Below, piece by piece: positions 1 through 64,000 of a stretch of DNA of 64,000 bases. The stretch is from Arenicola marina (Eukaryota > Annelida > Polychaeta > Arenicolidae). The number at the start of each line of letters is the position of its first letter. The stretch's first letter is position 1. Made by a program: the position numbers and the translations under genes. The stretch is taken from positions 36,198,820-36,262,819 of the forward strand of contig OZ025261.1 of assembly GCA_964019135.1 (NCBI GenBank), in the 5' to 3' direction. The notes under the pieces were generated by a model. The model ran no database searches. It was not told the DNA's origin and saw nothing but the letters and a program-made list of their open reading frames with translations.

Positions 1-3000
1 AGTCACAATGTGCGGAGGGTGATGGGGGTGTGACAGTCACAATGTGCGGAGGGTGATGGGGGTGTGACAGTCACAATGTGCGGATGGTGATGGGGGTGTG
101 ACAGTCACAATGTGCGGGGGGTGATGGGGGTGTGACAGTCACAATGTGCGGAGGGTGATGGGGGTGTGTCAGTCACAATGTGCGGAAGGTGATGGGGTGT
201 GACCGTCACAATGTGCGGAGGGTGATGGGGGTATGACAGTCATAATGTGCGGAGGGTGATGGGGGTGTGTCAGTCACAATGTGCGGAGGGTGATGGGGGT
301 GTGTCAGTCACAATGTGCGGAGGGTAATGGGGGTGTGACAGTCACAATGTGCGGAGGGTGATGGGGGTGTGTCAGTCACAATGTGCGGAGGGTGATGGGG
401 GTGTGACAGTCACAATGTGCGGGGGGTGATGGGGGTGTGTCAGTCACAATGTGCGGAGGGTGATGGGGGTGTGACAGTCACAATGTGCGGAGGGTGATGG
501 GGGTATGACAGTCATAATGTGCGGAGGGTGATGGGGGTGTGTCAGTCACAATGTGCGGAGGGTGATGGGGGTGTGACAGTCACAATGTGCGGAGGGTGAT
601 GGGGGTGTGTCAGTCACAATGTGCGGAGGGTGATGGGGGTGTGACAGTCACAATGTGCGGAGGGTGATGGGGGTGTGACAGTCACAATGTGCGGATGGTG
701 ATGGGGGTGTGACAGTCACAATGTGCGGGGGGTGATGGGGGTGTGACAGTCACAATGTGCGGATGGTGATGGGGGTGTGTCAGTCACAATGTGCGGAAGG
801 TGATGGGGGTGTGACCGTCACAATGTGCGGAGGGTGATGGGGGTGTGTCAGCCACAATGTGCGGAGGGTGATGGGGGTGTGACAGTCACAATGTGTGGGG
901 GGTGATGGGGGTGTGTCAGTCACAATGTGCGGAGGGTGATGGGGGTGTGACAGTCACAATGTGCCGAGGGTGATGGGGGTGTGACAGTCACAATGTGCGG
1001 AGGGTGATGGGGGTGTGACAGTCACAATGTGCGGAGGGTGATGGGGGTGTGACAGTCACAATGTGCCGAGGGTGATGGGGGTGTGACAGTCACAATGTGC
1101 GGAGGGTGATGGGGGTGTGACAGTCACAATGTGCCGAGGGTGATGGGGTGTGACAGTGTGCGGCGGGTCATGGGGGTGTGACAGGCACAATGTGCGGAGG
1201 ATGATGGGGGTGTGACAGTCACAATGTGCCGAGGGTGACGGGGTGTGACAGGGTGCGGCGGGTCATGGGGATGTGACAGGCACAATGTGCGGAGGGTGAT
1301 GGGGGTGTGACAGTCACAATGTGCGGAGGGTGATGGGGGTGTGACAGTCAAAATGTGCCGGGGGTGATGGGGGTGTGACAGTCACAATGTGCGGAGGGTG
1401 ATGGGGGGGTGTCAGCCACAATGTGCCGAGGGTGATGGGGGTATGACAGTCAGAATTTGCGGAGGGTGATGGGGGTGTGTCAGCCACAATGTGCCGAGGG
1501 TGATGTGGGTGTGACAGTCACAATGTGCGGAGGGTGATGGGGGTGTGACAGTCAAAATGTGCCGAGGGTGATGGGGGTGTGACAGTCACAATGTGCGGAG
1601 GGTGATGGGGGTGTGTCAGCCACAATGTGCCGAGGGTGATGTGGGTGTGACAGTCACAATGTGCGGAGGGTGATGGGGGTTTGACAGTCACAATGTGCCG
1701 AGGGTGATGGGGTGTGACAGTGTGCGGCGGGTCATGGGGGTGTGACAGGCAAAATGTGCGGAGGGTGATGGGGGTGTGACAGTCACAATGTGCGGAGGGT
1801 GATGGGGGTGTGACAGTCACAATGTGCCGAGGGTGATGGGGGTGTGACAGTCACAATATGCCGAGGGTGATGGGGGTGTGACAGTCACAATGTGCGGAGG
1901 GTGATGGGGGTGTGACAGTCACAATGTGCGGAGGGTGATGGGGGTGTGACAGTCACAATGTGCCGAGGGTGATGGGGGTGTGACAGTCACAATGTGCGGA
2001 TGGTGATGGGGGTGTGACAGTCACAACGTGCGGGGGGGATGGGGGTGTGACAGTCACAATGTGCGGATGGTGATGGGGGTGTGACCGTCACAATGTGCCG
2101 AGGGTGATGGGGTGTGACAGTGTGTGGCGGGTCATGGGGGTGTGGCAGGCACAATGTGCGGAGGGTGATGGGAGTGTGACAGTCACAATGTGCGGAGGGT
2201 GCTTAGGGTGTGACAGTCACAATGTGCCGAGGGTGATGGGGGTGTGACAGTCACAATGTGCCGAGGGTGATGGGGGTGTGACAGTCACAATGTGCCGAGG
2301 GTGATGGGGTGTGACAGTGTGCGGCGGGTCATGGGGATGTGACAGGCACACTGTGCGGAGGGAGATGGGGGTGTGACAGTCACAATGTGCGGAGGGTGAT
2401 GGGGGTGTGTCAGTCACAATGTGCGGAGGGTGATGGGGGTGCGTCAGTCACAATGCGCGGAGGGTGATGGGGGTGTGACAGTCACAATGTGCGGGGGGTG
2501 ATGGGGGTGTGACAGTCACAATGTGCGGAGGGTGATGGGGGTGTGTCAGTCACAATGTGCGGAAGGTGATGGGGGTGTGACCGTCACAATGTGCGGAGGG
2601 TGATGGGGGTGTGACAGTCACAATGTGCGGAGGGTGATGGGGGTGTGTCAGTGACAATGTGCGGAGGGTGATAGGGCTATGGCAGTCATAATGTGCGGAG
2701 GGTGATGGGTGTTTGTCAGTCACAATGTGCGGAGGGTGATGGGGGTGCGTCAGTCACAATGTGCGGAGGGTGATGGGGGTTTGACAGTCACAATGTGCCG
2801 AGGGTGATGGGGTGTGACAGTGTGCGGCGGGTCATGGGGGTGTGACAGGCAAAATGTGCGGAGGGTGATGGGGGTGTGACAGTCACAATGTGCGGAGGGT
2901 GATGGGGGTGTGACAGTCACAATGTGCCGAGGGTGATGGGGGTGTGACAGTCACAATATGCCGAGGGTGATGGGGGTGTGACAGTCACAATGTGCGGAGG

Positions 3001-6000
3001 GTGATGGGGGTGTGACAGTCACAATGTGCGGAGGGTGATGGGGGTGTGACAGTCACAATGTGCCGAGGGTGATGGGGGTGTGACAGTCACAATGTGCGGA
3101 TGGTGATGGGGGTGTGACAGTCACAACGTGCGGGGGGGATGGGGGTGTGACAGTCACAATGTGCGGATGGTGATGGGGGTGTGACCGTCACAATGTGCCG
3201 AGGGTGATGGGGTGTGACAGTGTGTGGCGGGTCATGGGGGTGTGGCAGGCACAATGTGCGGAGGGTGATGGGAGTGTGACAGTCACAATGTGCGGAGGGT
3301 GCTTAGGGTGTGACAGTCACAATGTGCCGAGGGTGATGGGGGTGTGACAGTCACAATGTGCCGAGGGTGATGGGGGTGTGACAGTCACAATGTGCCGAGG
3401 GTGATGGGGTGTGACAGTGTGCGGCGGGTCATGGGGATGTGACAGGCACACTGTGCGGAGGGAGATGGGGGTGTGACAGTCACAATGTGCGGAGGGTGAT
3501 GGGGGTGTGTCAGTCACAATGTGCGGAGGGTGATGGGGGTGCGTCAGTCACAATGCGCGGAGGGTGATGGGGGTGTGACAGTCACAATGTGCGGGGGGTG
3601 ATGGGGGTGTGACAGTCACAATGTGCGGAGGGTGATGGGGGTGTGTCAGTCACAATGTGCGGAAGGTGATGGGGGTGTGACCGTCACAATGTGCGGAGGG
3701 TGATGGGGGTGTGACAGTCACAATGTGCGGAGGGTGATGGGGGTGTGTCAGTGACAATGTGCGGAGGGTGATAGGGCTATGGCAGTCATAATGTGCGGAG
3801 GGTGATGGGTGTTTGTCAGTCACAATGTGCGGAGGGTGATGGGGGTGCGTCAGTCACAATGCGCGGAGGGTGATGGGGGTGTGACAGTCACAATGTGCGG
3901 GGGGTGATGGGGATGTGACAGTCACAATGTGCGGAGGGTGATGGGGGTGTGTCAGTCACAATGTGCGGAAGGTGATGGGGGTGTGGCCGTCACAATGTGC
4001 GGAGGGTGATGGGGGTGTGACAGTCACAATGTGCGGAGGGTGATGGGGGTGTGTCAGTCACAATGTGCGGAGGGTGATGGGGGTGTGACAGTCACAATGT
4101 GCCGAGGGTGATGGGGGTGTGTCAGTCACAATGTGCGGAGGGTGATGGGGGTGTGACAGTCACAATGTGCGGGGGGTGATGGGGGTGTGTCAGTCACAAT
4201 GTGCGGAGGGTGATGGGGGTGTGACAGTCACAATGTGCGGAAGGTGATGGGGCTATGACAGTCACAATGTGCGGAGGGTGATGGGGGTGTGTCAGTCACA
4301 ATGTGCGGAGGGTGATGAGGGTGTGACAGTCACAATGTGCGGAGGATGATGGGGGTGTGTCAGTCACAATGTGCGGAGGGTGATGGGGGTGTGACAGTCA
4401 CAATGTGCGGAGGGTGATGGGGGTGTGACAGTCACAATGTGCGGATGGTGATGGGGGTGTGACAGTCACAATGTGCGGGGGGTGATGGGGGTGTGACAGT
4501 CACAATGTGCGGATGGTGATGGGGGTGTGTCAGTCACAATGTGCGGAAGGTGATGGGGGTGTGACCGTCACAATGTGCGGAGGGTGATGGGGGTGTGACA
4601 GTCACAATGTGCGGAGGGTGATGGGGGTGTGTCAGTCACAATGTGCGGAGGGTGATGGGGGTGTGACAGTCACAATGTGCGGAGGGTGATGGGGGTGTGT
4701 CAGTCACAATGTGCGGAGGGTGATGGGGGTGTGACAGTCACAATGTGTGGGGGGGTGATGGGGGTGTGTCAGTCACAATGTGCGGAGGGTGATGGGGGTG
4801 TGTCAGTCACAATGGGCGGAGGGTGATGGGGGTGTGTCAGCCACAATGTGCCGAGGGTGATGGGGGTGTGACAGTCAGAATTTGCGGAGGGTGATGGGGG
4901 TGTGACAGTCACAATGTGCGGAGGGTGATGGGGGTGTGACAGTCACAATGTGCCGAGGGTGATGGGGGTGTGACAGTCACAATGTGCGGAGGGTGATGGG
5001 GGTGTGACAGTCACAATGTGTCGAGGGTGATGGGGTGTGACAGTGTGCGGCGGGTCATGGGGGTGTGACAGGCCCAATGTGCGGAGGGTGATGGGGGTGT
5101 GACAGTCACAATGTGCGGAGGGTGATGGAGGTGTGACACTCACAATGTGCCGAGGGTGATGGGGGTATGACAGTCAGAATTTGCGGAGGGTGATGGGGGT
5201 GTGACAGTCACAATGTGCGGAGGGTGATGGGGGTGTGACAGTCACAATGTGCCGAGGGTGATGGAGTGTGACAGTGTGCGGCGGGTCATGGGGGTGTGAC
5301 AGGCACAATGTGCGGAGGGTGATGGGGGTGTGACAGTCACAATGTGCGGAGGGTGATGGGGGTGTGACAGTCACAATGTGCCGAGGGTGATGGGGGTGTG
5401 ACAGTCACAATATGCCGAGGGTGATGAGGGTGTGACAGTCACAATGTGCGGAGGGTGATAGGGGGTGTGACAGTCACAATGTGCCGAGGGTGATGGGGTG
5501 TGACAGTGTGCGGCGGGTCATGGGGGTGTGACAGGCACAATGTGCAGAGGGTGATGGGGGTGTGACAGTCACAATGTGCCAAGGGTGATGGGGGTGTGAC
5601 AGTCAGAATTTGCGGAGGGTGATGGGGGTGTGACAGTCACAATGTGCGGAGGGTGATGGGGGTGTGACAGTCACAATGTGCGGACGGTGATGGGGGTGTG
5701 ACAGCCACAATGTGCGGAGGGTGATGGGGGTGTGACAGTCACAATGTGCGGAGGGTGATGGGGTGTGACAGTCACAATGTGCCGAGGGTGATGGGGGTGT
5801 GACAGTCACAATGTGCGGAGGGTGATGGGGGTGTGACAGTCACAATGTGCGGATGGTGATGGGGATGTGACAGTCACAATGTGCGGGGGGTGATGGGTGT
5901 GTGACAGTCACAATGTGCGGATGGTGATGGGGGTGAGTCAGTCACAATGTGCGGATGGTGATGGGGGTGTGACCGTCACAATGTGCGGAGGGTGATAGGG

Positions 6001-7690
6001 GTGTGACAGTCACAATGTGCGGAGGGTGATGGGGGTGTGTCAGTCACAATGTGCGGAGGGTGATGGGGGTGTGACAGTCACAATGTGCGGAGGGTGATGG
6101 GGGTGTGTCAGTCACAATGTGCGGAGGGTGATGGGGGTGTGACACTCACAATGTGTGAGGGGGTGATGGGGGTGTGTCAGTCACAATGTGCGGAGGGTGA
6201 TGGGGGTGTGACAGTCACAATGTGCGGAGGGTGATGGGGGTGTGACAGTCACAATGTGCGGAGGGTGATGGGGGGGTGTCAGTCACAATGTGCGGAGGGT
6301 GATGGGTGGGTGTCAGCCACAATGTGCCGAGGGTGATGGGGGTGTGACAGTCACAATGTGCGGAGGGTGATGGGGGTGTGACAGTCACAATGTGGCGAGG
6401 GTGATGGGGTGTGACAGTGTGCGGCGGGTCATGGGGGTGTGACAGGCACAATGTGCGGAGGGTGATGGGGGTGTGACAGTCACAATGTGCGGAGGGTGAT
6501 GGGGGTGTGACAGTCACAATGTGCCGAGGGTGATGGGGGTGTGACAGTCACAATGTGCCGAGGGTGATGGGGGTGTGACAGTCACAATGTGCGGAGGGTG
6601 ATGGGGGTGTGACAGTCACAATGTGCCGAGGGTGATGGGGGTGTGACAGTCACAATATGCGGGGGGTGATGGGGGTGTGACAGTCACAATGTGCCGAGGG
6701 TGATGGGGGTGTGACAGTCACAATGTGCGGAGGGTGAAGGGGGTGTGACAGTCACAATGTGCCGAGGGTGATGGGGGTGTGACAGTCACAATATGCGGAG
6801 GGTGATGGGGGTGTGACAGTCACAATGTGCGGAGGGTGATGGGGGTGTGACAGTCACAATGTGCGGAGGGTGATGGGGGTGTGACAGTCACAATGTGCCG
6901 AGGGTGATGGGGGTGTGACAGTCACAATATGCGGAGGGTGATGGGGGTGTGACAGTCACAATGTGCGGAGGGTGATGGGGGTGTGACAGTCACAATGTGC
7001 GGAGGGTGATGGGGGTGTGACAGTCACAATGTGCCGAGGGTGATGGGGGTGTGACAGTCACAATGTGCCGAGGGTGATGGGGGTGTGACAGTCACAATGT
7101 GCGGAGGGTGATGGGGGTGTGACAGTCACAATGTGCGGAGGGTGATGGGGGTGTGACAGTCACAATGTGCGGAGGGTGATGGGGGTGTGACAGTCACAAT
7201 GTGCCGAGGGTGATGGGGGTGTGACAGTCACAATGTGCCGAGGGTGATGGGGGTGTGACAGTCACAATGTGCCGAGGGTGCTGGGGGTGTGACAGTCACA
7301 ATGTGCCGAGGGTGATGGGGGTGTGACAGTCACAATGTGCCGAGGGTGATGGGGGTGTGACAGTCACAATATGCGGAGGGTGATGGGGGTGTGACAGTCA
7401 CAATGTGCCGAGGGTGATGGGGGTGTGACAGTCACAATATGCGGAGGGTGATGGGGGTGTGACAGTCACAATGTGCGGAGGGTGATGGGGGTGTGTCAGC
7501 CACAATGTGCGGAGGGTGATGGGGGTGTGACAGTCACAATGTGCGGAGGGTGATGGGGGTGTGACAGTCACAATATGCGGAGGGTGATGGGGGTGTGACA
7601 GTCACAATGTGCGGAGGGTGATGGGGGTGTGACAGTCACAATGTGCCGAGGGTGATGGGGGTGTGACAGTCACAATATGCGGAGGGTGAT
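1..7690. repeat. 34-bp G-rich minisatellite, about 225 units
   Basis: Units start with AGTCACAATGTGC and continue GGAGGGTGATGGGGGTGTGAC. The period is 34 bp (unit starts at 1, 35 and so on), and the array runs off the left edge. Common variants are GCCGAGG for GCGGAGG, GTGTGTCAG for GTGTGACAG, and a shortened unit pair containing GCGGCGGGTCATGG. Each unit holds the perfect inverted repeat TGTGAC-A-GTCACA and two G-tracts (GGG and GGGGG), so the plus strand can form G-quadruplexes. Minus-strand reading frames of 60-100 codons appear only because three 34-bp units restore frame; they are not genes. Confidence 0.97.
1654..3860. repeat. 1100-bp higher-order tandem duplication inside the 34-bp array
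   Basis: The segment beginning at about 1654 recurs from about 2754 at a fixed offset of 1100 bp. It keeps rare variants, including TGCTTAGGGTG (near 2200 and 3300), GGGAGATGGGGG (near 2360 and 3460), ATAGGGCTATGGCAG (near 2670 and 3770) and GGGTGTTTGTCAG (near 2707 and 3807). Identity seems complete up to about 2760/3860, where GTGCGG and GCGCGG differ. About 32 basic units were copied as one block, so the event is recent. Confidence 0.9.
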
Positions 7691-7904
7691 GAGGGTGATG
7701 TAGCTACAAGGAGCAGAGATGCCGTATTGGTAGGTTGGTGGCTGTTGCCTTTAGTACTGACTGCATGTGACCACGGTAGCGGCCACTTGACCCAGAATGT
7801 CCCGTGCATGTGAAGTTTGTGTGGTACAGTGAGTGTCGGCCATAACCTGGTCATAGCATCTAGACAAAGTTATATACATGTTAAATCTTGTTTCAATTAA
7901 GCAA
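7691..7904. other. Unique spacer
   Basis: This is non-repetitive sequence between the 34-bp array and the 11-bp array. I recognise no gene, RNA or element in it. Confidence 0.6.
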
Positions 7905-8192
7905 AATTGAGTTTCCATAGAATTTTCATAGTTCCATAGAGTTTCTATAGAGTTTCCATACATTTTCTATTGTGTTTCTGTGGAGGTTCCATAGACTTTC
8001 CATAGAGTTTCCATGGAGTTTCCATATCGTTTCCATAGAATTGCCATAGGGTTTCCATAGTTTCCATAGACTTTTCATAGAGTCTCCATAGAGCTTCCAT
8101 GTAAATGCTGTAGACATTTTATGTAAGCTCTGCATAAATTCTATGGAAACTATGAAAACTCTATGGAAATTCTATGGAAACTCTGTGGGAAA
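7905..8192. repeat. Degenerate 11-bp minisatellite with a strand switch
   Basis: From 7905 to about 8110 the plus strand reads degenerate copies of TTTCCATAGAG, about 18 units of 9-12 bp. From about 8137 to 8192 it reads the reverse complement, CTCTATGGAAA. The two blocks are separated by about 25 bp, so they form imperfect inverted arms. A minus-strand frame of 69 codons here only reflects the repeat. Confidence 0.85.
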
Positions 8193-8650
8193 ACGTTTAG
8201 AAATTCCATGAAAAAATAGATAGAGACCTTTAAAATTATTTTTAGAGAAATTCGGGAAGATATTTTCCTACGGGTGTCATGATGCCTTCTGAAATCAATG
8301 CCAGGGTTCGCTTTATAAAGCTTGGAAGAGAGAATTACCTTCGTCTATCCTTTCACATAAAGAGTACCTCTACAAACCTTCAAACGTACCTGATCATAAC
8401 CGGCTACAAGAGGGAAAAATGGCAATGGCGATTGATTCTATAGAAAATCCTGCGTCTCTAGATTTTTCCGTAGAACTTTCATAGTTGTTTAAAATGTTTT
8501 GCTAAGGGTTGTTAATATTCGAGCGGATTTATGATATATGGCATATGCAAGATATGAGGGACTATGGCGCTTAATCAATCAGTGCTGGCCAAACGACTGA
8601 ACCTGGCAAGTACCGAATGAGAATAAGGAAAAGTCAGTGGAGTATAAAGC
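8193..8650. other. Unique sequence, nothing identified
   Basis: AT-rich unique DNA. One further degenerate repeat unit (near 8465) suggests the 11-bp array once reached further. No coding or RNA signal is seen. Confidence 0.5.
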
Positions 8651-8758
8651 TGAGTGCAGGGGAGTATGAGCAATGAAGAGTAATGGCCTCTACTATTAGG
8701 AATCTGAGTGCAGGGGAGTAGGAGCAATGAAGGGTAATGTCCTCTACTATTAGGAATA
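8651..8758. repeat. 54-bp tandem duplication, two copies
   Basis: TGAGTGCAGGGGAGTA starts at 8651 and again at 8705. Both copies run through CTCTACTATTAGGAAT with a few substitutions between them. Confidence 0.9.
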
Positions 8759-9085
8759 AGATGCTTAAAGGGTGCGAGAAGCAGGGCCAGCAAACACATC
8801 ATAACGGCGACGATATCGGCAGTAAACGATGGAACAGTGACAACATAAAGAGAGGAGTAAAAAGCAATCAAATGTATCATCCATTAACTCAGTCTCAAAG
8901 TGTATTCAGCCGTCTGGAGTTGGTTCCGGCGTTCGGCTTCACCGTTTCTGTCAGGGGTAGGTTGACTCTATGGTATTGGTATTGGCAGGCACCATGGCTC
9001 ATATCACACGTGTGTGCGCTCGTATTCGTATTGACAAGACTGTGTATACCGGTCCACATCAACGCGTTATCACAATTATATTGGG

Positions 9086-9109
9086 TACAAATACAAATAC
9101 AAATACAAA
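9086..9109. repeat. (TACAAA)4 microsatellite
   Basis: Four consecutive TACAAA hexamers, followed by a decayed TATAAA copy. Confidence 0.9.
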
Positions 9110-9194
9110 TATAAATTCCCGAATTAGATTCTTTATATCACAGACAACATAAATTCCAGAAAGATAATTATTGCCTCCCTGAAGAACACCAACG

Positions 9195-9284
9195 AACTGG
9201 GCATATGACATGAAGCTTTCCTGCAACGCGCGGCGCAATAACTGGGCATATGACATGAGGCTTTCCTGCCACGCGCAGGGCAAT
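9195..9284. repeat. 45-bp tandem duplication, two copies
   Basis: AACTGGGCATATGACATGA begins at 9195 and 9240. The copies continue through CTTTCCTGC and ACGCGC to GCAATA with about five differences. Confidence 0.88.
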
Positions 9285-9437
9285 AAAGGTCGTTTACATT
9301 CGCAGATTGGCATTTACGATATTTAAAATACTTATCTATAAAAAGTGGGTTTTTGTTTTTAGAAAACACCCTGTTAACCTTATATAACCGATTCAAAATT
9401 ATGCAGTTATAATCCGTATATCCGGCTCCGTATATCC

Positions 9438-10143
9438 GGCACCGCGACGGCACCGCGACGGCACCGCGACGACACCGCGACGGCACCGCGACGACACCGC
9501 GACGGCACCGCGACGGCACCGCGACGACACCGCGACGGCACCGCGACGACACCGCGACGGCACCGCGACGGCACCGCGACGGCACCGCGACGACACCGCG
9601 ACGGCACCGCGACGGCACCGCGACGGCACCGCGACGACACCGCGACGGCACCGCGACGGCACCGCGACGACACCGCGACGGCACCGCGACGACACCGCGA
9701 CGGCACCGCGACGACACCGCGACGACACCGCGACGGCACCGCGACGACACCGCGACGGCACCGCGACGGCACCGCGACGGCACCGCGACGACACCGCGAC
9801 GACACCGCGACGGCACCGCGACGGCACCGCGACGGCACCGCGACGGCACCGCGACGGCACCGCGACGACACCGCGACGACACCGCGACGGCACCGCGACG
9901 GCACCGCGACGGCACCGCGACGGCACCGCGACGGTACCGCGACGGCACCGCGACGGCACCGCGACGGCACCCCGACGGCACCGCGACGGCACCGCGTCGG
10001 CACCGCGCCGGCACCGCGACGGCACCGCGACGGCACCGCGACGGCACCGCGACGGCACCGCGTCGGCACCGCGCTGGCACCGCGACGGCACCGCGACGGC
10101 ACCGAGACGGCACCCCGACGGCACCGCGACGGCACCGCGACGG
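9438..10143. repeat. CpG-dense 11-bp minisatellite, about 64 units
   Basis: The unit is CACCGCGACGG, alternating with CACCGCGACGA. Each unit carries three CpGs, which is far above the local background. All three minus-strand frames are open for 240-326 codons (arginine, alanine and valine repeats) because 11 bp cycles through every frame and the unit lacks stops; these are not genes. Right-end units are more varied (GTCGG, CGCTGG). If the host methylates CpG, survival of so many CpGs implies youth or lack of methylation. Confidence 0.96.
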
Positions 10144-10146
10144 GTT

Positions 10147-10487
10147 TCAGCTGCATGGTTGAGCTGTGACCATTACCACGATGACCCGCGACTGTTCTCT
10201 AGCTCTACTTTGCTCTCCTATAATATCCATACGCCATCAGGACCACGTCATGGAGCCGCCAAGATCTCCAGAGGGAGGGTGGGGGGGTGGGGCTTTATGA
10301 CGACTCTATAATGAAATAACGATATCCGATAGGCTAGTTGGTGTCACGAGAGCTGGTGTTATTCACTCAAAGACTAATTAGAAACTATCAACGATATTTA
10401 TCTGTATGATAATTATATTGGACAAGTGGGGTGTTCTAATTAATGTTGTAGAGTTGCTGGTTTACTTTTTTTCATGTCATGATTCAG
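10147..10487 (+). repeat. Left flank of duplicated block, copy A
   Basis: This 340-bp unique sequence, starting TCAGCTGCATGGTTGAG, recurs at 11488-11830 at an offset of 1341 bp and about 95% identity by eye. In both places it leads straight into a 33-bp array. Copy A begins within a few bases of the end of the CpG-dense array. It may be the non-repetitive part of an unrecognised non-autonomous element, or simply a segmental duplication. Confidence 0.9.
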
Positions 10488-11175
10488 GTTGAATAAAACG
10501 CTATTTGCTCACAATAACAGGTTGAATAAAACGCTATTTGCTCACCATACCAGGTTGAATAAAACGCTATTTTCACACCAAAGCAGCTTGAATAAAACGC
10601 TATTTTCACACCATACCATGTTGAATAAAACGCTATTTGCACATCATATCAGGTTGAATAAAACGTTATTTGCACACCATACAAGGTTGAATAAAACGCT
10701 ATTTTCACACCAAAGCAGGTTGAAAAAACGCGATTTGCTCACCATAGCAGGTTGAATAAAACGCCATTTGCACACCATACCATGTTGAATAAAACGCTAT
10801 TTGCACACCATACCAGATTAAATAAAACGCTATTTGCACACCATACCAGGTTAAATAAAACGCTATTTGCACACCATACCAGGTTGAATAAAACGCTATT
10901 TGCACACCATGCCAGATTGAATAAAACGCTATTTGCTCACCATACCATGTTGAATAAAACGCTATTTTCACACCATACCAGGTTGAATAAAACGCTATTT
11001 GCACACAATACTAGGTTGAATAAAACGCTATTTGCACACCATACCAGGTTGAATAAAACGCTATTGGCTTACCATACCAGGTTGAATAAAACGCTATTTG
11101 CACACCATATTAGGTTTAAAAAAACGCTATTTGCTCACCATACTAGGTTGAATAAAGCGCTATTTGCTCACCATA
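10488..11175 (+). repeat. 33-bp AT-rich minisatellite, array A, about 21 units
   Basis: Units read GGTTGAATAAAACGCTATTT followed by GCACACCATACCA or variants. Because 33 is divisible by three, the plus strand stays open in the LNKTLFAHHTR frame for many units, interrupted once by a small length change near 10725. The minus strand is open as well, which argues against coding. Every unit holds AATAAA, so the array presents about 20 potential poly(A) signals on the plus strand. Confidence 0.95.
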
Positions 11176-11487
11176 ACGCGTCCGGTGAGAGTAAGCACTT
11201 ACCCGAAACACGCGCATTTTCCCGGCGCCGTCTATTACCTCAGGAATTTGTGTTTTATCTGTTCTATGTAACGAAATATTTGCCAAGCCGTGAATTACAA
11301 TAATGTTTTCTCAACCCAACATCGAGCTTTGAGGTCAGCTGTGGGTAAATTTTGGTCTATGATCAAGGTCACAATTCTTTTCTCCCTGTTTTCCACACGT
11401 AGTGGCTCGAACTCAATAATTCATCCTTGGACACTCACCAAGTCTGGTTAATTTGGACGGATGATGCAATGTATGTGTCATTTGGTC
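11176..11487. other. Unique spacer between the two duplicated blocks
   Basis: Unique sequence, with no gene or RNA recognised. It is not duplicated on the left of copy A. Confidence 0.5.
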
Positions 11488-11830
11488 TCAGCTGCATGGT
11501 TGAGTTGTGACCATTACCACGATGACCCGCGACTGTTCTCTAGCTCTACTTTGCTCTCCTATAATATCCATACGCCATCGGGACCACGTCATGGGGCCGC
11601 CAAGATCTCCAGAGGGACGGTGGGGGGGGGGGGGGGCTTTATAATGACTCTATAATGAAATAACGATATCCGATAGCCTAGCTGGTGTCACGAGAGCTGG
11701 TGTTATTCACTCAAAGACGAATTAGAAACTATCAACGATATTTACCTATATGATAATTATATTGGACAAGTGGGGTGTTCTAATTAATGTTGTAGAGTTG
11801 CTGGTTTACTTTTTTTTATGTCGTGATTCA
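11488..11830 (+). repeat. Left flank of duplicated block, copy B
   Basis: Second copy of the 10147-10487 sequence. Differences include a longer G-run (11622-11636, 15 Gs) where copy A has two shorter G-runs split by a T, plus scattered substitutions. Confidence 0.9.
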
Positions 11831-12196
11831 GGTTGAATAAAACGCTATTTGCTCACCATACCAGGTTGAATGAAACGTTATTTGCACACCAAACCATGTT
11901 GAATAAAACGTTTTTTTCACACCGTACCAGGTTGAATAAAACGCTATTTGCACACAATACCATGTTGAATAAAACGCTATTTGCTCACCATACCAGGTTG
12001 AATAAAACGCTATTTGCTCACCCTACCAGTTTGAATAAAACGCTATTTGCACACCGTACCAGGTTGAATAAAACGCTATTTGCACACCGTACCAGATTAA
12101 GTAAAACGCTATTTGCACACCATACCAGGTTGAATAAAACACTATTTGCACACCATACCAGGTTGAATAAAACGCTATTTGCACACCATACCAATT
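11831..12196 (+). repeat. 33-bp AT-rich minisatellite, array B, about 11 units
   Basis: Same unit as array A and same junction with the left flank, but half the copy number. The difference (about 21 against 11 units) shows that copy number changed after duplication. The array ends in ACCAATTTGCGAAATTGCG, unlike array A. Confidence 0.95.
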
Positions 12197-12454
12197 TGCG
12201 AAATTGCGCATTTAAATGTCGCCTTGGCATTTATCATATATATCAAGATATTGCAAAACGAAACCCATTTTTCAGCTGAGTCACACTGCTGCAAATATTA
12301 CACTTATAACAAAATGGAACATTACTCGCCATTGTTGCATTATATACGTGACAGCTTCTGCAAGAAGAGGGGGCGGGGGGGGGGGATACCCCGTCTGAAT
12401 CACGAATGCCCAAGAATTAGGGAGAGCAATATCGAATCTCCAAGATTAGGACAT
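12197..12454. other. Unique spacer before LINE
   Basis: Unique DNA with an 11-G run (12375-12385). The left end of the following LINE copy probably lies near 12455 but has no clear mark. Confidence 0.45.
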
Positions 12455-14627
12455 TTTAAAGCTGGGCGCGAAAAAAACGCCTTAAGTACGAGCAATTGAG
12501 TAGCCAAGAGAATTGGGAAAAATACAGAAAGCAAAGGAATCTCATAGGACGTCTTCGGAAAGTAAGCATGCAAAAGTACATAAAGGGGAAATGTAGCGAA
12601 GCTACGACTAACGGGAAGGAATTCTGGAAAGTTGTAAAACCACTGATATCAAGAAAAAACGCAAGCAGCGGAAACGTGTTACTGAAAGAGCGAGACGAAA
12701 TAATATCTGATCCATCAAAGGTAAGTGACATATTTAATCAATATTTCATAGACGTTGCCAAAGACATAGGCCAACTAGATGACATACCAGATGATCAACC
12801 AATAGACGAAACCCTTCTTTATCACAAAGATCATAAATCCCTTATGGCTATAAAGGAAAGTAACCAAGGTATAACGGAAACTTTTAACTTTCGGGCAGTA
12901 AGTAGCCACGAAATATACAATGCACTTAAAGGCATTGACGTGTCGAAGGCTAGTGGCTACGACAAGATACCTCCGAAGCTTATCAAGCTGGGAGCTGCCA
13001 TCCTGTGTGAGCCATTAAGGTATGTGTTAAATATGACGATTAAGTGTAATACGTTTCCAAAAGAACTAAAATACGCTGAAGTCACACCAATTTTCAAGAA
13101 GAAGGACAACTTAAATAAGGAAAACTACAGACCAGTAAGTGTTCTTCCCTGTATCTCCAAGATATATGAAAAAATATTGTGTGACCAGCTTATGTCCTTT
13201 ATGGAACCCAGGTTATCACCCAGACTATCTGGGTTTAGAAAGGGACACAGTTGTCAAAGCCTACTGATGCGCTTAGTTGAAGACTCCAAAAATGCATTAG
13301 ATAATGATCAAGTTATGGGAGCTATACTAATGGATCTCTCAAAAGCATTCGATTGTCTTCCACACAGATTATTGATTACCAAGATGAACGCTTATGGCAT
13401 AAGTAAACAATCATGTACGCTAGTTGCAAGCTATCTTACGAACCGCGAACAGAGGGTAAAACTAGGACATAATCGGAGCGAGTGGCTTACCCTCAAGAAA
13501 GGAGCACCACAGGGATCTGTTTTTGGTCCACATCTGTATAATGTGTTTACGAATGACCTGCTTGTATCCACCGCACGGGAAACCGATAAGTATAATTATG
13601 CTAATGATAACACTGTGGCGGCACAAGGTAAGGAGTTTAAGAAGGTTAAAGTAACTCTAGAGAAGGCGTTATCGGAGATAACAACGTGGTTCGTCGACAA
13701 TTACATGAAAGCGAACCCAAGTAAGTACCAGGCAATCGTGTTTGAAAAGAGAAACGAATTAAGTCAGCACAGATCGTTTTCGATTTCTGGAACAGAACTG
13801 GCAGCACAACAGGAAGTAACACTACTAGGTATTCAACTGGACGCTAGGTTAACTTTCGGCAACCATATATCAAGTTTATGCAAGAAGGCTGGAAAAAGTC
13901 TCAATGTTTTAGCTAGAGTTTCTAAATTAATGGATGTTGATAGCAAACTTACGTTATTTCATGCTTTTATTCTTTCACATTTTAATTATTGTCCCGTTGT
14001 ATGGCATTTTTGTGATATGAAAAATATGCGTAAGATTGAAAAGATACAGGAGCGGGCATTGAGGTATGTGTTTAATGACTTTAGATCAGAATACGCAGAG
14101 TTGAGGAAGAGAGCGGGTAGACCATTGCTATATGTTGAACGATTGCGCTGCATATCATTAGAAGTTTACAAGAGTATCAACAAGATTGGGCCTAGTTATC
14201 TTCATGACATGTATAACGTGAAGGAAAACAATTACATTTTAAAAAATGGGCCAAATATATGTATGCCACGCGTTAAGACAACAGCTTATGGCCATAATTC
14301 ATTGAAGTATCAAGGTAGCAAGCTATGGAACATGCTCAACAAGGAAACAAAGTTAGCCAAATCTGCCAAGGAATTTAAAACAACGCTGTCAACCTCGGAT
14401 GTGTTCTTGTGTCACTGTAATTCGTGCACATTATGTAACATAGCTAATGGGTAAGGTTTTATGAGATGCAAAGGTTGTTATATTGTCATTGTCATATGTA
14501 TATATGACTCATCCGCTCATGTCATTTTATCATTGTCGGTCAATAGCACGTGTGCTAATGTTTATTGTTGACTTTTACATACCGACGTTAAATAAAACTT
14601 TATCTTATCTTATCTTATCTTATCTTA
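12455..14627 (+). mobile_element. CR1/Jockey-superfamily LINE, 5'-truncated copy
   Basis: A non-LTR retrotransposon copy. It has the RT-bearing half of ORF2, a short 3' UTR, AATAAA at 14591-14596 and a pentanucleotide tail (TTATC)n at 14600-14627. No AP-endonuclease domain is present, so the copy is truncated at its 5' side, the usual outcome of target-primed reverse transcription. The reading frame can be followed upstream of 12496 to a stop near 12458, through residues ARKKRLKYEQ. The assignment rests on RT block spacing and on the C-terminal CPVVW...ERALRYV region; the exact clade would need a tree. Confidence 0.88.
12496..14454 (+). pseudogene. LINE ORF2 fragment: reverse transcriptase with C-terminal domain
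   Basis: 652 codons without a stop. The product would copy LINE RNA into DNA at a nicked target. Blocks seen in order: ENYRPVSVLPCISKIYEK, SGFRKGHSCQ, motif A ILMDLSKAFDCLPH with Asp at about residue 280, GAPQGSVFGP at about 336-345, then the palm motif at 368-371 reading YAND instead of the usual YADD. The first catalytic Asp is therefore Asn, explainable by one G-to-A change. The C-terminal region (FNYCPVVWHF and onward) is full length and ends at 14454. The apparent start at 12496 is TTG, an artefact of 5' truncation; no real start is present. The long open frame suggests a fairly young copy, but the palm substitution predicts an inactive enzyme. Confidence 0.88.
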
Positions 14628-14692
14628 ATGATGATATCGCGAATATCGAGGAATTCGCAGACTGCTATAACGGCTCGCGGTAAGTCTTCGCG

Positions 14693-14842
14693 CTACCAGG
14701 AATTGTACGGATAACGTTCCTCCAAAATTGCCAACAGCTTATCTGGAATCTTCTGTAATTCTGGGTGCCAATCGCGGAGATCGAAAAAGTTATCCCCCTC
14801 TCCAAGAAGACCTTTTATTGTCTCTATTGTCCCCCTGGCTGA
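14693..14842 (-). pseudogene. Unidentified minus-strand coding-like fragment
   Basis: About 50 codons on the minus strand without a methionine, between two stops. The composition is strikingly protein-like, with the stretch DNFFDLRDWHPELQ followed by KIPDKLLAILEERYPYNSW. After the stop at 14693-14695 the same frame continues with further protein-like residues (DLPRAVIAVCEFLDIRDI) to about 14640, 12 bp from the tail of the plus-strand LINE. I do not recognise the family. It could be a worn exon, a fragment of another transposable element, or chance. Confidence 0.3.
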
Positions 14843-14845
14843 CTA

Positions 14846-17039
14846 ACGCACAGAGCAACGAAAAATGCCTAAGTTTGATGTTCTATAGTTCCATTTCTCA
14901 GGGAGAGATTTGTTCGTGATGGTCATTTTCCAATGGTAGATAGGCCTAGATCTACGATGGTGACGGATCAGTAGATTTTGTGTTCGGTGTTTTTTTTGTA
15001 TATCTTAACAGTTTTATCCCGCGGCATTATTTTACATCTACAGAATATCAGCCATAAACGCATCATTAACCGGCACATCAACAGGGAGGTGATGGTGGGG
15101 GCCAATAGGGGGTCGGTGCGCCGGTTAGTTTACCAAGGTGACCAGGAAGGGGTGTGTGGGGTGTTGGGGGGGGGGGGGGGAGGGGTCTGAGGTGGCAACA
15201 GGATCTCTCTGTACTTGATGGGGTTTTCCGTTTGCGAGTTGAAAGGGGGTTATTGGCGTCACTGATTGCGAAGCGGATATCTTCCTGGCCTGATCGGAAC
15301 AAGACCATGCCATCATTGGCCTGCTGCTGCCCTCCTCACAGGCCTCACATGGCTTCCCCATTACCATGGCGATCACAACCCATACTTATACAGAGAGAGG
15401 GGCAACAGGCTGGTGCCACCCCGCCCTCTAAATATCGGTGTTTAGGCGGTCTGAGCGGGGCGGGTCCACGGACCATTCGACACGGTTGATCACAATAACC
15501 ATCTTTGCCATGCTGAGTAGAGCGTCAGAGAAGTCTGACTGGCGAATTTGATGCTTTTTTTCAGCCCCAGACGTCATAGTTGGGTCGGACATTCTCCTCA
15601 CTTATCTTTGCCCAGATGGACTGTCATTATAACTCGTAGCTACGTTCAGCCGTAGGCATACCTCATATAAAAATATACAATGTACGAAGTGTTCGGATCA
15701 TTTTGCCTCTATCGTCGAATAAGTTTTGGTGCCGGCGCACGTGTCTGGAAAGTAATTAGGTCGGGTCAAACGAGCTTTGTTCTTTACCAAGAGGTTCGGC
15801 CGCGCATTGACATTTAAAAAGGTTGTTTTCCGCAATAAACTTGTGAAGTAGAAGTGACAAAAACGTTTTTGTTTCAAAACTAAAGCAATATTTGTTGAAC
15901 TTTAATTGGCCAAGGCGGCCCCTAGTAACATTTGTTAACGATTTACATATATATAATGCGCATTCATGTATGCGTCAGCAGAATGTGGAATCGCGTCAAC
16001 CGCTTCGGTTGGCAACGTAGACCCGTAGAACAACGTAGAACCGTCCACCTCTTTTACACAGGTATTTTCCCCTAAAGCATAATATAGATAAGTGCTACCG
16101 AAACTGAATGCGAGCGTATATATATTAATTCAGCTATTCCGATACATCGAGATAAATATTCAAAATAAATCCCACACCGGCTTGCCATAATGCATATCTT
16201 TGGCGGGATGACGTAAACAGTACACGTTGTGACGTCATTTTTATAACATTTTGACGTCACAACTACTCAGTATTGTAGCCTAGATAGGGCTGTACAGTCA
16301 CTACGGGATCTTATCGACACCCCGCGAGACAGGGATACTTAGGCTCTACGTCAATGCCTAGCATCAACGGCCTGTACGTGCTGCCTACTTTCCGCTTGTT
16401 TGCCTTCACTCGCCTCACACAGAAGATCGGCTAAATTCTGTCCTTGGCTGCACAACTAACCACTGAATTTCTGCGCATATCAGAATTATAACCATTCGAG
16501 TAGGTTTATAGAATGCGGTTGTCTCATGAGTGACTGCCAGTGTCAGGCGATCTAATGTGTTGCGCGGGGTTTTCCATGTCGTATGATTTAATAATCATCA
16601 TGACTCGCATGTCTGCGCGCGGTATCTATGGTTACGTAACAACGCTCCTTATGTGGACTGACCAGGCGAGGAAAATGGTGTTCCGTTTGTCCAGAAATGT
16701 AAACATCGATGAATTGCCTCAAAATACAATGCTTCCAACAGTCTTATCGAACGGACGACATGCATTATGGAAAGATAAATGTCTTGTCTTTAACTATGTT
16801 ATGATTTCATAGTTAGCAATGCCTGGACCAAAGCAAACAAGAAAAAGAGAGTTGCTGCGAGGTATTCAGTGGGTCAAGACGTTCTTTTCACAGCTCTGAA
16901 TACTTACGGCGTTTACTGGCATTAGCGGATATCCTACGGTCACAAAGTTCAGTTCAGGGTGGATAACTCTGTACCCATCGATCGGATTTCTTTTCGCCGG
17001 GAAACTGTATATAGTTCGACCTTATTATTTCAGTTTTGT
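14846..17039. other. Unique stretch, no gene identified
   Basis: About 2.2 kb of mixed sequence with a 15-G run (15166-15180) and several short open frames on both strands, none with a recognisable domain. A CRE-like cluster at 16209-16259 is listed separately. Confidence 0.5.
16209..16259. promoter_or_regulatory. Phased CRE/ATF-like site cluster
   Basis: Contains TGACGTAA at 16209-16216 and two perfect TGACGTCA palindromes at 16230-16237 and 16252-16259. Spacings are 21 and 22 bp, about two helical turns, so all sites face the same side. TGACGTCA is the classical CREB/ATF site. No transcript start is evident nearby, so a regulatory function is only inferred. Confidence 0.35.
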
Positions 17040-17426
17040 TCGATACTTTATCACATTCTCTCACAGGTACCATAAAAGGGTGACAATCCAATCCAAGACA
17101 ATACCGACGTTTCTCCGGACACCACCCAGGATACGGCCTGCCAAAGTGGGCATATTGCGGATCCAGGGACCTCCCAAGTCTCCGAACGGGCAAGCACACC
17201 GCGCAAGAGAGACGAGCCGCCCCCTATGCGGATCCACAGCAAATCAAAGGCCCGCAACGTAAAGGACAACTCTGCACGATGTCACAGTCAGGGATGCTCG
17301 CCAACCACGCAAAACTTCAGTATGGCCGACTGGTGCACGCCGTCAAACAAACGGAAGACCTTAGCCGGTACCCCGCCAGCCGAATCTGAATGTAAACTCG
17401 CCAGAGGGAGCAACGGCGACGGCTGA
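17040..17426 (+). pseudogene. Possible remnant of LINE ORF1 C-terminus
   Basis: Sequence just upstream of the endonuclease has open plus-strand frames rich in Pro, Arg, Ser and Lys, ending in a stop at 17424-17426. Short stretches such as GHHPGYGLPKWAYCG hint at a worn zinc-knuckle region of the kind found in Tx1-type ORF1 proteins. The position fits and the sequence support is thin, so this is inference. Confidence 0.25.
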
Positions 17427-17606
17427 GTTCACAGTGCCCGTGGTCTTACATGGTCTAACACGGTAACGACACCCCTCCATCCCTGCGGACCTACCTCTAT
17501 GAACACTGGATTAATGAACAAAAACAATGTGAAACCTAGGATGAATTTGATATTTCATGTCAAAAGATAAATCCGGCAATGGGTGAAAATCAGAAAGGTG
17601 ATATCG

Positions 17607-18461
17607 TGACTTGTACCAGTCTTAATGTAAGAGGTTTACGGAAAAGAGTAAAACGTGAAAAGGTCTTCATGTTCCTTAAAAATAAGTGATTCTTCTCACA
17701 GTAGAGACACAGCCATTCTAGTCAGCACTAAGCTAGATTTTGAGTTGATTAGTGCACATATTGGTAATGAAGGTAGATCACTGTTAGTAAACTGTGTGAT
17801 AAAGGGAACAGAATATTGTTTGGTAAATGTGTATGCACCAAATGAAGGCAAAGCTAGAGTTGACTTCTTCAAGCATGTTCGTAATTGGATTCTCCAGAAC
17901 TCATGCAATGCCTCTCAAACTGTGGTTGGTGGGAATTTTAACACCGTGGATGCCAGTATTGACAGAAAATCTGGTCATCTTGACCATAGCTCATCTGAAT
18001 TTACTGTCTTTAAGAAAGTGTTAAATCTGGGGGATACTTACCGTTGTTTGAATCCTTTTAAAATGGAATACACGTATATAGACCCTTCTCCTCGAGGTAA
18101 TTCCGGTCGAATTGCTTATATACTTGTATCCGGAGATCTAATGGAAAAAGCTAGGACGGCAGATATTATTCACGCGCCCACACCAGACCATAAGTGGATG
18201 CTTTTCAAGATTCGCATCTCGTCTAGCACCCGTGGGAGAGGATACTGGAAACTCAACAATTCTCTATTAACAAATGAATCTTATACAACTGGGATTATTG
18301 ATATTTTAAAAGAAACGATAGAAGAGTATCAGGATTATTGCTGTAAAAGAGATCTATGGGACTTGTGCAAAATTAAATTTAAGGAGTTTTCCATACATTA
18401 TGGTATAATCCAAAGTAGAGTACGTAAAAATGCTGTGGAAAAGGTCGAGGAAGAGTTGTAG
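17607..18461 (+). pseudogene. LINE AP-type endonuclease domain, broken
   Basis: The domain begins with TSLNVRGLRKRVKREKVF at about 17614, the usual start of an L1/Tx1 endonuclease that would nick the target DNA. The frame stops after FLKNK (about 17686). The second open frame, 17655-18461, resumes at SSHSRDTAILVS; about 40 residues expected between them, including the QETH-type metal-binding block, appear to be deleted. Two active-site positions are altered: GGNFN (Asn at about residue 94) where GGDFN is usual, and GRIAYIL (Ala at about 154) where RIDYIL is usual. PDHKWM near 175 keeps the Asp-His pair. The domain should be inactive. Confidence 0.82.
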
Positions 18462-18539
18462 GTTGTCGAGAGAGACATAGTCCTTCATAGCTCTACTGAC
18501 TTGATAGTCAAAAGAACCACACTAAAGCAGATTACGATA

Positions 18540-19833
18540 TGTTGATGTGTGATACCGCAAAAGGAGCTCAGATACGTGCTAGGGCAGAATGGATAGAGCA
18601 AGGGGGAAAAATACGTCTTAGTTTCTTAATTTAGAAAAGTCTCGTCAATCTTATAATAGTATAGATATGTTAGAATCATCGGAGGGAATCCGTATCACAA
18701 ACAAAGATTGTATCCTGAAGGAATAACATCAATACTATGATAGCCTCTACAAAAGCAGGTCTCCCGACATTAACCATGTAAACATGTATATTGACGCCGT
18801 AAAGATTACAAATGTATTGTCAAAGGAAGATCGCGATCGCTGTGAAGGATATGTGTCAGTGCAGGAATGTTCAAATGCACTAATGGCAATGAAACTAAAC
18901 AAGTCTCCGGGAAACGACGGGCTCACCGTGGAGTTTTATCAAGCATTATGGCCATACATAAAAGATTTGTTAGTTGAATCATACAAAGAATGCTATGAGG
19001 AGGAAATGTTGTCGGTTTCACAACGCACGTCGCTTTTAACGCTCATTCATAAAGGCAACTCTCGTGGATTACTTAAAAACTACAGACCAATCACGCTATC
19101 TAATGTTGATTATAAGATCCTGGTACAAGCGCTGGCTCGGCGTCTTAAATCAGTCATATCTAGTATTATAAGCCCAGATCAAACTGGTTATATACCAAAA
19201 CGGTTTATAGGTTGCAATGTCCGTATGATGCAAGACGTTATAGATTATGCAAATCTTAAACATGTCAGTGGTAATCTTCTATTTTTGGACTTCGAGAAAG
19301 CTTTTGACAGTTTAGAATGGGATTTTCTACACCAGTCGCTGAAAAAATTTGAGTTCGGAAAATCATTCATCCAATGGGTCCGACTGTTGTATAAAGATTC
19401 ATCTGCGCGGGTCAAAAACAACGGTCACTTTTCAAATCCTGTTAACTTGTCTCGCGGTATAAAGCAGGGCTGTCCACTCTCGGCGATGCTGTTCGTCGTA
19501 GCTATTGAACTGCTGGCCAATAATTTAAAAAACAATAAGGGTATAAAGGGTTTCAAGGTTCGAATCAGACAGCAAGAGCACGAGCTAAGGATATCCCAAT
19601 ATGCTGACGACTTGACACTACTCTTACAAAACGCCGAACAAATTACAGGGGTGCTCGATGAATTAAATGAGTTTGAAAAAGGGGCAGGACTAAAACTAAA
19701 CCTAGCAAAAACCATGTGTATGAATGTCGGTCCCAGCGGGAATGAAAAAGAGGTAACCCCCCACGGTATAGCAATATTGGAAGAGCCTGTGAAGTGTCTA
19801 TCGGAAATGATAGTGAAGAGTGTAATAATTTAA
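18540..19833 (+). pseudogene. LINE reverse transcriptase, broken at both ends
   Basis: Between 18540 and 18784 the sequence still reads as the linker (MCDTAKGAQIRARAEWIEQG, then KSRQSYNS) but with stops. The long frame 18784-19833 contains NKSPGNDGLTVEFYQ, NYRPITLSNVDYKI, motif A LFLDFEKAFDSLEW (Asp at about residue 169), GIKQGCPLSAMLF and an intact palm motif YADD at 273-276. The frame is lost near 19800, where the upstream frame ends EEPVKCL and the downstream frame carries on with IGNDSEECNNLNC. Core RT residues look intact, in contrast to the endonuclease. Confidence 0.88.
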
Positions 19834-21252
19834 ACTGCACTAACAAACTACTATCCATAGAGAAAGTTTTAAGTACCTGGAAAAAAAGGAAGTTAACACT
19901 CTTTGGCAAGCTAACTGTAATAATAGCCTCAATTATCCCAAAGATATTGCTTATTGCAACCTGCGTTATAGTGCCACCCGACGTAGTTAAGAAACTTAAC
20001 AAGCTACTGTATAACTTTATCTGGAATAGAACGGAACGTATTAAACGTAATGTATTGATGTCACCAAAAGTGTATGGCGGAGTGGCAATGATAGACTTAG
20101 ACTCGTATATTGACTCCCTGAAAGCCAAGTGGCTGATACGACTACTTGCAGATGAAAATAATGCAAATTGGGCTGTCCTAGGTAAAGGATATTGCGAGCA
20201 GTTTCAAACACCAATCATTGACATGTGCTTCAGTGAAAAAAGTTCCTTGCCTGAGTTATCCAAATTGCCCACCTTCTATTCAAATATCATAAGTGCGTAC
20301 GCGAAAGCCAATGTTCGACCGAAGCCACAAGATATCGAGAGTTTACTTACTGAGTCTTTATGGGGAAACCAAAACGTAAGCCTAATGTTAGGTAACAGGA
20401 ATGTAAAAACATGCCTACTCTTTAATTCGTTTATTAAGGTTGGTATCACTAAAGTACACCATTTGAAATTCACAAATGGAAGTGTCGATGAAACCTACCT
20501 GTACCATATGATAAATGACCAGAGAGATATACTGCCTCAAACCAAGTTACTAAAGAAAGCTCTATATCCATATAGAGATATAATGTTAAAACTACGCGAT
20601 GTCATGACTATTTTACCTTGTGTAACTACAGGCTCTTTTACATGTTTAAACAATAATATCAAATCTAAAGACATATATAAAGCGTTAGTAAGCTGTAAGT
20701 ACGAAGTTAAGAACCTCTGAAGGCGTTAGACAATTGGTGTATGCTACCTGCTGAGGAAGATACATTGGCAGCTTTTAGTCGAAAAGTGATTGACATCACG
20801 GATTCTAAATTGTCAGAATTTAACTATAAGATTTTGCACAATATTTTAACTTGTAACTACAATCTGAAGAAAATGAAACTAAGAGAAAATGACTATTGTC
20901 CTTACTGTCGCGATTCTCATACCATACCTCACATGTTATTCTGGTGTGATTATATCAATAACATTTGGAAAGCTGTATCATTCGTAATGTGTAGAACTGT
21001 TACACCAGCCGACATCGTAACTGGTTGCAACAGCTATATAGGTAACTTTGGAATAACTGTATGCAGCTATATAATATATACAAAATCTACCTGATAATTA
21101 ACCAAAGAGAAACTAGCTGTATTCACTCCGATATCAATACATTATTTGTGGCTGAATTGAAACAAGAAATTAACATATACAGGGTAACCAGGGTAACAAA
21201 AATGAAAAATATATGTAACTGGCTTGAGAAACTAAACATTGCATTGACGTAA
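19794..21252 (+). pseudogene. LINE ORF2 C-terminal region with CCHC-like knuckle
   Basis: Continues the LINE after a frame change near 19800. The frame 19794-20720 contains KVLSTWKKRKLTLFGKLTVI and FIWNRTERIKRNVL, which are standard post-RT blocks of L1/Tx1 elements. After another break, 20741-21094 carries CPYCRDSHTIPHMLFWC, a C-x2-C-x7-H-x4-C arrangement typical of the L1/Tx1 tail domain. A last open piece ends at 21252, before the 3' UTR. Confidence 0.85.
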
Positions 21253-21371
21253 ACAATGTCTTTTCTTTCTCCATCATGTTTTATTGTTGTTGTGAATAGG
21301 TCAATTGGACCTGATGTACCTATGTACCGCACTTTTATTTTGAAAAAAAAAAAAACAAAAAAAAAAAAAAA

Positions 21372-21749
21372 GTTTCAAAACCACTCGATTCTTCACGCAC
21401 AAACCGCGCAGCTGGCCAGTTCCGAACACTCAACCCTTGACTACAATGAGTGCGCGTCAAGCAGCTGTAGCAAGGCACCAGCGGGATGCGCACTCGTTCT
21501 AAGGGCACGGATTTTTTTGTTGGTTCCCAAAAGACCTAAACCGGAAATAGAACCGGCGAGAACTGTACAGCCCAATTAAAAAGTTAATTTCTTCATGTAA
21601 TAAAAGATAGAACATAAAACTAGAGGCAAGTTTCGTTGATATATACATATATGTCTTACAGAAATCAATCTTTGACAGAGTGGAGGTTGACTTCCGGTGG
21701 ATTTCACCAGCTCCTTATTAACAGTATGGGATTTAGATATCATTTTATC
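21372..21749. other. Unique spacer
   Basis: Sequence between the poly(A) tail of one LINE and the minus-strand RT relic. Nothing is recognised, though it may hold the unrecognisable 3' part of that relic. Confidence 0.4.
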
Positions 21750-22610
21750 ATTTTTTTTATGTATGTGTTATCTAAAGAGCTTGCTACGCTCGCTACAATA
21801 TAACTAAGTGGTCTACTGTACTCCTGCTCAACCGATAAGTAGCTTGCTATTAGTTTTCTTCCGCCCATGGAATAAGCTTGTTGCTACGTATCTTCGTGAA
21901 TAGTTTGCTAACAGTACTTAAAGTGAAAATCCTCTATACTTATTATCTACGTCTTGGAACCCGATTTATAAAGTGGACTAATCTTTGGCTCTGACCAGAG
22001 TTTGGGTATTCCCTTATGGACATAATAAGGTAAACTATGCTACTCAGAATATCAATAAGCCCCAATTGGTTTTAAACATCTCGTAGATAATACCATCTGA
22101 GCCAGAAGCCTTTGACTTGGTGGCAAATCAATAACGCTTCTTATCTCGCCAATATAGATTTCTGCATTGACAACGGACCATTACAACATTCGATAGAGGT
22201 TTTGTCATGGGTTGTCATGTAGTCTTCTATTTCCTCCCAAGACTCCAGTTCTATGGTATGTTTGACATTTATTAACTTTTAAAAAATATGCGAACACTCA
22301 CGAAGTTGGATAGGGGGGGGGGGAGTTCTTTAGGGTTTTGGTCGTGAGCTTATTTATAGATTTCAGAAATCTTGTGCATCCGTACTGACACGATGTCGTA
22401 GATGGACATTTTCCTTTGTTCGACACGATACTGTAAAGCGAAGTTTGCCTCCTTGTATGACATTACGGATTGGCCTGAAAGTTATTTCCCGTAATAACTA
22501 AGCAATCTGTATTTTAGTTTCTTGGTCAGTTCACACTCAGCGTCCCACCGTTCTTTGTCATTTCGCTCTCTATCCTGGTACTTTCTCTTCTTAATCTTCA
22601 TGCTTGCCGG
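21750..22610 (-). mobile_element. Old minus-strand LINE reverse transcriptase relic
   Basis: Reading the minus strand from about 22600 down gives, across shifting frames, KERWDAECELTKKLKYRLL, SYKEANFALQYRVEQRK, then KSKASGSDGIIYEMFK at about 22125, then YRGFSLSTVSKLFTKI and NKLIPWAEEN. The last three match the order of RT fingers blocks (usual form NNKSPGPDGI, NYRGISL, LFxxIINNRL). No frame stays open long, so the copy is old. It differs from the other LINEs here and I cannot name its clade. Confidence 0.7.
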
Positions 22611-23450
22611 GGGGGGGGGTTGTACCAAATGTATTAATAGACCAGCAAAGAGATTTACATCGTTTAAAAACGTTCTGACATGTTTTGTACCATTAAAAAG
22701 CCGACTTTGATAGTCTGCTCTACTTCACTAAAATAAAGCAAAATTGGCGGAAAACTCATTCATAGAGACTCCGTTGCGCTCATTTGTCATAATGCCACTA
22801 CAATACGGAATTGCATGCTGGCCCTGACGCTGGTAGGCCCATGGAGTTTCTCGGGGATATGGTCACGCCATGGGTCGAAGCAAATCGGAAGCGAACAATC
22901 GCTAAATTTACATCGATCGAATTGTATAATTTCCATTAGCTTTTATTCCTATCCTGTTCAGCTTATTATAGACGAAAAGATTCATCACATTTTTCAACTG
23001 TTTTGCCATTTCCTTCGATTGTGTAGGCCGTACCCATTATCTTAATTTTCCCGTGTCCTTGTTTGCCCATCATATACCAGCGTGGGCGGAATAAAATGTC
23101 ATCCACATTGCCGGCTGTAGGTGTGCCTAGTTGTAGGCCACAGTACGGCCAGTCCTTTTACGCTGATAAATAATACTAGTCCTGGTCATTAATTCATGCT
23201 GGCACTATCCGGAATTACTTAGACAACATATAATAAGGCACCTAAATAAAGTGAGCTGATGGAACAGGTTTGTTTTGTTCCAACCCAAAAAGAGACAATT
23301 GCAACAAGCTGGCTTCTAATTCACTGAGCTGTAGTTGCGTTATGGCATGGTGATAGACCAACCATGGGGCGCAGTGCCCCGCCCCGCACCCTAGACCCTT
23401 ATCCCTCGATATGGTAAACATATCAACGCCACTTGCTGAACGGCTGAACT
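22611..23450. other. Unique flank of the giant array
   Basis: Unique sequence with a G-run at about 22609-22619 on its left edge. The last 40 bp lead into the first recognisable 33-bp unit. No gene is identified. Confidence 0.5.
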
Positions 23451-26400
23451 CCAGAAACTCCTGCCGCTTGTTAGTCTGACTCCAGGAACTCCTGGCCCGC
23501 TTGTTAGTCTGACTCCAGGAACTCCTGGCCCGCTTGTTAGTCTGACTCCAGGAACTCCTGGCCCGCTTGTTAGTCTGACTCCAGGAACTCCTGCCGCTTG
23601 TTAGTCTGACTCCAGGAACTCCTGGCCCGCTTGTTAGTCTGACTCCAGGAACTCCTGGCCCGCTTGTTAGTCTGACTCCAGGAACTCCTGCCGCTTGTTA
23701 GTCTGACTCCAGGAACTCCTGGCCCGCTTGTTAGTCTGACTCCAGGAACTCCTGGCCCGCTTGTTAGTCTGACTCCAGGAACTCCTGGCTCGCTTGTTAG
23801 TCTGACTCCAGGGACTCCTGGCCCGCTTGTTAGTCTGACTCCAGAAACTCCTGGCCCGCTTGTTAGTCTGACTCCAGGAACTCCTGGCCCGCTTGTTAGT
23901 CTGACTCCAGGAACTCCTGCCGCTTGTTAGTCTGACTCCAGGAACTCCTGGCCCGCTTGTTAGTCTGACTCCAGGAACTCCTGGCCCGCTTGTTAGTCTG
24001 ACTCCAGGAACTCCTGGCCCGCTTGTTAGTCTGACTCCAGGAACTCCTGGCCCGCTTGTTAGTCTGACTCCAGGAACTCCTGGCTCGCTTGTTAGTCTGA
24101 CTCCAGGGACTCCTGGCCCGCTTGTTAGTCTGACTCCAGAAACTCCTGGCCCGCTTGTTAGTCTGACTCCAGGAACTCCTGGCCCGCTTGTTAGTCTGAC
24201 TCCAGGAACTCCTGCCGCTTGTTAGTCTGACTCCAGGAACTCCTGCCGCTTGTTAGTCTGACTCCAGGAACTCCTGGCCCGCTTGTTAGTCTGACTCCAG
24301 GAACTCCTGCCGCTTGTTAGTCTGACTCCAGGAACTCCTGGCTCGCTTGTTAGTCTGACTCCAGAAACTTCTCCCGCTTGTTAGTCTGACTCCAGGGACT
24401 CCTGGCCCGCTTGTTAGTCTGACTCCAGGAACTCCTGGCCCGCTTGTTAGTCTGACTCCAGGAACTCCTGGCTCGCTTGTTAGTCTGACTCCAGGGACTC
24501 CTGGCCCGCTTGTTAGTCTGACTCCAGAAACTCCTGGCCCGCTTGTTAGTCTGACTCCAGGAACTCCTGGCCCGCTTGTTAGTCTGACTCCAGGAACTCC
24601 TGCCGCTTGTTAGTCTGACTCCAGGAACTCCTGGCCCGCTTGTTAGTCTGACTCCAGGAACTCCTGGCCCGCTTGTTAGTCTGACTCCAGGGACTCCTGG
24701 CCCGCTTGTTAGTCTGACTCCAGAAACTCCTGGCCCGCTTGTTAGTCTGACTCCAGGAACTCCTGGCCCGCTTGTTAGTCTGACTCCAGGAACTCCTGGC
24801 CCGCTTGTTAGTCTGACTCCAGGAACTCCTGGCCCGCTTGTTAGTCTGACTCCAGGGACTCCTGGCCCGCTTGTTAGTCTGACTCCAGAAACTCCTGGCC
24901 CGCTTGTTAGTCTGACTCCAGGAACTCCTGGCCCGCTTGTTAGTCTGACTCCAGGAACCCCTGCCGCTTGTTAGTCTGACTCCAGGAACTCCTGCCGCTT
25001 GTTAGTCTGACTCCAGGAACTCCTGGCCCGCTTGTTAGCCTGACTCCAGGAACTCCTGGCCCGCTTGTTAGTCTGACTCCAGGAACTCCTGGCCCGCTTG
25101 TTAGTCTGACTCCAGGAACTCCTGGCCCGCTTGTTAGTCTGACTCCAGGAACTCCTGCCGCTTGTTAGTCTGACTCCAGGAACTCCTGCCGCTTGTTAGT
25201 CTGACTCCAGGAACTCCTGGCCCGCTTGTTAGTGTGACTCCAGGAACTCCTGGCCCGCTTGTTAGTCTGACTCCAGGAACTCCTGGCCCGCTTGTTAGTC
25301 TGACTCCAGGAACTCCTGCCGCTTGTTAGTCTGACTCCAGGAACTCCTGCCGCTTGTTAGTCTGACTCCAGGAACTCCTGGCCCGCTTGTTAGTCTGACT
25401 CCAGGAACTCCTGGCCCGCTTGTTAGTCTGACTCCAGGAACTCCTGCCGCTTGTTAGTCTGACTCCAGGAACTCCTGGCCCGCTTGTTAGTCTGACTCCA
25501 GGAACTCCTGGCCCGCTTGTTAGTCTGACTCCAGGAACTCCTGGCTCACTTGTTAGTCTGACTCCAGGGACTCCTGGCCCGCTTGTTAGTCTGACTCCAG
25601 AAACTTCTGGCCCGCTTGTTAGTCTGACTCCAGGAACTCCTGGCCCGCTTGTTAGTCTGACTCCAGGAACTCCTGCCGCTTGTTAGTCTGACTCCAGGAA
25701 CTCCTGGCCCGCTTGTTAGTCTGACTCCAGGAACTCCTGGCCCGCTTGTTAGTCTGACTCCAGGAACTCCTGGCCCGCTTGTTAGTCTGACTCCAGGAAC
25801 TCCTGGCCCGCTTGTTAGTCTGACTCCAGGAACTCCTGGCTCGCTTGTTAGTCTGACTCCAGGGACCCCTGGCCCGCTTGTTAGTCTGACTCCAGAAACT
25901 CCTGGCCCGCTTGTTAGTCTGACTCCAGGAACTCCTGGCCCGCTTGTTAGTCTGACTCCAGGAACTCCTGCCGCTTGTTAGTCTGACTCCAGGAACTCCT
26001 GCCGCTTGTTAGTCTGACTCCAGGAACTCCTGGCCCGCTTGTTAGTCTGACTCCAGGAACTGCTGCCGCTTGTTAGTCTGACTCCAGGAACTCCTGGCTC
26101 GCTTGTTAGTCTGACTCCAGAAACTTCTCCCGCTTGTTAGTCTGACTCCAGGGACTCCTGGCCCGCTTGTTAGTCTGACTCCAGGAACTCCTGGCCCGCT
26201 TGTTAGTCTGACTCCAGGAACTCCTGGCTCGCTTGTTAGTCTGACTCCAGGGACTCCTGGCCCGCTTGTTAGTCTGACTCCAGGAACTCCTGGCCCGCTT
26301 GTTAGTGTGACTCCAGGAACTCCTGGCCCGCTTGTTAGTCTGACTCCAGGAACTCCTGGCCCGCTTGTTAGTCTGACTCCAGGAACTCCTGCCGCTTGTT

Positions 26401-29193
26401 AGTCTGACTCCAGGAACTCCTGGCCCGCTTGTTAGTCTGACTCCAGGAATTCCTGGCCCGCTTGTTAGTCTGACTCCAGGGACTCCTGGCCCGCTTGTTA
26501 GTCTGACTCCAGAAACTCCTGGCCCGCTTGTTAGTCTGACTCCAGGAACTCCTGGCCCGCTTGTTAGTCTGACTCCAGGAACTCCTGGCCCGCTTGTTAG
26601 TCCGACTCCAGGAACTCCTGGCCCGCTTGTTAGTCTGACTCCAGGGACTCCTGGCCCGCTTGTTAGTCTGACTCCAGAAACTCCTGGCCCGCTTGTTAGT
26701 CTGACTCCAGGAACTCCTGGCCCGCTTGTTGGTCTGACTCCAGGAACTCCTGCCGCTTGTTAGTCTGACTCCAGTAACTCCTGCCGCTTGTTAGTCTGAC
26801 TCCAGGAACTCCTGGCCCGCTTGTTAGTCTGACTCCAGGAACTCCTGGCCCGCTTGTTAGTCTGACTCCAGGGACTCCTAGCCCGCTTGTTAGTCTGACT
26901 CCAGAAACCCCTGGCCCGCTTGTTAGTCTGACTCCAGGAACTCCTGGCCCGCTTGTTAGTCTGACTCCAGGAACTCCTGCCGCTTGTTAGTCTGACTCCA
27001 GGAACTCCTGCCGCTTGTTAGTCTGACTCCAGGAACTCCTGGCCCGCTTGTTAGTCTGACTCCAGGAACTTCTCCCGCTTGTTAGTCTGACTCCAGGAAC
27101 TCCTGCCGCTTGTTAGTCTGACTCCAGGAACTCCTGGCCCGCTTGTTAGTGTGACTCCAGGAACTCCTGGCCCGCTTGTTAGTCTGACTCCAGGAACTCC
27201 TGGCCCGCTTGTTAGTCTGACTCCAGGAACTCCTGGCCCGCTTGTTAGTCTGACTCCAGGAACTCCTGGCCCGCTTGTTAGTCTGACTCCAGAAACTCCT
27301 GGCCCGCTTGTTAGTCTGACTCCAGGAACTTCTCCCGCTTGTTAGTCTGACTCCAGGAACTCCTGCCGCTTGTTAGTCTGACTCCAGGAACTCCTGGCCC
27401 GCTTGTTAGTGTGACTCCAGGAACTCCTGGCCCGCTTGTTAGTCTGACTCCAGGAACTTCTCCCGCTTGTTAGTCTGACTCCAGGAACTCCTGCCGCTTG
27501 TTAGTCTGACTCCAGGAACTCCTGGCCCGCTTGTTAGTCTGACTCCAGGAACTCCTGGCCCGCTTGTTAGTCTGACTCCAGGAACTCCTGGCCCGCTTGT
27601 TAGTCTGACTCCAGGAACTCCTGGCCCGCTTGTTAGTCTGACTCCAGGAACTCCTGGCCCGCTTGTTAATCTGACTCCAGGAACCCCTGGCCCGCTTGTT
27701 AGTCTGACTCCAGGAACTCCTGGCCCGCTTGTTAGTCTGACTCCAGGAACTCCTGGCCCACTTGTTAGTCTGACTCCAGGAACTCCTGGCCCGCTTGTTA
27801 GTCTGACTCCAGGAACTCCTGGCCCGCTTGTTAGTCTGACTCCAGGAACTCCTGGCCCGCTTGTTAGTCTGACTCCAGAAACTCCTGGCCCGCTTGTTAG
27901 TCTGACTCCAGGAACTTCTCCCGCTTGTTAGTCTGACACCAGGAACTCCTGCCGCTTGTTAGTCTGACTCCAGGAACTCCTGGCCCGCTTGTTAGTGTGA
28001 CTCCAGGAACTCCTGGCCCGCTTGTTAGTCTGACTCCAGGAACTTCTCCCGCTTGTTAGTCTGACTCCAGGAACTCCTGCCGCTTGTTAGTCTGACTCCA
28101 GGAACTCCTGGCCGGCTTGGTAGTGTGACTCCAGGAACTCCTGGCCCGCTTGTTAGTCTGACTCCAGAAACTCCTGGCCCGCATGTTAGTCTGACTCCAG
28201 GAACTCCTGGCTCGCTTGTTAGTCTGACTCCAGGAACTCCTGGCCCGCTTGTTAGTCTGACTCCAGGAACTCCTGGCTCGCTTGTTAGTCTGACTCCAGA
28301 AACTTCTCCCGCTTGTTAGTCTGACTCCAGGAACTCCTGCCGCTTGTTAGTCTGACTCCAGGAACTCCTGGCCCGCTTGTTAGTCTGACTCCAGGAACTC
28401 CTGGCTCGCTTGTTAGTGTGACTCCAGGAACTCCTGGCCCGCTTGTTAGTCTGACTCCAGGAACTCCTGGCCCGCTTGTTAGTCTGACTCCAGGAACTCC
28501 TGGCCCGCTTGTTAGTCTGACTCCAGGAACTCCTGGCCCGCTTGTTAGTCTGACTCCAGAAACTCCTGGCCCGCTTGTTAGTCTGACTCCAGGAACTTCT
28601 CCCGCTTGTTAGTCTGACTCCAGGAACTCCTGCCGCTTGTTAGTCTGACTCCAGGAACTCCTGGCCCGCTTGTTAGTGTGACTCCAGGAACTCCTGGCCC
28701 GCTTGCTGGTCTGACTCCAGGAACTTCTCCCGCTTGTTAGTCTGACTCCAGGAACTCCTGCCGCTTGTTAGTCTGACTCCAGGAACTCCTGGCCCGCTTG
28801 TTAGTCTGACTCCAGGAACTCCTGGCCCGCTTGTTAGTCTGACTCCAGGAACTCCTGGCCCGCTTGTTAGTCTGACTCCAGGAACTCCTGGCCCGCTTGT
28901 TAGTCTGACTCCAGGAACTCCTGGCCCGCTTGTTAGTCTGACTCCAGAAACTCCTGGCCCGCTTGTTAGTCTGACTCCAGGAACTTCTCCCGCTTGTTAG
29001 TCTGACTCCAGGAACTCCTGCCGCTTGTTAGTCTGACTCCAGGAACTCCTGGCCCGCTTGTTAGTGTGACTCCAGGAACTCCTGGCCCGCTTGTTAGTCC
29101 GACTCCAGGAACTCCTCCCGCTTGTTAGTCTGACTCCAGGAACTCCTGCCGCTTGTTAGTCTGACTCCAGGAACTCCTGGCCCGCTTGTTAGT

Positions 29194-32100
29194 GTGACTC
29201 CAGGAACTCCTGGCCCGCTTGTTAGTCTGACTCCAGGAACTCCTGGCCCGCTTGTTAGTCTGACTCCAGGAACTCATGGCCCGCTTGTTAGTCTGACTCC
29301 AGGAACTCCTGGCCCGCTTGTTAATCTGACTCCAGGAACCCCTGGCTCGCTTGTTAGTCTGACTCCAGGAACTCCTGGCCCGCTTGTTAGTCTGACTCCA
29401 GGAACTCCTGGCCCACTTGTTAGTCTGACTCCAGGAACTCCTGGCCCGCTTGTTAGTCTGACTCCAGGAACTCCTGGCCCGCTTGTTAGTCTGACTCCAG
29501 GAACTCCTGGCCCGCTTGTTAGTCTGACTCCAGGAACTCCTGGCCCGCTTGTTAGTCTGACTCCAGGAACTTCTCCCGCTTGTTAGTCTGACTCCAGGAA
29601 CTCCTGCCGTTTGTTAGTCTGACTCCAGGAACTCCTGGCCCGCTTGTTAGTGTGACTCCAGGAACTCCTGGCCCGCTTGTTAGTGTGACTCCAGAAACTC
29701 CTGGCCCGCTTGTTAGTCTGACTCCAGAAACTCCTGGCCCGCATGTTAGTCTGACTCCAGGAACTCCTGGCTCGCTTGTTAGTCTGACTCCAGGAACTCC
29801 TGGCCCGCTTGTTAGTCTGACTCCAGGAACTCCTGGCTCGCTTGTTAGTCTGACTCCAGAAAATGCTCCCGCTTGTTAGTCTGACTCCAGGAACTCCTGC
29901 CGCTTGTTAGACTGACTCCAGGAACTCCTGGCCCGCTTGTTAGTCTGACTCCAGGAACTCCTGGCCCGCTTGTTAGTCTGACTCCAGAAACTCCTGGCCC
30001 GCTTGTTAGGCTAACTCCAGAAACTCCTGGCCCGCATGTTAGTCTGACTCCAGAAACTCCTGGCCCGCATGTTAGTCTGACTCCAAGAACTCCTGGCCCG
30101 CTTGTTAGTCTGACTCCAGGAACTCCTGGCTCGCTTGTTAGTCTGACTCCAGAAACTCCTGGCTCGCATGTTAGTCTGACTCCAAGAACTCCTGGCCCGC
30201 TTGTTAGTCTGACTCCAGGAACTCCTGGCTCGCTTGTTAGTCTGACTCCAGGGACTCCTGGCCCGCTTGTTAGTCTGACTCCAGGAACTCCTGGCCCGCT
30301 TGTTAGTGTGACTCCAGGAACTCCTGGCCCGCTTGTTAGTCTGACTCCAGGGACTCCTGGCCCGCTTGTTAGTCTGACTCCAGGAACTCCTGGCCCGCTT
30401 GTTAGTCTGACTCCAGGAACTCCTGGCCCGCTTGTTAGTCTGACTCCAGGAACTCCTGCCGCTTGTTAGTCTGACTCCAGGAACTCCTGGCTCGCTTGTT
30501 AGTCTGACTCCAGGAACTCCTGGCCCGTTTGTTAGTCTGACTCCAGGAACTCCTGGCCCGCTTGTTAGTCTGACTCCAGGAACTCCTGGCCCGTTTGTTA
30601 GTCTGACTCCAGGAACTCCTGGCCCGCTTGTTAGTCTGACTCCAGGAACTCCTGGCCCGTTTGTTAGTCTGACTCCAGGAACTCCTGGCTCGCTTGTTAG
30701 TCTGACTCCAGGAACTCCTGGCTCGCTTGTTAGTCTGACTCCAGGAACTCCTGGCCCGTTTGTTAGTCTGACTCCAGGAACTCCTGGCCCGCTTGTTAGT
30801 CTGACTCCAGGAACTCCTGGCCCGTTTGTTAGTCTGACTCCAGGAACTCCTGGCCCGCTTGTTAGTCTGACTCCAGGAACTCCTGGCCCGTTTGTTAGTC
30901 TGACTCCAGGAACTCCTGGCCCGCTTGTTAGTCTGACTCCAGGAACTCCTGCCGCTTGTTAGTCTGACTCCAGGAACTCCTGGCTCGCTTGTTAGTCTGA
31001 CTCCAGGAACTCCTGGCTCGCTTGTTAGTCTGACTCCAGGAACTCCTGGCCCGCTTGTTAGTGTGACTCCAGGAACTCCTGGCCCGCTTGTTAGTCTGAC
31101 TCCAGGGACTCCTGGCCCGCTTGTTAGTCTGACTCCAGGAACTCCTGGCCCGCTTGTTAGTCTGACTCCAGGAACTCCTGGCCCGCTTGTTAGTCTGACT
31201 CCAGGAACTCCTGCCGCTTGTTAGTCTGACTCCAGGAACTCCTGGCTCGCTTGTTAGTCTGACTCCAGGAACTCCTGGCCCGCTTGTTAGTCTGACTCCA
31301 GGAACTCCTGGCCCGCTTGTTAGTCTGACTCCAGGAACTCCTGGCCCGCTTGTTAGTCTGACTCCAGGAACTCCTGGCCCGCTTGTTAGTCTGACTCCAG
31401 GAACTCCTGCCGCTTGTTAGTCTGACTCCAGGAACTCCTGGCCCGCTTGTTAGTCTGACTCCAGGAACTCCTGGCCCGCTTGTTAGTGTGACTCCAGGAA
31501 CTCCTGCCGCTTGTTAGTCTGACTCCAGGAACTCCTGGCTCGCTTGTTAGTCTGACTCCAGGAACTCCTGGCCCGCTTGTTAGTGTGACTCCAGGAACTC
31601 CTGGCCCGCTTGTTAGTCTGACTCCAGGAACTCCTGGCCCGCTTGTTAGTCTGACTCCAGGAACTCCTGCCGCTTGTTAGTCTGACTCCAGGAACTCCTG
31701 GCTCGCTTGTTAGTCTGACTCCAGGAACTCCTGGCCCGCTTGTTAGTGTGACTCCAGGAACTCCTGGCCCGCTTGTTAGTCTGACTCCAGGAACTCCTGC
31801 CGCTTGTTAGTCTGACTCCAGGAACTCCTGGCTCGCTTGTTAGTCTGACTCCAGGAACTCCTGGCCCGCTTGTTAGTCTGACTCCAGAAACTCCTGGCTC
31901 GCTTGTTAGTCTGACTCCAGGAACTCCTGGCTCGCTTGTTAGTCTGACTCCAGAAACTCATGGCTCGCATGTTAGTCTGACTCCAAGAACTCCTGGCCCG
32001 CTTGTTAGTCTGACTCCAGGAACTCCTGGCTCGCTTGTTAGTCTGACTCCAGGGACTCCTGGCCCGCTTGTTAGTCTGACTCCAGGAACTCCTGGCCCGC

Positions 32101-35100
32101 TTGTTAGTGTGACTCCAGGAACTCCTGGCCCGCTTGTTAGTCTGACTCCAGGGACTCCTGGCCCGCTTGTTAGTCTGACTCCAGGAACTCCTGGCCCGCT
32201 TGTTAGTCTGACTCCAGGAACTCCTGGCCCGCTTGTTAGTCTGACTCCAGGAACCCCTGGCTCGCTTGTTAGTCTGACTCCAGGAACTCCTGGCCCGCTT
32301 GTTAGTCTGACTCCAGGAACTCCTGGCCCACTTGTTAGTCTGACTCCAGGAACTCCTGGCCCGCTTGTTAGTCTGACTCCAGGAACTCCTGGCCCGCTTG
32401 TTAGTCTGACTCCAGGAACTCCTGGCCCGCTTGTTAGTCTGACTCCAGGAACTCCTGGCCCGCTTGTTAGTCTGACTCCAGGAACTTCTCCCGCTTGTTA
32501 GTCTGACTCCAGGAACTCCTGCCGTTTGTTAGTCTGACTCCAGGAACTCCTGGCCCGCTTGTTAGTGTGACTCCAGGAACTCCTGGCCCGCTTGTTAGTG
32601 TGACTCCAGAAACTCCTGGCCCGCTTGTTAGTCTGACTCCAGAAACTCCTGGCCCGCATGTTAGTCTGACTCCAGGAACTCCTGGCTCGCTTGTTAGTCT
32701 GACTCCAGGAACTCCTGGCCCGCTTGTTAGTCTGACTCCAGGAACTCCTGGCTCGCTTGTTAGTCTGACTCCAGAAAATGCTCCCGCTTGTTAGTCTGAC
32801 TCCAGGAACTCCTGCCGCTTGTTAGACTGACTCCAGGAACTCCTGGCCCGCTTGTTAGTCTGACTCCAGGAACTCCTGGCCCGCTTGTTAGTCTGACTCC
32901 AGAAACTCCTGGCCCGCTTGTTAGGCTGACTCCAGAAACTCCTGGCCCGCATGTTAGTCTGACTCCAGAAACTCCTGGCCCGCATGTTAGTCTGACTCCA
33001 AGAACTCCTGGCCCGCTTGTTAGTCTGACTCCAGGAACTCCTGGCTCGCTTGTTAGTCTGACTCCAGAAACTCCTGGCTCGCATGTTAGTCTGACTCCAA
33101 GAACTCCTGGCCCGCTTGTTAGTCTGACTCCAGGAACTCCTGGCTCGCTTGTTAGTCTGACTCCAGGGACTCCTGGCCCGCTTGTTAGTCTGACTCCAGG
33201 AACTCCTGGCCCGCTTGTTAGTGTGACTCCAGGAACTCCTGGCCCGCTTGTTAGTCTGACTCCAGGGACTCCTGGCCCGCTTGTTAGTCTGACTCCAGGA
33301 ACTCCTGGCCCGCTTGTTAGTCTGACTCCAGGAACTCCTGGCCCGCTTGTTAGTCTGACTCCAGGAACTCCTGCCGCTTGTTAGTCTGACTCCAGGAACT
33401 CCTGGCTCGCTTGTTAGTCTGACTCCAGGAACTCCTGGCCCGTTTGTTAGTCTGACTCCAGGAACTCCTGGCCCGCTTGTTAGTCTGACTCCAGGAACTC
33501 CTGGCCCGTTTGTTAGTCTGACTCCAGGAACTCCTGGCCCGCTTGTTAGTCTGACTCCAGGAACTCCTGGCCCGTTTGTTAGTCTGACTCCAGGAACTCC
33601 TGGCTCGCTTGTTAGTCTGACTCCAGGAACTCCTGGCTCGCTTGTTAGTCTGACTCCAGGAACTCCTGGCCCGTTTGTTAGTCTGACTCCAGGAACTCCT
33701 GGCCCGCTTGTTAGTCTGACTCCAGGAACTCCTGGCCCGTTTGTTAGTCTGACTCCAGGAACTCCTGGCCCGCTTGTTAGTCTGACTCCAGGAACTCCTG
33801 GCCCGTTTGTTAGTCTGACTCCAGGAACTCCTGGCCCGCTTGTTAGTCTGACTCCAGGAACTCCTGCCGCTTGTTAGTCTGACTCCAGGAACTCCTGGCT
33901 CGCTTGTTAGTCTGACTCCAGGAACTCCTGGCTCGCTTGTTAGTCTGACTCCAGGAACTCCTGGCCCGCTTGTTAGTGTGACTCCAGGAACTCCTGGCCC
34001 GCTTGTTAGTCTGACTCCAGGGACTCCTGGCCCGCTTGTTAGTCTGACTCCAGGAACTCCTGGCCCGCTTGTTAGTCTGACTCCAGGAACTCCTGGCCCG
34101 CTTGTTAGTCTGACTCCAGGAACTCCTGCCGCTTGTTAGTCTGACTCCAGGAACTCCTGGCTCGCTTGTTAGTCTGACTCCAGGAACTCCTGGCCCGCTT
34201 GTTAGTCTGACTCCAGGAACTCCTGGCCCGCTTGTTAGTCTGACTCCAGGAACTCCTGGCCCGCTTGTTAGTCTGACTCCAGGAACTCCTGGCCCGCTTG
34301 TTAGTCTGACTCCAGGAACTCCTGCCGCTTGTTAGTCTGACTCCAGGAACTCCTGGCCCGCTTGTTAGTCTGACTCCAGGAACTCCTGGCCCGCTTGTTA
34401 GTGTGACTCCAGGAACTCCTGCCGCTTGTTAGTCTGACTCCAGGAACTCCTGGCTCGCTTGTTAGTCTGACTCCAGGAACTCCTGGCCCGCTTGTTAGTG
34501 TGACTCCAGGAACTCCTGGCCCGCTTGTTAGTCTGACTCCAGGAACTCCTGGCCCGCTTGTTAGTCTGACTCCAGGAACTCCTGCCGCTTGTTAGTCTGA
34601 CTCCAGGAACTCCTGGCTCGCTTGTTAGTCTGACTCCAGGAACTCCTGGCCCGCTTGTTAGTGTGACTCCAGGAACTCCTGGCCCGCTTGTTAGTCTGAC
34701 TCCAGGAACTCCTGCCGCTTGTTAGTCTGACTCCAGGAACTCCTGGCTCGCTTGTTAGTCTGACTCCAGGAACTCCTGGCCCGCTTGTTAGTCTGACTCC
34801 AGAAACTCCTGGCTCGCTTGTTAGTCTGACTCCAGGAACTCCTGGCTCGCTTGTTAGTCTGACTCCAGAAACTCCTGGCTCGCATGTTAGTCTGACTCCA
34901 AGAACTCCTGGCCCGCTTGTTAGTCTGACTCCAGGAACTCCTGGCTCGCTTGTTAGTCTGACTCCAGGGACTCCTGGCCCGCTTGTTAGTCTGACTCCAG
35001 GAACTCCTGGCCCGCTTGTTAGTGTGACTCCAGGAACTCCTGGCCCGCTTGTTAGTCTGACTCCAGGGACTCCTGGCCCGCTTGTTAGTCTGACTCCAGG

Positions 35101-36752
35101 AACTCCTGGCCCGCTTGTTAGTCTGACTCCAGGAACTCCTGGCCCGCTTGTTAGTCTGACTCCAGGAACTCCTGCCGCTTGTTAGTCTGACTCCAGGAAC
35201 TCCTGGCTCGCTTGTTAGTCTGACTCCAGGAACTCCTGGCCCGTTTGTTAGTCTGACTCCAGGAACTCCTGGCCCGCTTGTTAGTCTGACTCCAGGAACT
35301 CCTGGCCCGTTTGTTAGTCTGACTCCAGGAACTCCTGGCCCGCTTGTTAGTCTGACTCCAGGAACTCCTGGCCCGTTTGTTAGTCTGACTCCAGGAACTC
35401 CTGGCTCGCTTGTTAGTCTGACTCCAGGAACTCCTGGCTCGCTTGTTAGTCTGACTCCAGGAACTCCTGGCCCGTTTGTTAGTCTGACTCCAGGAACTCC
35501 TGGCCCGCTTGTTAGTCTGACTCCAGGAACTCCTGGCCCGTTTGTTAGTCTGACTCCAGGAACTCCTGGCCCGCTTGTTAGTCTGACTCCAGGAACTCCT
35601 GGCCCGTTTGTTAGTCTGACTCCAGGAACTCCTGGCCCGCTTGTTAGTCTGACTCCAGGAACTCCTGCCGCTTGTTAGTCTGACTCCAGGAACTCCTGGC
35701 TCGCTTGTTAGTCTGACTCCAGGAACTCCTGCCGCTTGTTAGTCTGACTCCAGGAACTCCTGGCCCGCTTGTTAGTGTGACTCCAGGAACTCCTGGCCCG
35801 CTTGTTAGTCTGACTCCAGGAACTCCTGGCCCGCTTGTTAGTCTGACTCCAGGAACTCATGGCCCGCTTGTTAGTCTGACTCCAGGAACTCCTGGCCCGC
35901 TTGTTAATCTGACTCCAGGAACCCCTGGCTCGCTTGTTAGTCTGACTCCAGGAACTCCTGGCCCGCTTGTTAGTCTGACTCCAGGAACTCCTGGCCCACT
36001 TGTTAGTCTGACTCCAGGAACTCCTGGCCCGCTTGTTAGTCTGACTCCAGGAACTCCTGGCCCGCTTGTTAGTCTGACTCCAGGAACTCCTGGCCCGCTT
36101 GTTAGTCTGACTCCAGGAACTCCTGGCCCGCTTGTTAGTCTGACTCCAGGAACTTCTCCCGCTTGTTAGTCTGACTCCAGGAACTCCTGCCGTTTGTTAG
36201 TCTGACTCCAGGAACTCCTGGCCCGCTTGTTAGTGTGACTCCAGGAACTCCTGGCCCGCTTGTTAGTGTGACTCCAGAAACTCCTGGCCCGCTTGTTAGT
36301 CTGACTCCAGAAACTCCTGGCCCGCATGTTAGTCTGACTCCAGGAACTCCTGGCTCGCTTGTTAGTCTGACTCCAGGAACTCCTGGCCCGCTTGTTAGTC
36401 TGACTCCAGGAACTCCTGGCTCGCTTGTTAGTCTGACTCCAGAAAATGCTCCCGCTTGTTAGTCTGACTCCAGGAACTCCTGCCGCTTGTTAGACTGACT
36501 CCAGGAACTCCTGGCCCGCTTGTTAGTCTGACTCCAGGAACTCCTGGCCCGCTTGTTAGTCTGACTCCAGAAACTCCTGGCCCGCTTGTTAGGCTGACTC
36601 CAGAAACTCCTGGCCCGCATGTTAGTCTGACTCCAGAAACTCCTGGCCCGCATGTTAGTCTGACTCCAAGAACTCCTGGCCCGCTTGTTAGTCTGACTCC
36701 AGGAACTCCTGGCTCGCTTGTTAGTCTGACTCCAGAAACTCCTGGCTCGCAT
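29194..36752. repeat. Higher-order repeat blocks offset by 2915 and 3668 bp
   Basis: The translated 75-residue stretch starting at 29652 recurs identically at 32567 and 36235. The 130-residue stretch at 29194 recurs identically at 35777, and the 97-residue minus-strand stretch at 32791 recurs at 36459. The offsets are 2915 and 3668 bp and are shared by neighbouring markers, so whole blocks of about 90-110 units were copied. Confidence 0.92.
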
Positions 36753-39700
36753 GTTAGTCTGACTCCAAGAACTCCTGGCCCGCTTGTTAGTCTGACTCCA
36801 GGAACTCCTGGCTCGCTTGTTAGTCTGACTCCAGGGACTCCTGGCCCGCTTGTTAGTCTGACTCCAGGAACTCCTGGCCCGCTTGTTAGTGTGACTCCAG
36901 GAACTCCTGGCCCGCTTGTTAGTCTGACTCCAGGGACTCCTGGCCCGCTTGTTAGTCTGACTCCAGGAACTCCTGGCCCGCTTGTTAGTCTGACTCCAGG
37001 AACTCCTGGCCCGCTTGTTAGTCTGACTCCAGGAACTCCTGCCGCTTGTTAGTCTGACTCCAGGAACTCCTGGCTCGCTTGTTAGTCTGACTCCAGGAAC
37101 TCCTGGCCCGTTTGTTAGTCTGACTCCAGGAACTCCTGGCCCGCTTGTTAGTCTGACTCCAGGAACTCCTGGCCCGTTTGTTAGTCTGACTCCAGGAACT
37201 CCTGGCCCGCTTGTTAGTCTGACTCCAGGAACTCCTGGCCCGTTTGTTAGTCTGACTCCAGGAACTCCTGGCTCGCTTGTTAGTCTGACTCCAGGAACTC
37301 CTGGCTCGCTTGTTAGTCTGACTCCAGGAACTCCTGGCCCGTTTGTTAGTCTGACTCCAGGAACTCCTGGCCCGCTTGTTAGTCTGACTCCAGGAACTCC
37401 TGGCCCGTTTGTTAGTCTGACTCCAGGAACTCCTGGCCCGCTTGTTAGTCTGACTCCAGGAACTCCTGGCCCGTTTGTTAGTCTGACTCCAGGAACTCCT
37501 GGCCCGCTTGTTAGTCTGACTCCAGGAACTCCTGCCGCTTGTTAGTCTGACTCCAGGAACTCCTGGCTCGCTTGTTAGTCTGACTCCAGGAACTCCTGGC
37601 TCGCTTGTTAGTCTGACTCCAGGAACTCCTGGCCCGCTTGTTAGTGTGACTCCAGGAACTCCTGGCCCGCTTGTTAGTCTGACTCCAGGGACTCCTGGCC
37701 CGCTTGTTAGTCTGACTCCAGGAACTCCTGGCCCGCTTGTTAGTCTGACTCCAGGAACTCCTGGCCCGCTTGTTAGTCTGACTCCAGGAACTCCTGCCGC
37801 TTGTTAGTCTGACTCCAGGAACTCCTGGCTCGCTTGTTAGTCTGACTCCAGGAACTCCTGGCCCGCTTGTTAGTCTGACTCCAGGAACTCCTGGCCCGCT
37901 TGTTAGTCTGACTCCAGGAACTCCTGGCCCGCTTGTTAGTCTGACTCCAGGAACTCCTGGCCCGCTTGTTAGTCTGACTCCAGGAACTCCTGCCGCTTGT
38001 TAGTCTGACTCCAGGAACTCCTGGCCCGCTTGTTAGTCTGACTCCAGGAACTCCTGGCCCGCTTGTTAGTGTGACTCCAGGAACTCCTGCCGCTTGTTAG
38101 TCTGACTCCAGGAACTCCTGGCTCGCTTGTTAGTCTGACTCCAGGAACTCCTGGCCCGCTTGTTAGTGTGACTCCAGGAACTCCTGGCCCGCTTGTTAGT
38201 CTGACTCCAGGAACTCCTGGCCCGCTTGTTAGTCTGACTCCAGGAACTCCTGCCGCTTGTTAGTCTGACTCCAGGAACTCCTGGCTCGCTTGTTAGTCTG
38301 ACTCCAGGAACTCCTGGCCCGCTTGTTAGTGTGACTCCAGGAACTCCTGGCCCGCTTGTTAGTCTGACTCCAGGAACTCCTGCCGCTTGTTAGTCTGACT
38401 CCAGGAACTCCTGGCTCGCTTGTTAGTCTGACTCCAGGAACTCCTGGCCCGCTTGTTAGTCTGACTCCAGAAACTCCTGGCTCGCTTGTTAGTCTGACTC
38501 CAGGAACTCCTGGCTCGCTTGTTAGTCTGACTCCAGAAACTCCTGGCTCGCATGTTAGTCTGACTCCAAGAACTCCTGGCCCGCTTGTTAGTCTGACTCC
38601 AGGAACTCCTGGCTCGCTTGTTAGTCTGACTCCAGGGACTCCTGGCCCGCTTGTTAGTCTGACTCCAGGAACTCCTGGCCCGCTTGTTAGTGTGACTCCA
38701 GGAACTCCTGGCCCGCTTGTTAGTCTGACTCCAGGGACTCCTGGCCCGCTTGTTAGTCTGACTCCAGGAACTCCTGGCCCGCTTGTTAGTCTGACTCCAG
38801 GAACTCCTGGCCCGCTTGTTAGTCTGACTCCAGGAACTCCTGCCGCTTGTTAGTCTGACTCCAGGAACTCCTGGCTCGCTTGTTAGTCTGACTCCAGGAA
38901 CTCCTGGCCCGTTTGTTAGTCTGACTCCAGGAACTCCTGGCCCGTTTGTTAGTCTGACTCCAGGAACTCCTGGCCCGCTTGTTAGTCTGACTCCAGGAAC
39001 TCCTGGCCCGTTTGTTAGTCTGACTCCAGGAACTCCTGGCCCGCTTGTTAGTCTGACTCCAGGAACTCCTGGCCCGTTTGTTAGTCTGACTCCAGGAACT
39101 CCTGGCTCGCTTGTTAGTCTGACTCCAGGAACTCCTGGCTCGCTTGTTAGTCTGACTCCAGGAACTCCTGGCCCGTTTGTTAGTCTGACTCCAGGAACTC
39201 CTGGCCCGCTTGTTAGTCTGACTCCAGGAACTCCTGGCCCGTTTGTTAGTCTGACTCCAGGAACTCCTGGCCCGCTTGTTAGTCTGACTCCAGGAACTCC
39301 TGGCCCGTTTGTTAGTCTGACTCCAGGAACTCCTGGCCCGCTTGTTAGTCTGACTCCAGGAACTCCTGCCGCTTGTTAGTCTGACTCCAGGAACTCCTGG
39401 CTCGCTTGTTAGTCTGACTCCAGGAACTCCTGGCTCGCTTGTTAGTCTGACTCCAGGAACTCCTGGCCCGCTTGTTAGTGTGACTCCAGGAACTCCTGGC
39501 CCGCTTGTTAGTCTGACTCCAGGGACTCCTGGCCCGCTTGTTAGTCTGACTCCAGGAACTCCTGGCCCGCTTGTTAGTCTGACTCCAGGAACTCCTGGCC
39601 CGCTTGTTAGTCTGACTCCAGGAACTCCTGCCGCTTGTTAGTCTGACTCCAGGAACTCCTGGCTCGCTTGTTAGTCTGACTCCAGGAACTCCTGGCCCGC

Positions 39701-42100
39701 TTGTTAGTCTGACTCCAGGAACTCCTGGCCCGCTTGTTAGTCTGACTCCAGGAACTCCTGGCCCGCTTGTTAGTCTGACTCCAGGAACTCCTGGCCCGCT
39801 TGTTAGTCTGACTCCAGGAACTCCTGCCGCTTGTTAGTCTGACTCCAGGAACTCCTGGCCCGCTTGTTAGTCTGACTCCAGGAACTCCTGGCCCGCTTGT
39901 TAGTGTGACTCCAGGAACTCCTGCCGCTTGTTAGTCTGACTCCAGGAACTCCTGGCTCGCTTGTTAGTCTGACTCCAGGAACTCCTGGCCCGCTTGTTAG
40001 TGTGACTCCAGGAACTCCTGGCCCGCTTGTTAGTCTGACTCCAGGAACTCCTGGCCCGCTTGTTAGTCTGACTCCAGGAACTCCTGCCGCTTGTTAGTCT
40101 GACTCCAGGAACTCCTGGCCCGTTTGTTAGTCTGACTCCAGGAACTCCTGGCCCGCTTGTTAGTCTGACTCCAGGAACTCCTGGCCCGTTTGTTAGTCTG
40201 ACTCCAGGAACTCCTGGCCCGCTTGTTAGTCTGACTCCAGGAACTCCTGGCCCGTTTGTTAGTCTGACTCCAGGAACTCCTGGCCCGCTTGTTAGTCTGA
40301 CTCCAGGAACTCCTGCCGCTTGTTAGTCTGACTCCAGGAACTCCTGGCTCGCTTGTTAGTCTGACTCCAGGAACTCCTGGCTCGCTTGTTAGTCTGACTC
40401 CAGGAACTCCTGGCTCGCTTGTTAGTCTGACTCCAGGGACTCCTGGCCCGCTTGTTAGTCTGACTCCAGGAACTCCTGGCCCGCTTGTTAGTGTGACTCC
40501 AGGAACTCCTGGCCCGCTTGTTAGTCTGACTCCAGGGACTCCTGGCCCGCTTGTTAGTCTGACTCCAGGAACTCCTGGCCCGCTTGTTAGTCTGACTCCA
40601 GGAACTCCTGGCCCGCTTGTTAGTCTGACTCCAGGAACTCCTGCCGCTTGTTAGTCTGACTCCAGGAACTCCTGGCTCGCTTGTTAGTCTGACTCCAGGA
40701 ACTCCTGGCCCGTTTGTTAGTCTGACTCCAGGAACTCCTGGCCCGTTTGTTAGTCTGACTCCAGGAACTCCTGGCCCGCTTGTTAGTCTGACTCCAGGAA
40801 CTCCTGGCCCGTTTGTTAGTCTGACTCCAGGAACTCCTGGCCCGCTTGTTAGTCTGACTCCAGGAACTCCTGGCCCGTTTGTTAGTCTGACTCCAGGAAC
40901 TCCTGGCTCGCTTGTTAGTCTGACTCCAGGAACTCCTGGCTCGCTTGTTAGTCTGACTCCAGGAACTCCTGGCCCGTTTGTTAGTCTGACTCCAGGAACT
41001 CCTGGCCCGCTTGTTAGTCTGACTCCAGGAACTCCTGGCCCGTTTGTTAGTCTGACTCCAGGAACTCCTGGCCCGCTTGTTAGTCTGACTCCAGGAACTC
41101 CTGGCCCGTTTGTTAGTCTGACTCCAGGAACTCCTGGCCCGCTTGTTAGTCTGACTCCAGGAACTCCTGCCGCTTGTTAGTCTGACTCCAGGAACTCCTG
41201 GCTCGCTTGTTAGTCTGACTCCAGGAACTCCTGGCTCGCTTGTTAGTCTGACTCCAGGAACTCCTGGCCCGCTTGTTAGTGTGACTCCAGGAACTCCTGG
41301 CCCGCTTGTTAGTCTGACTCCAGGGACTCCTGGCCCGCTTGTTAGTCTGACTCCAGGAACTCCTGGCCCGCTTGTTAGTCTGACTCCAGGAACTCCTGGC
41401 CCGCTTGTTAGTCTGACTCCAGGAACTCCTGCCGCTTGTTAGTCTGACTCCAGGAACTCCTGGCTCGCTTGTTAGTCTGACTCCAGGAACTCCTGGCCCG
41501 CTTGTTAGTCTGACTCCAGGAACTCCTGGCCCGCTTGTTAGTCTGACTCCAGGAACTCCTGGCCCGCTTGTTAGTCTGACTCCAGGAACTCCTGGCCCGC
41601 TTGTTAGTCTGACTCCAGGAACTCCTGCCGCTTGTTAGTCTGACTCCAGGAACTCCTGGCCCGCTTGTTAGTCTGACTCCAGGAACTCCTGGCCCGCTTG
41701 TTAGTGTGACTCCAGGAACTCCTGCCGCTTGTTAGTCTGACTCCAGGAACTCCTGGCTCGCTTGTTAGTCTGACTCCAGGAACTCCTGGCCCGCTTGTTA
41801 GTGTGACTCCAGGAACTCCTGGCCCGCTTGTTAGTCTGACTCCAGGAACTCCTGGCCCGCTTGTTAGTCTGACTCCAGGAACTCCTGCCGCTTGTTAGTC
41901 TGACTCCAGGAACTCCTGGCTCGCTTGTTAGTCTGACTCCAGGAACTCCTGGCCCGCTTGTTAGTGTGACTCCAGGAACTCCTGGCCCGCTTGTTAGTCT
42001 GACTCCAGGAACTCCTGCCGCTTGTTAGTCTGACTCCAGGAACTCCTGGCTCGCTTGTTAGTCTGACTCCAGGAACTCCTGGCCCGCTTGTTAGTCTGAC
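33166..42100. repeat. Nested higher-order repeat of about 1.8 kb, five periods
   Basis: The marker GGCTCGC...CCAGGGACTCC occurs at about 33166, 34967, 36834, 38635 and 40436, with spacings of 1801, 1867, 1801 and 1801 bp. A second marker, GGCTCGCATGTTAGTCTGAC, occurs at about 33080, 34881, 36748 and 38549 with spacings of 1801, 1867 and 1801. The 1867-bp interval is two 33-bp units longer. The 3668-bp offset is 1801 plus 1867, so the larger repeat is a dimer of the smaller. Confidence 0.9.
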
Positions 42101-42504
42101 TCCAGAAACTCCTGGCTCGCTTGTTAGTCTGACTCCAGGAACTCCTGGCCCGCTTGTTAGTCTGACTCCAAGAACTCCTGGCCCGCTTGTTAGTCTGACT
42201 CCAGGAACTCCTGGCCCGCTTGCTAATCTGACTCCAGGAACTCCTGGCTCGCTTGTTAGTCTGACTCCAGGAACCCCTGGCCCGCTTGTTAGTCTGACTC
42301 CAGGAACTCCTGGCCCGCTTGTTAATCTGACTCCAGGAACTCCTGGCCCGCTTGTTAGTCTGACTCCAGGAACTCCTGGCCCGCTTGTTAGTCTGACTCC
42401 AGGAACTCCTGGCCCGTTTGTTAGTCTGACTCCAGGAACTCCTGGCCCGCTTGTTAGTCTGACTCCAGGAACTCCTGGCCCGTTTGTTAGTCTGACTAAC
42501 TAAG

Positions 42505-42735
42505 TCTCCCTCCCGCCACCCACCCTCTCCCTCCCACCGCCCACCCGCTCCCGCCCACCCTCTCCCTCCCACCGCCCACCCTCTCCCTCCCGCCGCCCAC
42601 CCTCTCCCTCCGGCCGCCCACCCTCTCCCTCCCGCCACCCACCCTCTCCCTCCCACCGCCCACCCTCTCCCTCTCGCCGCCCACCCTCTCCCTCCCGCCA
42701 CCCACCCTCTCCCTCCCACCGCTCACCCTCTTCCT
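42505..42735. repeat. 21-bp pyrimidine-rich minisatellite, about 11 units
   Basis: Units read CCACCCTCTCCCTCCCGCCGC or close variants. The array starts directly after the last 33-bp unit, with no unique spacer. The minus strand is G-rich and open (GGRGWAA repeats) because 21 is divisible by three. Confidence 0.93.
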
Positions 42736-44024
42736 CCCGTCACCCACCCACTCGCTGGTCCGCCTCTGGCGGCTCCCTCCTTCCTTATGAGGAGTCACAA
42801 TTCCGGTGGGTCTGCCGCCCGAGTCCTCAGAGACCGGACAAGTCACTCAGCAAGCTGGTTAATGGTCGTCATACTCCGCCGCTAGGGGGATGGCAGGAGT
42901 CAGCGAGAGCGGGGGATGGGCGGCAATGTGCGCTGGAGGGGTTGGGGGAGTGGCGGTAGGAGTGGGGGTAGGAGTTGGGTGAAGCCGGCCATGCTCCGTC
43001 CATACTTTGCCACATAGGATGGCGTCCAAATGGACTTGTAATATACGTATGTACATAAGCACTATACGGAATCTGGCTGACAGAAGAGACGACAGCACAC
43101 CGCGGATATCAAATGGGATCCACATGAATAATTAATAAGGTCCCCTCTGTCACAGCCCTCGTGGATGGAGGAGGGAGTGGCGACGGGTGGGGGGGGGGGG
43201 GGTAGCAGGTCATTGCCGACCTTTAATAAACTAACCGGAAACAACAATTGGAGAAGCATAAAGAGCGGCGGAGACCCGGATGTGAGGCACATTGTCAGCT
43301 GACTGGATATGAGGCGGGTTAAATGGAGATATACCCGGATCACATGGGATAAAGAGATAGAGAGAGAGATGAAAGAAAACAAGAAATGGAATGGTGGTTG
43401 ATAGGGGCTGCCTATATATTATGACAACGCTGTTTTTGAAAATTAAAGTGGAGAGCTGACCTCAGAGTTAGGAAAGCCCGACTTCAACAATTGCCCCCCT
43501 ACTACCAAGCCCGTAGTGGTGATTCGTGATGCCACTGCAAGGCACCCGTGCTTTAGGTCACTTGTGTGTACCCGAAGGTTAAACTGGTCCAAGCAACGTC
43601 CCGACGATGAAAGGGGAATTGGTGAAACATGCCCTGACTCGGTAAATTTCCAAGACCAAGTAGTATACCGACGACACGACCGTATTTGCTTCTAACGTGT
43701 CCTCTATATGCCCAGTAAAGGAAGATGCGCCTGGGGTCCAAATTAACACCAGTGTTTATCTTTTCCCCGAGGTATCACATTATGATGCACCATGATTTTG
43801 ATTGAATATGTCCAAAAAATTAATCGGACATCTAGAATGTCACCCAAACAAGCTGTTGATCCGGGCCATCAACATATGGACGCCACCCACTATAGTTGGT
43901 CCCCAGCCACGAGACGACAGACAGACATCTGTTTCCTAATGCAGAACGGAATATGCGAACCGTGAGACTAGCTTAATTAATATGCTGATACTTTATAATT
44001 TACGTACTAAACGAGACCTCGGGC
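42736..44024. other. Unique sequence with G-rich tracts
   Basis: Contains a G-rich stretch at 42900-42980, a 15-G run at about 43188-43202 and a short GA-rich stretch near 43345-43385. No coding region, tRNA or element is recognised. Confidence 0.5.
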
Positions 44025-44215
44025 GACGATTGGCGCAAAGTCGATATATTATCTAGATCGTTGTATTACTGATCCTGTTTGCATTTGTCCCGTTTTTTTC
44101 GTTTAAACAAAAAATAATTATTTGAGCAAATAAGCCTCGGCTCCCTGTCGCCGCCAACCTGGTGTGTGTTATTTGGATTAGTGTACTCTTCGTGGAAATA
44201 CAGATTATTGTTATC
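44025..44215 (+). mobile_element. 3'-end fragment of the CR1/Jockey-like LINE also at 49.9 kb
   Basis: From ACGATTGG (about 44029) through CATTTGTCC, the shared 20-mer GAGCAAATAAGCCTCGGCTC (about 44124; near-identical at about 52038) and CCAACCTG to a final AAATACAGATTATT, this matches the last 200 bp of the LINE ending at 52130. Only the 3' UTR is present. The copy is therefore severely 5'-truncated, and the CAATAAAG signal near the other copy's end is altered here. Confidence 0.8.
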
Positions 44216-44952
44216 AGTACGTCATGAAATATTCGCAGTGTCTGTGTTACATCTGTTACGCCAAGAAAATACTATGGTGAAGTGGTCCCTGGGGACTGTA
44301 GTGTTGCGGTACGACCTGCAGTACCGGACAAACCACTCTCCTTGTTTGTTCTATACACATTACTACATATTCCTATCCTATATGTCTCTTTGCAACTAAT
44401 TCAGAAAGATAGATTCAGCGTGCATAAGCACCCCCCCCCCCCACCCCCCACCCGCCGCACGCACACACCTAATGTGTTCCCGGGCCTCTGCGCTGCTGTC
44501 TAATTCCTTCACTTTAACACAAGGTTCACTACAATAATGCGGCCTGAATATATAAGACTTTGGGCTCTAATGGGTCACTAAGTGCCTTGTCAGCAGTTTG
44601 GCTGACACACCACGAAGTGTGGGCAATGGGGGTTTGGCGCATGGAAGCTCTAGAAGTTTTACATGGAGTGCTTGGTCGCCAAGTGTGACACCTTCCATAG
44701 ACCATGTGGTGCGTTGTACCATGGAAGCGTGTGGGTGGATAGGGGTGTGAGGTCGCGAGGGTGGGTGAGTGGGGGGAGGTGAGGGGAGCGGGAGGGGGTA
44801 GACTACCTGACTGTCGTAAGTCATCCTTGCACCTTGTCTCCATTACACTACATCTCGTCACTTTAAGTGGATTGTCCTTTCTCTTGAGTTGCTTGGTTAG
44901 CTTGTTGCGTGATATTCGTATGAATCAACCCGACCTCCCAAAGCCACAGGAA
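44216..44952. other. Unique sequence with C- and G-rich tracts
   Basis: Includes a 12-C run (44431-44442) and a G-rich stretch at 44750-44810. Short frames on both strands have no recognisable domain. Confidence 0.5.
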
Positions 44953-46454
44953 TGCCCCCAAGATTACTCCGCAACAGATGTGGAGGCCCATCCTGTGAGG
45001 GTGCCCCCAAAACTACTCCGCAACAGATGTGGAGGCCTCTCCTGTGAGGGTGAGTCCACAGATTTGGAGGCCTATCCTGTGAGGGTGAGTCCACAAATGT
45101 GGAGGCCTGTCCTGTGAGGGTGCCCCCAAGACTATTCCGCCACAGATGTGGAGGCCTATCCTGAGAGGGTGCCCCCAAGACTACTCCACAACAGACTTGG
45201 AGGCCTATCCTGTGAGGGTGGGTCTACAGATGTGGAGGCCTATCCTGTGAGGGTGAGTCCACAGATGTGGAGGCCTATCCTGTGAAGGTGAGTCCACAGA
45301 TGTGGAGGCCTATCCTGTGAGGGTGCCCTCAAGACTACTCCGCAACAGATGTGGAGGCCTATCCTGCGAGGGTGAGTCCACAGATGTGGAGGCCTATCAT
45401 GTGAGGGTGCCCCCAAGACTAATCCGCCACAGATGTGGAGGCCTATCCTGTGAAGGTGGGTCCACAGATGTGGAGGCCTATCCTGTGAGGGTGCCCCTAA
45501 GACTACTCCGCAACAGACGTGGAGGCCTATCCTGTGAGGGTGAGTCCACAGATGTAGAGGCCTATCCTGTGAGGGTGAGTCTACAGATGTGGAGGCCTAT
45601 TCTGTGAGGGTGAGTCCACAGATGTGGAGGCCTATCCTGTGAGGGTGAGTCCACAAATGTGGAGGCCTCTCCTGTGAGGGTGAGTCCACAGATGGCAAGG
45701 CCTATCCTGTGAGGATGAGTCCACAGATGTGGAGGCCTATCCTGTGAGGGTGAGTCCACAGATGTGGAGGCCTATCCTGTGAGGGTGAGTCCACAGATGT
45801 GGAGGCCTATCCTGTGAGGGTGAGTCCACAGATGTGGAGGCCTATCATATGAGGGTGAGTCCACAGATGTGGAGGCCTATCTTGTGAGGGTGAGTCCACA
45901 GATGTGGAGGCCTATCCTGTGAGGGTGAGTCCACAGATGGGGAGGCCTATCCTGTAAGGATGAGTCCACAGATGTGGAGGCCTATCCTGTGAGGGTGAGT
46001 CCACAGATGTGGAGGCCTATCCTGTGAGGGTAAGTCCACAGATGTGGAGGCCTATCCTGTGAGGGTGAGTCCACAGATGTGGAGGCCTATTCTGTGAGGG
46101 TGAGTCTACAGATGTGGAGGCCTATCCTGTGAGGGTGAGTCCACAGATGTGGAGGCCTATCATGTGAGGGTGAGTCCACAGATGTGGAGGCCTATCTTGT
46201 GAGGGTGAGTCGACAGATGTGGAGGCCTATCCTGTGAGGGTGAGTCCACAGATGTGGAGGCCTATCCTGTGAGGGTGAGCCCACAGATGTGGAGGCCTAT
46301 CCTGTGATGGTGAGTCCACAGATGTGGAGGCCTATCATGTGAGGGTGAGTCCACAGATGTGGAGGCCTATCTTGTGAGGGTGAGTCGACAGATGTGGAGG
46401 CCTATCCTGTGAGGGTGAGTCCACAGATGTGGAGGACTATCCTGTGAGGGTGAG
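44953..46454. repeat. 35/49-bp composite minisatellite, about 40 units
   Basis: The shared core is ACAGATGTGGAGGCCTATCC followed by TGTGAGGGTG. In the 35-bp form the cores are joined by AGTCC. In the 49-bp form they are joined by a longer linker (CCCCCAAGACTACTCCGCA). The 49-bp form is confined to the first 600 bp (starts at 44953 and 45002) and the rest is almost pure 35-bp. The 35-bp junction creates the inverted repeat TCCACA-GA-TGTGGA. Confidence 0.95.
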
Positions 46455-47150
46455 TTTGAAAATAAAACTAATCCCCCACCGGTCTCCCTTAGCTCCATTG
46501 CTTTCCGGAATAAAGTTGGTCCACTTAGATTCGGGATGACACTTGTAAAGTCAATATCAATCTTATACCAAAAAAACAACAACACCAAAACAAACAGAAT
46601 GTGGACAGTATTATATAGTTACAAGTGATGTATGTTATCTAGCATAGACCTAAAAGTTTCGTACATTTTCAACAGCATGGACTAAAGCTCTTACCAGTTC
46701 ATATGATGGATTTTACAAATGACGTAAATAATTACATAAAATATTTTTATTTGAAACAAATAAGAATAAAACACAGAGTAAGATAATGTAATGTAAGCAA
46801 CTAAATTCATGATTAAGCAACAGTAAGTGCGTTTTATTATATATTCTTACCATAGACATGCTACCTTTATGAAGTTTTATTCTGTACGTATCAATTATCA
46901 GACCGGAATATTGATAAGAAAATGTCTCCATCATGGCAGTTTATCTGCCATATGAAGTGGCAGATCCAGCTGGGCCGAAATGCTTTACATCAAATCATCA
47001 GATAACCAACTTATAAATGTTCTCTCTGCCTTATCGACGAATTGTCAAAAAACTATGGCAAGCCGCTTTAATGCCCAAAAAATACAATATAAATTTTTCA
47101 TTTAAGATATCTTACAATATTTACCACATTTGTTTCATATTTTATATTTT
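46455..47150. other. AT-rich unique sequence
   Basis: No gene, RNA or element is recognised. It is flanked by arrays on both sides. Confidence 0.5.
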
Positions 47151-47285
47151 ACATTCAAGACATCTGAAATAACATTCAAGACATCTGAAATAACATTCAA
47201 GACATCTGAAATAATATTCAAGACATCTGAAATGACATTCAAGACATCTGAAATAACATTCAGAACATCTGAAATAACATTCAAG
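47151..47285. repeat. 21-bp minisatellite, about 6-7 units
   Basis: The unit is ACATTCAAGACATCTGAAAT plus A. The last units are diverged (CAGAACATC). Both strands are open across it only because 21 is divisible by three. Confidence 0.93.
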
Positions 47286-47885
47286 ATAACTACAATAGAA
47301 CGTAAAATACATTAAATATAATTGAGAATATCTGCAAAGCTGACGCCATTTTACATACCTTGAGATTTCTTGCATACAATTCAATATATCTTAAATAGAT
47401 ATGATTACGCCCAGTCTTGCAAGACTTATAAGTGACTTTCAGTTAACCACAGTACTAAAACAGCCATCCGACGACACTAATACGTGAACACGTAACTTAG
47501 TAAGTGCATTTACGTTCTGCTTAACGAACTAAATCAAATAAATAACAAAGACAAGCTATACTAAGCAAATCATATGTGCTAAAACACTTAACACATCATT
47601 ACAATAACCCTCGTCTATGCACAAACGACTTAGTTACACCGCGCAGCCTCGTTACAACCATTTTACATGAGATGAGATAGTGTTTTGTTTCTAAAATTTC
47701 ATTTCACAAATCGTGTGTTACATTCACAAATACATTCATTTAAAAATGCACAGGACAGGGTTCTATTAAGTGATAATTGTCTAAAGAGAGACATAATCAA
47801 ATCGTACCAAATCGAAATAAATGAGTATATATTGCGTAGTACGTCACATATATCTAATATGTGTAACTAATAAACATTAGTTTCT
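47286..47885. other. AT-rich unique sequence
   Basis: Unique, with no recognisable gene. Short frames only. Confidence 0.5.
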
Positions 47886-48142
47886 TTGTTACAATAGAAT
47901 ATATATTATATATATACAATATACAAATAAAAATATACAATATATACATATATCTACAATGAAAACATGTATCTCCAATATATACATATATCTACAATAT
48001 ATACATACATATACAATATATACATATATCTACAATATATACATATATCTACAATATATACATATATCTACAATATATACATATATATACAATATATACT
48101 TATATATACACTATATACTTATATAAACAGTATATACAATAT
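47886..48142. repeat. AT-rich array with a 19-bp period
   Basis: After a run of TATA-type dinucleotides, the sequence repeats TCTACAATATATACATATA at 19-bp steps (for example 48029 and 48048), then decays into TATACAATATATAC. Confidence 0.9.
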
Positions 48143-48529
48143 TTGAACAATTGAAATAAAAGTTATAGACCCAGGTCGTTTTCACATATAAATAAATGGA
48201 CATGATTTTGTATTTCTCATGGTTTGCTCGATTGGAATATGTTGGGTGCTCATCTCTGATATTAAATTATTGCTGTATTAATCATGTCCTCAAAATTAAG
48301 CAATGTGCATCATTTACCTCAACATGTGAACAAACATGTGTTCATCAAAGAGTTCACGTTACACGACCAGGCTAGTCATGTTTAGTTATCCAGAATTGCA
48401 TTTTAGAAATCTAGAATTTTTTTAAACATATCTAAGAGGGTGTGAAATGCAGATATCTTGAAATACATTTAACATCGGAACTGCTAATTAATCGCAAAAT
48501 GACACTATTAGTTAGTCTATTCAATTGTA

Positions 48530-48720
48530 TATCGAATTATTTAAAGATATCTTAAATAATTTAATGACATCCTGAATTACTTGCAGTTATCTTGAATTAT
48601 TTGGAAATATATTGAATTGTTTGAGGAAAGGTTGAATTGATTTGCAGATATCTTAAATGGAATTATCGATATTTTACACGGAGTTATTGATATTTTAAAT
48701 TGAATTGTGACATTTTTAAT
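48530..48720. repeat. Degenerate AT-rich tandem repeat of about 20-22 bp
   Basis: Loosely repeated units resembling GATATCTTGAATTATTTG, with many substitutions and length changes. The 400 bp before it (48143-48529) are AT-rich and unremarkable. Confidence 0.6.
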
Positions 48721-49615
48721 TTTTGATTTTGTTATTACATCGGCTTCTGATGCACAACACAAGTAACATGTTAATGATGTTTAAATATACCGATAGCTCA
48801 AATAAAAATGAGGAGTCATCAGCTGACACAGTGCTATGGTAAATGTCACGCTGATACCAAAGGTGCATGACCAAGAGAAATACTAATCTCAAGACCTATA
48901 TTGTTTTACATTATTTCTAGGTTATTTTTCGATGCCATGTTAAGTTAGTTCGACCAAAAACACGAGTCTTACAATGAAATGACTGAGTATTACGCGGAAT
49001 ACTTGGAATTGTCAGGAGGTAAAACATTATGTTCAGGAAATCCGACGACTCCGTCCAACACACATATACCTCCGTCACAAGCAACTGTTTCACCCCGAAT
49101 AGACATGTACGGGGACTAAATGGAAGCCATCATAATGTAAGACAATGCATTGGAAGGCCGCTCATGCCAGCGAGTGCAATCGATCTGCTAACAACCGTAG
49201 TTGTGTCCCGCGGATGGCGCTGCCATATGCGATGGACTTGACACTGTGTAGTTCCCACTGGTTGATAACCGCCGTCAGTCGTCAACAGTAACATAGTTAT
49301 TATTTTCTTAGTAACTCTCCCCGAACGCCAAAAAAGACATTGTTTTAGCAAACTATCAAGTCGTCGGCTCTGGTGGACAAATTACCCGTGAAACGCCAGA
49401 CAGACCAAGGGCCTTAGCAATATACAGGAACACCGACATGACCCGGATGCGATGATAACAGTGGTACCGTGGCTAGCTCTCGCAGTTTCAAAGCCATTAG
49501 TCGCCAGCACACATATGGATAGACAAACCCATTGCCTCATCCAGACAGACGGACCGACGGACTTTACAAAGTTTGCGATAGACAAAGAGAAATAAGAGAA
49601 AGATACCTATGCAGC
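48721..49615. other. Unique sequence, nothing identified
   Basis: Mixed-composition DNA with short frames on both strands and no recognised domain, tRNA or element. Confidence 0.5.
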
Positions 49616-49719
49616 GCCTTTATCAAAGGAATTAAAGGATCGCCTTTATCAAAGGAATTAAAGGATTGCCTTTATCAAAGGAATTAAAGGATTGCCTTTA
49701 TCAAAGGAATTAAAGGATA
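49616..49719. repeat. 26-bp minisatellite, 4 units
   Basis: Four copies of GCCTTTATCAAAGGAATTAA plus AGGATT, starting at 49616 and 49642 and continuing. Each contains the inverted repeat CCTTT-ATC-AAAGG. The array lies 150 bp upstream of the LINE copy. Confidence 0.95.
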
Positions 49720-49879
49720 CGTAGATATCACCCCTAAACTACTCACCAGCAGTAAATTACATGGGCATTATATGATTGTATTCAGGTTTTTTTTTCGTTT
49801 ATTGAATACTTTACCTATTTTGTATTTGAAATTTGGAGGAAAAGGGAGAATGCATGCAGGTTAAATTAGCCACCACTGC

Positions 49880-51157
49880 ATGTGTGGCAGAGATGCTCAC
49901 ATTCATCTCAAACAAGCCTCTGGAAGCTCAAACAAGGAGGAACATCGATTGTATTGTAGATTTATGAGACTAAAAACCAAAGAATCTGAACATGATTATA
50001 AAAAATATAAAAATAAGCTTTTATCCACTCTTAGAGCAGCTGAAAAAACGTATTATCAGTCCGCCATAAAAGCCAATCAAAATAACTTGTTTAAAATGTG
50101 GAAAACTATTAAAGAGGTAGTAAACAAAAAACAGGGTCAGAAGTTTCAAACGAGATTTTCGATTAGAGGAGGACTGATTACAGATAGAAGCCAAATTGCT
50201 AATGAGTTTAATAACTACTTTATTAATGTTGGTAAATCTATAACAAAAACAATCCCAAATAATGGAGACTCCCCACTTACGTTTATGAAAGATACCAATA
50301 ATAAGTCGCTTTTCCTCGAGCCAGTTACTAGTAGTGAAGTCCGGAATGCTCTTGCATCCCTAAAGAATAGCTCACCAGGATGGGACTCGCTAACTGCCAA
50401 AGTAATCAAAACGATTATAGATCCCCTCACCCAACCCTTAACCCATGTAATTAATCTTTCATTTAGTGAAGGGATATTCCCCGAAGAACTTAAACGTGCA
50501 AAGGTAACACCTATCCTGAAAGGGGGGGATGGTAAATTATTTACTAACTACAGGCTAATTTCAATTCTTCGAACATTCTCTAAAGTGTTCGAACAGCTGA
50601 TGCAGAAACGCCTCATCAACTTTATTAACAAGTATGACTTACTACATAAAAACCATTTTGGTTTTAGGTCAAATCACTCTACTACCTTGGGCCTTTTACT
50701 TCTGCAAGACAAACTAACAACTGCTCTGGAAATGGGACAAACTACTGTTGGTATATTTCTCGATTTTTCAAAATTCTTCGATACTTTTGACCATGATATA
50801 TTGTTTCAAAAGCTAGACAGATACGGCATAAGAGGGCTTGCATTAACTTGGCTAAAAAGTAATCTCAATGCCAGAGAACAGTTTGTAGTTTACAATAATA
50901 CATCTTCGAACCGATCTCGATTAGTATGTGGAGTCCCGCAAGGTTCTGTACTAGGTCCACTTTTATTTCTTTTATATATTAATGACTTAATGAATGTGAG
51001 TAAGCAATTGTTTAGAATCTTATTTGCTGATGAATCTAATTTCTTTATATCAGGCAAGGATATAAATAAAACGATTGAAACGCTTAATGGAGATTTAAAG
51101 CAAATACAGTACTGGTTACAAATTAATAAGCTTGCTCTGAATCTCGACAAAAACTAA
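49880..51157 (+). pseudogene. LINE reverse transcriptase (425 codons)
   Basis: The frame opens at an ATG at 49880, but this lies inside the region before RT and is not the family's real start. Blocks seen: NEFNNYFINVGKSI, SSPGWDSLTAKVIK, NYRLISILRTFSKVFEQLMQ, FGFRSNHSTTLGLLLLQ, motif A GIFLDFSKFFDTFDH (Asp at about residue 295), GVPQGSVLGPLLF at about 351, and the palm motif FADE at 382-385, where FADD is expected. The second palm Asp is thus Glu, which should cripple catalysis. The frame ends at 51157 in LALNLDKN, where the family normally continues with a KTxFMVF-like block. Confidence 0.88.
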
Positions 51158-51391
51158 ATTCACGGTTTTTAAACCCAAGCGAGAGAAAATTAGTATCCAG
51201 AGCAATGTCATTATTTCTAGCCAAATTGTTGTGCAAACTACTACCACGAAAATGTTGGGTGTACAATTAGATTGACCTTTTGTGGAAACAACATATGGAT
51301 TAAATTAAAAGCAAATTGGCAAGGGCGCTTTGAATAATCACTTGTGCAAGGAAAATTTGAACCAGTGACACCCTCCGGATTTTATATAGTT

Positions 51392-51882
51392 GTTTTGTAT
51401 CTCCATATCTATCATATTGTATTGAAGTATGGGGAGCATCGTGTAATAGCTATTTAGCCCCTCTTATCATAATCCAGAAAAGAACAGTTCGCATATTGTC
51501 TGGAGTTAATAAATGGGCCCATTCAGCACCGTTATTCGTAATGAATAAGATTCTACCGCTCACATCATTATACGAGCTCAGCGTTTTAGTATTTATATTT
51601 AAACAATACAATGAATTGCAACCTTTTATCATAACAGATTTGTTTACAAGAAATGCTGACATACATAAGTATAACACTAGAAAATCGCAGCTATTACATG
51701 TTCCTAAACATAAGTGTCAATTGACGAAAATATCTATGAAAGATAATGGGATATATATATTTAATAAATGGTTTGGTAAGTTAAACTTTCCATCATCGCT
51801 TCACCTTTTTAAGAGAAATACTAAGGATAGCTTGCTAAAGACAATCGATACGAGTGATTCAACCAATGTTAGCGTAAATTGA
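51392..51882 (+). pseudogene. LINE ORF2 C-terminal domain
   Basis: From about 51392 the frame reads YLSYCIEVWGASCNS and then IQKRTVRILSGV, matching the block after the palm in CR1/Jockey elements. It runs open to 51882 through HKYNTRKSQLLHVP and GIYIFNKW, the usual C-terminal pattern. It is in a different frame from the RT piece and is separated from it by about 240 bp of disrupted sequence. Confidence 0.82.
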
Positions 51883-52157
51883 ATGTGTAAGTAGCCATAA
51901 TTTGATGTGTATTGCAACGCAACGATTGGGCCAAATCCATATACAATTTAGATTGTCGAATTACTGTTTCCATTTGTCCTGTTTGATTTTTTTTTCGTGT
52001 TTTTCTTTTTCTTGTTTGTTTTTTTTTGTTTTTTTTTGAGCAAATAAGCCTCGGCTTCTGCTCCTTGCCAACCTGTTCTTTATTAAGTTGATTTATGTAC
52101 TATCCATGGCAATAAAGATTCTTCTTATAACATCTCGGGACATATATTACAGGCTGT

Positions 52158-52808
52158 CGTACAATTATCAAGGGCGACATAATGTCCCATACCAGCTACC
52201 GTACACTTGTCAAAGGGGGGCATAATGTCCCATACCAGCTACCGTACAATTGTAAAAGGGTGACATAATGTCCCATACCCGCTACCATACAATTGTCAAA
52301 GGGTGACATAATGTCCCATACCAGCTACCATACAATTGTCAAAGGGTGACATAATGTCCCATACCAGCTACCATACAATTGTCAAAGGGTGACATAATGT
52401 CCCATACCAGCTACCGTACAATTGTCAAAGGGTGACATAATGTCCCATACCAGCTACCGTACAATTGTCAAAGGGTGACATAATGTCCCATACCAGCTAC
52501 CATACAATTGTCAAAGGGTGACATAATGTCCCATACCAGCTACCGTGCAATTGTCAAAGGGCGGCATCATGTCCCATATGAGCTACCGTACAATTGTCAA
52601 AGGGCGGCATCATGTCCCATACCAGCTTCTGTACAATTGTCAAAGGGGGGCATCATGTCCCATACCAGCTACCGTACAATTGTCAAAGGGCGGCATCATG
52701 TCCTATATGAGCTACCGTACAATTGTCAAAGGGCGTCATCATGTCCCATACCAGCTACGGTACAATTGTCAAAGGGTGACATCATGTCCCATACCAGCTA
52801 CCGTACAG
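52158..52808. repeat. 43-bp minisatellite, about 15 units
   Basis: The unit is ACATAATGTCCCATACCAGC then TACCGTACAATTGTC and AAAGGGTG (starts at 52261 and 52304). The left half uses GGGTGACATAATG; the right half mainly uses GGGCGGCATCATG. The array starts about 30 bp after the LINE's 3' end. Confidence 0.95.
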
Positions 52809-52924
52809 TTATCTCTAATGTCCGATGTTTAAATTATATTTCACATGTAAGCTTAGAATTTAGATTTAATACTTAAGAGTCACAGTGAGTTTAAATAATT
52901 ATAATTATAATTACTTTAAAATTC

Positions 52925-53050
52925 AAATTATTTTAACAATTAAAATTACGTTAACAATTAAAATTACGTTAACAATTAAAATTACGTTAACAATTAAAAT
53001 TACGTTAACAATTAAAATTCCTTTAACCATTAAAATTAATTTAACAACAA
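52925..53050. repeat. 18-bp AT-rich minisatellite, about 6 units
   Basis: The unit is AACAATTAAAATTACGTT. The open plus-strand frame (TIKITL repeats) is a product of the 18-bp period. Confidence 0.9.
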
Positions 53051-53099
53051 AATTACAAGCAAATTAGCAATTAAAATTATAGGTAATGTAAAACTTAAA

Positions 53100-53285
53100 A
53101 TTACAATGAATTGAATAATTAAACCTACGATTAATAATTAAACCTACGATTAATAGTAAAGATTACAATTAACCTAATAATTAAATTACAAATAATTTAA
53201 TAATTTAATTAAAATTAAATTACAATTAATTTAATAATTTAAATTGCAATTAATTTAATAATTTAAATTCGAATTAATGTAATAT
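53100..53285. repeat. Degenerate AT-rich repeats of about 19-24 bp
   Basis: Two copies of TTAAACCTACGATTAATA, followed by several copies of AATTAATTTAATAATTTAAA with variable ends. Probably slippage products related to the 18-bp array. Confidence 0.75.
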
Positions 53286-53919
53286 TTTTGAAAAATATGC
53301 ATGTTGGCGGATGAGGAACGAACTGTCGTCAAATGTGATAGGCCCTGGGTGGTAGGGATTCGGATGGTCAGCTGGTGTGTGTTGGACACAATGTTTTAAA
53401 TGGTCAAAGAGGGGGGGGGGGGGTGGACGGGGGGGAGGGTGATCTCTGGGGTTAGGCTACGCGCCCGGCAATGGCACATGCCACAGCTGACTCCACGCCG
53501 CAGCTCTTTCTGACAAGAAGAAGACGAATTCAAAGTGACATGTGGCAGAAGGAGGACCGCCGAGGGGCGCTGAGTACCGCAGGGGCTTCTGGGTAATATA
53601 TCTCGTGGGTGTGACATAACCCATGCCCTCACCATTTGAGGTGAGAGTGTGGTGGTGGTGAGAAGAGGGCGGCGGTGGTTGTGGGGTGGGGGGGGGGGGG
53701 GCAGGCATCCTAAATGTGAACGCCAGAGCTGGTCGGACATATCGACGGGGGCTGTCTGGTGCGTCACTTGTTACAAATATAGTACAAGACGGCCTATTGT
53801 GCGGGGGAGGCGTTTTATCGCTTATGTTTTATACGTTTTCCAGTTTATTAAAACCAAGCGAAAAATACAAAGAATCGAACATTACTTTCTCTGAAAAAGC
53901 ATACCCCTGTGGTGAGGCA
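53286..53919. other. Unique sequence with two long G-runs
   Basis: G-runs at about 53411-53423 and 53688-53701 flank a stretch with short frames on both strands. No gene is recognised. Confidence 0.5.
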
Positions 53920-54110
53920 GAAACCTTGCCGGCCCGCTTGGCAACCAGGCTGAACTGCAGATCAGCGGGTCGTAGTTTCGACAACCCGTGCACCTGTATA
54001 TGGGGCAAGCTCCATCTAACCACAAGTCGCTGTTTGTGTGTTACAGCTAGATTATTCAATTCCAAAATGATTTTGGGCGGAATATCGGAAGGAATACAAC
54101 TTGAATAGTG
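53920..54110 (+). mobile_element. Probable tRNA-derived SINE copy, diverged
   Basis: The stretch TTGGCAACCAGGCTGAACTG followed by CAGATCAGCGGGTCGTAGTTTCGACAACCC lines up with the tRNA-like sequence at 56393 (TTGGTAAGCAGGTTAACCTG, then CAGAT) and resembles the half of a tRNA running from the end of the A box to the B box. The B box is weak (GTTTCGACAACC against GGTTCGANTCC). The body after it is not recognised, and the right end is a guess. Confidence 0.45.
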
Positions 54111-54460
54111 TTCGTTTCTATACTCGCATTACAATTATATATTATACATACTCCAAACCTTAAAAAACAGGCGAGTTATACTATTTCAATATCCGAAAAA
54201 ATGGCAGCATGCACGCAGCTACCTATAAAAAAAAACGTTAAGACACTGATTTTGTTTTATAAATGACCAGCATATCAATATACAGTTATTTAAAATAACT
54301 TAATTACCCTCCCCACTCGGCATATCTGTGCAAAGGACACCCGCGCATCCACCTAACCCTGGATGAGGCGGATCGCCTCTGTAAGTCATAACGTCGCCCC
54401 ACTGTATCTGAGAACCGTCAGTTACTGTGATTTACGCCTTAGATACACAGAGCGAGCGAG
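54111..54460. other. Unique spacer
   Basis: AT-rich, then mixed sequence, with no gene or repeat recognised. Confidence 0.45.
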
Positions 54461-56282
54461 GGCCCCCCCCAGGCCCCCAGGCCACCAAAGCCCCAGACCC
54501 CCAGACCCCCAGACCTCAACACCCCCAGACCCCCACACCCCAGGCCCCCAGACCCCCTGATCCCCAGACCTCCAGACCCCCAGACCTCTAGGCCCCCAGC
54601 ACCCCCAAGCTCCTAAGCACAGACCTCCAGACCCCCAGACCTCCAGGCCCCCAGCACTCCCAGGCCCCCAGACCTTCAGACCTCCAGACCTCCAGGCCCC
54701 CAGAAGCCCCAAGCCCCCAGGCCCCCAGGCCCCCAGGCCCCAGGCCCCCAAGCACCCCAGGCCCCCAGGCCCCCAGACATCCAGGCCCCTAGGCCCCAGG
54801 CCCCCAAGCCCCCAGACCCCCAGGCCCCCAGAAGCCCCAAGCCCCCAGGCCCTCAGGCCCCCAGGCCCCCAGGCCCCCAAGCACCCCAGGCCCCCAGGCC
54901 CCCCCCCAGACATCCAGGCCCCTAGGCCCCAGGCCCCCAAGCCCCCCAGACCCCCAGACCCCCGGGCCCCTAGACCCGCCCCCCAGGCCCCCAGACCCCC
55001 AGGCCCCCAAGCCCCCAGACCTCCAAGCCCCCAGGCCCCTAGGCCCCTAGGTCCCAGGCCCCCAGACTCCCAGGCCCCCAGACCCCCAGCCCCCAGGTCC
55101 CCAGGCCCCCTAGCCCCCAGGCCCCCAGACCTCTAGGCCCCCAGGCCCCTAGGCTCCTAGGCCCCAGGCCCCCAGACTCCCAGGCCCCCAGACCCCCAGC
55201 CCCCCAGGTCCCCAGGCCCCCGAGCCCCCAGGCCCCCAGACCTCTAGGCCCCCAGGCCCCTAGGCCCCAGGCCCCTAGGCCCCCAGGCCCCTAGGCCCCC
55301 GGCCCCCAGGCCCCCAGGCCCTCCAGCCCCCAGACCCCTAGGCCCCCAGGCCCCCAGTCCCCAGGCCCCAAGGCCCCCAAGCCCCCAAGCCCCTAGACCT
55401 CCAGACTCTCGGGCCCCTAGGCCCCTAGCCCTCCAGGCCCCCAGACCCCCAGGCCCCCAAGCCCCCAGACCTCCAAGCCCCCAGGCCCCCAGGCCCCTAG
55501 GTCCCAGGCCCCCAGACTCCCAGGCCCCCAGCCCCCCAGGTCCCCAGGCCCCCGAGCCCCCAGGCCCCCAGACCTTTAGGCCCCCAGGACCCTAGGCCCC
55601 CAGGCCCCTAGGCCCCTAGGCCCCCGGCCCCCAGGCCCCCAGGCCCCCAGGCCCCAGGCCCCCAGCCTCCAGGCCCCCAGGCCCCCAAGCCCCCAGACCC
55701 CCAGGCCCCCAGGCCCCAGCCCCCAGGCCCCAAGGCCCCCAGACCCCCAGGCCCTCAAGCCCCCAGACCCCCAGACCTCTAGGCCCCCAGGCCCCTAGGC
55801 CCCCAGGCCACTAGGCCCTCGGCCCCCAGGCCCCCAGGCTGCTCCAGCCCCCAGACCCCTAGGCCCCCAGGCCCCCAGACCCCCAGGCCCCCAAGCCCTC
55901 AGACCTCCAAGCCCCCAGGCCCCCAGGCCCTAGGCCCCAGGCCCCCAGACTCCCAGGCCCCCGAGTCCCCAGGCCCCCATACCTTTAGGCCCCCAGGACC
56001 CTAGGCCCCCAGGCCCCTAGGCCCCTAGGCCCCCGGCCCCCAGGCCCCCAGGCCCCCAGGCCCCCAGACCTTTAGGCCCCAGGACCCTAGGCCCCCAGGC
56101 CCCCAGGCCCCCAAGCCCCCAGACCCCCAGGCCCCCAGGCCCCCAGCCCCCAGGCCCCCAGCCCCCAGGCCCCAAGGCCCCAGACCTCCAAATCCCCAGG
56201 CCCCCAGGCCCCTAGGCCCCCAGGACCCCAGACTCCCAGGCCCCTAAGCCCCGAGGCCCCCAAGCACCCCCTAGGCCCTAGC
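54461..56282. repeat. C-rich (AGGCCCCC)n-type array, 1.8 kb
   Basis: Built on an 8-bp unit CCAGGCCC with variants CCAGACCC, CCTAGGCC and CCAAGCCC. Larger blocks recur, for example AGACTCCCAGGCCCCCAGAC near 55067 and 55168. The minus strand has G4-G5 runs every 8 bp, so it can form G-quadruplexes along its whole length, and the plus strand can form i-motifs. Minus-strand frames (GAWGLGAWGPGGLG) are repeat artefacts. Confidence 0.95.
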
Positions 56283-56371
56283 ACCACGACGACCACGATA
56301 CGATCTGGAGTATTCCTGGTGACACTCTGAATACGAACTACACCACTAGGGGCGCCTTTAGTTCGAAGTCA

Positions 56372-56443
56372 AGGGGAGTCCCATAGCTCAGTTGGTAAGC
56401 AGGTTAACCTGCAGATTAACACGGTAGCAAATGAATGCCATTC
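56372..56443 (+). mobile_element. tRNA-like sequence, SINE head or tRNA relic
   Basis: GTCCCATAGCTCAGTTGGTAA carries a perfect tRNA A box (TAGCTCAGTTGG, 56384-56395). The following GCAGGTTAACCTGCAGATT could supply an anticodon-arm-like stem. The B-box position (GGTAGCAAATGAATGCC) is badly decayed. It is therefore not a working tRNA gene. Resemblance to 53930-53985 suggests a shared SINE family. Confidence 0.55.
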
Positions 56444-56660
56444 GATTGTCAATATCACGTCATTCAATTGTTAATTAAGTTAACTCATTCAGGCGTCAGT
56501 TGTCGTCATTATTTGTCAGCATTACGTCATTTAATTGTCAATATCACGTCATTCAGTTGTCAATATCACGTCATTCAGTTGTCAATATCACGTCATTCAG
56601 TTGCTAGTTCTACGTCATTCAGTTTTCAGTTTTGCGTCATTTTTTTTCAGTTTTACGGCA
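56440..56660. repeat. Degenerate 22-bp minisatellite, about 8 units
   Basis: The unit is CGTCATTCAGTTGTCAATAT plus CA, with starts at 56525, 56547 and 56569. Outer units are diverged. It abuts the tRNA-like sequence. Confidence 0.85.
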
Positions 56661-57547
56661 TAGAGTAATGGGTGACGTAATAATATCAGTAATGTATCAC
56701 ATTATATCAGCAACGTTTGGCTTCATATTGTCAGCAGTACGTCATATAATGATATTATATTTATGCTCCACATCATGATATCGACAATAATAATGATAAT
56801 AACAATACAGGTCATTGTGACATTAATCTTCCTCGTCATCATCTCAGTGACATGTCACGTCATTTCAGTAGCAGTAAATCTCGACATTACCAGCCATTAT
56901 GACGTCACAATTACCCATGTCAAACTACACTGACCCAGTTAATTTGAGCTCTTGATCTACAGGCCCTGATCCTTCTTGACTCCTGACCCCCCGCCCCCCT
57001 CCCAGCCACCCTCGCTCTCTGGCTTTGAACTTCTTATCTATTTTTTCCCTCGGAAAAAAAGTACAAAAGCTGGCGCTGAATTTGGTGATTTATATGGGAG
57101 GACAAGTGATGATATATATGACGGATGGCATCATTGCTCAGCGCGTGTGGGGTACGGATTTACCCCCCTCCCCCCTCCTCTGTCACGGACACGTCCCAGA
57201 TGTCCACCACTCAATATGCACCCACCCGCCCCTCCGTCATAATAAATTCATCACCCCGGGGAGGCCTTAGTGGTGGAGGCGGTGGCGGTATAGGGGCGGC
57301 AAGAGTGGGGGTTGGAGGGTGGGGGGTGGGTGGGGAGGGCGTTTTAGATGGGAGTGGGCGGTGGTGGGTGGTGCATCTGTTTCTATGATGGCATCCAAGA
57401 GAGGCAAAGATTGTCGAGACAAAATGTAGAATTGGATTCAATTGTATTAGTCTGGTATCTAGCAGGTTTTTGGGTCACTGGAGGATGGGCCTAATGGACT
57501 CCTGAGTGCCCGGATGTTAGGCCTGGTGACAAGTGGCCGAGTCAACG
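56661..57547. other. Unique sequence with C- and G-rich tracts
   Basis: Contains further CGTCAT and TGACGTCA motifs (for example about 56899-56906), a C-rich stretch at 56985-57005 and 57160-57180, and a strongly G-rich stretch at 57268-57370. No gene is recognised. Confidence 0.5.
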
Positions 57548-58125
57548 TGTGGTGTGGCGTGGCGTGGCGTGGCGTGGCGTGGCGGTGGCGTGGCGTGGCG
57601 TGGCGTGGCGTGGCGTGGCGTGGCGTGGCGTGGCGTGGCGTGGCGTGGCGTGGCGTGGCGTGGCGTGGCGTGGCGTGGCGTGGCGTGGCGTGGCGTGGCG
57701 TGGCGTGGCGTGGCGTGGCGTGGCGTGGCGTGGCGGTGGCGTGGCGTGGCGTGGCGTGGCGTGGCGTGGCGTGGCGTGGCGTGGCGTGGCGTGGCGTGGC
57801 GTGGCGTGGCGTGGCGTGGCGTGGCGTGGCGTGGCGTGGCGTGGCGTGGCGTGGCGTGGCGTGGCGTGGCGTGGCGTGGCGGTGGCGTGGCGTGGCGTGG
57901 CGTGGCGTGGCGTGGCGGTGCGTGGCGTGGCGTGGCGTGGTGTGGCGTGGCGTGGCGTGGCGTGGCGTGGCGTGGCGTGGCGTGGCGTGGCGTGGCGGTG
58001 GCGTGGCGTGGCGTGGCGTGGCGTGGCGTGGCGTGGCGTGCGTGGCGTGGCGTGGCGTGGCGTGGCGTGGCGTGGCGTGGCGTGGCGTGGCGTGGCGTGG
58101 CGTGGCGTGGCGTGGCGTGGCGTGG
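57548..58125. repeat. (GTGGC)n pentanucleotide array, about 115 units
   Basis: Almost pure GTGGC repeats, with a few insertions or losses (GTGGCGGTGGC, near 57580, 57730, 57880 and 57995; CGTGCGTGG near 58040). All frames on both strands are open for 190-249 codons (WRGVA on plus, RHATP on minus) because the unit has no stops. The right end runs into a SINE A-box. Confidence 0.97.
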
Positions 58126-58340
58126 GTTAGAGCACCCCAAACCTGAGAGCCTAACGGCACGTGGATCGGTGGTTCGAACTCGATGTGGCCATGTCTGTGT
58201 GGTCGCAGGGTAAAGATCCCGTGTCCTTCGCAAGGAGTACGGGATTACCCAGGGATATAGCTCCACTCTTCCCTTCCTATTCCTATTGACGCGAAATGAC
58301 TAGAACTGATTAAAGCGTTCTGGATATACAACCAACCTAA
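58118..58340 (+). mobile_element. tRNA-derived SINE fused to the (GTGGC)n array
   Basis: The head reads TGGCGTGGGTTAGAGCACC, an A-box region of the tRNA-Ser/Leu type, and a good B box GGTTCGAACTC at 58171-58181. The A-to-B distance of about 53 bp suits a tRNA with a long variable arm. The body runs to a tail, CTGATTAAAGCGTTCTGGAT (about 58307) then ATACAACCAAC. That tail resembles the end of the minus-strand SINE at 59613-60040, which supports a real SINE family. The 5' end has been replaced by, or has grown into, the pentanucleotide array. Confidence 0.7.
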
Positions 58341-58914
58341 TTCGATGGGGTTGAGAGATACACGTAGTGCTACTCTGTCAATCTGCAACTGGTGCGTTTA
58401 CAACATCCATCCTCCCCGCTTGTCACGCTTTTCCCATTGACCTCGGACAGTCAGCGTCCTAGATGCGGGAAACCTTCGCTCAACACGCTTTAAACATTGA
58501 AGAATGCATCATCCATACCGGTTACTGAACAACGGGAGATCATGACTTGGCGAGGGGTCTGTGATTAGTGCAGCTCTTAACGCTATGAAACAATTGTATA
58601 CCGCCTAAATCACGCCATGGTTGTGATAATTTAGTGCCTAATGGTATCATTCTTGTGGCTACAATGTTATTGCCCGGAGCTTTTGCGGCATCCTCAAACG
58701 TGTGAAATAAATCCGTGAACAACGCTAAAATCAAATTTAACGATCAGCTTTAAAGCAAAAATATTGCTTATGCTATATACAGTTGGTGCAAATTCCATTT
58801 CAGCATAAAAAGCGGAATTGTGTTTTATTGATGGAAAATATATGTAACTCTTTCAAGCACACTGGTCATCTGTTTGCGGCAGCATGTCTCTCTGCCACCT
58901 GTCCCTGTCCAATG
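58341..58914. other. Unique spacer
   Basis: Unique sequence with short frames and nothing recognised. Confidence 0.5.
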
Positions 58915-59225
58915 CGTATGTGACCTATATGTCTCTTCCCACCATCTCTTTCACCTATCTGCCCCTGTCCACCATATCTCTCATCTATCTGCCCCTTTTT
59001 GCCATATATCTCATCTATCTGCCCCTTTTTGACCATAACTCTCATCTATCTGCCCCTTTTCATCATATATCTCACTTATCTGCCCCTTTCCACCATATCT
59101 CTCACCTATCTGCCCCTTTTCATCATATCTCTAACCTATCTGCCGCTTTTTTTCATCATATCTCTCATCTATCTGTCCCTTTCCACCATATATTTCGCCT
59201 ATCTGCCCCTTTACACCATGTGTAA
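58915..59225. repeat. 30-bp CT-rich minisatellite, about 10 units
   Basis: Units read ACCTATCTGCCCCTTTCCAC followed by CATATCTCTC or variants (TTTTCATCAT, TTTTTGCCAT). The plus frames are open because 30 is divisible by three. Confidence 0.92.
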
Positions 59226-59612
59226 CACCTATCTGTGTCGTGTTCAAGCCGCCCTGTATCCCCCCGAGAGTTAAGTAGCACAGTATAACACCCATAACAT
59301 CGATTAATTAACGTTGCCGCTGGGGGTTGGGACTGATGGGCGTTGGTGTTACGATGTTGCCCCAACCCTGCCGGACGATGTAGTCATGACATATATTACC
59401 GATCACCGGAACAATTGTGGCCGCACTGGGAGTCCCATTGCCCACGCCCACCACTCCACCCCATCCCACCTTCCCCGCTGAGGTCCCTCAACATGCCCAC
59501 CAAGACAACTAACCTCACCCCCCCCCCCCCCTGACACCCTAACTCCCCTACTAACCCTCCACCACCACCACCGCCGTACCAATTATACCCCTGACTCCTC
59601 ATCTGGCGACAT
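59226..59612. other. Unique spacer with a C-run
   Basis: Holds a 13-14 C run at about 59518-59531 and a CCACCACCACCACCG microsatellite next to it. Otherwise unremarkable. Confidence 0.5.
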
Positions 59613-60040
59613 CGTTATGCAATTCACAGAGCGTTTGATTACTTCCGTTCCGCCCCCTGTCTGAGTGGTTATGCCCGCCATTGCGGGGTGACATTGTACA
59701 TGATTGTGTCCCCCGAGGATGTTGGGATGTGGGGACTGTCATCTAACTCTGACTGGTCCATGGTCATAACAGCCTTCACGGCCAGCTGGGGATTCACGAC
59801 ACGAGGCTGGGGTGTGGGGTGTTCCCCAGACACTGGCGGCGACCAGAAACACATGAGCAAGAAAACCCACCCCAGTGGAGAAACAAAAGGTTTTGTAACA
59901 GCGATCCCCGTGATCCGCGGCTCATGTGACAATGGAGTGGGGTTGGATGACCCGTGTCCTCGATACCAGTACCGTGGTTTGAACCCATCATCTGTTGACA
60001 TACCGCTCAGCCTCCTCACCAAGTGCGCCAACGAGGCCCC
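59613..60040 (-). mobile_element. tRNA-derived SINE, minus strand
   Basis: On the minus strand the head has an A box TGGCGCACTTGG (plus coordinates 60019-60030) and a B box GGGTTCAAACC (59976-59986). They are about 44 bp apart start to start, the standard tRNA spacing. A body of about 330 bp follows, ending in TAATCAAACGCTCTGTGAAT (about 59641-59622), which resembles the tail of the SINE at 58118-58340. Both strands of the body are open for about 120 codons, which I treat as chance. No poly(A) tail is seen. Confidence 0.7.
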
Positions 60041-62049
60041 GATCATAAGAACCTGAAGTCACAGCCAACGGTTGTTACGCAGCGTTATAATTGGATAAAA
60101 GGATTTTCAGAAGATGAATAGTTTACGTATTGTGTCCTATCTTTTAGATATTTGATTGAGACCAGACGGCAGTCGCTTCAAATCTCTGGTTTGTAGGTTT
60201 GTGCACTGCCAAAAAAGTAGGTTGCACGAAATAAAAGGGGACGGGTGGATGGGACTAAGCAATGAGATGGACTTAGAAAAACCTAAATTAATTGTTGTCG
60301 TATTTTTATTTTTATTATTTTTTTTTTTTGGAGGGGAGGGGGGGGTTACGTATATTTATGCATGTTGCCTTAAGAGCTAAGTTGTGCTCGTTTAATACGA
60401 AATTTTATTGAGTAAAAGTGGCATGTTTTGTGTCATTTTTTGTTTTTCGCAACATGATAGAGGTGCATGTAAACATGGCGATAAATAAGATGTGAAATCA
60501 GTAAGAAGGCTGCTCCAGACGAGGCACAACCGTCGCTATGGTATATTGGGCTATTCCATGAAGTATAGCTAGTTCATTTCGTACTATAAGCTGGCCTCCA
60601 GCCAATGTACATAAACAAAACAAAAGCAAAAGAACAAAAATACAGTCATGACCGTACATACAAACGGTATGAACAGTGAATGTGGGAAACTTCAGTAACC
60701 ACTCTGGCATTTTCTTTGGAGAGCCAAGCGTACAAATTTAGATAAATTAAACATAACTTTCTCGTTGTTTGTGGACATCAGCTCTACAAATTTACCCATT
60801 GTTGGGAACAATAGTAGTTCTCTATGTAGAACTTTATCGTATGCATGAAAATGATTTCGCAGCAATCACGCCAAGAGGCAGTGCAATAACGTATTCATGA
60901 CATGCAATTACCCTACTCAAACCGATTTATATACATATGATCATAGATATGTCGCTGCAAATGTTCTGTGCCAACCAAATTATTTATTGATCACGGCGTA
61001 TAAATCAATCGAGTGGTGTCCTCTCATCACTGGAGCGGATTGTTAAGTCCTTTTCTGTATTTATGCATCAGCGGTTTTCTGATTGTGGACTTATCTGAGA
61101 TCTAAAGTATCAATGATCGAACCACTGTCATGTTCAGACCAGCGTCGCCCGAACCAATCTTCATTGGGGGATAGGGGGTCCGCACATATAGAAGCATTGG
61201 CTCAATTTGACGGACATTAGAGCTATATATTCCGTACTTTTTTTGTATTACCAACCTCTTCTCCATGTCAAATAAGTACATTCTGTCTTGAATTTAAATC
61301 CCGAAAGCCTGTGGGCTATTCGGAGAGAAACATTTTTGTCAACGAAGCAGGAGTTGGTGGCCGGCTTTATATCCCTGCGCGCCTGTTCGCTGTTCACCTG
61401 TTTGTGTGTGATGTCGACCGCGGCTCACTATCACATCCGCGCGCGATATAAATAAACCGCTGAGTTTTAGGTTGAAATGCTTGTTTTAAAGACTCTCAGA
61501 GATATAAAAAAAGGCATCATACATTTTGAGATACTCTAAATTTTGATTCTAAAATGTAAAAAATGTAAGATAGCGCATGTAATTATATCGGGCGTGTTTT
61601 GCTCATGGTTCGCTCTACCGTCTACGCATTAGATTACAACAGATTACAACAAAAGCTCAGGCAAGTTTAAAATTGCAAGTTGCATCATGACATTGCATCA
61701 CTTATTCTCGGCATATAATGGAAGAGTTGTTGCCGATTCCGAAATGCCACCGGATGTACTCCACTTAATGAACCGAAGTAGCTCTATGTTAGGGACCGGC
61801 GTACAGTCACTTCAGACACTTGATCCTGATTCTATTTGGTTAATGGTATTTACATAAACGTAACGTCCATGACCTGTGATGGGGGCGATGACAGGATTTC
61901 TTATTGATTACATCTGTGTCCTGTTTATGAATCCGCCCTCGCTGCCCCACCTAGGGAAACAGTTATAATGCTGATTCCTGTCATAGCCATTGTGGTCTTT
62001 AAGCCGGTACATCATGGCGGTTTGAAGCGAGTCTACGGCAGACGGGAAC
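60041..62049. other. Unique sequence, no gene identified
   Basis: About 2 kb of AT-rich unique DNA with one T-run followed by a G-rich stretch (60310-60350). Short frames on both strands have no domain I recognise. No tRNA-like boxes were seen in it. Confidence 0.5.
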
Positions 62050-64000
62050 CCCTGAAAGCACCACACGCCCCTAACATCTCAACCCGCTCTAGTCGTGTCA
62101 CGCCGGGAGACTATAATGTCAAGCACCACACGCCCCTAACATCTCAACCCGCTCTAGTCGTGTTACGCCGGGAGACTATAATGTCAAGCACCACACGCCC
62201 CTAACATCTCAACTCGCTCTAGTCGTGTCACGCCGGGAGACTATAATGTCAAGCACCACACGCCCCTAACATCTCAACCCGCTCTAGTCGTGTCACGCCG
62301 GGAGAATACAATGTCAAGCACCACACCCCCCTAACATCTCAACCCGCTCTAGTCGTGTTACGCCGGGAGACTATCATGTCCAGCACCACACGCCCCTAAC
62401 AACTCAACCCGCTCTAGTCGTGTTACGCCGGGAGACCATGATGTCAAGCACCACACCCCCCTAACATCTCAACCCGCTCTAGTCGTGTCACGACGGGAGA
62501 CTATAATGTCAAGCACCACACGCCCCTAACATCTCAACTCGCTCTAGTCGTGTCACGCCGGGAGACTATAATGTCAAGCACCACATGCCCCTAACATCTC
62601 AACCCGCTCTAGTCGTGTCACGCCGGGAGACTATAATGTCAAGCACCACACGCCCCTAACATCTCAACCCGCTCTAGTCGTGTCACGCCGGGAGACTATA
62701 ATGTCAAGCACCACACGCCCCTAACATCTCAACCCGCTCTAGTCGTGTCACGCCGGGAGACTATAATGTCAAGCACCACACGCCCCTAACATCTCAACCC
62801 GCTCTAGTCGTGTCACGCCGGGAGAATACAATGTCAAGCACCACACCCCCCTAACATCTCAACCCGCTCTAGTCGTGTTACGCCGGGAGACTATCATGTC
62901 CAGCACCACACGCCCCTAACATCTCAACCCGCTCTAGTCGTGTTACGCCGGGAGACCATGATGTCAAGCACCACACCCCCCTAACATCTCAACCCGCTCT
63001 AGTCGTGTCACGACGGGAGACTATAATGTCAAGCACCACACCCCCCTAACATCTCAACCCGCTCTAGTCGTGTTACGCCGGGAGACTATAATGTCAAGCA
63101 CCACACGCCCCTAACATCTCAACCCGCTCTAGTCGTGTCACGCCGGGAGAATACAATGTCAAGCACCACACCCCCCTAACATCTCAACCCGCTCTAGTCG
63201 TGTTACGCCGGGAGACTATCATGTCCAGCACCACACGCCCCTAACATCTCAACCCGCTCTAGTCGTGTTACGCCGGGAGACCATGATGTCAAGCACCACA
63301 CCCCCCTAACATCTCAACCCGCTCTAGTCGTGTCACGACGGGAGACTATAATGTCAAGCACCACACCCCCCTAACATCTCAACCCGCTCTAGTCGTGTCA
63401 CGCCGGGAGACTATAATGTCAAGCACCACATGCCCCTAACATCTCAACCCGCTCTAGTCGTGTCACGCCGGGAGACTATAATGTCAAGCACCACACGCCC
63501 GTAACATCTCAACCCGCTCTAGTCGTGTCACGCCGGGAGACTATAATGTCCAGCACCACACGCCCCTAACATCTCAACCCGCTCTAGTCGTGTCACGCCG
63601 GGAGACTATAATGTCAAGCACCACACGCCCCTAACATCTCAACCCGCTCTAGTCGTGTTACGCCGGGAGACTATAATGTCAAGCACCACACGCCCGTAAC
63701 ATCTCAACCCGCTCTAGTCGTGTTACGCCGGGAGACTATCATGTCCAGCACCACACGCCCCTAACATCTCAACCCGCTCTAGTCGTGTTACGCCGGGAGA
63801 CTATAATGTCAAGCACCACACGCCCGTAACATCTCAACCCGCTCTAGTCGTGTTACGCCGGGAGACTATCATGTCCAGCACCACACGCCCCTAACATCTC
63901 AACCCGCTCTAGTCGTGTCACGCCGGGAGACTATAATGTCAAGCACCACACGCCCCTAACATCTCAACCCGCTCTAGTCGTGTCACGACGGGAGACTATA
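62050..64000. repeat. 65-bp minisatellite, about 30 units, runs off the right edge
   Basis: The unit is AGCACCACACGCCCCTAACA, then TCTCAACCCGCTCTAGTCGT, then GTCACGCCGGGAGACTATAA and TGTCA. Period 65 bp (CGCCGGGAG at 62101 and 62166). TAGTC and GACTA form inverted arms around GTGTCACGCCGGGA. Variants (GAATACAATG, CTATCATGTCCAG, CCATGATG, CACGACGGG) occur in a fixed order and define blocks. Confidence 0.97.
62304..63320. repeat. Higher-order blocks in the 65-bp array
   Basis: The ordered variant series GAATACAATG, TATCATGTCC, CCATGATG, CGACGGG begins at 62304, 62824 and 63149. Offsets are 520 bp (8 units) and 325 bp (5 units), so blocks of several units were duplicated together. Confidence 0.9.

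What the first reader, a model, noticed from the sequence alone, without database searches (positions are those of the whole stretch)
23451..42496. 19-kb minisatellite with three nested levels of repeat organisation
A 33-bp unit is organised into blocks of about 1801 bp (one is 1867), which pair into a 3668-bp dimer, with a further 2915-bp offset on the left. The spacing of two independent variant markers gives the same numbers. This is the alpha-satellite style of higher-order repeat, built from a minisatellite-sized unit. Identity between blocks implies very recent unequal exchange or rolling-circle amplification.
Basis: seen in the sequence. Interest (0 to 1): 0.7.

Follow-up and report, generated by a model that had tools for sequence, protein, structure and literature searches.

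The report
Minisatellite grown by repeated block duplication
A 19-kb stretch of an animal chromosome, probably from a segmented worm, is a 33-base sequence repeated 583 times, and more than half of it was made by recently copying whole blocks of repeats; this is an unusually clear case of a known process.

Summary
The array is real: 23448-42494, 583 complete units (487 of 33 bp, 96 of 31 bp), 43 unit types. The reading needs revision: there is no regular dimer. Two modules, C (31 units, 1013 bp) and B (55 units, 1801 bp), occur as C-B-b, C-B-b, C-B-b-b, each b cut at a different point. The "1867 block" is b (854) + C (1013); 3668 is C+B+b. Units 261-571 (10.2 of 19.0 kb) are ten copied blocks plus two new units. 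The left part holds two older, mutated duplications of similar step (1756 and 1655 bp). All units are whole, so joins are in register. Best explanation: repeated homologous block duplication inside the array, recent at the right. The unit was found at this locus only in an 867-Mb genome, probably an annelid. In 14 pieces of the same chromosome tandem arrays take about 27%, and 7 of 13 other arrays also show some block copying. New member of a known kind.

The parts
23448..42494 (+). whole minisatellite array: 583 units, 487 of 33 bp and 96 of 31 bp, 43 types
23479..25236 (+). left block 1 of an old 54-unit duplication
   Evidence: 33 of 50 units identical at lag 54, maximum 24 in 300 shuffles; 38 edits in 1725 bp
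25237..26994 (+). left block 2, diverged copy of block 1
27059..27838 (+). first copy of a second old duplication, step 51 units (1655 bp)
   Evidence: 6 edits over 24 units, null minimum 11 over 400 shuffles; 6 of 780 bp
28714..29493 (+). second copy of the step-51 duplication; runs into module C1
29133..30145 (+). module C1, 31 units, 1013 bp
30146..31946 (+). module B1, 55 units, 1801 bp
31947..32243 (+). b1: first 9 units of B, one substitution
32244..33060 (+). module C2, last 25 units of C, 817 bp
33061..34861 (+). module B2, identical to B1
34862..35715 (+). b2: first 26 units of B, 854 bp
35716..36728 (+). module C3, 31 units, one substitution from C1
36729..38529 (+). module B3, identical to B1 and B2
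38530..40101 (+). b3: B with one extra unit, cut after 48 units
40102..40396 (+). nine-unit patch matching the inside of B, where ten other units would be expected (conversion-like)
   Evidence: string and phrase list; the replacement reading is inference
40397..42131 (+). b4: copy of b3 at lag 1801, carrying the same extra unit, 53 units (first two and last unit missing)
42132..42494 (+). right end, 11 units without long block copies

Best explanation
A non-coding, single-locus minisatellite that grows by homologous block duplication inside the array. A break or stalled fork in the array is repaired from a misaligned stretch of the same array (sister chromatid or homologue), by unequal exchange or synthesis-dependent strand annealing, so that blocks of roughly ten to ninety units are copied in register. 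Inferred order: two older duplications on the left and in the middle (steps 54 and 51 units, since mutated); then duplication of B (55 units); then two superblock duplications C-B-b with different break points; then one extra unit in b3, duplication of b3 to b4, and a nine-unit conversion-like patch. Shown: the blocks, their identity, relative ages by divergence, the unbroken register, one locus only. Inferred: the order of the recent events and the repair pathway. No function of the sequence is needed or seen.
For: All 583 units are whole, 31 or 33 bp, with no odd-length unit: the joins are homologous. Units 261-582 are 20 copy phrases against a shuffle mean of 144. B1=B2=B3 over 1801 bp; C1 and C3 differ by one base in 1013, while units within C+B differ by 5.2%. 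Differently cut b copies (9, 26, 48 and 53 units) show separate break points. Singleton unit types: 17 of 175 left units against 3 of 408 right units (Fisher p 3e-7); with one copy of C+B kept it is 18 of 175 against 8 of 86, so the asymmetry comes from recent copying and not from different founder diversity. Older duplications at 2.2% and 0.8% edits add earlier age layers. In the held sequence 7 of 13 other arrays also have an observed/shuffled ratio above 2.
Against: No second allele, read or relative could be examined, so no duplication event has been seen and none can be polarised with an outgroup. The event order is one parsimonious reading, not the output of a formal reconstruction. A replication template switch that stays in register would leave the same trace. 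6 of 13 other arrays show no clear block copying (ratios 0.92-1.99).
Confidence: 0.82

Rival explanations
1. Regular higher-order repeat array of alpha-satellite type, with a constant multi-unit period kept homogeneous by concerted exchange, perhaps centromeric.
For: Between-block identity far exceeds within-block unit identity.
Against: No constant period: successive C copies are 2915 and 3668 bp apart and each b has another length. The genome count of the 33-bp unit within 3 mismatches, 486, equals the count in the window, so it is not shared between chromosomes. The array is 19 kb, in a region full of unrelated minisatellites.
Confidence: 0.05
2. Rolling-circle amplification of an excised circle, reinserted in the array.
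For: Identical tandem copies of B and of C-B.
Against: Rolling circle predicts whole copies of one length; the copies are cut at different points, and duplications of several ages have different steps.
Confidence: 0.05
3. Assembly artefact: allelic versions of the array concatenated, or read-overlap errors in an exact repeat.
For: Exact repeats up to 3037 bp are hard to assemble from short or noisy reads; no reads are available here.
Against: No N in the window; no further copy of the 33-bp unit found elsewhere in the 762 contigs; small distinguishing marks (P/k, O/w, the extra unit, differently cut b copies) anchor the copies; the older diverged duplications on the left are not explained by it.
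Confidence: 0.08

Closest known systems
Human hypervariable minisatellites (MS32, CEB1, MSY1)
   Same: 9-100 bp units with variant types; PMC2599865 (passages seen, abstract parts included) reports intra-allelic duplications and complex events at MS32 and CEB1 and favours synthesis-dependent strand annealing for MSY1.
   Different: MSY1 length mutants involve 1-3 units; here exact copies reach 92 units. Germline mutation cannot be observed here.
16q24.1 33-bp minisatellite near FOXF1 (PMC4411736, passages seen)
   Same: 33-bp unit, 8.7 kb, no other location listed in human, very different sizes between individuals and species.
   Different: Another sequence; no block map in the passages seen.
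Alpha-satellite higher-order repeats (PMC8122249, passages seen)
   Same: Blocks of diverged monomers nearly identical between copies.
   Different: Monomer of about 171 bp, centromeric, arrays shared by groups of chromosomes, constant period (recalled); here a 33-bp unit, one locus, varying block lengths.
Earthworm intronic minisatellites in metallothionein genes (PMC12783039, passages seen)
   Same: Annelid minisatellites with clustered monomer types in long-read data.
   Different: Those have mirrored monomers and lie in an intron; here one orientation, and no gene was identified at the array.

Membership tests
Minisatellite | tandem units of about 9-100 bp in an array of 0.5-30 kb | tested here: met
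   33/31-bp units, 19.0 kb
Minisatellite | interspersed unit variants | tested here: met
   43 types among 583 units
Hypervariable minisatellite (VNTR) | length polymorphism between individuals | not testable with these tools
   one assembly only
Higher-order repeat | between-block identity above within-block monomer identity | tested here: met
   B copies identical; units in B differ by 4.2%
Higher-order repeat | multi-monomer block iterated at a constant period | tested here: not met
   steps 2915 and 3668; b copies of 9, 26, 48 and 53 units
Centromeric satellite | family shared by several chromosomes | tested here: not met
   486 genome matches to the 33-bp unit = 486 in the window
Centromeric satellite | bound by centromeric histone | not testable with these tools
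   needs ChIP
Coding tandem-repeat protein | open frame through the array | tested here: not met
   180-402 stops per frame in six frames; longest open stretch 360 aa; the 31-bp units shift the frame

The most novel reading that the evidence does not exclude
The array has a preferred duplication step of about 1.65-1.80 kb. Three block duplications in separate parts of the array and of different age have steps of 54, 51 and 55 units (1756, 1655 and 1801 bp); in the founder part (units 0-260, steps of 15 units or more, 24-unit windows) only the first two pass the shuffle test, and the third is the B-b step. This would point to a fixed-length intermediate (a repair-synthesis tract, a chromatin loop or a replication unit) that sets the block size. 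Against it: the two superblock steps are 89 and 112 units, n is 3, and the longest exact repeats of the four other arrays inspected lie at 1100, 476, 910 and 3102 bp, though shorter ones fall at 1690 bp in the 65-bp array and 1584 bp in the 66-bp array.
Probability: 0.12. Interest if true: 0.5.

Novelty: new member of a known kind. Interest (0 to 1): 0.27.

Why it matters
It is a legible record of how a minisatellite grows: several age layers of block duplication, with breakpoints at unit resolution, in one array. It also flags a chromosome in which about a quarter of 14 sampled pieces is tandem array, a good place to measure turnover with long reads.

Tried and rejected
Sea urchin origin was my first guess; the Bindin family search gave nothing anywhere, controls included, so it shows nothing. 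The mitochondrial contig reads COX1 open over 519 aa under codes 4, 5, 9, 13 and 21 but broken under code 2, with COX2, COX3, an ND6-like frame (below Pfam's cut-off), CYTB and ATP6 following on the same strand. That this is the annelid, probably clitellate, order is recalled, and the species is not identified.

C as a diverged half of B, which would have rescued the dimer reading, was rejected (123 of 500 shuffles as good; 23 of 500 with a tail two units longer). Left blocks as old B copies were rejected (407 and 461 of 500 shuffles as good). An older kinship of left part and founder stays open but unproven: a unit-level cross-match was reached by 6 of 300 shuffles, and the best ungapped 30-unit pair cost 26, below the minimum 27 of 40 shuffles, but in the scan over all steps such pairs (steps 192, 195, 224) were not significant (p about 0.64). 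One test weaker than my reading: the lag-54 identity over the whole left part was reached by 8 of 500 shuffles; the windowed tests were decisive.

A hairpin from the 6-bp inverted repeat in the unit: 397 of 583 units keep it, but stem positions are not spared (21 of 51 substitutions among the 33-bp types fall in 12 of 33 positions), and folding z-scores are -1.72 and -1.30. The two hits on other chromosomes (68% identity) are other short-unit arrays; that on C12 gave 17 matches, all within 1.4 kb. Subtelomeric position rejected: the window is 5.3 Mb from the contig end.

Full report
Observation. Tandem Repeats Finder places a 33-bp array at 23448-42497. Cutting it at the unit boundary gives 583 whole units, 487 of 33 bp and 96 of 31 bp, of 43 types, at 23448-42494. 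Maximal exact self-matches are 3037 bp at offset 3668, 1946 bp at 2915 and 6583, 1538 bp at 1801, 1207 bp at 1834 and 917 bp at 1867. Ten shuffles of unit order give a longest exact repeat of 251 bp on average (with 528 pieces cut at an exact anchor).

Anatomy. The unit string from unit 175 onwards resolves into two modules: C, 31 units and 1013 bp, and B, 55 units and 1801 bp. The order is C1 B1 b1, C2 B2 b2, C3 B3 b3, a nine-unit patch, and b4, where b1 to b3 are B cut after 9, 26 and 48 units (b3 with one extra unit) and b4 has 53 units, lacking the first two and the last. So the 'dimer' is not a pair of sister blocks; C does not clearly resemble the B tail (123 of 500 shuffles align as well, 23 of 500 for a slightly longer tail).

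Ages. B1, B2 and B3 are identical; C1 and C3 differ by one base; b1 has one base change; b3 and b4 share one extra unit. Units inside B differ from each other by 4.2%, and inside C+B by 5.2%. Units 261-571, 10185 of 19047 bp, are covered by 12 phrases: ten copies and two single new units; the whole of 261-582 takes 20 phrases, against 132-157 in 200 shuffles. In the part with one copy of C+B (units 0-260) only two offsets beat all of 400 shuffles: 54 units (4 edits over 24 units; 38 edits in 1725 bp over 53 units, 2.2%) and 51 units (6 edits over 24 units, 780 bp, 0.8%); the shuffle minimum was 11, and 13 in 400 regional shuffles. That scan used steps of 15 units or more and 24-unit windows, so shorter-range copying is not covered. 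Farther along, the 51-unit pair shows 4.3% without gaps. Singleton types are 17 of 175 on the left and 3 of 408 on the right (p 3e-7), but 18 of 175 and 8 of 86 when one copy of C+B is kept: the founder material is about equally diverse, and recent copying makes the right half look young.

Mechanism. No unit of odd length occurs, so copying stayed in register over homologous units. The different cut points, block sizes and ages fit repeated unequal exchange or synthesis-dependent strand annealing. The patch at 40102-40396, nine units where ten others are expected, looks like a conversion event; this is inference. Absolute dates are not given, because no mutation rate for the organism is at hand.

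Context. The window is G000:C14:36198820-36262819 of an 867,369,267-bp, 762-contig genome; C14 is 41,529,850 bp. The 33-bp unit is found 486 times in the genome within 3 mismatches, and 486 times in the window; the 31-bp units were not searched for elsewhere. Three stretches in the window match the reverse transcriptase domain. No frame is open through the array. In 14 spaced 10-kb pieces of C14, tandem arrays of at least 500 bp and ten copies (no filter on period) take 27% on average, from 0 to 99% per piece; other chromosomes were not sampled. Of 14 arrays of at least 1.5 kb and 20 copies in the held sequence, the target has the highest ratio of longest exact repeat to shuffled (12.1), then the 34-bp array that starts left of the window (6.4) and a 40-bp array in the left flank (4.4); 8 of 14, the target included, exceed 2, and 6 lie between 0.92 and 1.99. 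The target is also the longest array held, which by itself favours a high value; some others run off their 10-kb pieces.

Literature. Nine searches in an open-access library. I saw no report of this locus or of a block map like it in the listings; that is no proof of absence. Amynthas aspergillum, an earthworm, is reported with 2.65% minisatellite (PMC12130307, passages), well below the 27% in the C14 pieces, though methods and sampling differ. MSY1 work favours synthesis-dependent strand annealing (PMC2599865, passages). Passages on complex tandem repeats in human genomes (PMC10502081) and on mosaic repeats (PMC10118999) were also seen.

Verdict. A real, well-resolved example of minisatellite growth by block duplication; a three-level higher-order repeat of constant period is not what is there.

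Noticed in passing
L022-L035, C14 of the window's genome: Tandem arrays of 500 bp or more fill 27% of 14 spaced 10-kb pieces. Pieces at 10, 15, 20 and 37 Mb have none; those at 0, 5, 30, 34, 35 and 36.5 Mb have 39-99%; those at 25, 36, 38 and 40 Mb 6-24%. This may hint at enrichment away from the chromosome middle, but the sample is small.
   Followed up: partly
window 1-7697 and L016 8922-9998: 34-bp minisatellite of 8.8 kb with an exact 1111-bp block repeat at offset 1100.
   Followed up: partly
window 62056-64000 and L019 1-5989: 65-bp minisatellite of 7.9 kb crossing the window's right edge, with weaker block copying.
   Followed up: partly
L025 1-5989: 66-bp array with many exact block repeats (703 bp at 3102; 486 bp at 2838), a second candidate for nested block structure.
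   Followed up: no
window 10485-11175 and 11829-12193: Two separate arrays of one 33-bp unit (CAGGTTGAATAAAACGCTATTTGCACACCATAC), a different sequence from the main array's unit.
   Followed up: no
window 54466-56262 and 57549-58125: An 8-bp CCCCCAGG-type array of 1.8 kb and a 5-bp GTGGC array of 0.6 kb close together.
   Followed up: no
L001 1282-2900: Degenerate minisatellite stretches, mostly of 32-bp unit, on C12, sharing a TGTTAGTC-GAC-TCCAG-like core with the 33-bp unit; the 17 genome matches to its unit all lie there.
   Followed up: partly
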